From: Clostridia bacterium
Lineage (GTDB): Bacteria; Bacillota_A; Clostridia; Christensenellales; Aristaeellaceae
NCBI GenBank assembly: GCA_017518705.1
Contig: JAFWUC010000055.1
Coordinates: 1-28,800, forward strand
Reading direction: 5' to 3'
DNA: 28,800 bases
Positions 1 to 28,800 of this stretch are shown one piece after another. Within the stretch, counting starts at the first letter, position 1. The number at the start of each line of letters is the position of its first letter. The translations under genes and the position numbers were made by a program. Below the pieces are notes generated by a model. It saw nothing but the letters and a program-made list of their open reading frames with translations. It was not told the origin of the DNA and did not search any database.

Positions 1-1398
1 ACGGAAATGGACTCCATGCCCCAGGAGCTGGACGAGATCCGCAGGACCATCATGCGCATGGAGATAGAGGAAGTCGCCCTGGCCAACGAGCCCGACGAGA
101 AGGCCAGCGTGGAGCGGCTGAAGAAACTTCGCCAGGAGCTGTATGAGAAGCGGGACGAGTTCAACGAGATGAAGCTCAGGTGGGAGAACGAGAAGGAATC
201 CATCCACCGCGTGCGCCAGCTGAGGGAGCAGATCGAACAGGTGAACGCGGACATCCAGCTGGCCGAAAGGAATTACGACCTGAACAAGGCCGCGGAACTC
301 AAGTACGGCAAGCTGCCGGAGCTGCAAAAGCAGCTGGAGACCGCTGAGAACGAAGCGGACAAGGATCCTTCCGCCCGCACCCTGCTCAGGGACAAGGTGA
401 CGGAAGACGAGATCGCCAGGATAGTGAGCCGCTGGACGGGCATACCCGTGACGAGGCTCATGGAGAGCGAAAGAGAGAAGCTTCTGCATCTGGACGAGCA
501 GCTGCACAAGCGGGTGATCGGCCAGGACGAGGCGGTCACGCTGGTGAGCGAGGCGATATTAAGGAGCCGGGCGGGCATACAGGCCCCCGGGCGTCCCATA
601 GGTTCCTTTATGTTCCTGGGCCCCACGGGCGTGGGCAAGACCGAACTGGCCAAGGCGCTGGCTCAGGCGCTGTTCGACGACGAGAAAGCCATGGTCAGGA
701 TCGACATGAGCGAATACATGGAGAAGTTCTCCGTGTCGCGCCTTATCGGAGCGCCTCCGGGCTATGTGGGCTACGACGAGGGCGGCCAGCTCACCGAGGC
801 GGTCAGGCGCAGGCCTTACTGCGTGGTGCTGTTCGACGAGATCGAAAAGGCGCATCCGGACGTGTTCAACGTTCTGCTGCAGCTGCTGGACGACGGCAGG
901 CTGACCGACAGCCAGGGCCACACCGTGGACTTTGCCAACACCATCATAATCATGACCTCCAACCTGGGCAGCGACATCATATTGAGCGGCATAGGGGAGG
1001 ACGGCCAGCTTTCCGACGAGGCGAAGCAGGAGACCGACGAAATGCTCCGAAGCGCCTTCCGGCCGGAATTCCTGAACCGACTGGACGAGATCATCTACTT
1101 CAAGGGCCTGACCCGCGAGCAGGTGACCGACATCGCCCAGCTGATGATAGACGATGTGAACAGGCGCGTGAGCGACAAGTGCATAAGCGTGGTGCTCACC
1201 GACGCGGCGATGGACAAGGTGATAGGCGAAGCGTATTCGCCGGAGTTCGGCGCAAGGCCGCTGCGCAGGTACATCCAGCGCAACATAGAGACGCTTCTGG
1301 CCAAGGCGCTTTTGAAGGGCGACATTTCCCAGGACGAGACCGCCGTGATAGACGCGAACGAAACGGGACTGTTCGTAGCCAGGACCGCGCGCGAATAA
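1..1398 (+). CDS. clpB: ClpB disaggregase, C-terminal part (5' end cut by window)
   Basis: ATP-dependent chaperone that works with DnaK to pull apart aggregated proteins in the cytoplasm. The reading frame is open from base 1, so the N-terminal domain and first AAA+ module lie outside the window. What is visible is the end of the coiled-coil middle domain (charged Glu/Lys/Arg-rich helices, about bases 1-400) and the complete second AAA+ module. That module has Walker A GPTGVGKT at 619-642, the pore loop IGAPPGYVGY, Walker B VVLFDEIEK near 823, sensor-1 TSNLGS and the arginine-finger region FRPEFLNRLDE, followed by the C-terminal small domain (EFGARPLRRYIQ). The middle domain favours ClpB over ClpA or ClpC. 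No CIRCE or CtsR site can be judged because the promoter is outside. A strong terminator follows 21 bp after the stop. Confidence 0.96.
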   Translation, partial: TEMDSMPQELDEIRRTIMRMEIEEVALANEPDEKASVERLKKLRQELYEKRDEFNEMKLRWENEKESIHRVRQLREQIEQVNADIQLAERNYDLNKAAELKYGKLPELQKQLETAENEADKDPSARTLLRDKVTEDEIARIVSRWTGIPVTRLMESEREKLLHLDEQLHKRVIGQDEAVTLVSEAILRSRAGIQAPGRPIGSFMFLGPTGVGKTELAKALAQALFDDEKAMVRIDMSEYMEKFSVSRLIGAPPGYVGYDEGGQLTEAVRRRPYCVVLFDEIEKAHPDVFNVLLQLLDDGRLTDSQGHTVDFANTIIIMTSNLGSDIILSGIGEDGQLSDEAKQETDEMLRSAFRPEFLNRLDEIIYFKGLTREQVTDIAQLMIDDVNRRVSDKCISVVLTDAAMDKVIGEAYSPEFGARPLRRYIQRNIETLLAKALLKGDISQDETAVIDANETGLFVARTARE

Positions 1399-1419
1399 AA
1401 CGCGGGGAACATATGCCGG

Positions 1420-1455
1420 GACGGCCGCGGGGCAAAGGCTCCGCGGCCGTCTTTT
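1420..1455 (+). terminator. Rho-independent terminator of clpB
   Basis: An 11-bp GC-rich perfect stem, GACGGCCGCGG (1420-1430) with CCGCGGCCGTC (1441-1451), around a 10-base loop and followed by TTTT. It lies 21 bp after the clpB stop codon. Confidence 0.88.
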
Positions 1456-1456
1456 A

Positions 1457-1681
1457 TCCTTGCCGGGGCACCCGGACGGAATGTTAAATTTTGAACAATT
1501 TGAGGAGGCGCGCGCCCGGTTTTTGAGCCTGGCTCAAACGTGCTGATTTTGCTTGCGATTGGAGGGTCGTGTTAAGAACGGACACACACCCACAACCTGA
1601 GTTTTCAAAAAAACATATCTGAAGCTAACTTTCGCTTAACATACAAGGGCTTTTTGCAACATCCGGAGGGAACTTTGTCGG
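1457..1681. other. Non-coding region before the CbiC-like gene
   Basis: Between the clpB terminator and the next promoter lie about 225 bases with no supported gene. Only very short open frames (under 20 codons) follow the purine-rich GGAGG-like stretches near 1502, 1561 and 1663. The base composition is clearly more AT-rich than the flanking genes from about 1590 on. The one notable element is the perfect inverted repeat at 1522-1538, listed separately. A small RNA or a longer leader from an upstream start cannot be excluded. Confidence 0.5.
1522..1538. promoter_or_regulatory. 17-bp palindrome, possible operator
   Basis: TTTGAGCC-T-GGCTCAAA is a perfect inverted repeat with 8-bp arms and a one-base centre. 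It cannot fold as a good RNA hairpin without a loop, so a protein-binding site is the likelier reading. It sits about 145 bp upstream of the promoter at 1682-1710, which is far for a simple repressor site. Its function is unknown. Confidence 0.4.
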
Positions 1682-1710
1682 TTGACGAACTCTTAACAAA
1701 ACACTATAAT
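1682..1710 (+). promoter_or_regulatory. Sigma-70/SigA-type promoter of the CbiC-like gene
   Basis: TTGACG (1682-1687), a 17-base spacer and a perfect TATAAT (1705-1710). It lies 48 bp before the start codon at 1759, and the ribosome binding site GAGGTGA is at 1746-1752. Confidence 0.85.
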
Positions 1711-1758
1711 TAGTGCCTGGATTCGCTAAGGAAGCGGATAGCCATGAGGTGAAATCGG

Positions 1759-2355
1759 ATGATCAAGCGGACGCGGCGGGTGGCGGATCTGCACCGTTCA
1801 GTTCTGCCGTTTTCAAATGAAGAAACACAGCTGGTCGTACAAAAGCTCCTGGAAAAAACCGGGGACGAGGCTTTGAGCGCCAGCCTGCAGTTCAGCCCTA
1901 CCGCCATAAGCGGCATACGCCAGCTGGCCCAAAAAGGCGGCGAGATCGTGTGTGACACGCAGGTGCTTGCGAACCTTGTAAGAGGGATGCTGCCGAAGGG
2001 GCTTCCCGTGGAAGTCCGGTGTTACATAGACGATAAAGAGGTGCTGCTCAGGGCGGACGCCATGCGCACCACCCGCGCGGAAGTCGCGGTGGATCTGGGG
2101 CTGGAAAGCGAAGGCAGCAAGCTGTTCATGATAGGCTCCGCGCCTGCCGCGCTGAGCAGGATCATGCAGCACCGCAAGCGCCGCCCACTGACGGGCGTGA
2201 GCGTGCTCACATCGCTGAACGGGTTTTCGAACGCCGTGTCTCTCAAGGAGAGGCTTAGGGAGAGCGACATGCCCTTCATCCTCACCCGGGGCAAAAACGG
2301 AGGCGTAAACGCCGCCTGCGATATACTGGAGTGCATACTGGAAACCATAAAATAA
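1759..2355 (+). CDS. Stand-alone, divergent precorrin-8X methylmutase (CbiC/CobH)-like protein
   Basis: A protein of 198 residues, close to the usual CbiC/CobH length of about 210. Family signatures run throughout: FSP (45-47), GGEIVCDTQVLA (like GAPIVTDTNMAL), CYIDDKEV, a TRAEVAVD stretch (like TRSAAAVE), IGSAPAAL (like IGNAPTAL), NGFSNAV (like VGFVGAAE) and the C-terminal LTRGKNGGVNAA (like VRGRKGGSNVA). CobH/CbiC moves a methyl group from C-11 to C-12 of precorrin-8X using a histidine (His43 in Pseudomonas CobH). Aligning back from the FSP motif puts Glu32 at that position. No other cobalamin gene is in the window, and the gene has its own promoter and terminator. The fold assignment is fairly secure; the enzymatic role is doubtful. 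The ATG is set by GAGGTGA six bases upstream. Confidence 0.75.
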   Translation: MIKRTRRVADLHRSVLPFSNEETQLVVQKLLEKTGDEALSASLQFSPTAISGIRQLAQKGGEIVCDTQVLANLVRGMLPKGLPVEVRCYIDDKEVLLRADAMRTTRAEVAVDLGLESEGSKLFMIGSAPAALSRIMQHRKRRPLTGVSVLTSLNGFSNAVSLKERLRESDMPFILTRGKNGGVNAACDILECILETIK

Positions 2356-2370
2356 ACAACCAACAGCGTG

Positions 2371-2395
2371 AGCCCCTGCCGGAAAGGCAGGGGCT
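2371..2395 (+). terminator. Hairpin after the CbiC-like gene, likely terminator
   Basis: AGCCCCTGCC (2371-2380) pairs perfectly with GGCAGGGGCT (2386-2395) around the loop GGAAA. It lies 16 bp after the stop. The T-tract is weak (AAACTTT), so termination may be incomplete. Confidence 0.7.
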
Positions 2396-2401
2396 AAACT
2401 T

Positions 2402-2422
2402 TGGGATTCGTGTTAAATCCCA
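2402..2422. promoter_or_regulatory. Inverted repeat upstream of the deoR-type gene, possible operator
   Basis: TGGGATT (2402-2408), seven bases, then AATCCCA (2416-2422): a perfect 7-bp-arm inverted repeat in the AT-rich leader. It lies about 75 bp upstream of the likely -10 element. DeoR-family regulators usually bind near their own promoter, so this is a candidate autoregulatory site by inference only. Confidence 0.35.
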
Positions 2423-2472
2423 CACAATTAATAAAAAACTCACATATTCTCCACAAATTATATTGGAAAATG

Positions 2473-2502
2473 TTGGATTTGAAACTCCGGATGTGGTATA
2501 CT
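2473..2502 (+). promoter_or_regulatory. Extended -10 promoter of the DeoR-led operon
   Basis: TATACT at 2497-2502 is preceded by TGG (2494-2496), giving an extended -10 (TGn-TATACT). A weak -35 TTGGAT lies at 2473-2478 with an 18-base spacer. The -10 ends 31 bp before the chosen start codon. Confidence 0.65.
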
Positions 2503-2533
2503 GTACGGGATATCTATAGTGGAGGGCGTTTTC

Positions 2534-3310
2534 GTGCTGGCGGGAGAGCGCAGGGAAAGCATACTTACGAGCCTGAATACTCAGGGACAGGTGACTGTGG
2601 GCGAACTGGCTCGCCGCTTTCGCGTAAGCGAGGAGACAGTGCGCCGGGACCTGGAAGAGCTTGAGAAGCAGGGGCTTGCCAGGCGCGTGCACGGAGGCGC
2701 GATGACGGAGGGCAAGACCCGCCTGGAGACTCCCTACGACACCCGCAGGCGCACCAATGTCGCCTCCAAACAGCTTATTGCCCGCCTGGCCTCGGAGCTG
2801 GTCAGGGACGGGGAATACCTTATGATGGATGAAAGCTCCACCTCGTTCTATCTTGCCACCCAGCTTAAGGGTCTCAAAAACCTGACGGTCATCACCAATT
2901 CCATAGAGATAATCGGAGAGATCAGCCACGTGGAGGGCTGGACGGTCATGTGCACCGGGGGAGTGAAGCGTTTCAGCGCGCCCTCCTTTGCCGGGCATGT
3001 GGCCGAAAGCATGGTGTCGGGCTATCACGTGGACAAGGCGATCATTTCCTGCGACAGCGTCAGCCGGGAAGCGGGCTTTACCGACCGGCACGAGGACACT
3101 GCCCTTATCAAGCGCGCCATGATGCGCAGCGCGCGCCAGGTGGTGCTGCTGTGCGACCACACCAAGCTGGACCGGACCGCGTTCGCGAGGATCGGAAGCC
3201 TGAACGAGATCGACTATTTTGTGACCGACGCGCCCCTTGATGCCCAGTGGCGGGAAACGCTCCTCGCCCGGGGCGTAAAGCTAATCTGCCCGGAGGAGGA
3301 GATCAAATGA
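2534..3310 (+). CDS. DeoR-family transcriptional regulator
   Basis: A sugar-phosphate-responsive repressor type, 258 residues. The N-terminal winged helix-turn-helix (about residues 5-56) holds the family pattern VTVGELARRFRVSEETVRRD and ends in RVHGGA. The rest is the DeoRC sensor domain, with SKQLIARLA, TVITNS, CTGGV and, near the end, a VLLCDHTKL stretch. This domain normally binds a phosphorylated sugar. I start at the GTG at 2534 because GGAGGG (2521-2526) lies seven bases upstream; the in-frame GTG at 2519 overlaps that site and has none of its own. Its stop overlaps the next start (ATGA), so it is the first gene of the operon and very probably regulates it. The effector cannot be named, but by analogy is a sugar or polyol phosphate made in the pathway. 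Confidence 0.92.
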   Translation: MLAGERRESILTSLNTQGQVTVGELARRFRVSEETVRRDLEELEKQGLARRVHGGAMTEGKTRLETPYDTRRRTNVASKQLIARLASELVRDGEYLMMDESSTSFYLATQLKGLKNLTVITNSIEIIGEISHVEGWTVMCTGGVKRFSAPSFAGHVAESMVSGYHVDKAIISCDSVSREAGFTDRHEDTALIKRAMMRSARQVVLLCDHTKLDRTAFARIGSLNEIDYFVTDAPLDAQWRETLLARGVKLICPEEEIK

Positions 3311-4353
3311 ACCTGTCACCGCTTATCTATTTTTCCCGCCTGTACGGCGCGAACCCCAAGCTTGTATGCTGCGGAGGCGGCAACACCTCCATGAAGGAGG
3401 GCAACGTGATGTACGTGAAGGGTTCGGGCACCTCCCTTAAGGACGCGGTTACCGAGACCTTTGTGGGCATGGACAGGGAGAAGCTGCTCAAAATGCTGGA
3501 CGAACCCTATCCCGCGGACGATAAGGAGCGGGAAGCCAAGTTCGTCAGCGACTGCATGGCGGCCCGGCTGCCCGGTGAGGAAAACAAGCGGCCCAGCGTC
3601 GAAGCGCTGCTGCACGCGCTGTTTCCCCAGAAGTTCGTGCTGCACCTGCATCCCACCCTCGTGAACGGGCTCACCTGTTCGCAGGACGGCGAAGCCTGGT
3701 GCGAAAAGCTGTTCGGCAAAAGCGTGATATGGGTGAGCGCGTGCAAACCCGGCTACACTTTGGCCAAACTGATGAAGGACGTGTTCGACAGCGCCGACAG
3801 GCCGATCAAAACCGTGCTGCTGGAGAACCACGGCGTGTTTTTCGCCGCCGACACGGTCGAGGACCTGGCGACCCACTTAAACGGCATGCTCAATGCCATC
3901 GCTTCCGTGGCGAAGGAGGCGCCCTCCGATGAAGGGGAGACTTTTTCGCCGTTTGCAGAGAAGCTCAGGGAGGTAAGCGGCAAGGCGGAGGTGCGCTTTA
4001 CGGGCAGCCCGCTCGCCAAACACTTCGCCTCTGATATCGGGACCGCGGGCAAGGTCATGAAGCCGTTCAATCCCGACGAGATAGTGTACTGCGGCGCGGG
4101 AATGGACTTTGCCGAAAGCGCCGGCGGCGTCACCGCCATAAAGTCCAACGTGCTTATACTCAAAGGCGAGGGCGTGTTCACGTTCGGGGATACGCCCAAA
4201 GCGGCGGACAACTGCATGGCGCTGGTCAAGGACTCCATGGCGATAGCCTGGTACGCGGGCTATTTCGGGGGCGAGAAGCCCATGAGCAGGGAACTTGTGG
4301 ACTTTATAACCAATTGGGAAGTCGAAAGCTACAGAAAAAAAGTAGTCAAATAA
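3307..4353 (+). CDS. Class II aldolase/adducin-family sugar-phosphate aldolase (YuxG N-half-like)
   Basis: A 348-residue zinc aldolase of the RhaD/FucA superfamily, expected to cleave a ketose phosphate into dihydroxyacetone phosphate and an aldehyde. Visible motifs are GGGNTS (23-28), KGSG (38-41), RPSVEALLHA (95-104), the metal-binding HLHP (113-116) and ENHG (173-176). The RPSVEALLHALFP...HLHP stretch resembles the N-terminal half of the bifunctional YuxG/RhaEW-type protein (rhamnulose-1-phosphate aldolase fused to an SDR) more than short RhaD or FucA enzymes. The ATG overlaps the DeoR stop by four bases and has GGAGGAGGA (3292-3300) upstream. The next gene is an SDR, so the pair looks like a split version of that fusion. 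Substrate is uncertain: rhamnulose-1-P, fuculose-1-P or another ketose-1-P are all possible. Confidence 0.85.
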   Translation: MNLSPLIYFSRLYGANPKLVCCGGGNTSMKEGNVMYVKGSGTSLKDAVTETFVGMDREKLLKMLDEPYPADDKEREAKFVSDCMAARLPGEENKRPSVEALLHALFPQKFVLHLHPTLVNGLTCSQDGEAWCEKLFGKSVIWVSACKPGYTLAKLMKDVFDSADRPIKTVLLENHGVFFAADTVEDLATHLNGMLNAIASVAKEAPSDEGETFSPFAEKLREVSGKAEVRFTGSPLAKHFASDIGTAGKVMKPFNPDEIVYCGAGMDFAESAGGVTAIKSNVLILKGEGVFTFGDTPKAADNCMALVKDSMAIAWYAGYFGGEKPMSRELVDFITNWEVESYRKKVVK

Positions 4354-4365
4354 GGGGGAAACATC

Positions 4366-5238
4366 ATGACGCTTGATGAAGCGAAACTGTACGCGGCTCA
4401 GCATGTGCACGAGAGGCCCGCGACTGCCGGACGCCTGGCGGGCAAGATCGCCATCGTTACCGGCGCGGCCCAGGGCTTCGGCTACGGCATAGCCAAGGAG
4501 ATGTTGAACGAAGGCGCCTGCATAATGGTGGCGGACCTTAACGAGGCGCTGGCCAAGACCGTTTCCGAGGAATTCGGCGAGCACGCCTCCTATGTGAAGG
4601 TGGACGTGAGCGACACCGCCAGCGTGGAGGGCATGGTGATAAAGACCGTGGAGACCTTCGGCGGGCTCGACATATTCGTGTCCAACGCGGGCGTCGCCAT
4701 CGCGGGCAGCTTGGAAGAGATGGTGCCGGAGAAGTTCGACTTCGTGACCAAGATCAACTACAAGGGCTATTTCCTGTGCGCCAAGTACGCTTCCGCCATC
4801 ATGAAGGCGCAGTACGAAGCGGATCAGAGCCTGTTTTTCGATATCATCCAGATCAACTCCAAGAGCGGCCTCGAGGGCAGCAAGAACAACTTCGCCTACG
4901 CGGGCGGCAAGTTCGGCGGCATAGGTCTCACCCAGTCCTTCGCCATGGAGCTGGCGCCCTGGAACATCAAGGTGAACGCCATCTGCCCCGGCAACTATTA
5001 CGACGGACCCCTGTGGAGCGACCCGGAAAAGGGCCTGTTCGTGCAGTACCTTAAGGCGGGCAAGGTGCCCGGCGCCCAGACGGTGGAGGACGTAAGGAAG
5101 TTCTACCTGTCCAAGTCCCTGATCAAGCGGGGCTGCCTGCCCAGGGACGTGGCAAAGGGCGTATGCTACCTGGTCGAGCAGGAGTACGAGACCGGCCAGG
5201 CGCTGCCCATAACGGGCGGCCAAGTGATGCTGTCTTAG
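4366..5238 (+). CDS. Short-chain dehydrogenase/reductase (YuxG C-half or sorbitol-6-P dehydrogenase-like)
   Basis: An NAD(P)-dependent oxidoreductase of 290 residues with a classical SDR fold. It has TGAAQGFG (32-39) for the dinucleotide, NAG in SNAGVAIAG, a serine in INSKSG and the catalytic YAGGK (Tyr-x3-Lys). The first 25 residues precede the Rossmann fold and may be a remnant linker. It follows the aldolase by 12 bp with AAGGGGG as ribosome site. The family includes SrlD (sorbitol-6-phosphate to fructose-6-phosphate) and the lactaldehyde-dehydrogenase half of YuxG. In context it may oxidise the aldehyde freed by the aldolase or interconvert a polyol phosphate and a ketose phosphate. The two options cannot be separated from sequence alone. 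Confidence 0.85.
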   Translation: MTLDEAKLYAAQHVHERPATAGRLAGKIAIVTGAAQGFGYGIAKEMLNEGACIMVADLNEALAKTVSEEFGEHASYVKVDVSDTASVEGMVIKTVETFGGLDIFVSNAGVAIAGSLEEMVPEKFDFVTKINYKGYFLCAKYASAIMKAQYEADQSLFFDIIQINSKSGLEGSKNNFAYAGGKFGGIGLTQSFAMELAPWNIKVNAICPGNYYDGPLWSDPEKGLFVQYLKAGKVPGAQTVEDVRKFYLSKSLIKRGCLPRDVAKGVCYLVEQEYETGQALPITGGQVMLS

Positions 5239-5247
5239 GAGCAGACG

Positions 5248-6423
5248 ATGGACAAGAAACAGATCTTGGAGCTGCTTAACGCCCCGACGGCGGCGGAAAG
5301 GCTGGAAAACCTTAAAAAAGTGCTGGCGGAGGAGACCGAAAAGCCCGTGCTCCTGCCCCAGTTCGCCAACAACCATATACACACCACCTATTCCTTCAGC
5401 CCCTATTCTCCCACGGCGGCGGTGTACTTCGCCCGGGCGGAAGGCCTGAACACCTGCGGGATAATGGATCACGACTCCATATCCGGCGCGAAGGAATTCA
5501 GGAAAGCGGGCGCGATCGCGGGCATGGGCACTACCTGCGGCTTCGAGGGCAGGGTGAGCTTAAAGGGCACTCCCTTCGAGAGCCGCCGGCTCAACCACCC
5601 GGACCAGGCGGGCGCGGCTTACATGGCGTTCCACTCCATTTCCCGCGAGAGTTTCGACAAGGCGAGGGACTGCTTAAGACCGCTGGTGGAAAAACGCAAC
5701 GCGCGCAACCGCCTCATGGTCGATAAAATAAACGCCGAGATGGCCTTCAGCGGCATCTCCATCGACTTTGACCGGGACGTTTTGCCGCTTTCCCGGTACG
5801 ATGACGGCGGTTCCGTGACCGAAAGGCACCTGCTGTACGCCTTAAGCCTCAAGATAATAGAGAGGGTAGGCAGGGAGAACGTGCTTTCCTTCCTGAAAGA
5901 CGAGCTCAGGATCACGCCTTCCGCCAAGGTCGCGGGGTGGCTGAGCGACGCCCAGAGCCCGCACTTCGCCTACGACCTGCTGGGAGTGATGAAGAGCGAA
6001 CTGAACGCCAGGGTGTATATCCCCGCGGACGAGGAAATGATGACTCTGGACGAGGCGGTCGCTTTTGCCAACGATATCGGAGCGATACTCTGCTACGCCT
6101 ACCTGGGCGACGTGGGGCAGAGCGTCACGGGCGACAAAAAAGCCCAGACGTTCGAGGACGCGTATCTGGAAGAGCTGCTGAGTTTCCTCAGGCTCAGGGG
6201 AGTCGGGGGCGTGACCTTCATGCCCAGCCGCAACACCCCCGCGCAGCTGGAAAGGCTGATGGGCCTGTGCGACAAATACGGCTTTACGCAGATCTCCGGC
6301 GAGGACATCAATTCCTCCCGCCAGAGCTTCATCTGCAAAGAGCTGGAAAAGCCGGAGTTCCGCCACCTGGTGGACGCGGCATGGATGCTTGTAAACCGAG
6401 AGAAACGGGAGGATGAGGAATGA
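5248..6423 (+). CDS. PHP-domain metal-dependent phosphoesterase
   Basis: A 391-residue protein with a polymerase-and-histidinol-phosphatase fold. Metal ligands seen are NHIHTTYS (His43, His45), MDHDS (Asp74, His75), Glu100 in GFEGR and Asp near 353 in GEDIN. It is longer than TrpH/YciV-type enzymes (about 290 residues), with an inserted helical section around residues 110-240. The segment CYAYLGDVGQSVTGDKK has Tyr where many PHP enzymes have a ligand His, which may be normal in this subfamily. AGGAG overlaps the preceding stop, and the stop overlaps the next ATG (ATGA), so it is translated with its neighbours. A role in removing phosphate from an intermediate is inferred from context; no specific substrate is known. 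Confidence 0.8.
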   Translation: MDKKQILELLNAPTAAERLENLKKVLAEETEKPVLLPQFANNHIHTTYSFSPYSPTAAVYFARAEGLNTCGIMDHDSISGAKEFRKAGAIAGMGTTCGFEGRVSLKGTPFESRRLNHPDQAGAAYMAFHSISRESFDKARDCLRPLVEKRNARNRLMVDKINAEMAFSGISIDFDRDVLPLSRYDDGGSVTERHLLYALSLKIIERVGRENVLSFLKDELRITPSAKVAGWLSDAQSPHFAYDLLGVMKSELNARVYIPADEEMMTLDEAVAFANDIGAILCYAYLGDVGQSVTGDKKAQTFEDAYLEELLSFLRLRGVGGVTFMPSRNTPAQLERLMGLCDKYGFTQISGEDINSSRQSFICKELEKPEFRHLVDAAWMLVNREKREDEE

Positions 6424-7685
6424 AGACCACAGCGGTAAGGCTTCACGGGAAGCAGGATCTGAGGCTGGACAGCTTTGAGCTGCCCGCGCTTCAGGAGGAC
6501 CAGATACTGGCAAGAGTGGTGTGCGACTCCATCTGCATGTCCACGTACAAGTGCGCCATGCAGGGCGAGGAGCACAAGCGCGTGCCCAAGGACGTAAAGG
6601 ACAACCCCATCATCATGGGCCACGAGCTCTGCGGCGAGATAATCGAAGTGGGCGCGAAGTGGCAAAACGAGTACAAGGCGGGCCAGCGCTTCGCCATCCA
6701 GCCCAACATCAACTACAAGGGCACCATGTGGGCGCCGGGCTACTCCTACAGGACCATCGGCGGGGACGCCACCTACATCATAATCCCCAACGAGTTCATG
6801 GAAGAGAAGTGCCTGCTGCCTTACGCGGGCGAAAACTATTTCGGCGCGGCGCTGTCGGAGCCGCTCAGCTGCGTGGCGGGCACGTTCAAGGCCATGTACC
6901 ACACCACCAACGGCGTGTACGAGCACAAGATGGGCATCAAACAGGGCGGAAAGATGGCGCTTCTGGCCAGCGTGGGCCCCATGGGTCTGGCTGCCATAGA
7001 CTACATCATCCACACGGACAGGCGCCCGACGCTGCTCACCGTCACCGATATCGACCAGGCCAGGCTTGACCGGGCGGCCCGCATCTATACCAAGGAAGAG
7101 GCCGCGAAGTGGGGCATTGAGCTGCATTACGTGAACACCGCGTGCGAGAACCCCGTGCAGGTGCTTATGGACATCAGCGGCGGCGAAGGCTACGACGACG
7201 TGGTGTGCTTTGCCCCCGTGACCGCGGTTGTGGAGCAGGCGGACCAGATACTGGGCCGCGACGGCTGCCTCAACTTCTTCGCGGGTCCCGCCAGGAAGGA
7301 CTTTTTCGCGAAACTGAATTTCTATAACGTGCACTATTCCTCCACCCACATCTGCGGCACGTCCGGCGGCAATACCGAGGACATGGCGGAATGCCTGAAG
7401 ATGATGGGCGAAGGCAGGCTCACCCCCGCGGCGCTGGTCACTCACGTCGGCGGTCTTGACGCGGTGATCGACACCACGCTCAACCTGCCCTCCATCCCCG
7501 GCGGGAAAAAGCTCATCTACACCCACATCCGCATGCCCCTGACCGCCATAAGCGAGTTTGAGGAAAAGGGCAGGACGGATCCCATGTTCAGGGAACTGGC
7601 AAAACTGGTAAGCGAGACCAACGGACTTTGGAACAGCAAAGCCGAAGAATATCTGTTAAAAACGCTCAGCAAGGAGGACGAGTAA
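6420..7685 (+). CDS. Zinc-dependent medium-chain dehydrogenase, L-sorbose-1-phosphate reductase (SorE)-like
   Basis: An oxidoreductase of 421 residues. The start MKTTAVRLHGKQDLRL, the CDSICMS segment (Cys39), NPIIMGHELCGEI (GHE 67-69), LSEPLSCV, SVGPMGLAAIDY (nucleotide-binding loop), LNFFAGP, GTSGGNTEDM and GGKKLIYT match SorE of Klebsiella closely as I recall that sequence, including length (about 410). SorE reduces L-sorbose-1-phosphate to glucitol-6-phosphate; this protein probably acts on a similar ketose or polyol phosphate. The ATG overlaps the PHP stop by four bases, and its own TAA shares a base with the next ATG (TAATG). Together with the SDR gene it could isomerise one ketose phosphate to another through a polyol phosphate, as SorE and SrlD/SorD do in sorbose use. 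Confidence 0.85.
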   Translation: MKTTAVRLHGKQDLRLDSFELPALQEDQILARVVCDSICMSTYKCAMQGEEHKRVPKDVKDNPIIMGHELCGEIIEVGAKWQNEYKAGQRFAIQPNINYKGTMWAPGYSYRTIGGDATYIIIPNEFMEEKCLLPYAGENYFGAALSEPLSCVAGTFKAMYHTTNGVYEHKMGIKQGGKMALLASVGPMGLAAIDYIIHTDRRPTLLTVTDIDQARLDRAARIYTKEEAAKWGIELHYVNTACENPVQVLMDISGGEGYDDVVCFAPVTAVVEQADQILGRDGCLNFFAGPARKDFFAKLNFYNVHYSSTHICGTSGGNTEDMAECLKMMGEGRLTPAALVTHVGGLDAVIDTTLNLPSIPGGKKLIYTHIRMPLTAISEFEEKGRTDPMFRELAKLVSETNGLWNSKAEEYLLKTLSKEDE

Positions 7686-8947
7686 TGGCAAAGGCAGTCA
7701 TAATGCCCAAGGCGGGCATTACAGTCGAAAGCTGCATCATCGGCAAGTGGCTCAAAAACGTAGGCGACGAGGTCAAGGTAGGGGACATTTTATACACCTA
7801 CGAGACCGACAAGGCGTCCTTTGAGTGCGAAAGCACCGAGGAAGGCACGATCCTGGCCATATTCTTTAACGACGGGGACGAAGTGCCCTGCTTTACCAAC
7901 GTATGCGCCATAGGCAAGCCCGGCGAAAACTTCGACGAGCTCAAGCCCGCCGGCGCGGCTGCCGCGGAAGCACCCAAGGCGGAGGAAAAAGCGCCCGAAG
8001 CGCCCGCTGCCCAGGCGGAAGCCAAGCCCGCCGCCCAGTCTACCGCGAAGCCCGGGGACGAGATAAAGGTGTCTCCCAGGGCCAGGACGCTGGCCGAAAA
8101 AGCCGGCGTGAACGCTTCCGACGCCACCGCCACCGGCCCCGACGGCAGGATAATCGAGCGCGACGTGAGAAAGCTCATGGAAGAGGGCGCGCCTGTCAAG
8201 GCGGAGCCCGCAAAAGCCCCCGCTGCCGAGCCCGCCAAGGCGGAGATCCCCGCTCCCGAGTTCGAGGACGTCAAGTTCTCCGGCATCAGGAAGGCTATCG
8301 CCCGCAGCATGACCCAGAGCCTGTCCACCATGGCGCAGCTCACCAACCACCACTCCTTCGACGCCACCGCCATCCAGGCGTTCCGCAAGGAATGCAAGGC
8401 CGCGGGCGGAGACGTGGGCGGCATCACCCTGGGCGACATGGTGCTTTACGCCGTGTCCCGCACGCTGCTCGCCTTCCCGGACCTGAACGCCAACATGGTG
8501 GACGACACCACCCTGCGCCGCTTCAAGCACGTGAACCTGGGCGTGGCCGTGGATACTCCCAGAGGCATTATGGTGCCCACCATCTTTAACGCCGATACCA
8601 AGAGCCTGCTGGAGATCAGCAAAGAGGTCAAGACCCTGGCCGAGGCCGCCCGCAGCGGCGCCATCAGCCCCGACCTGCTCACCGGCGGCAGCTTCACCGT
8701 ATCCAATCTGGGCAGCACGGGCGTCGAGATGTTCACTCCCGTCATCAATCCGCCCCAGACCGCCATACTGGGCGTGTGCGGCATCACCCAGAGGGTCAGG
8801 GAAGAGGGCGGCCAGATCAAGCTGTATCCCGCCATGGGCCTGAGCCTCACCTACGACCACAGGGCGGTGGACGGTTCTCCCGCCAGCAAATTCGTCAAGG
8901 AACTGTGCCAGAACCTGGAAAAGTTCACTCTGCTTCTGGCAAAGTAA
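7685..8947 (+). CDS. E2 dihydrolipoamide acyltransferase of a 2-oxoacid dehydrogenase complex
   Basis: The core of the complex, 420 residues: it takes the acyl group from E1 on a swinging lipoyl arm and passes it to CoA. Domain order is one lipoyl domain (2-77, ETDKAS with the lipoylated Lys43), an Ala/Pro/Glu-rich linker (about 85-130), an E3-binding domain (SPRARTLAEKAGVN...GRIIERDV), a second linker, and a catalytic domain from about residue 197 ending in the active-site motif YDHRAVDG. I use the ATG at 7685 (AAGGAGGACGAGTA upstream, TAATG overlap) rather than an in-frame start further up that lies inside the SorE-like gene. A single lipoyl domain fits acetoin, branched-chain or small pyruvate dehydrogenases of Gram-positives. 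Acyl specificity is not readable. Confidence 0.94.
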   Translation: MAKAVIMPKAGITVESCIIGKWLKNVGDEVKVGDILYTYETDKASFECESTEEGTILAIFFNDGDEVPCFTNVCAIGKPGENFDELKPAGAAAAEAPKAEEKAPEAPAAQAEAKPAAQSTAKPGDEIKVSPRARTLAEKAGVNASDATATGPDGRIIERDVRKLMEEGAPVKAEPAKAPAAEPAKAEIPAPEFEDVKFSGIRKAIARSMTQSLSTMAQLTNHHSFDATAIQAFRKECKAAGGDVGGITLGDMVLYAVSRTLLAFPDLNANMVDDTTLRRFKHVNLGVAVDTPRGIMVPTIFNADTKSLLEISKEVKTLAEAARSGAISPDLLTGGSFTVSNLGSTGVEMFTPVINPPQTAILGVCGITQRVREEGGQIKLYPAMGLSLTYDHRAVDGSPASKFVKELCQNLEKFTLLLAK

Positions 8948-8959
8948 AGGAGATAAAGC

Positions 8960-10327
8960 ATGGACGCATTTGATCTTATCGTTGTGGGCGGAGGCCCGGG
9001 CGGATATCTTGCCGCCGAAAGAGTGGCGCAGGGCGGCCTGAAGGTGTGCCTGTTCGAGAAAAGGGCGCTGGGCGGCGTGTGCCTTAACGAGGGCTGCATC
9101 CCCACCAAGACCCTGCTCAATTCCGCGAAACTCTACCGCCACGCCACCGAGAGCGCCGCTTTCGGCGTAAAGAGCGAGAATGTGACCTTTGACCACGCCC
9201 AGGTGATAAAGCGCAAGGCCAAGGTGGTAAAGACCCTGGTGAGCGGCGTGGGCATGACCATGAGCGCCAACAAGATAAACGTTGTGAGCGCTTTGGCGGA
9301 AGTCAAGGGCAAGCAGGACGGCAAGTTCGCCGTGGAAGCCGAAGGCAAGACCTATCTGGCTGATCGGCTCATACTGGCGCTGGGTTCCGAAGCGGCGGTG
9401 CCGCCGATCCCCGGCGTCAAGGAAGGCGTGGAGAGCGGCTTCGTGATGACCAACCGCGAGATCCTGGACGAGACCCAGCTGCCCAAGGCGCTGGCCGTGA
9501 TCGGCGGCGGCGTCATCGGGCTTGAGATGGCCTGCTACTTCGCCAGCGTGGGCGTAAAGGTCACCGTTATCGAAATGCTGGACAAGATCGCCGGCGCGAC
9601 CGACCGTGACGTGTGCAAGGTGCTGCAGGCCGAGTACGAGAAGCGGGGCATGGAGTTCAAACTCTCCGCCAAGGTGCTTTCCGTGAAGCCCGGCGCAGTG
9701 GTCTATGAGGACGCTGCCGGACAGCACGAGTGCCCCTGCGACAAGGTGCTGCTCAGCGTCGGCCGCCGCGCCGCCACGAAAGGCGCGGGGCTTGAGAGCC
9801 TGAACCTGGAGATGAACCGCGGCGCCATCGTCACCGACGAGACCCTCGCCACCTCCGTGCCCGGCGTCTGGGCGGTAGGCGACTGCAACGGCAAGCTGAT
9901 GCTGGCGCACACCGCGTACAGGGAAGCCGAAGTGGCCGTGAACAATATCCTGGGCAAAAAGGACCGGATCAACTACAACTCCATCCCTTCCGTCATCTAC
10001 ACCGATCCCGAGGTCGCCAGCGTGGGCTACACCAAGGAAGCCGCCGAAAAGGCGGGCCTGAAGGTCAGGGAAGTCAACGTGCCCATGCTCTACGCGGGCA
10101 GGTACGTGGCCGAAGTGGACGCGGGCAAGGGCTTCTGCAAGCTGGTGCTGGACACGGACAAAAACCGCCTGGTGGGCTGCCACATCGTGGGCTCCTACGC
10201 CAGCGAGATGATCCTGTCCGCCGCCATGATGGTGGACACCGAGCTGCCGCCCGAGCGGCTCAAGAAGTTCGTATTCCCGCATCCCACCGTATGCGAAGTC
10301 ATCAGGGAAGCCATATTCAAACTGTAA
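8960..10327 (+). CDS. lpdA: E3 dihydrolipoyl dehydrogenase
   Basis: A flavoprotein that reoxidises the dihydrolipoyl arm of E2 and reduces NAD+, 455 residues. It has the FAD-binding GGGPGG (10-15), the redox disulfide GGVCLNEGC (Cys41, Cys46), the NAD-binding GGGVIGLEMA, the second FAD motif VWAVGDCNG and the dimer-interface active-site HPTVCE (His441, Glu446). It has no N-terminal lipoyl domain, unlike the E3 of some acetoin and pyruvate complexes. It follows E2 by 12 bp with AAGGAG as ribosome site. The full set of motifs makes the call secure. Confidence 0.95.
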   Translation: MDAFDLIVVGGGPGGYLAAERVAQGGLKVCLFEKRALGGVCLNEGCIPTKTLLNSAKLYRHATESAAFGVKSENVTFDHAQVIKRKAKVVKTLVSGVGMTMSANKINVVSALAEVKGKQDGKFAVEAEGKTYLADRLILALGSEAAVPPIPGVKEGVESGFVMTNREILDETQLPKALAVIGGGVIGLEMACYFASVGVKVTVIEMLDKIAGATDRDVCKVLQAEYEKRGMEFKLSAKVLSVKPGAVVYEDAAGQHECPCDKVLLSVGRRAATKGAGLESLNLEMNRGAIVTDETLATSVPGVWAVGDCNGKLMLAHTAYREAEVAVNNILGKKDRINYNSIPSVIYTDPEVASVGYTKEAAEKAGLKVREVNVPMLYAGRYVAEVDAGKGFCKLVLDTDKNRLVGCHIVGSYASEMILSAAMMVDTELPPERLKKFVFPHPTVCEVIREAIFKL

Positions 10328-10348
10328 TCAAAGAAAGGGGTTTTTACC

Positions 10349-12826
10349 ATGCCTAAGTCATTATACTACGGCCCGGACGAGATCAGAGCCAAAAGCACTA
10401 TCCACTTTACCGACATCCCCGTAAACGCCTACTCCAAGACCGTACAGGAGGAGAGGGCGAACTTCTCCGATGACGAGCTGCTGCGCATCTACCGCGACAT
10501 CACCATCCTGCGCGAGTTCGAGAGCATGCTCACCTCCATCAAGACCCAGAAGGTGTACAACAACGTGGAGACCACCTATCCCGGCCCCGCCCACCTGTCC
10601 GTGGGCCAGGAGGCCGCGTGCGTGGGCCAGGCTTATCTGATGACCCCCAACGATTATCAGTTCGGTTCCCACAGGAGCCACTCCGAGATACTGGCCAAGG
10701 CGCTGTCCTCCATCCAGAAGCTGTCCGATGACGAACTGCTCAAGATAATGGAAAGCTTCCTGGGCGGCGCGACCCTAAGGGCCGTTGAGAAGATGGGCAA
10801 GACCGACAGCGTCAAGGAGCTGGCCATCCGCTTCATCCTTTACGGCACACTCTCCGAGATCTTTGCCCGCAAGACCGGCTTCCACATGGGTCTGGGCGGC
10901 AGTATGCACGCCTTCTTCCTGCCCTTCGGCGTGTATCCCAACAACGCCATCGTGGGCGGCAGCGCTCCCATCGCCACCGGCGCGGCGCTGTACAAGAAGT
11001 GCAACGACAAGAAGGGCTTCGTGGTCTGCAACATCGGCGACGGTTCCCTGGGCTGCGGCCCCGTGCTGGAAGCGCTGAACTTCGCCTGCATGGACCAGTT
11101 CCACACCCTGTGGGGCGACGACGGCCGTGAAGTGAGCGGTCTGCCCATCCTGTTCAACATCTTCAACAACGGCTACGGCATGGGCGGCCAGACCAAGGGC
11201 GAGACCATGGCCTACGACATGCTGGCCAGGCTGGGCGCGGGCTTTACCCCCAACCAGATGCACTCCGAGCGCGTGGACGGCTTCAATCCCCTCGCTGTCA
11301 TCGACGCCATGCGCAGGAAGCTGGAGATCCTCAAGAGCGGCGACGGCCCCGTGCTGCTGGATACCCTTACTTACCGCTTCTGCGGCCACAGCGTGTCCGA
11401 TCAGAACGCCTACCGCGAGAAGGACGAGATCAACGACTGGATGGCCGTGGATCCCATCATCACCTACCGTCAGAGCCTGGTGGAAGCCGGCGTCGCCAAG
11501 GACGACAAGTTCGAGGAGATCCTGGCCGAGACTAAGGAGCGCATGACCAACATCTGCCGTCACGCCGCGGACAAGGAGTTCAGCCCCTACGCCGACATGA
11601 CCGCCGATCCCCTGGTCGTGGAGCGCCTGATGTTCTCCAACGAAAAGGTCAACAGCTTCGGTGACCAGGAAAGTCGCGTGCTGGCTCCCAAGGAGGAGTG
11701 CCCCCGCGTGCAGCAGATCGCCGGCAAGAGCCGTTCCGCCTTCGACGAGACCGGCAAGCCTGTGAGCAAGATGAAGACCTTCAACATCAGGGACGCCATC
11801 TTCGAGCCCCTGATCGACAAGTTCTACGAGGATTCCACCCTGGTCGCCTATGGCGAGGACGTAAGGGACTGGGGCGGCGCGTTCGCCGTGTACCGCGGAC
11901 TGCCTGACGTGCTCCCGCACTCCCGCCTGTTCAACGCCCCCATCAGCGAAGCCTGCATAGTGGGCAGCGCGGTGGGTTACGCCATGTGCGGCGGCAGAGC
12001 GGTGGTAGAGCTCATGTACGCGGACTTTATCGGCCGCGCGGGCGACGAGATATTCAACCAGATGTCCAAGTGGCAGGCCATGAGCGCCGGCATCCTCAAG
12101 ATGCCCGTGATCCTGCGCGTGTCCGTGGGCAGCAAGTACGGCGCCCAGCACTCTCAGGACTGGACCAGCCTGTGCGCCCACATCCCCGGACTTAAAGTCT
12201 GCTTCCCCGCTACTCCCTGGGAGGCCAAGGGCCTGATGCAGACCGCCCTGGACGGCACCGATCCCGTGGTGTTCTTTGAGAGCCAGAGGATCTACGACAT
12301 GGGCGAAATGTTCCACGAGGGCGGCGTGCCCAAGGAGAAGTACTCCATCGAGATCGGCGACGTGAACGTGATCCAGGAAGGCAAGGACGTGACCATCCTG
12401 ACCGTGGGCGCGGCGCTGTACAGGGCCATGGACGCGGCCAAGGAACTGAAGGAAAAGTACGGCATGGAGGCCGAGGTCATCAACCTGCACTCCCTGGTGC
12501 CGCTGAACTACGAGCGCATCATCGAGTCCGTGAAGAAGACGGGCCGCGTGGTGCTGGTGTCCGACGCGTGCCAGAGGGGCAGCTTCCTGAACGACGTTGC
12601 GGCCAACATCACCGAGCTGGCATTCGACTATCTGGACGCGCCCTGCGTGGTGGTAGGCGCCCGCAACTGGATCACCCCGCCCTTCGAGTTCGACAGCTAC
12701 TTCTTCCCGCAGGCCAAGTGGATCATCGACGCGATCCACACCCGCATCGTGCCCCTGCCGGGATATGTGAACGAGACCCAGCCCTCCGACGTGGAAATGA
12801 TCCGCAGGGCGAAGGCCGGCGTTTAA
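10349..12826 (+). CDS. Fused E1 alpha-beta subunit of a 2-oxoacid dehydrogenase (thiamine diphosphate enzyme)
   Basis: Decarboxylates a 2-oxoacid (or cleaves acetoin) and loads the lipoyl arm of E2. The 825-residue chain joins two normally separate subunits: alpha (about 1-450) with the ThDP motif GDGSLG (from 230) and NNGYGMGG (from about 273), plus SHRSHSE and GHSVSDQNAYR; then beta (475-825, MKTFNIRDA onward) with AYGEDV, NAPISEACIVGSAVGYA, GAQHSQDW and a C-terminal transketolase-like domain. The alpha part has an insertion of about 50 residues between SHRSHSEIL and EIFARKTGF, and a longer GDG-to-NN gap (about 40 residues against about 27) through FHTLWGDDGREVSG. AAAGGGG (10334-10340) sits eight bases before the ATG. 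Similar fusions are often annotated as branched-chain (2-oxoisovalerate) E1, but pyruvate or acetoin remain possible. Confidence 0.92.
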   Translation: MPKSLYYGPDEIRAKSTIHFTDIPVNAYSKTVQEERANFSDDELLRIYRDITILREFESMLTSIKTQKVYNNVETTYPGPAHLSVGQEAACVGQAYLMTPNDYQFGSHRSHSEILAKALSSIQKLSDDELLKIMESFLGGATLRAVEKMGKTDSVKELAIRFILYGTLSEIFARKTGFHMGLGGSMHAFFLPFGVYPNNAIVGGSAPIATGAALYKKCNDKKGFVVCNIGDGSLGCGPVLEALNFACMDQFHTLWGDDGREVSGLPILFNIFNNGYGMGGQTKGETMAYDMLARLGAGFTPNQMHSERVDGFNPLAVIDAMRRKLEILKSGDGPVLLDTLTYRFCGHSVSDQNAYREKDEINDWMAVDPIITYRQSLVEAGVAKDDKFEEILAETKERMTNICRHAADKEFSPYADMTADPLVVERLMFSNEKVNSFGDQESRVLAPKEECPRVQQIAGKSRSAFDETGKPVSKMKTFNIRDAIFEPLIDKFYEDSTLVAYGEDVRDWGGAFAVYRGLPDVLPHSRLFNAPISEACIVGSAVGYAMCGGRAVVELMYADFIGRAGDEIFNQMSKWQAMSAGILKMPVILRVSVGSKYGAQHSQDWTSLCAHIPGLKVCFPATPWEAKGLMQTALDGTDPVVFFESQRIYDMGEMFHEGGVPKEKYSIEIGDVNVIQEGKDVTILTVGAALYRAMDAAKELKEKYGMEAEVINLHSLVPLNYERIIESVKKTGRVVLVSDACQRGSFLNDVAANITELAFDYLDAPCVVVGARNWITPPFEFDSYFFPQAKWIIDAIHTRIVPLPGYVNETQPSDVEMIRRAKAGV

Positions 12827-13792
12827 GTGTCACTGATCTATACAGCCCCGGGAACGGACGCGAGGGAGAATCTCGCCCTGGACGAGTTTTTCCTGAACGC
12901 TCTGCCCCCGGGGCAGATTTTACTCTTCTTCTACATAAACCGCCCTTCCGTTATCATAGGGCGCAACCAGAACCCGTACCTGGAGTGCGACATAAGCCGC
13001 CTGAAAAGGGACGGGGTAATACTGGCGCGCCGCGTGTCGGGGGGCGGCGCGGTGTATCATGACGAAGGCAACCTCAATTATTCCTTCCTGGCGCACGAGA
13101 GCGTGTACGACGATGGCAGACAGACGCGCATCATCCTCGACGCGCTGAAAGCGCTGGGCCTTGAAGCCGAGGTCACCGGGCGCAACGACATCTGCCTGGA
13201 TGGGCTCAAGGTCTCCGGCACCGCCTTCGCGAAAAGAGGCTTGAACCGCATGCGCCACGGCACGCTGCTGGTGGACGCTGACTTAGGCGTGCTTTCGGAC
13301 TATCTCAAGCCTTCGCCCCTGAAGCTTGAGGCAAAGGGGATAAAGTCCGTGCGCTCCCGGGTGGGCAACCTGAAAGAAAAAGCCCCCGATATAACGGTGA
13401 GCGGGCTGAAAGCAGCCATAATCCGGGAATTTGAGGCGGCGTACGGCAAGGCGGAGGAGTTTTCGCTGACCGGCGGGCATGAGGACGAGATGGGCAGCCT
13501 ATTGGGCAAGCATTATTCGGAGGAATGGATCTATGGGCAGACGCCCGCGTACGACGTAAAGCTGGAGACCAGGCTCACGTGGGGGCTCGCGCAGCTGTGC
13601 TTCAAGGTCAAAGAGGGCAGGATAACAGACTTCGGTCTGTTTACTGACAGCCTGGATACCGAAGCGGCGGAGAAAATATATCCTTTGCTTATAAATAAGC
13701 CATTCGGCAGGGACACGGTCGTGTCCTCGCTTGCCGAAGGCGACGAAAACGCCCGGGAACTGGCCCGGGCGCTGAGTGAAATGGCGTTTTAG
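12827..13792 (+). CDS. lplA: Lipoate-protein ligase (LplA family)
   Basis: Attaches lipoate to the lipoyl lysine of E2 by way of lipoyl-AMP, 321 residues. The signature RRVSGGGAVYHD (68-79) and the later DGLKVSGTAF loop with the catalytic lysine are present. A C-terminal accessory domain (about 240-321, DVKLETRLTWGLAQLCFKVKEGRI...) is also present, as in long LplA enzymes that activate and transfer in one protein. The start is a GTG that directly abuts the E1 stop, with a weak GAAGG site at 12811-12815, so it probably relies on coupling. It is the last gene of the operon and presumably serves the E2 encoded five kilobases upstream. Confidence 0.92.
   Translation: MSLIYTAPGTDARENLALDEFFLNALPPGQILLFFYINRPSVIIGRNQNPYLECDISRLKRDGVILARRVSGGGAVYHDEGNLNYSFLAHESVYDDGRQTRIILDALKALGLEAEVTGRNDICLDGLKVSGTAFAKRGLNRMRHGTLLVDADLGVLSDYLKPSPLKLEAKGIKSVRSRVGNLKEKAPDITVSGLKAAIIREFEAAYGKAEEFSLTGGHEDEMGSLLGKHYSEEWIYGQTPAYDVKLETRLTWGLAQLCFKVKEGRITDFGLFTDSLDTEAAEKIYPLLINKPFGRDTVVSSLAEGDENARELARALSEMAF
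13746..13770 (-). terminator. Minus-strand terminator inside the 3' end of lplA
   Basis: Read on the minus strand, GCCCGGG (13770-13764), a six-base loop and CCCGGGC (13757-13751) are followed by GTTTTC. On the plus strand there is no T-tract right after the hairpin. It is placed 29 bp beyond the stop of the last minus-strand gene (13799), as expected for the end of that operon. Confidence 0.6.
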
Positions 13793-13798
13793 AGCGGC

Positions 13799-14422
13799 TT
13801 ATTCGGCCTGAAAATCGAACACGGCATACGGGGGAAGCGAGGAAATGTCCGCTTCTCCTTTTATTATTCTGGCGCCGGACGACTTTATGAACTCCTCGGC
13901 GGAGGAGATGGGGAACCGGCAGAAATCGTTGCTGAAGTGCATTGCCACGGCGCTGCGGGGCCGGGCAAGATCGATTATTTCAAGCGCGGTTTTGGTGTCG
14001 ATGGTGTAGAAGCCGCCGATGGGTATCAGAAGCGCGTCGGCGCCTTTGATGAACTCGAGCTGCGCCTTGTCGGGCATGTGGCCCAGGTCGCCCAGGTGCA
14101 CGGCGGTCTGCCCGTCCGCCTGTATCTTTACGATAAGGTTGCTGCCGCGCTTCGCGCCTTTGCAGTCGTCGTGGAAACAGGGAAGGGCGGTTATTTTCAC
14201 GCCGCCGCAGACGTATTCCCCGGCGCGGACCACGGTGAGCTTTGCGCGCTTTACGCCTTCAGTAAAGCAGTGGTCGTGATGCCCGTGGCTCACGGTCAGT
14301 ATATCCGCCGTCTCGTTCAGTTCCCCGTAGCCCACGCTGGGGTCGAAGGGATCGGTGATAACGCTTTCGCCGCCCGAGCAGGTGAGCTTAAAGCAGGCGT
14401 GTCCCAGCCATTTGATCTTCAT
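13799..14422 (-). CDS. Metallo-beta-lactamase-fold metal-dependent hydrolase (UPF0173/UlaG-like)
   Basis: A 207-residue protein of the MBL superfamily subgroup that starts MKIKWLGHACF, typical of UPF0173-type hydrolases. Metal-site motifs are SHGHHDH, a CFHDDCKG stretch, VHLGDLGHMPD and the final MHFSND. The substrate is unknown for most members. I place the start at 14422 because GGAGG lies six bases upstream and the sequence then begins with the family's usual N-terminus; the frame stays open further upstream but without homology. The start lies inside the end of the preceding gene (35 bp overlap), so the two are probably translationally coupled. It is last in the minus-strand operon. Confidence 0.85.
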   Translation of the reverse strand: MKIKWLGHACFKLTCSGGESVITDPFDPSVGYGELNETADILTVSHGHHDHCFTEGVKRAKLTVVRAGEYVCGGVKITALPCFHDDCKGAKRGSNLIVKIQADGQTAVHLGDLGHMPDKAQLEFIKGADALLIPIGGFYTIDTKTALEIIDLARPRSAVAMHFSNDFCRFPISSAEEFIKSSGARIIKGEADISSLPPYAVFDFQAE

Positions 14423-14774
14423 CCGCGGCCTCCATATGATAAAGTAGTGTTTCCAGGTACGCGCTTTCATCCACCCTGCCCAGCCTGAGCGCCAGCGCGA
14501 GGCGCTGCCTGAGCCGCTTATCCGAAAGCTCCGGGGTCTTGTATATGCCGACCAGATCGCTTTTCAGCGTTTCCGGCGCGCTGGTAAAACGGGGAGTTAT
14601 GCAGGCGAGCCCGCCATCGATCTCGACTAAGAACTCCTTTTCTTCAAGGGAGAATCCGGGACAGCGCAGCGGCCAGTCGCTTACGAACAGCGCTTTGCCC
14701 CTGCCGAGTCTTACGAACGCTTCCCGGGGTACCAGGCGCCTTAAAAGGTCAGACAATTCATTTAGAGTATACAT
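14388..14774 (-). CDS. Unknown 128-residue protein
   Basis: I do not recognise the family. The protein is basic and leucine-rich, with an N-terminal helix-like part (NELSDLLRRLVPREAFVRLG), a middle with beta character (ALFVSDWPLRCPGF...FLVEIDGGLACITPRF) and a helical C-terminus (LRQRLALALRLGRVDESAYLETLLYHME). No signal peptide or membrane segment is seen. It overlaps the upstream NAD(P)H-hydrate gene by 17 bp and the downstream hydrolase gene by 35 bp, which supports it being a translated gene of the operon. No good ribosome site precedes the ATG at 14774; a TTG six codons in is an alternative. It could be a small partner of either neighbour, but this is not shown. Confidence 0.6.
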   Translation of the reverse strand: MYTLNELSDLLRRLVPREAFVRLGRGKALFVSDWPLRCPGFSLEEKEFLVEIDGGLACITPRFTSAPETLKSDLVGIYKTPELSDKRLRQRLALALRLGRVDESAYLETLLYHMEAADEDQMAGTRLL

Positions 14775-16251
14775 GCTTGAACGCGTCCGGGAGCCGGGCG
14801 ATTATGTCGGTGGGGATCATGGAAGCGTCGCCCAGCTCTTTAGAGGCTGTCCTGCCCGCAATGGCGTGGATATGGGCGCCCGCCCACAGCGCGGTCTCGG
14901 GTTCGAGCCCCTGGGCCAGCAGCGCGCCCACTATACCGGTCAAAACGTCGCCGCTGCCGCCTTTGGCCATTCCCGAGGCGCCGCCGGACACGAGGAGCAG
15001 CCCCTTGCCCTTTATGACGCTGCCCGCCCCCTTAATGAGCGCGGCGCAGCCGAGAGCGTGTATCGTTTCGGCGTATTCCGTCTGGGAAAGCCCCGTCTGT
15101 CCCGCCAGCCGTGCCGCTTCGCCGGGATGGGGAGTGACGGCGTGGCGCCCGCACAGCAGAGATTTGAGCTCGCTGTCGGCGGAGATGATGTTCAGCGCGT
15201 CCGCGTCGAATACGCCGTTAAGCCCGCTTTCCAGCAGCATGCGCAGGCAACGTACCGAGGCGCCGCGCCCGAGCCCCGGGCCTGCGGCAAACGCGGTCTT
15301 GCCCTTGAGCGCGCCCGAAAGCTTTTCCAGGGCGGCATCGCTTATCATCCCGTCGGTCTCGGGCAGGGGCAGGCACATGGCGGTGGGGGCGAGGGCCTGT
15401 ATTATATCAAGGCAGGACTCCGCGCAGGCCACGGTCACCAGCCCCGCGCCGCTCCTGGACGCGCTCATGGCGCACATCGCCGCAGCGCCTGCCATGCCTT
15501 TTGAGCCCGCGAAGATCAGCAGATGCCCGAAATCGTTTTTGTGCGCGGCGGGCATGCGGCGGGGCAGGGCGGCCTTTACGTCGCAGTCTTCGACAAGCAG
15601 CGCGCATTCGGCGGGGGCGTACACGTCCGGGATGCCAATGTCGGCGACTTCCAGCTGCCCGCACACGTCCTTGCCCCTGCCCAGCAGCTGGCCCGCTTTG
15701 CGGAACTGGAAGGTCAGGGTCACGTCCGCGCAGGGACAGTCGGCGCAGTACGCGCCGGTGTCCGCGTTCAGGCCGGAGGGGACGTCGCAGCACAGCACGC
15801 GGCTGCCTTTTTCCCTGTCCGCGTTCATGCGGCGGAAGACGCTCAGCGCGACTTCGTCCGGAGCGCGGTTAAGACCGGTGCCGAACACGCAGTCCACCCA
15901 CAGGCCGGGGCGGGGCAGGCTGTCCAGCGCGGAAATGCCGCATACGGAGAACACCGCGCCCTTCGCCAGGTCATGGTTCTTTATGCAGTCGGCGGAAGAC
16001 GGGGGATACACGCTCATCGCCACCGCGCGCACGCCCATATGGCTCAGAAACCGCGCGGCCGCATAGCCGTCCCCGCCGTTGCCGCCGCTGCCGCAGGCGA
16101 ACACGGCGGTCTCACCGGGTTCAAGCAGCCTGAGCGCCTGCTGAGCCAGGGCATGCCCCGCTTTTTCCATAAGCGAGTATGAGGACACGCCCGTGTCGAA
16201 CAGCGCCTGCTCCGCCCGGCGCATCTGGCTTGCGGTAAGTACGGGACGCAT
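14758..16251 (-). CDS. nnr: Bifunctional NAD(P)H-hydrate epimerase / ADP-dependent dehydratase
   Basis: A metabolite-repair enzyme that restores hydrated NADH and NADPH, 497 residues. The N-terminal epimerase half (about 1-215, YjeF-N) has ASQMRRAEQ, GSGGNGGDGYAAAR (GNGGDG 57-62), DCVFGTGLNR and DVPSGLNADTG. The C-terminal ribokinase-like dehydratase half (about 225-497) has HKNDFGHLLIFAGSKGMAGAA, AAGPGLGRG, TPHPGEAARL and KGGSGDVLTGI (GGSGD 431-435). Two-domain YjeF/Nnr proteins of about 500 residues are standard in bacteria. GGGAGGA lies seven bases before the ATG. It follows the acetyltransferase gene by 21 bp and overlaps the next gene by 17 bp. Confidence 0.95.
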   Translation of the reverse strand: MRPVLTASQMRRAEQALFDTGVSSYSLMEKAGHALAQQALRLLEPGETAVFACGSGGNGGDGYAAARFLSHMGVRAVAMSVYPPSSADCIKNHDLAKGAVFSVCGISALDSLPRPGLWVDCVFGTGLNRAPDEVALSVFRRMNADREKGSRVLCCDVPSGLNADTGAYCADCPCADVTLTFQFRKAGQLLGRGKDVCGQLEVADIGIPDVYAPAECALLVEDCDVKAALPRRMPAAHKNDFGHLLIFAGSKGMAGAAAMCAMSASRSGAGLVTVACAESCLDIIQALAPTAMCLPLPETDGMISDAALEKLSGALKGKTAFAAGPGLGRGASVRCLRMLLESGLNGVFDADALNIISADSELKSLLCGRHAVTPHPGEAARLAGQTGLSQTEYAETIHALGCAALIKGAGSVIKGKGLLLVSGGASGMAKGGSGDVLTGIVGALLAQGLEPETALWAGAHIHAIAGRTASKELGDASMIPTDIIARLPDAFKHVYSK

Positions 16252-16272
16252 GGCTTTATCCTCCCGGCAGTT

Positions 16273-16914
16273 TTACTTGTCCAACAGGGTGTAGCCGCCC
16301 AGCAGCTCGGGTTTGTTGATCATGGAGTCTTCTTTTGTGATGGGACGTATGACGCGGCAGGGCACGCCCGCGGCGAAGGAATCGGACGGGATGTCCCGCG
16401 TAACCACGCTGCCCGCGCCTATCACGCACCTGTCGCCGATGGTCACGCCGGGGCACACCACCACGTTGGCGCCCAGCCAGCAGTCGTTGCCTATAGTGAC
16501 GGGCCTGGCGTAGCAGGCGTGGGCGGGAGCGCCGTTTTCGTCCTTTAAGCGGAAGCGCTCATCCGCCAGCATGGGATGCACGGGGGTGACTATGGTGACG
16601 TTGGGACCGAAGTTGCAGTCGTCGCCTATGGTGACCTTCCCGTCGTCCTGCACGGTCAGGTTGAAGTTGCCGAAAAAGCGCTTGCCGATGAAGGTGTGCA
16701 CGCCGTAATGGAACTGTATGGGCCCCTGGATGAAGCTGCCCTCGCCGAAGCTGCCCAGCAGCTTTTTGAGTATCTCCGCCCGTTTCTCGGTCTCGTACTC
16801 ATAGGTGCGGTTGTAGTCCATGTCCAGGCAGTGGGCCTTGAGCTTTATCGCGCGCAGCTCCTGCGCGCCGGGGGCGAACAGCACGCCCTGAAAGATACGT
16901 TCTTCCTGACTCAT
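16273..16914 (-). CDS. Maltose/galactoside O-acetyltransferase-type hexapeptide transferase
   Basis: An acetyl-CoA-dependent sugar O-acetyltransferase, 213 residues, of the LacA/Maa/NodL group. The N-terminal part has CLDMDYNRT and EKRAEILKKLLGSFGEG, typical of the family's mac domain. The rest is a left-handed beta helix with hexapeptide repeats (VTIGDDCNFGPNVTIV, VTIGNDCWLGANVVV, VTIGDRCVIGAGSVVTRDIP). The catalytic His is in VTPVHPM (His113). It ends with about 20 residues after the usual GVPCRVIRPI end. GAGGAG is six bases before the ATG. It lies between a wall-associated protein gene and nnr; a role in acetylating a cell-surface sugar or detoxifying sugars is possible but not shown. Confidence 0.9.
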   Translation of the reverse strand: MSQEERIFQGVLFAPGAQELRAIKLKAHCLDMDYNRTYEYETEKRAEILKKLLGSFGEGSFIQGPIQFHYGVHTFIGKRFFGNFNLTVQDDGKVTIGDDCNFGPNVTIVTPVHPMLADERFRLKDENGAPAHACYARPVTIGNDCWLGANVVVCPGVTIGDRCVIGAGSVVTRDIPSDSFAAGVPCRVIRPITKEDSMINKPELLGGYTLLDK

Positions 16915-16924
16915 ATGCAGCTCC

Positions 16925-18418
16925 TCAGTTGTAGTCTATCCTGGGCGCGGATTCCTTGTAATAGCTGGTGCACAGGGTCTCGCGCCGTATTTCGTTGCCG
17001 TCGGCGGTATAGTATATGCGGTAGGTGGTGGCCTTGTAGCCCTTCCTGCCCTCGCTGGTGGTGACCCTCTGGCCGCTGTCCAGCAAGGGGTTCCTGGTGT
17101 AGACCGGGTCGGGCAGGGGAATGGTCTTGGTGACCTTGCCTTCGATCTTTATATACTCGCCGTTTTCGGGCAGCAGGCCGTATATCTCGACTATCACGCG
17201 CTTGGACTCGTTCACGTATGCCACTATGCACATGGGCTGGGAGGACGTGTTTTTGAACTTCATGTCCTGGCTGGTGTAGGACACGGTCGCGTCCTTGCCC
17301 TTGTCCACGTAGCTGACGGGTATGGAGTGGTTGTGCCTCTCAACCAGTTCGCAGTCCGCCTTCATGGCCGCGTTCCACAGCGTGGTGGACACCTGGCAGA
17401 TGCCGCCTCCGAAGTCCTCGGCCACCTCGCCGTCCTGGTATACCGTGGCGACCCGGTAGCCCTTCGCCTCCGTGCGGGGGCCGACCCTGCCGTTAAACGA
17501 GAACGTGGCGCCGGGCTTGACCACCGCGCCGTTTATAGACGAGCAGGCCAGGCGGATGTTGGTCAGGCGGTCCCTGCTGGAGGAGGACGCCCGCGTGACC
17601 GCCTGGGTGATCATGCCGTAGCGGGAGGACACGGACTCCATAGTGACGGAGGGATGCACGGGGGTGATCTCCACGTTTATCTCGCCGCCGCCGTTCATCA
17701 TCAGGTTCGAGGCCTGTTCGTACAGCTTCTGGGCGTCGACGTAGGAGCCTTCCTCTTCGGGCGAAAAGGTGAACTGGCGCTTGGAAAAATCAAAGTTGGT
17801 TATGGTGGCGTCCACGGCCTGCTTGGTGTACTTGGCGGCGATGGAGTCGGTCACTTCCCTTAACATGGCGGGATCGAACAGCCGGCGGCTGACTTCGAAT
17901 GTGCAGCCATCGTCGTGGCGGGCGCGGATGCCCCGGGCCATCTCTTCAAGGGAGCCGCTCCGCCCGGCGGACCAAGCCTGGGAGATCACCGTCTGATAGT
18001 CGCTCACGTAGCCCAGCTCTTCCGCCGAAACGAAGAAGCTTTCCCCGTTTGCGGTGAAGGCCACGCCGGTCTGCTTGAGCGGGGTCTCTATGCTCTTGGC
18101 CCAGAACTGACTGACTTCTTCCAAACTGCAGCCGGACACGTCGTAGCCCTCTATGTGGGTGCCGTCGTAGAAGGACTGGTTGAGCACCTCGGCCTTCATC
18201 TGCCTGAACTCGCCGTAGCTCTCGTACTCGTTAAGGCCGAACAGCGCGCAGGCGGCGATAATCACCACCGCCAGGCACGCCGCGGGCAGCGCCCACCAGC
18301 AGTACTGGTTCTTCTTGGTCTTTTTGCGCTTTTTTGCGCCGGAGCTCTTAACTGCCGCGGTCTTTCGGGCGGCGGAAGCGCGGTGTTTGGTTTTATCAAC
18401 GGTTTCGGTCGAGATCAT
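16925..18418 (-). CDS. VanW-family membrane-anchored cell-wall protein with G5-like C-terminus
   Basis: A 497-residue surface protein. A Lys/Arg-rich cytoplasmic tail (1-37) leads into one transmembrane segment (about 41-62), followed by a long extracellular part. That part contains a peptidoglycan-binding-type region (about 85-260, with SAEELGYVSDYQTVI), a VanW domain (about 270-410, with VVKPGATFSFNGRVGPRTEAKGY and FGGGICQVSTTLWNAAM) and a C-terminal stretch (about 420-490, EGKVTKTIPLPDPVYT onward) that reads like a G5 domain. VanW proteins are common in clostridia; their biochemical role is unresolved although the name comes from vancomycin-resistance clusters. Here there is no van gene nearby, so resistance should not be inferred. 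Its ATG overlaps the exporter stop by four bases (ATGA); AAGGA lies upstream. Confidence 0.9.
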   Translation of the reverse strand: MISTETVDKTKHRASAARKTAAVKSSGAKKRKKTKKNQYCWWALPAACLAVVIIAACALFGLNEYESYGEFRQMKAEVLNQSFYDGTHIEGYDVSGCSLEEVSQFWAKSIETPLKQTGVAFTANGESFFVSAEELGYVSDYQTVISQAWSAGRSGSLEEMARGIRARHDDGCTFEVSRRLFDPAMLREVTDSIAAKYTKQAVDATITNFDFSKRQFTFSPEEEGSYVDAQKLYEQASNLMMNGGGEINVEITPVHPSVTMESVSSRYGMITQAVTRASSSSRDRLTNIRLACSSINGAVVKPGATFSFNGRVGPRTEAKGYRVATVYQDGEVAEDFGGGICQVSTTLWNAAMKADCELVERHNHSIPVSYVDKGKDATVSYTSQDMKFKNTSSQPMCIVAYVNESKRVIVEIYGLLPENGEYIKIEGKVTKTIPLPDPVYTRNPLLDSGQRVTTSEGRKGYKATTYRIYYTADGNEIRRETLCTSYYKESAPRIDYN

Positions 18419-19296
18419 ATTCTATCCTTTTCGGCTGTGTCTGCAGCCTTATGGTCCGGCAGCATGGCGAACAGCACCACGCTCAGCAGGATTATGCAGC
18501 AGCCCAGTATGCCTGTCAGGTCGGGCCGCTCGCCTATGAACAGGAACACCCACACGGGATTCAGCGCGGGCTCCAGGTTTTCAAGCACCGCCGCCCTCAG
18601 GGGTGACGCCGTCTTAAGCCCCAGCGCCAGCAGCATGTAGCCGAGCCCCAGGCTCACGCCCATCAGGCACACCAGCAGCCAGTCTTTCAGCACGGGCAGG
18701 GCAAAACCGAACTTTACATGCGGGTCGAAGGGCAGGCTGAAGACCATCAGCACGGTCAGCAGGTTGCCCAGGTATGTGTAATCCGTGGTGTCCTGGTCGT
18801 CCAGGCGGGACGCCAGGAACACCGCGGAGAAGCTTACGCCCGAGAGCAGCGCGATCAGGTTCCCGATATGCGCGTATTTGAGCTCGGCGCCCTCGCTGTC
18901 TCCCGCGCAGCACAGCGCCACGCCCAGTATCAGCAGGGGCAGTATGCACAGCTGTTTCAGGGTAGGTTTTTTCCTGAACAGCAGAAAGTCGAACAGCGCC
19001 ACGTACACGGGCATGGAGTACTGCAGCGTGATCGCGTTGGCGGCGGTGGTGAGATTAAGCGCGGTCAGGTACAGCAGGCTGGTCAGCGCCACGCCCAGCC
19101 CGCCTATCAGCGTGCCTTTGGTGAGTTTGAGCCTGAAGCCCTTCCTGAGCCAGGCGAACATGAGCACCGCCACTATCGAGCGCACGCCCGCCTTGGACAG
19201 GGCGCTCCACTCCAGGTTTTTGCTCAGTACCCCCGAAAAGCTCCAGCTTATGCCGCTTAATGCCACCAAAATCGAACCTTTGAGCTTTGGATTCAT
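18415..19296 (-). CDS. EamA/DMT-family transporter
   Basis: An inner-membrane carrier of the drug/metabolite transporter superfamily, 293 residues, with two EamA repeats and about ten hydrophobic segments. The first repeat opens GSILVALSGISWSFSGVLSKNLEWS; the second ends ENLEPALNPVWVFLFIGERPDLTG, the classic EamA repeat end. Substrate is not predictable; amino-acid or metabolite export is typical. I start at 19296, where the ATG overlaps the upstream stop (ATGA). The frame continues upstream for 88 codons of Arg-rich sequence that is only a shadow of the neighbouring gene. A GGAGAAAGG stretch lies upstream but rather far. Confidence 0.9.
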   Translation of the reverse strand: MNPKLKGSILVALSGISWSFSGVLSKNLEWSALSKAGVRSIVAVLMFAWLRKGFRLKLTKGTLIGGLGVALTSLLYLTALNLTTAANAITLQYSMPVYVALFDFLLFRKKPTLKQLCILPLLILGVALCCAGDSEGAELKYAHIGNLIALLSGVSFSAVFLASRLDDQDTTDYTYLGNLLTVLMVFSLPFDPHVKFGFALPVLKDWLLVCLMGVSLGLGYMLLALGLKTASPLRAAVLENLEPALNPVWVFLFIGERPDLTGILGCCIILLSVVLFAMLPDHKAADTAEKDRI

Positions 19297-20225
19297 TCTA
19301 CCCGGTTGAGCCTTTCTCCATTTTGGAAGGCGGCGATGTTCCGGGCGGAAACGGTCATTAGCCGTTTTCTCGCCTCCAGGCTGGCCCAGCCTATGTGGGG
19401 AGTGAGCATCACGTTGGGCGCCGTGAGCAGCGGGTTTGTTCCTTCTATGGGTTCTTTGCTCACCACGTCCGCCATGTACATGCCCACCTGACCGCTCCTG
19501 AGCGCTTCGGCCATGTCGTTTTCGTCGACCACGGGACCGCGGGCGGTGTTGACGATCCACACTCCCTTCTTCATGCGGGAGACGGTGTCGCGGCAGATCA
19601 GCCCCTTGGTCTCGGGCTTCAGGGGGCAGTTCAGGGAGATTATGTCGCTTTTGGCGAATATCTCGTCCAGCACGCTCTTATCGCAGCGGGACGGGGAATA
19701 GGCGATCGTTTTCATGCCGAACGCTTCGGCCAGCTGTTTTACTCGGCTGCCTATGCGGCCCTGGCCGATTATGCCCAGGGTCTTGCCCTCGAGCTCCGCC
19801 AGGGGATACTTCCAGAAGCAGAAGTCGGGGCAGCGCTGCCACGCGCCTTCCAGGCACAGGCGGCTGTGCTCGCCCACGTGCATGGCGGCTTCGAGTATGA
19901 AAGCCATCACCAGCTGGGACACGCAGGAGGTGGAGTAAGCGGGGATGTTGGTCACCGCCACGCCCTTTTCCCGGGCGGCGTCCAGGTCGATGTTGTTGTA
20001 GCCCGTTGCCAGCACGCCTATGTACTTAAGGCGCGGGAGGGAGAAGATTATCTCCCGCGTGATCGCGCACTTGTTGGTGAGCAGGATCTCGCAGTCCAGG
20101 GCCCGGGGGATTATCTCTTCCGGCTTGCTGCGGCCGTAAACGGTGAGTTCGCCCAGACGCGACACCTCGTCCCACGGGATGTCGCCCGGATTGGCCGCGT
20201 AGCCGTCAAGTACGGTTATCTTCAT
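19293..20225 (-). CDS. D-2-hydroxyacid dehydrogenase (hydroxypyruvate/glycerate dehydrogenase-like)
   Basis: An NAD-dependent reductase of 2-oxoacids, 310 residues. The nucleotide motif GQGRIG (154-159) and the catalytic triad positions Arg229 (NTARGP), Glu258 (SKEP) and His277 (TPHIGWAS) are all present. The N-terminal start MKITVLDGYAANPGDIPW and the segment VLATGYNNIDLDAA resemble the hydroxypyruvate reductase/glycerate dehydrogenase group more than D-lactate dehydrogenase. It is the first gene of the seven-gene minus-strand operon, with a near-consensus promoter about 40 bp upstream and GGAG before the ATG. Its substrate cannot be fixed from sequence. Confidence 0.92.
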   Translation of the reverse strand: MKITVLDGYAANPGDIPWDEVSRLGELTVYGRSKPEEIIPRALDCEILLTNKCAITREIIFSLPRLKYIGVLATGYNNIDLDAAREKGVAVTNIPAYSTSCVSQLVMAFILEAAMHVGEHSRLCLEGAWQRCPDFCFWKYPLAELEGKTLGIIGQGRIGSRVKQLAEAFGMKTIAYSPSRCDKSVLDEIFAKSDIISLNCPLKPETKGLICRDTVSRMKKGVWIVNTARGPVVDENDMAEALRSGQVGMYMADVVSKEPIEGTNPLLTAPNVMLTPHIGWASLEARKRLMTVSARNIAAFQNGERLNRVE

Positions 20226-20263
20226 GGTTTTTCTCCGTTTGCAGCATACTTTATCAACTTAAT

Positions 20264-20292
20264 ATTATACAGCAAATCCGGGAAATAGTCAA
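20264..20292 (-). promoter_or_regulatory. SigA-type promoter of the minus-strand operon
   Basis: On the minus strand: TTGACT (20292-20287), a 17-base spacer and a perfect TATAAT (20269-20264), 38 bp before the ATG at 20225. Confidence 0.88.
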
Positions 20293-20297
20293 ATTTC

Positions 20298-20324
20298 TGA
20301 CAAAGCTAAAAATTGCCTTTGTCA
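20298..20324. promoter_or_regulatory. Inverted repeat upstream of the minus-strand promoter
   Basis: TGACAAAG (20298-20305), an 11-base spacer, then CTTTGTCA (20317-20324): perfect 8-bp arms. It lies five bases upstream of the -35 element of the minus-strand promoter, a position suited to an activator or repressor dimer. On the minus strand the right arm also forms a TTGACA-like hexamer. Confidence 0.4.
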
Positions 20325-20349
20325 AGGGCTTTGGCGACGCAGAATATGA

Positions 20350-20367
20350 CAATTTGGCAACAAATTG
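20350..20367. promoter_or_regulatory. Second inverted repeat in the divergent region
   Basis: CAATTTG (20350-20356), GCAA, then CAAATTG (20361-20367): a perfect 7-bp-arm, 18-bp palindrome between the two divergent promoters, about 40 bp upstream of the nrdD -35 element. Candidate operator; no known factor is assigned. Confidence 0.4.
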
Positions 20368-20405
20368 GCTAAACAAAGTTAAAATGTAAAATCGTTCCGG
20401 GAAGG

Positions 20406-20434
20406 TTGATTTTGGCGGTTTTACAGCCTATAAT
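20406..20434 (+). promoter_or_regulatory. SigA-type promoter of nrdD-nrdG
   Basis: TTGATT (20406-20411), a 17-base spacer and TATAAT (20429-20434). It gives a leader of roughly 55-60 bases before the ATG at 20499. I see no clear NrdR box pair around it. Confidence 0.85.
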
Positions 20435-20447
20435 TGACAGTGCGAAG

Positions 20448-20467
20448 ACGCGCAGAGCTCTGCGCGT
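20448..20467 (+). promoter_or_regulatory. 20-bp perfect palindrome in the nrdD leader
   Basis: ACGCGCAGAG-CTCTGCGCGT is perfectly self-complementary and begins about 14 bases after the -10 element, so it should lie at the 5' end of the mRNA. As RNA it can form an 8-bp stem with loop AGCU and is followed by an AU-rich stretch including TTTTT at 20481-20485. It could be an operator, a 5' stabilising hairpin or an attenuator. Confidence 0.55.
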
Positions 20468-20498
20468 ATATATTTGACTATTTTTGCGAGGGCAGATT

Positions 20499-22817
20499 AT
20501 GATAGATACCATCATCAAGCGCGACGGGCGCAAAGTTCCCTTCAACGAGGAAAAAATCTCATCGGCGATAAATAAGGCGTTCATAGCCAGCGGCAGCGCG
20601 AAGAACCTGAACGTAGCCGAGGAGCTGGCGCACCAGGTGGTCAACCGGATCAACTCCGACGAGAAGATCGGCACGCCCACCGTGGAAGAGGTGCAGGATA
20701 TAGTCGAGCGTGTGCTCCTGGACAACGGTTTCGTGAACACCGCCAAGAGCTACATCGTCTACCGCGCGGAGAGAAGCCGCGTGCGCCAGATGAACACCCG
20801 CCTGATGCGCATCTACGACGACATCACCTTCAAGGCCGCCCGCGACAGCGACATCAAGCGCGAGAACGCCAACATCAACGGCGACACCGCCATGGGCGCC
20901 ATGCTCAAGTACGGCAGCGAGGGCGCCAAGCAGTTCAACACCATGTTCGTGCTCAAGCCCGAACATGCCGCCGCCCACAACAACGGCGACATCCATATCC
21001 ACGATATGGACTTCTACACCCTCACCACCACCTGCACCCAGATCGATCTGATCAGCCTGTTCAAGGGCGGCTTCTCCACCGGCCACGGCGTGCTCAGGGA
21101 GCCCAACGACATCGCTTCCTATTCCGCCCTCGCCTGCATCGCCATCCAGGCCAACCAGAACGACCAGCACGGCGGCCAGAGCGTGCCCAACTTCGACTAC
21201 GCCATGGCTATCGGCGTAAGGAAGACCTTCGCCAAGCGCTACAGGGACAACATGGTGCGTGCGCTGGAGCTCAAGTGCGGCATGGAAGACGCTACCGAGC
21301 CCGTCAAGGCCTACCTGGCGGAGCTGGCCGAAAAGGGCCTCAAGCCCACTCTGGTCTCCGACGCCGGATTTGACGCCGCCGAAGCCGAAGAGCTCAAAAA
21401 GCTGGGCGTGGCCGAAAACGAGATCGCCGAGCTGCAGAGATTTGCCCACTCCAAGGCGGAGAAGGAGACCGACCGCGCCACCTATCAGGCGATGGAAGCC
21501 CTGGTGCACAACCTGAACACCATGAACTCCCGCGCGGGCGCCCAGGTGCCTTTCTCCTCCATCAACTACGGCACCGACACTTCCGAGGAAGCGCGCATGG
21601 TCATGAAGAACCTGCTTCTGGCTACCGAAGCGGGTCTGGGCCACGGAGAGACTCCCATATTCCCCATACAGATCTTCCGCGTGAAGGAAGGCGTGAACTA
21701 CAACCCCGGCGAGCCCAACTACGACCTGTTCAAGCTGGCCATCAGGGTGAGCGCCAAGCGCCTGTTCCCCAACTTCTCCTTCCAGGACGCGCCCTACAAC
21801 ATCAAGTACTACAAGCCCGGCCATCCCGAGACCGAGATCGCCTACATGGGCTGCCGTACCCGCGTGGTGGGCAACGTGTACGATCCCGACAGGGAGATCA
21901 CCTACAGCCGCGGCAACCTGTCCTTCACCTCCATTAACCTGCCCCGCATCGCCATAAACGCCAACCACAACATCGACCTGTTCTTCCGCGAGCTGGACAG
22001 GATGATGAACCTGACCATCGACCAGCTGACCGAGCGCTTCGCCATCCAGTGCAAGAAAAAGGTCCGCAACTTCCCCTTCCTGATGGGACAGGGCGTGTGG
22101 CTGGACAGTGAGAAGCTGGACTGGGACGACGAAGTGGGCGAGGTGCTCAAGCACGGCACCCTGTCCGTGGGCTTTATCGGCCTGGCCGAGACGCTCAAGG
22201 CGCTGATCGGCGAGCATCACGGCGAGAGCGAAAAGGCGCAGAACCTAGGCCTTGAGATCATCCGCTACATGCGCCAGAAGATGGACGAGACCAGCAAGGC
22301 CAGGGGCCTCAACTACACCCTGCTGGCCACTCCCGCGGAGGGCCTGTCCGGCCGCTTCGTGAGGATCGACCGCGAAAAGTACGGCGTGATCCCCGGTGTC
22401 ACCGACAGGGAGTACTACACCAACTCCTTCCACATCCCGGTATACTACAACATCTCCGCCATAAAGAAAATCAAGCTGGAGGCGCCCTATCACGAGCTCA
22501 CCAACGCGGGCCACATCAGCTACGTGGAGCTGGACGGCGATCCCACCCAGAACCTGGAAGCTTTCAAGAAGCTGGTCAGGGTCATGAAGGAGAGCGGCAT
22601 AGGCTACGGCTCCATCAACCACCCTGTGGACAGGGATCCCGTGTGCGGCTTTAACGGCATCATCGGCGACACCTGCCCCAGCTGCGGCAGAAAAGAGGAC
22701 GGCGTGCACTTCGAGCGCATCCGCCGCATCACCGGCTACCTGGTGGGCACCATGGACAAGTGGAACAACGCCAAGAGAGCCGAGGAGCACGACAGGGTCA
22801 AGCACAGCATAGACTGA
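20499..22817 (+). CDS. nrdD: Anaerobic (class III) ribonucleoside-triphosphate reductase
   Basis: Makes deoxyribonucleotides without oxygen through a glycyl radical, 772 residues. It has an N-terminal ATP-cone allosteric domain (about 3-95, IIKRDGRKVPFNEEKI), the ten-stranded barrel with TTTCTQIDL and NSRAGAQVPFSSINYGTD, and a C-terminal zinc site (VCGFNGIIGDTCPSCGR, three cysteines visible). The radical loop is RRITGYLVG, with the probable radical glycine at 746. I use the ATG at 20499 with GAGGG (20488-20492) six bases upstream; an in-frame TTG at 20484 would overlap that site. The stop overlaps the nrdG start (TGATG). Its presence points to growth without oxygen. Confidence 0.96.
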   Translation: MIDTIIKRDGRKVPFNEEKISSAINKAFIASGSAKNLNVAEELAHQVVNRINSDEKIGTPTVEEVQDIVERVLLDNGFVNTAKSYIVYRAERSRVRQMNTRLMRIYDDITFKAARDSDIKRENANINGDTAMGAMLKYGSEGAKQFNTMFVLKPEHAAAHNNGDIHIHDMDFYTLTTTCTQIDLISLFKGGFSTGHGVLREPNDIASYSALACIAIQANQNDQHGGQSVPNFDYAMAIGVRKTFAKRYRDNMVRALELKCGMEDATEPVKAYLAELAEKGLKPTLVSDAGFDAAEAEELKKLGVAENEIAELQRFAHSKAEKETDRATYQAMEALVHNLNTMNSRAGAQVPFSSINYGTDTSEEARMVMKNLLLATEAGLGHGETPIFPIQIFRVKEGVNYNPGEPNYDLFKLAIRVSAKRLFPNFSFQDAPYNIKYYKPGHPETEIAYMGCRTRVVGNVYDPDREITYSRGNLSFTSINLPRIAINANHNIDLFFRELDRMMNLTIDQLTERFAIQCKKKVRNFPFLMGQGVWLDSEKLDWDDEVGEVLKHGTLSVGFIGLAETLKALIGEHHGESEKAQNLGLEIIRYMRQKMDETSKARGLNYTLLATPAEGLSGRFVRIDREKYGVIPGVTDREYYTNSFHIPVYYNISAIKKIKLEAPYHELTNAGHISYVELDGDPTQNLEAFKKLVRVMKESGIGYGSINHPVDRDPVCGFNGIIGDTCPSCGRKEDGVHFERIRRITGYLVGTMDKWNNAKRAEEHDRVKHSID

Positions 22818-23317
22818 TGAAGATACGTATTGCGGGGATCGTAAACGATTCCATAGTAGACGGGCCGGGTTTCCGCCTGGCGGTATTCACCCAGGGCTGC
22901 CCGCACGACTGCCCGGGCTGCCACAATCCCGACACCCACGACTTTAACGGCGGCAAAGAGGACGACACCGAGCGAATCGTTTCCATGATGCGGGAAAACC
23001 CCCTGCTCGACGGAGTGACCCTGACCGGGGGAGACCCCTTCTGCCAGTGCGCGCCCTGCGCCGAGATCGCCGAAGCCGCCAAGCAGGCGGGCCTCAACGT
23101 GTGGGCGTACTCGGGCTGGACCTGGGAGCAGCTGAGCGAGACCGCGAAGACCGATCCCGACACGGCGCGGCTGCTAAACAGCACCGACGTTCTGGTGGAC
23201 GGGCCCTTCGTGCGCAGCCAGCGCACGCTGGAGCTGCGCTTCAGAGGCAGCAGGAACCAGAGGCTCATAAACGTGCCCGCCTCCTTAAAAGAGGGCAGGG
23301 CGGTTGAAGCCGAATAG
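22817..23317 (+). CDS. nrdG: NrdD-activating radical SAM enzyme
   Basis: Generates the glycyl radical on NrdD using S-adenosylmethionine and a [4Fe-4S] cluster, 166 residues. The cluster motif is GCPHDCPGCHNP (Cys28, Cys32, Cys35; CX3CX2C), followed by TLTGGDPFCQ, the SAM-binding GGD/E region, and VLVDGPF. The start at 22817 shares a base with the nrdD stop (TGATG), the usual translational coupling of this pair. An upstream in-frame start at 22760 would put a long Gln/Arg-rich shadow in front and is rejected. Its length matches typical NrdG (about 155-175). Confidence 0.95.
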   Translation: MKIRIAGIVNDSIVDGPGFRLAVFTQGCPHDCPGCHNPDTHDFNGGKEDDTERIVSMMRENPLLDGVTLTGGDPFCQCAPCAEIAEAAKQAGLNVWAYSGWTWEQLSETAKTDPDTARLLNSTDVLVDGPFVRSQRTLELRFRGSRNQRLINVPASLKEGRAVEAE

Positions 23318-23341
23318 CGGCCTGATAAAAACATATAGACG

Positions 23342-23370
23342 GGCGGAAGGAACGGGATCCTTCCGCCTTT
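23342..23370 (+). terminator. Rho-independent terminator of nrdD-nrdG
   Basis: GGCGGAAGGA (23342-23351), loop ACGGGA, TCCTTCCGCC (23358-23367): a perfect 10-bp stem followed by TTTGCTT. It lies 24 bp after the nrdG stop. Confidence 0.88.
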
Positions 23371-23391
23371 GCTTATAAAACCCCGGCGCGG

Positions 23392-23420
23392 TTGACTTTT
23401 GCCCGAATGCGGGGTACAAT
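23392..23420 (+). promoter_or_regulatory. SigA-type promoter of the phosphodiester glycosidase-family gene
   Basis: TTGACT (23392-23397), a 17-base spacer and TACAAT (23415-23420), 32 bp before the ATG; GGAGG is at 23442-23446. Confidence 0.85.
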
Positions 23421-23452
23421 AATCCGGTAAACATCCCGTTTGGAGGAACGAA

Positions 23453-24634
23453 ATGAAAAAGCTTATCGCGGCGCTTCTGTCACTTGTTCTGCTCGTCTGT
23501 CCGCTCGCGTTCGGCGAAGAGGAAGACCTGGAAGCCAAGTATTCCAAACTGGCCAACGAGACGCTGCGCACGCTGTGCCGCGTAGGGACCGAAGAGCTCA
23601 ACAAATGGGGCAGCGGCAACTACGTGAAGCGGGACTCGCCCGCCTGGAACATGCTCATCCGCTACGACTCGGGCTGGTTCGGCAAACTGGGCAGGACGGA
23701 GCTCAACGACGCCGGCAGCGGCAACTTCGTGCGCGGGGGCGACAGCAGCTTCGAGTGCGACGCGTGGGGCACCTACAAGGTCTGGTACTCCAACCGCAAC
23801 GGGCTGGTGAGGGAATATCCCGTGAGCTACCATCTGGCGTTTGAGAACATATCCAACAACCCCAAGAAAGAAGATTACAAACTGGTTAGCTTCACCGCGC
23901 TCCTCAACATCAAGGAAGAGGAGAACGCCCGCAGGCTGAGCGAACTGTGCGATGGCGTGGAGCTCAGCTGCATCACCGGTCCCAGCTACCGGGGCTACGT
24001 GGTCAAGACAGACGACCCCGCCCGGGTAGGCGTCGGCATAATTGACAAACTGGGCTCCGGCGAAGGCTGGAGGATAGACCAGATCAGCAGCAAATACAAC
24101 GCCGTCGTGGCCATAAACGGAGGCGCGTTCTCGGATTCCGGCACCTCTTCCATCTCCGGCAAGGCGGAGGGCTACGTGGTGTGCGCGGGAGAAGAAAAGC
24201 ACGCCAACGTCCGGGCGGACTACTGCAAGATAGTCATGGGCTTCGACGCCGAGAACAGGCTGCACGTGGGCACGTTCACCAACGACCAGCTCAAGAAAAT
24301 GCAGCTCAGGGACGCGCTCGCCTTCAACCAGGCCTTCGTGCAGGACGGAAACAGGGTCAATCAGCCCAAAAACAGCAGCTATTCCGCCCGCACGGGCATC
24401 GGGCAGGACGGGGAAGGCCACGTATACTTCGTGGTGATCCAGGGCCGCCAGCCCGACAGTTTCGGTGCGAGCTTCGACGACATGGCGGACATCTTCATCA
24501 GCCTGGGCTGCGTGAACGCGGGCAACCTGGACGGCGGCAACTCCTCGGCGCTGATGGTGGACGGGGAAAGCGTGTACTCCGCCTACCAGGGCGAGACCTC
24601 CCGCAAGATCCCCACTACTTTCATCGTAAGGTAA
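23453..24634 (+). CDS. Secreted phosphodiester glycosidase-family (NAGPA/DUF2233-like) protein
   Basis: A 393-residue exported protein. The N-terminus MKKLIAALLSLVLLVCPLAFG is a Sec signal peptide; the LLVC stretch is not a good lipobox, so cleavage near AFG-EEE is likelier. Residues about 30-150 form an unrecognised region in which GSGNYVKR and GSGNFVRG recur about 31 residues apart. From about 190 on, the NAGPA-type domain is visible: YNAVVAINGGAFSD, then GIGQDGEGHVYFVVIQGRQ and a C-terminal NAGNLDGGNSSALMVDG, the conserved Asp-Gly-Gly-Asn-Ser motif. The family is named for the mammalian enzyme that uncovers mannose-6-phosphate; bacterial members probably act on wall polymers or exported glycans. 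It has its own promoter and downstream hairpin, so is monocistronic. Confidence 0.88.
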   Translation: MKKLIAALLSLVLLVCPLAFGEEEDLEAKYSKLANETLRTLCRVGTEELNKWGSGNYVKRDSPAWNMLIRYDSGWFGKLGRTELNDAGSGNFVRGGDSSFECDAWGTYKVWYSNRNGLVREYPVSYHLAFENISNNPKKEDYKLVSFTALLNIKEEENARRLSELCDGVELSCITGPSYRGYVVKTDDPARVGVGIIDKLGSGEGWRIDQISSKYNAVVAINGGAFSDSGTSSISGKAEGYVVCAGEEKHANVRADYCKIVMGFDAENRLHVGTFTNDQLKKMQLRDALAFNQAFVQDGNRVNQPKNSSYSARTGIGQDGEGHVYFVVIQGRQPDSFGASFDDMADIFISLGCVNAGNLDGGNSSALMVDGESVYSAYQGETSRKIPTTFIVR

Positions 24635-24678
24635 AAACAGGCGTTTCGGCGCCCGAAAAACCGAAATCAGACACAAGC

Positions 24679-24706
24679 GAAACGCGGTCCGGAAGGGCCG
24701 CGTTTC
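24679..24706 (+). terminator. Strong hairpin after the glycosidase-family gene
   Basis: GAAACGCGGTCC (24679-24690) pairs with GGGCCGCGTTTC (24695-24706) around the loop GGAA, with one T-G pair. It is 44 bp after the stop. The bases that follow are GTCCCC, not a T-run, so it may act as a weak terminator or processing barrier. Confidence 0.6.
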
Positions 24707-24728
24707 GTCCCCCAGTGTTAAATCGGTA

Positions 24729-24757
24729 TTGACAAAAACGCTCTTATGATGTAAAAT
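24729..24757 (+). promoter_or_regulatory. Near-consensus promoter of the ABC importer operon
   Basis: TTGACA (24729-24734), a 17-base spacer and TAAAAT (24752-24757). It lies 51 bp before the chosen ATG. No clear catabolite-repression (cre) site is seen around it. Confidence 0.87.
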
Positions 24758-24808
24758 ACTTCTGTTAAAAACGGGGCGCAAGCCCCTGAACTTATGGAGG
24801 CGTTTTTT

Positions 24809-26341
24809 ATGAAGAAGCTTATTTCCCTGGTCCTGGCGCTGGTAATGCTGGCCGGCGTGGCCGCTGTGGGTGAGAGCTTCGCCGACTCTTACGACATCAC
24901 CGTATGGGTCGCCGAGGAGATCAAAGACCTTACCGCGCAGCAGATCGAGGCGTTCAACAGCAACAACCAGTACGGCATCAAGTTCAATCCTACCATCGAA
25001 GCCGTTTCCGAAGCCGTCGCCGCTGACAACATGGTCAACGACGTGAGCGCGGGCGGCGACATCTTCTGCTTCCCGCAGGATCAGTTCGCCCGTCTGGTAA
25101 AGGCCGGTGCTCTGTCCAAGCTGGGCGTTGCGGCGAGTGAAAAGGTCTCCGCCGAGAACGCTGCCGGCGTTGTCGTGGCTGCCAAGAGCGGCGACGCGCT
25201 GTACGCGTATCCCCTGACCGCCGACAACGGCTACTTCATGTTCTACGACAAGAGCGTCATCCCCGAGGAAGACATCGACTCTCTGGAAGCCCTGATCGCC
25301 GACTGCGAAGCCGCCCAGAAGTATTTCGCCTTTGAGATGCAGACCTCTGCCTGGTACCTGGCGTCCTTCTTCTTCGGCACCGGCTGCGTGAGCGAGTGGA
25401 CCACCGATGACGCGGGCACCTTCATTTCCGTGCGCGACACCTTCATCAGCCCCGAGGGCCTCATCGCCGTCAAGGGCATGGAGAAGCTGGTAAAGAGCCC
25501 CTTCCACCTGTCCTCTTCCAAGGCTGACTCCTTCGAGAGCAACGCCGCCGTCGTAGTGACCGGTATCTGGGACTACGAGCTGGCCAAGCAGATCCTGGGC
25601 GACAACCTGGGCGTCACCGACCTGCCTTCCTTCACTGTGGACGGCGTCGAGTACCACATCGGTTCCTTCAACGGCTGCAAGCTCATGGGTGTAAAGCCCA
25701 GCAACGATCCTTACCGTCAGGCCGCGCTCCACTTCCTGGCTCAGTATCTGACCGGCGAAGAGTGCCAGATGCAGCGCTTTGAGGCCAAGAGCTGGGGTCC
25801 CTCCAACCTGGTCGCCCAGTCTTCCGAAGCCGTTCAGGCCAACCCCGGCCTGGCTGCTCTGCTCAAGCAGGCTCCCTATTCCGTGCCTCAGGGCCAGATC
25901 CACGGTTCCTGGTGGGGAATCGCCCAGGTCATCGCTGACGACGTGAAGCTCGCCACCGACGAAGCCGGCCTGCAGGCCGCCCTGGACAACTACCAGGCCA
26001 AGATCGAAGAGCTGTTCACCCTGGACAACACCGCGCTGCTGTTCGTAGGCGCGTGGAACGGCTGGAACAACGCCGACACCGACAAGGCATTCTACCTGGC
26101 CAGCAAGGGCGACGGCACCTACGCGCTGACCTTCGACGTGCCCCAGAGCGATTACATGGGCGGCCGCGTGGTCAATCCCGGTTCCTGGGACACCGACAAG
26201 GGCTTTGCTCAGGTGACCGAAGGCGCCGAGCTGATCAAGGACCTGGGCGCTGACAACCCCGACAACAACATCGTGTTCGCCGAAGCGGGCAACTACACCA
26301 TCACCTGGGACGGCGAGGCGTTCAGCATCGTTAAGAACTGA
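24809..26341 (+). CDS. Maltose-type extracellular solute-binding protein with C-terminal carbohydrate-binding-like module
   Basis: Captures a sugar outside the membrane for the permeases that follow, 510 residues. The N-terminus MKKLISLVLALVMLAGVAAV is a Sec signal, probably cut after ESFA; no lipobox Cys is present, unusual for a single-membrane bacterium. Residues about 30-400 are a MalE-type fold (YDITVWVAEEIKDLTAQQI, DNGYFMFYDKS, VVVTGIWDYELAK). Residues about 408-510 are extra: FVGAWNGWNNADTD, DGTYALTFDVP and a closing AGNYTITWDGEAFSIV look like one SusE/SusF-type or related starch-binding beta sandwich. I start at 24809 because GGAGG (24796-24800) lies eight bases upstream; the ATG at 24794 overlaps that site. 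Codon choice (many CTG, GGT, CGT, GCT) suggests high expression. Ligand probably a maltodextrin-like glucan. Confidence 0.88.
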   Translation: MKKLISLVLALVMLAGVAAVGESFADSYDITVWVAEEIKDLTAQQIEAFNSNNQYGIKFNPTIEAVSEAVAADNMVNDVSAGGDIFCFPQDQFARLVKAGALSKLGVAASEKVSAENAAGVVVAAKSGDALYAYPLTADNGYFMFYDKSVIPEEDIDSLEALIADCEAAQKYFAFEMQTSAWYLASFFFGTGCVSEWTTDDAGTFISVRDTFISPEGLIAVKGMEKLVKSPFHLSSSKADSFESNAAVVVTGIWDYELAKQILGDNLGVTDLPSFTVDGVEYHIGSFNGCKLMGVKPSNDPYRQAALHFLAQYLTGEECQMQRFEAKSWGPSNLVAQSSEAVQANPGLAALLKQAPYSVPQGQIHGSWWGIAQVIADDVKLATDEAGLQAALDNYQAKIEELFTLDNTALLFVGAWNGWNNADTDKAFYLASKGDGTYALTFDVPQSDYMGGRVVNPGSWDTDKGFAQVTEGAELIKDLGADNPDNNIVFAEAGNYTITWDGEAFSIVKN

Positions 26342-26406
26342 CACACGAAACCCTTTAATCCTGAATCAAGTCAAGATTTGAAAGGCTTCTGACACGTATG
26401 GTATTA

Positions 26407-26438
26407 GGCCGGAGCCAGATCGAATTCTGGCCCCGGCC
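26407..26438 (+). promoter_or_regulatory. Intercistronic stem-loop between binding protein and permease genes
   Basis: GGCCGGAGCCAGA (26407-26419) pairs with TCTGGCCCCGGCC (26426-26438) with one mismatch, loop TCGAAT. No proper T-tract follows. Such hairpins between malE and malF in other bacteria protect the upstream mRNA and reduce read-through, so the binding protein is made in excess. Confidence 0.65.
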
Positions 26439-26461
26439 GTATTTACAAAGGGGCTATGCTT

Positions 26462-28003
26462 ATGAAGAGATACAGCGACCTTGAATACCTGCGCCTGTCA
26501 AAACTGAAGAAATTTTTGTACAGGCTGGAAAGCTTCTTCTGCTCCATACCCGTGGCGGTCTGGCACGGCATCAAAAAGCTGGGCCTCGCGATATGGAGCT
26601 TGATAAAGGGCATAGGGCTGGGCGTTGCGGAGGTGGTGACCACCTTCAAAAACGGCTCCAGGTCCACGCGCCTGAGTTACTTCATCATGGGCGCGGGCTG
26701 CTTCGCCCACGGCCAGATCCTGCGCGGCATACTGTTTCTGCTGTTCGAGCTGGTGTTCATATTCTACATGGTCACCACCGGTGCCTACTGGCTGAGCATG
26801 CTGCCTTCCCTGGGCAAGCTGGGACCCACGAAGGATTACAACGTCATACTGGACGTGTACACCACCCATTATAACGACAACTCCTTCAAGATACTGCTTT
26901 ACGGCGTGCTCACGCTCTTCTTCGTGATCGCGTTCATTTATACCTGGTGGGTGAACATCCGCCAGAGCCGGACCGCGGAGCAGATACTGGCTTCCGGCAA
27001 AAAGCTCAAAAGCGGCAGGGACGACTTAAGGAGCCTGGTGGACGATTCCTTCCACAAGACGCTGCTTGCGCTGCCCATGACCGGCATACTGGTGTTCACG
27101 GTGATGCCCATAGTGTTCATGATGCTGGTGGCGTTCACCAACTACGACGGCGCCCACAACGGCTACAGCAACAACCTGTTCCACTGGGTGGGGCTGGACA
27201 ACTTTAACACCATGCTCTCCTGGACCAGCAACACGGCTTCCGGCACGCAAAGCTACGCTGCCACCTTCGGCGAGGTGCTGACCTGGACGCTGATCTGGGC
27301 GTTTTTCGCCACCTTCACCAACTATTTCCTGGGCATGATGGTGGCCATGGCAATCAACAAAAAGGGCATCAGGTTCAAGAAGGGCTGGCGCACCATACTG
27401 GTAATGACCATAGCCATTCCCCAGTTCATCAGCCTGCTGTACGTCAGCAAGATGTTCGCGAAGAACGGGCTTATAAACAACTTCCTGATCGACATGAAGT
27501 GGATAGACACGGCCCTGCCGTTCTTTGAGAAAGCTTCATGGGCCCGGGTGACGGTCATAATCATCAACATCTGGATCGGCATACCGTACCTCATGCTCAC
27601 CGCCACGGGCATTTTGATGAACATCCCCCAGGATCTGTACGAATCCGCCCGCATCGACGGCGCGAGCGGCTGGCAGCAGTATTCCAAGATAACCCTGCCC
27701 TACATGCTGTTCGTCACCGGGCCGTACCTGCTCACCCAGTTCGCGGGCAACATGAACAACTTCAACGTCATCTTCCTGCTCACGGGCGGCGCTCCCAACA
27801 ACCCTGCGGCATCCAACTCGGCAGGCACGGTGGGTTACACGGACCTGCTCATAACCTGGCTGTACAAGATCACCATGGGCGCGGAGAGCCAGTACTACCT
27901 GGCGTCCGTCGTGGGCATAATGGTGTTCGTGGTAGTCGCGCTGATCACCCTGGTGGCATACTCCTTGCTGCCTTCCATCAAGAATGAGGAGGTCTTCCAG
28001 TGA
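26462..28003 (+). CDS. Maltose-type ABC transporter permease, MalF-like
   Basis: One of two membrane subunits of the importer, 513 residues. It begins with a long amphipathic, positively charged cytoplasmic region (about 1-70), followed by an added pair of membrane segments (about 80-105 and 145-165) and a soluble loop before the core permease fold. The EAA loop that contacts the ATPase is ESARIDGASGWQQYSKITLP. Such N-terminal extensions are known in MalF of Gram-positives. I choose the ATG at 26462: AAAGGGG (26447-26453) is eight bases from it but only two from the ATG at 26456. It follows the binding-protein gene after 120 bp with a stem-loop and overlaps malG (TGATG). Confidence 0.92.
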   Translation: MKRYSDLEYLRLSKLKKFLYRLESFFCSIPVAVWHGIKKLGLAIWSLIKGIGLGVAEVVTTFKNGSRSTRLSYFIMGAGCFAHGQILRGILFLLFELVFIFYMVTTGAYWLSMLPSLGKLGPTKDYNVILDVYTTHYNDNSFKILLYGVLTLFFVIAFIYTWWVNIRQSRTAEQILASGKKLKSGRDDLRSLVDDSFHKTLLALPMTGILVFTVMPIVFMMLVAFTNYDGAHNGYSNNLFHWVGLDNFNTMLSWTSNTASGTQSYAATFGEVLTWTLIWAFFATFTNYFLGMMVAMAINKKGIRFKKGWRTILVMTIAIPQFISLLYVSKMFAKNGLINNFLIDMKWIDTALPFFEKASWARVTVIIINIWIGIPYLMLTATGILMNIPQDLYESARIDGASGWQQYSKITLPYMLFVTGPYLLTQFAGNMNNFNVIFLLTGGAPNNPAASNSAGTVGYTDLLITWLYKITMGAESQYYLASVVGIMVFVVVALITLVAYSLLPSIKNEEVFQ

Positions 28004-28800
28004 TGAGTGACGTAAAAGTGCAGAATACCATGAAGCGGCACATGGGGCTTACGGCCTCCCGGCGCATCAGCAACACGGCCATATACATCGTGCTCGTCAT
28101 AATGAGCGTCATATGGCTGGTGCCGTTCGTATGCATAGTGCTGCAGTCCTTCCGCGTGGAATCCACCTGGCAGGTGGGCTACGTTATCCCCAGGCAGTGG
28201 GGCTGGGACAATTACGTGAACCTGGCCAAGACGGACTTCTGGCGCTGGTACACTAACACCTTTGTACTGGCTATCCTGACCGCCGCCCTGCAGACGATCA
28301 TCGTGCTGTGCATGAGCTATACCTTGAGCCGCTTCCGCTTTAAGATGAGAAAGCCCCTGATGAAGTTCATGCTGGTGCTGGGCCTGTTCCCGGGCATGAT
28401 GACCATGATCATCCTTTACCGCGTGCTGGCGGATCTGGGCCTGACCCAGAAGAACTCCATCCCCGGACTGCTGCTCGTATACGTGGCGTCCAGCGGCATG
28501 GGCTACTATGTGTCCAAGGGATTTTTCGACACCATCTCCAAGAGCCTGGACGAAGCCGCCCGCGTGGACGGCGCCAACCGCTTCAAGGTGCTGGTAAAGA
28601 TAATCCTGCCCCTGTCCAAGCCCATTGTGATTTACACCGTGCTGACAGCCTTCATGGGACCCTGGGGCGACTACGTCTTCGCCCGGTACATCTCCATGAA
28701 CGAGCCGCTCGGCATGAACGCGGCTGTCGGCCTGTGGAGCTGGCTCCAGCAGGATCAGCTGAACCAGCACTACACCCACTTCTGCGCCGGCGGTGTCCTG
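28003..28800 (+). CDS. Maltose-type ABC transporter permease, MalG-like (3' end cut by window)
   Basis: The second membrane subunit, 266 codons visible and still open at the last base; only some 10-20 residues are likely to be missing. After a short N-terminal tail (MSDVKVQNTMKRHMG) there are about six hydrophobic segments, starting with TAIYIVLVIMSVIWLVPFVCIVL. The EAA motif is DEAARVDGANRFKVLVKIILPLSKP, here read as two parts, DEAARVDGAN and IILPLSKP. The ATG shares a base with the malF stop (TGATG), and GAGGAGG at 27986-27992 lies ten bases upstream. No ATPase gene is seen in the window; the complex may use a shared MsmX/UgpC-type ATPase encoded elsewhere. Confidence 0.92.
   Translation, partial: MSDVKVQNTMKRHMGLTASRRISNTAIYIVLVIMSVIWLVPFVCIVLQSFRVESTWQVGYVIPRQWGWDNYVNLAKTDFWRWYTNTFVLAILTAALQTIIVLCMSYTLSRFRFKMRKPLMKFMLVLGLFPGMMTMIILYRVLADLGLTQKNSIPGLLLVYVASSGMGYYVSKGFFDTISKSLDEAARVDGANRFKVLVKIILPLSKPIVIYTVLTAFMGPWGDYVFARYISMNEPLGMNAAVGLWSWLQQDQLNQHYTHFCAGGVL

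What the first reader, a model, noticed from the sequence alone, without database searches (positions are those of the whole stretch)
2534..13792. DeoR-led operon joining a split YuxG-like aldolase/SDR, a SorE-like dehydrogenase and a PHP phosphoesterase to a full 2-oxoacid dehydrogenase complex with its own lipoate ligase
Seen: nine same-strand genes with overlaps or gaps of at most about 21 bp and no internal terminator. Known: DeoR regulators respond to sugar phosphates; class II aldolases release DHAP plus an aldehyde; SorE and SrlD-type enzymes interconvert ketose and polyol phosphates; E1-E2-E3 make acyl-CoA and need lipoylated E2. Inferred: one pathway from a sugar or polyol phosphate through aldol cleavage to a 2-oxoacid or acetoin-like product and acyl-CoA. 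No kinase or transporter is included, so the entry substrate is unknown. I know of no described pathway with exactly this gene set.
Basis: partly seen in the sequence, partly recalled or inferred. Interest (0 to 1): 0.75.

Follow-up and report, generated by a model that had tools for sequence, protein, structure and literature searches.

The report
Rhamnose operon with acetoin-type dehydrogenase complex
A nine-gene bacterial operon that looked like a puzzle turns out to belong to a widespread gut-bacterial gene set linked to the plant sugar L-rhamnose, in which a dehydrogenase complex of the acetoin-splitting type may turn part of the sugar directly into acetyl-CoA by a route not yet described.

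Summary
In detail: nine co-directional genes (2534-13792), overlapping or at most 21 bp apart. The neighbourhood is not chance. In 80 related loci the same families recur in several orders, and in 148 sampled genomes fused E1, PHP protein and SorE-like dehydrogenase co-occur strongly (E1/PHP: 25 both, 6 and 4 alone, 113 neither). The missing substrate can be proposed: a rhamnulokinase-like kinase (E <= 1e-60; few reach the curated cut-off) is in 29 of 29 PHP-positive genomes and 48 of 119 others, and in several genomes that kinase, L-rhamnose isomerase (RhaA or RhaI) or rhamnosidases lie in the same gene runs. The E1 is unlike pyruvate E1: fused, with a ~45-residue insert, below every curated cut-off, with His-Arg as in an acetoin operon where 2-oxoacid E1s have Tyr-Arg. 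Most likely mechanism (inferred): rhamnulose-1-P is reduced (SorE-like) and re-oxidised at the other end (SrlD-like SDR) to a 1-deoxyketose-6-phosphate, which E1-E2-E3 cleaves to acetyl-CoA plus a tetrose phosphate. Roles of aldolase and PHP protein stay open. Main rival: lactaldehyde-lactate-pyruvate. A new variant of sugar catabolism; ten full-text searches found no such pathway.

The parts
2534..3310 (+). DeoR/GlpR-type regulator (HTH_DeoR + DeoRC sensor)
   Evidence: PF00455 1.9e-47, PF08220 1.2e-18; best NCBIfam AgaR 189.8 bits, below cut-off 260
3307..4353 (+). class II aldolase-like protein, distant relative of the aldolase half of YuxG/RhaEW
4366..5238 (+). short-chain dehydrogenase, SrlD (sorbitol-6-phosphate dehydrogenase)-like; the SDR half of YuxG-like fusions
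   Evidence: best NCBIfam sorbitol-6-phosphate dehydrogenase 214.9 bits (cut-off 307), RhaD_aldol-ADH 154.1; YAGGK motif seen in the translation
5248..6423 (+). PHP-superfamily metallo-phosphoesterase-like protein, function unknown
   Evidence: PF02811 22.9 bits, under the cut-off 26.4; model pLDDT 91.8; Foldseek best 3e0f 8.3e-12, then 3o0f, 2yb1, RNase AM; family in 29 of 148 class genomes
6420..7685 (+). zinc-dependent dehydrogenase of the SorE/YggP family (ketose-1-phosphate reductase-like)
   Evidence: 48.4-48.5% identity to three annotated sorE, 51.9-52.7% to five E. coli records (one annotated yggP), 98% coverage; C39, H68, E69 invariant in 21
7685..8947 (+). E2: one lipoyl domain, E3-binding domain, acyltransferase domain
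   Evidence: PF00364, PF02817, PF00198; lipoyl motif ETDKA
8960..10327 (+). E3 dihydrolipoyl dehydrogenase
   Evidence: TIGR01350 473.6 bits, above cut-off 408.8
10349..12826 (+). fused E1 alpha-beta, TPP-dependent type, His-Arg motif, ~45-aa insert
   Evidence: PF00676, PF02779, PF02780; no NCBIfam E1 model reaches its cut-off; alignment; His-Arg in all 57 readable fused-E1 matches, some held twice
12827..13792 (+). lipoate-protein ligase LplA
   Evidence: TIGR00545 310.3 bits, above cut-off 280; PF21948, PF10437

Best explanation
The operon is the lower part of an L-rhamnose (6-deoxyhexose) catabolic route whose isomerase and kinase are encoded elsewhere (other contigs in the close relative G001). 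Shown comparatively: the families belong together and go with rhamnulokinase-like kinases, L-rhamnose isomerases and rhamnosidases. Inferred mechanism: (1) L-rhamnulose-1-phosphate is reduced at C2 by the SorE-like enzyme to a 6-deoxyhexitol-1-phosphate; (2) the SrlD-like SDR oxidises C5, giving, numbered from the methyl end, a 1-deoxyketose-6-phosphate, CH3-CO-CHOH-R, a sugar-phosphate analogue of acetoin; (3) the acetoin-type E1-E2-E3 complex, its E2 lipoylated by the operon's LplA, cleaves C2-C3 to acetyl-CoA, NADH and a tetrose-4-phosphate. The DeoR protein would sense a sugar phosphate. The class II aldolase is either a side branch (DHAP + lactaldehyde) or an AraD-like epimerase on the route; the PHP protein is a phosphatase for an off-pathway or terminal sugar phosphate. 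My confidence: one functional module 0.95; rhamnose-linked 0.82 (lowered from 0.85 on re-reading, because most of the kinases fall below the curated rhamnulokinase cut-off); E1 acts on an acyloin/1-deoxyketose rather than on pyruvate 0.55; full three-step route as written 0.33.
For: Module: of 80 PHP loci, SDR lies within 300 bp in 67, ADH is held in 55, E1+E2+E3 in 23 (15 of the 42 with at least 9 kb on both sides), in several orders and strand arrangements; where E1 is unlinked it is usually still in the genome (39 of 42 genomes searched). Class sample of 148 (both, first only, second only, neither): E1/PHP 25,6,4,113; E1/ADH 28,3,12,105; PHP/ADH 27,2,13,106. Rhamnose: PHP/kinase (TIGR02627, E <= 1e-60) 29,0,48,71; E1/kinase 28,3,49,68; runs E2-E3-E1-DeoR-SDR-PHP-RhaB (L146), E2-E3-E1-DeoR-(3 other genes)-SDR-PHP-(1)-RhaB-Ald (L144; L145 the same from E3 on, E2 not covered), RhaA-Ald-RhaB-SDR-PHP-ADH (L147); RhaI-type isomerase between RhaB and Ald in L121 (2hcv 1.6e-96) and 88% identical in L123; GH78 in L058 and L061, GH106 in L121. 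E1 type: His-Arg as in an acetoin-type operon with 2,3-butanediol dehydrogenase, 57 of 57 readable matches; fused E1s of 51-54% identity on rhizobial-order plasmids next to a lipoyl protein, an alpha/beta hydrolase (acoC-annotated in one) and sugar genes. Enzymology: SDR fits SrlD best, ADH fits SorE; ADH-SDR-E2-E3-E1 without aldolase in L096, L097, L128. Chemistry: AceE mutants make DXP in vivo (PMC3424233, passages); [quoted passage not shown] entry only). A plasmid operon pairs a protein matching 3upl/3upy at 1e-202 with E1-E2-E3. PFOR (E <= 1e-100) is in 25 of 31 E1 genomes, as in 97 of the 117 others, so pyruvate has another route in most carriers.
Against: No substrate was tested. The route leaves D-threose-4-P or L-erythrose-4-P (worked out by hand), neither a standard intermediate, and gives no clear job to the aldolase or PHP protein. 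The aldolase keeps its conserved active-site residues, and Ald-SDR fusions argue for consecutive aldolase and SDR steps as reported for RhaEW. Only 13 of 148 genomes hold a kinase above the rhamnulokinase cut-off; of the 29 PHP genomes these are 4. Within the held flanks the kinase is near PHP in only 9 of 80 loci and RhaA in 5 of 80. 45 kinase-positive genomes lack both E1 and PHP, so rhamnose use does not need this module, and the rhamnose locus L061 lies in a genome without E1 (G032). 11 of 31 E1 genomes lack RhaA (two of these, G137 and G162, have RhaI; not counted over the sample). The window's own genome is not held. No shared operator was found between unlinked E1 and SDR operons (8 pairs). 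One Sphingobium E1 annotated as acetoin-type has Tyr-Arg, and the His/Tyr contrast rests on few non-fused E1s. Kinship was not corrected for in the Fisher tests.
Confidence: 0.4

Rival explanations
1. RhaEW-type route extended to acetyl-CoA: the aldolase splits L-rhamnulose-1-P into DHAP and L-lactaldehyde, the SDR oxidises lactaldehyde to L-lactate as the YuxG SDR half does, the ADH or another enzyme gives pyruvate, and the complex is a special pyruvate dehydrogenase.
For: Split and fused Ald-SDR are distant relatives of RhaEW, the fusions over nearly their whole length; RhaEW from Chloroflexus was shown to give DHAP and lactate, that of B. subtilis is needed for growth on rhamnose, and lactate dehydrogenases join rha regulons elsewhere (PMC3870299, passages); rhamnose link; aldolase residues intact; 6 of 31 E1 genomes show no PFOR.
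Against: The window proteins and six fused relatives scanned fall far below the RhaEW cut-offs; the SDR fits SrlD better; the ADH fits a ketose-1-P reductase family, not a lactate dehydrogenase; PFOR is in 25 of 31 E1 genomes; E1 carries the His-Arg motif; aldolase absent from three ADH-SDR-E2-E3-E1 runs; further class II aldolases exist in G001, G005 and G006, though not in G002.
Confidence: 0.25
2. The same chemistry on another substrate: the kinase neighbour acts on a different ketose (fuculose, a 5-deoxy- or 1-deoxypentulose, or sorbose-like sugar), and the rhamnose annotation is inherited from family names.
For: Most kinases are below the rhamnulokinase cut-off; in 71 of 80 PHP loci no such kinase is in reach; rhizobial relatives sit with PfkB- or XylB-type kinases and varied ABC transporters; 3 of 31 E1 genomes lack the kinase.
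Against: 29 of 29 PHP genomes hold the kinase; TIGR02627 is the best model for the five kinases scanned; two unrelated L-rhamnose isomerase families and two rhamnosidase families occur in the same runs.
Confidence: 0.19
3. Acetoin/2,3-butanediol metabolism: SDR and ADH are butanediol/acetoin dehydrogenases feeding a normal acetoin dehydrogenase complex.
For: SDR hits acetoin reductase models (TIGR02415 141.5 bits); E1 has the motif of an acetoin-type operon.
Against: Below cut-off (304.35 for TIGR02415); SrlD and SorE fits are better; aldolase, PHP and kinase linkage unexplained.
Confidence: 0.06
4. Two unrelated operons (sugar part and dehydrogenase complex) joined by chance in one clade.
For: In the Lachnospiraceae-type loci L011-L045 the two parts mostly lie apart.
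Against: Linked in 23 of 80 loci in several arrangements and co-occurring when unlinked (39 of 42; 25,6,4,113).
Confidence: 0.03

Closest known systems
RhaEW (YuxG) L-rhamnulose-1-P aldolase / L-lactaldehyde dehydrogenase
   Same: aldolase + SDR, fused in some relatives; rhamnose genes near by in several; DeoR-family regulators known for some rha regulons (PMC3870299, passages)
   Different: split here, far below family cut-offs, joined by SorE-like ADH, PHP and a lipoyl-dependent complex
Acetoin dehydrogenase complex (AcoABC-L)
   Same: TPP E1 with His-Arg motif, lipoyl E2, E3; predicted acyloin cleavage to acetyl-CoA
   Different: fused 825-aa E1 with insert, sugar-phosphate gene neighbours, own LplA, no butanediol genes
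SorE + SrlD/SorD sorbose-1-P to fructose-6-P conversion (recalled)
   Same: ketose-1-P reductase family with polyol-phosphate SDR family
   Different: goes with rhamnulokinase-like kinases, no PTS in the window; product proposed to go to E1-E2-E3
Plasmid clusters with fused E1 (R. leguminosarum pRLa11, R. johnstonii pRL8, Pleomorphomonas pSM30-1, A. tumefaciens pAt15955)
   Same: same fused E1 family (51-54%), sugar context
   Different: standalone lipoyl protein and alpha/beta hydrolase instead of E2; no aldolase, PHP or SorE annotated beside it
Pyruvate / branched-chain 2-oxoacid dehydrogenase complexes
   Same: E1-E2-E3 architecture
   Different: E1 below every cut-off; Tyr-Arg replaced by His-Arg; most carriers also hold PFOR

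Membership tests
RhaEW/YuxG | curated equivalog score (TIGR02632 cut-off 567.75) | tested here: not met
   window Ald 106.2, SDR 154.1; six fused relatives 250-305
RhaEW/YuxG | one polypeptide with both domains | tested here: not met
   split in the window; fused in 8 of 80 related loci
RhaEW/YuxG | encoded in rhamnose loci | tested here: inconclusive
   met for relatives such as L057, L058, L061, L069, L082, L144-L147; not within the window itself
RhaEW/YuxG | L-lactaldehyde oxidation | not testable with these tools
   needs assay
Acetoin dehydrogenase E1 | His-Arg where 2-oxoacid E1s have Tyr-Arg | tested here: met
   alignment, 57 of 57 readable matches; that this motif marks the substrate class is inference, and one annotated exception was seen
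Acetoin dehydrogenase complex | acetoin cleavage activity | not testable with these tools
   needs assay
Pyruvate dehydrogenase E1 | NCBIfam E1 alpha/beta cut-offs | tested here: not met
   NF006667 245.9 of 321; TIGR03182 201.8 of 393.85
Dihydrolipoyl dehydrogenase | TIGR01350 cut-off 408.8 | tested here: met
   473.6 bits
Lipoate-protein ligase | TIGR00545 cut-off 280 | tested here: met
   310.3 bits
SorE (L-sorbose-1-P reductase) | full-length homology to annotated SorE with conserved zinc-site residues (site recalled) | tested here: met
   48% over 98%; C39, H68, E69 invariant
SorE (L-sorbose-1-P reductase) | sorbose-1-P reduction | not testable with these tools
   needs assay
SrlD sorbitol-6-P dehydrogenase | NF009050 cut-off 307 | tested here: not met
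   214.9 bits, best model but below cut-off
PHP phosphoesterase | PF02811 gathering cut-off 26.4 | tested here: inconclusive
   22.9 bits, but the model matches PHP enzymes and the NHIH and DHD residues are invariant in 22

The most novel reading that the evidence does not exclude
A new deoxyhexose pathway in gut and rumen Clostridia: L-rhamnulose-1-P is turned end for end through a hexitol phosphate into a 1-deoxyketose-6-phosphate, and a lipoyl-dependent acyloin dehydrogenase complex (a sugar-phosphate acetoin dehydrogenase, whose E1 family is also on rhizobial plasmids) splits it to acetyl-CoA plus a tetrose phosphate, without lactaldehyde or 1,2-propanediol.
Probability: 0.33. Interest if true: 0.82.

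Novelty: new variant of a known kind. Interest (0 to 1): 0.62.

Why it matters
L-rhamnose from pectin and plant glycosides is an important gut and rumen sugar, and its textbook anaerobic fate is 1,2-propanediol and propionate (recalled). A conserved module in about a fifth of sampled class genomes (31 of 148 by E1) that sends rhamnose carbon to acetyl-CoA would change predictions of fermentation products. It also suggests that some complexes annotated as pyruvate or 2-oxoacid dehydrogenase cleave sugar phosphates, which cultured carriers and rhizobial plasmids would let one test directly.

Tried and rejected

Gene calls in fetched loci were my own scripts, first by ORF length (missed some genes under shadow ORFs), then by codon usage. 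The handle sets were copied by hand.
Full report
Observation. The DeoR gene most likely starts at GTG 2534 (GGAGG 8 nt upstream, read). The E1 is one fused alpha-beta protein of 825 residues. Upstream lie a Clp-type ATPase gene (cut by the window edge) and a precorrin methylmutase (CbiC) gene, downstream a convergent beta-lactamase-fold gene. Terminator-like patterns are below chance.

Conservation. A scan of one genome per species with an alignment of 22 PHP proteins found 356 encoding stretches, of which the best 80 were kept as loci L003-L082. Comparing the nine window proteins with these 80 shows the complete operon in the same order in seven loci (L003, L004, L006-L010; L010 cut at the contig end) and the same families in other orders: DeoR-Ald-SDR-PHP-ADH-E2-E3-E1-LplA with RhaA and RhaB divergent (L069), ADH-[Ald-SDR]-E2-E3-E1-LplA-PHP (L070), Ald-SDR-PHP convergent with LplA-E1-E3-E2-ADH (L053, L055), and LplA-E2-E3-E1-RpiR-Ald-SDR-PHP-ADH (L059, L060, L066). 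SDR is within 300 bp of PHP in 67 of 80 loci; in the held stretch ADH occurs in 55, an Ald match (25-89% identity) in 37, and E1+E2+E3 together in 23; among the 42 loci with at least 9 kb on both sides E1+E2+E3 are there in 15.

Co-occurrence. In 42 genomes taken from the 80 loci, 39 hold the fused E1 at E <= 1e-50, 38 with a full-length match and one in two frames; G011, G023 and G032 lack it. In 148 genomes drawn across the class of the close relative G001 (G001 included), E1 occurs in 31, PHP in 29, ADH in 40, RhaA in 53, a rhamnulokinase-like kinase (TIGR02627, E <= 1e-60) in 77, of which 13 genomes exceed the curated cut-off, and GH78 in 59. Tables as both, first only, second only, neither: E1/PHP 25,6,4,113; E1/ADH 28,3,12,105; PHP/ADH 27,2,13,106; PHP/kinase 29,0,48,71; E1/kinase 28,3,49,68; E1/RhaA 20,11,33,84; PHP/RhaA 19,10,34,85; PHP/GH78 22,7,37,82; E1/GH78 21,10,38,79 (Fisher p from 1e-18 to 8e-4). 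45 kinase-positive genomes lack both E1 and PHP. Kinship was not corrected for and contig breaks lower the counts.

Substrate. For the five kinases scanned next to SDR/PHP/ADH, TIGR02627 was the best model, two over the cut-off of 527.95 bits. In the 80 loci such a kinase is held in 9 and RhaA in 5 (L057, L058, L061, L069, L082); L147 adds RhaA-Ald-RhaB-SDR-PHP-ADH. In G137, which lacks RhaA, the gene between RhaB and Ald is an L-rhamnose isomerase of the P. stutzeri type, with an 88% identical copy in G162. GH78 (L058, L061) and GH106 (L121) rhamnosidases share the runs. Three genomes carry the kinase and the E1 complex in one gene run (L144, L146, and L145 as far as fetched). Against: L061, a clear rhamnose locus, lies in a genome without E1.

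E1. The window E1 falls below every curated E1 model. In an alignment with 16 other E1s, the position that is Tyr in R. phaseoli BCKDH, Sulfitobacter PDH and one Sphingobium protein (annotated acetoin-type, so it runs against the rule) is His in the window (GSHRSH), in the E. casseliflavus operon with 2,3-butanediol dehydrogenase, in a Thermus protein annotated acoA, in the rhizobial-order and Arthrobacter fused E1s and in both DXR-like operons. Of 59 fused-E1 matches in L003-L130 (some the same gene held twice, such as L003 and L101), 57 could be read there and all have His-Arg; two were fragments without the stretch. The clostridial and rhizobial-order fused E1s share an insert of about 45 residues absent from the others. 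In R. leguminosarum, R. johnstonii pRL8, Pleomorphomonas and Agrobacterium the fused E1 (51-54% identical, 96-97% coverage) is followed by a separate lipoyl protein and an alpha/beta hydrolase (annotated acoC in Pleomorphomonas), a sugar-binding or DeoR-type regulator and, variably, kinases, an isomerase and ABC transporters. In S. chiapasense an E1-E2-E3 operon begins with a protein matching 3upl/3upy at 1e-202 (recalled to be the Brucella DXR-like enzyme) and ends with a class II FBA. These contexts suggest 1-deoxyketose phosphates as E1 substrates. The reverse carboligation is documented: AceE mutants make DXP in vivo (PMC3424233, passages), and that paper cites formation of 1-deoxyketoses by pyruvate and acetoin dehydrogenases (reference entry only).

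Mechanism. SorE reduces sorbose-1-P to glucitol-6-P and SrlD oxidises glucitol-6-P at the other end (both recalled). Applied to L-rhamnulose-1-P (6-deoxy-L-fructose-1-P) the same two steps give 1-deoxy-D-sorbose-6-P or 1-deoxy-L-fructose-6-P, depending on the face reduced; acyloin cleavage gives acetyl-CoA and D-threose-4-P or L-erythrose-4-P (my own working). The SDR fits SrlD better than the YuxG SDR half (214.9 against 154.1 bits), and ADH-SDR-E2-E3-E1 stand as a run without aldolase in L096, L097 and L128 (in G014 a distant aldolase match lies beside PHP in L020). The weak points are the fate of the tetrose phosphate and the jobs of aldolase and PHP. A C4 epimerisation of the 1-deoxyketose would give D-erythrose-4-P; the aldolase superfamily includes such an epimerase (AraD), but the fold comparison does not separate it from aldolases. 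The lactaldehyde-lactate-pyruvate rival fits the aldolase better and fits the SorE-like enzyme, the E1 motif and the presence of PFOR (25 of 31 E1 genomes, 97 of 117 others) worse. G001, G005 and G006, but not G002, hold a class II aldolase protein with two Aldolase_II domains, 60-62% identical to the one inside the rhamnose operon of L058, so rhamnulose-1-P cleavage may be done elsewhere.

Verdict. The feature is real, conserved and rhamnose-linked; the individual families are known; the combination, the fused His-Arg E1 family and the proposed route were not found described in the searched papers. Interest 0.62; the bold reading has probability about 0.33.

Noticed in passing
L141:1283-9919 (S. 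chiapasense plasmid pB); L142:1391-7254 (Rhizobium sp. B21/90): Operon of sugar-binding regulator, DXR-like oxidoreductase (tested for L141 only), E1a, E1b, E2 (plus E3 and class II FBA in L141): candidate deoxyxylulose/methylerythritol catabolic operon.
   Followed up: partly
L131, L132, L133, L134: Plasmid clusters of Rhizobium, Pleomorphomonas and Agrobacterium with the same fused E1, standalone lipoyl protein, AcoC-like hydrolase and sugar genes; Agrobacterium adds a lipoyl synthase and a mannitol dehydrogenase.
   Followed up: partly
L001:10127-14240: E. coli SorE-like YggP lies between the cmt PTS genes and a GlpX-type phosphatase: a SorE-like enzyme beside a phosphatase, as with PHP here.
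   Followed up: no
L083, L084, L086, L088-L091: E2 matches repeat two or three times at the lipoyl end, so these E1 operons seem to have E2 with two or three lipoyl domains (one in the window).
   Followed up: no
L015, L017-L019, L034, L038, L039, L041: A class II aldolase of FucA-like size (144-266 aa as called; only the L018 copy was scanned, PF00596) lies just after PHP.
   Followed up: no
L049:7810-8946, L062:7942-9072: A ~378-aa gene sits between Ald and SDR; in L049 it is a GDSL-lipase-like protein (L062 not scanned).
   Followed up: no
window 24794-28003: Solute-binding protein and an ABC permease gene near the window's end; substrate not studied.
   Followed up: no
L135:1-4642: Arthrobacter plasmid: class II FBA, another fused E1 (33% identical), lipoyl protein and FGGY kinase in a row, followed by sugar transporter genes.
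   Followed up: no
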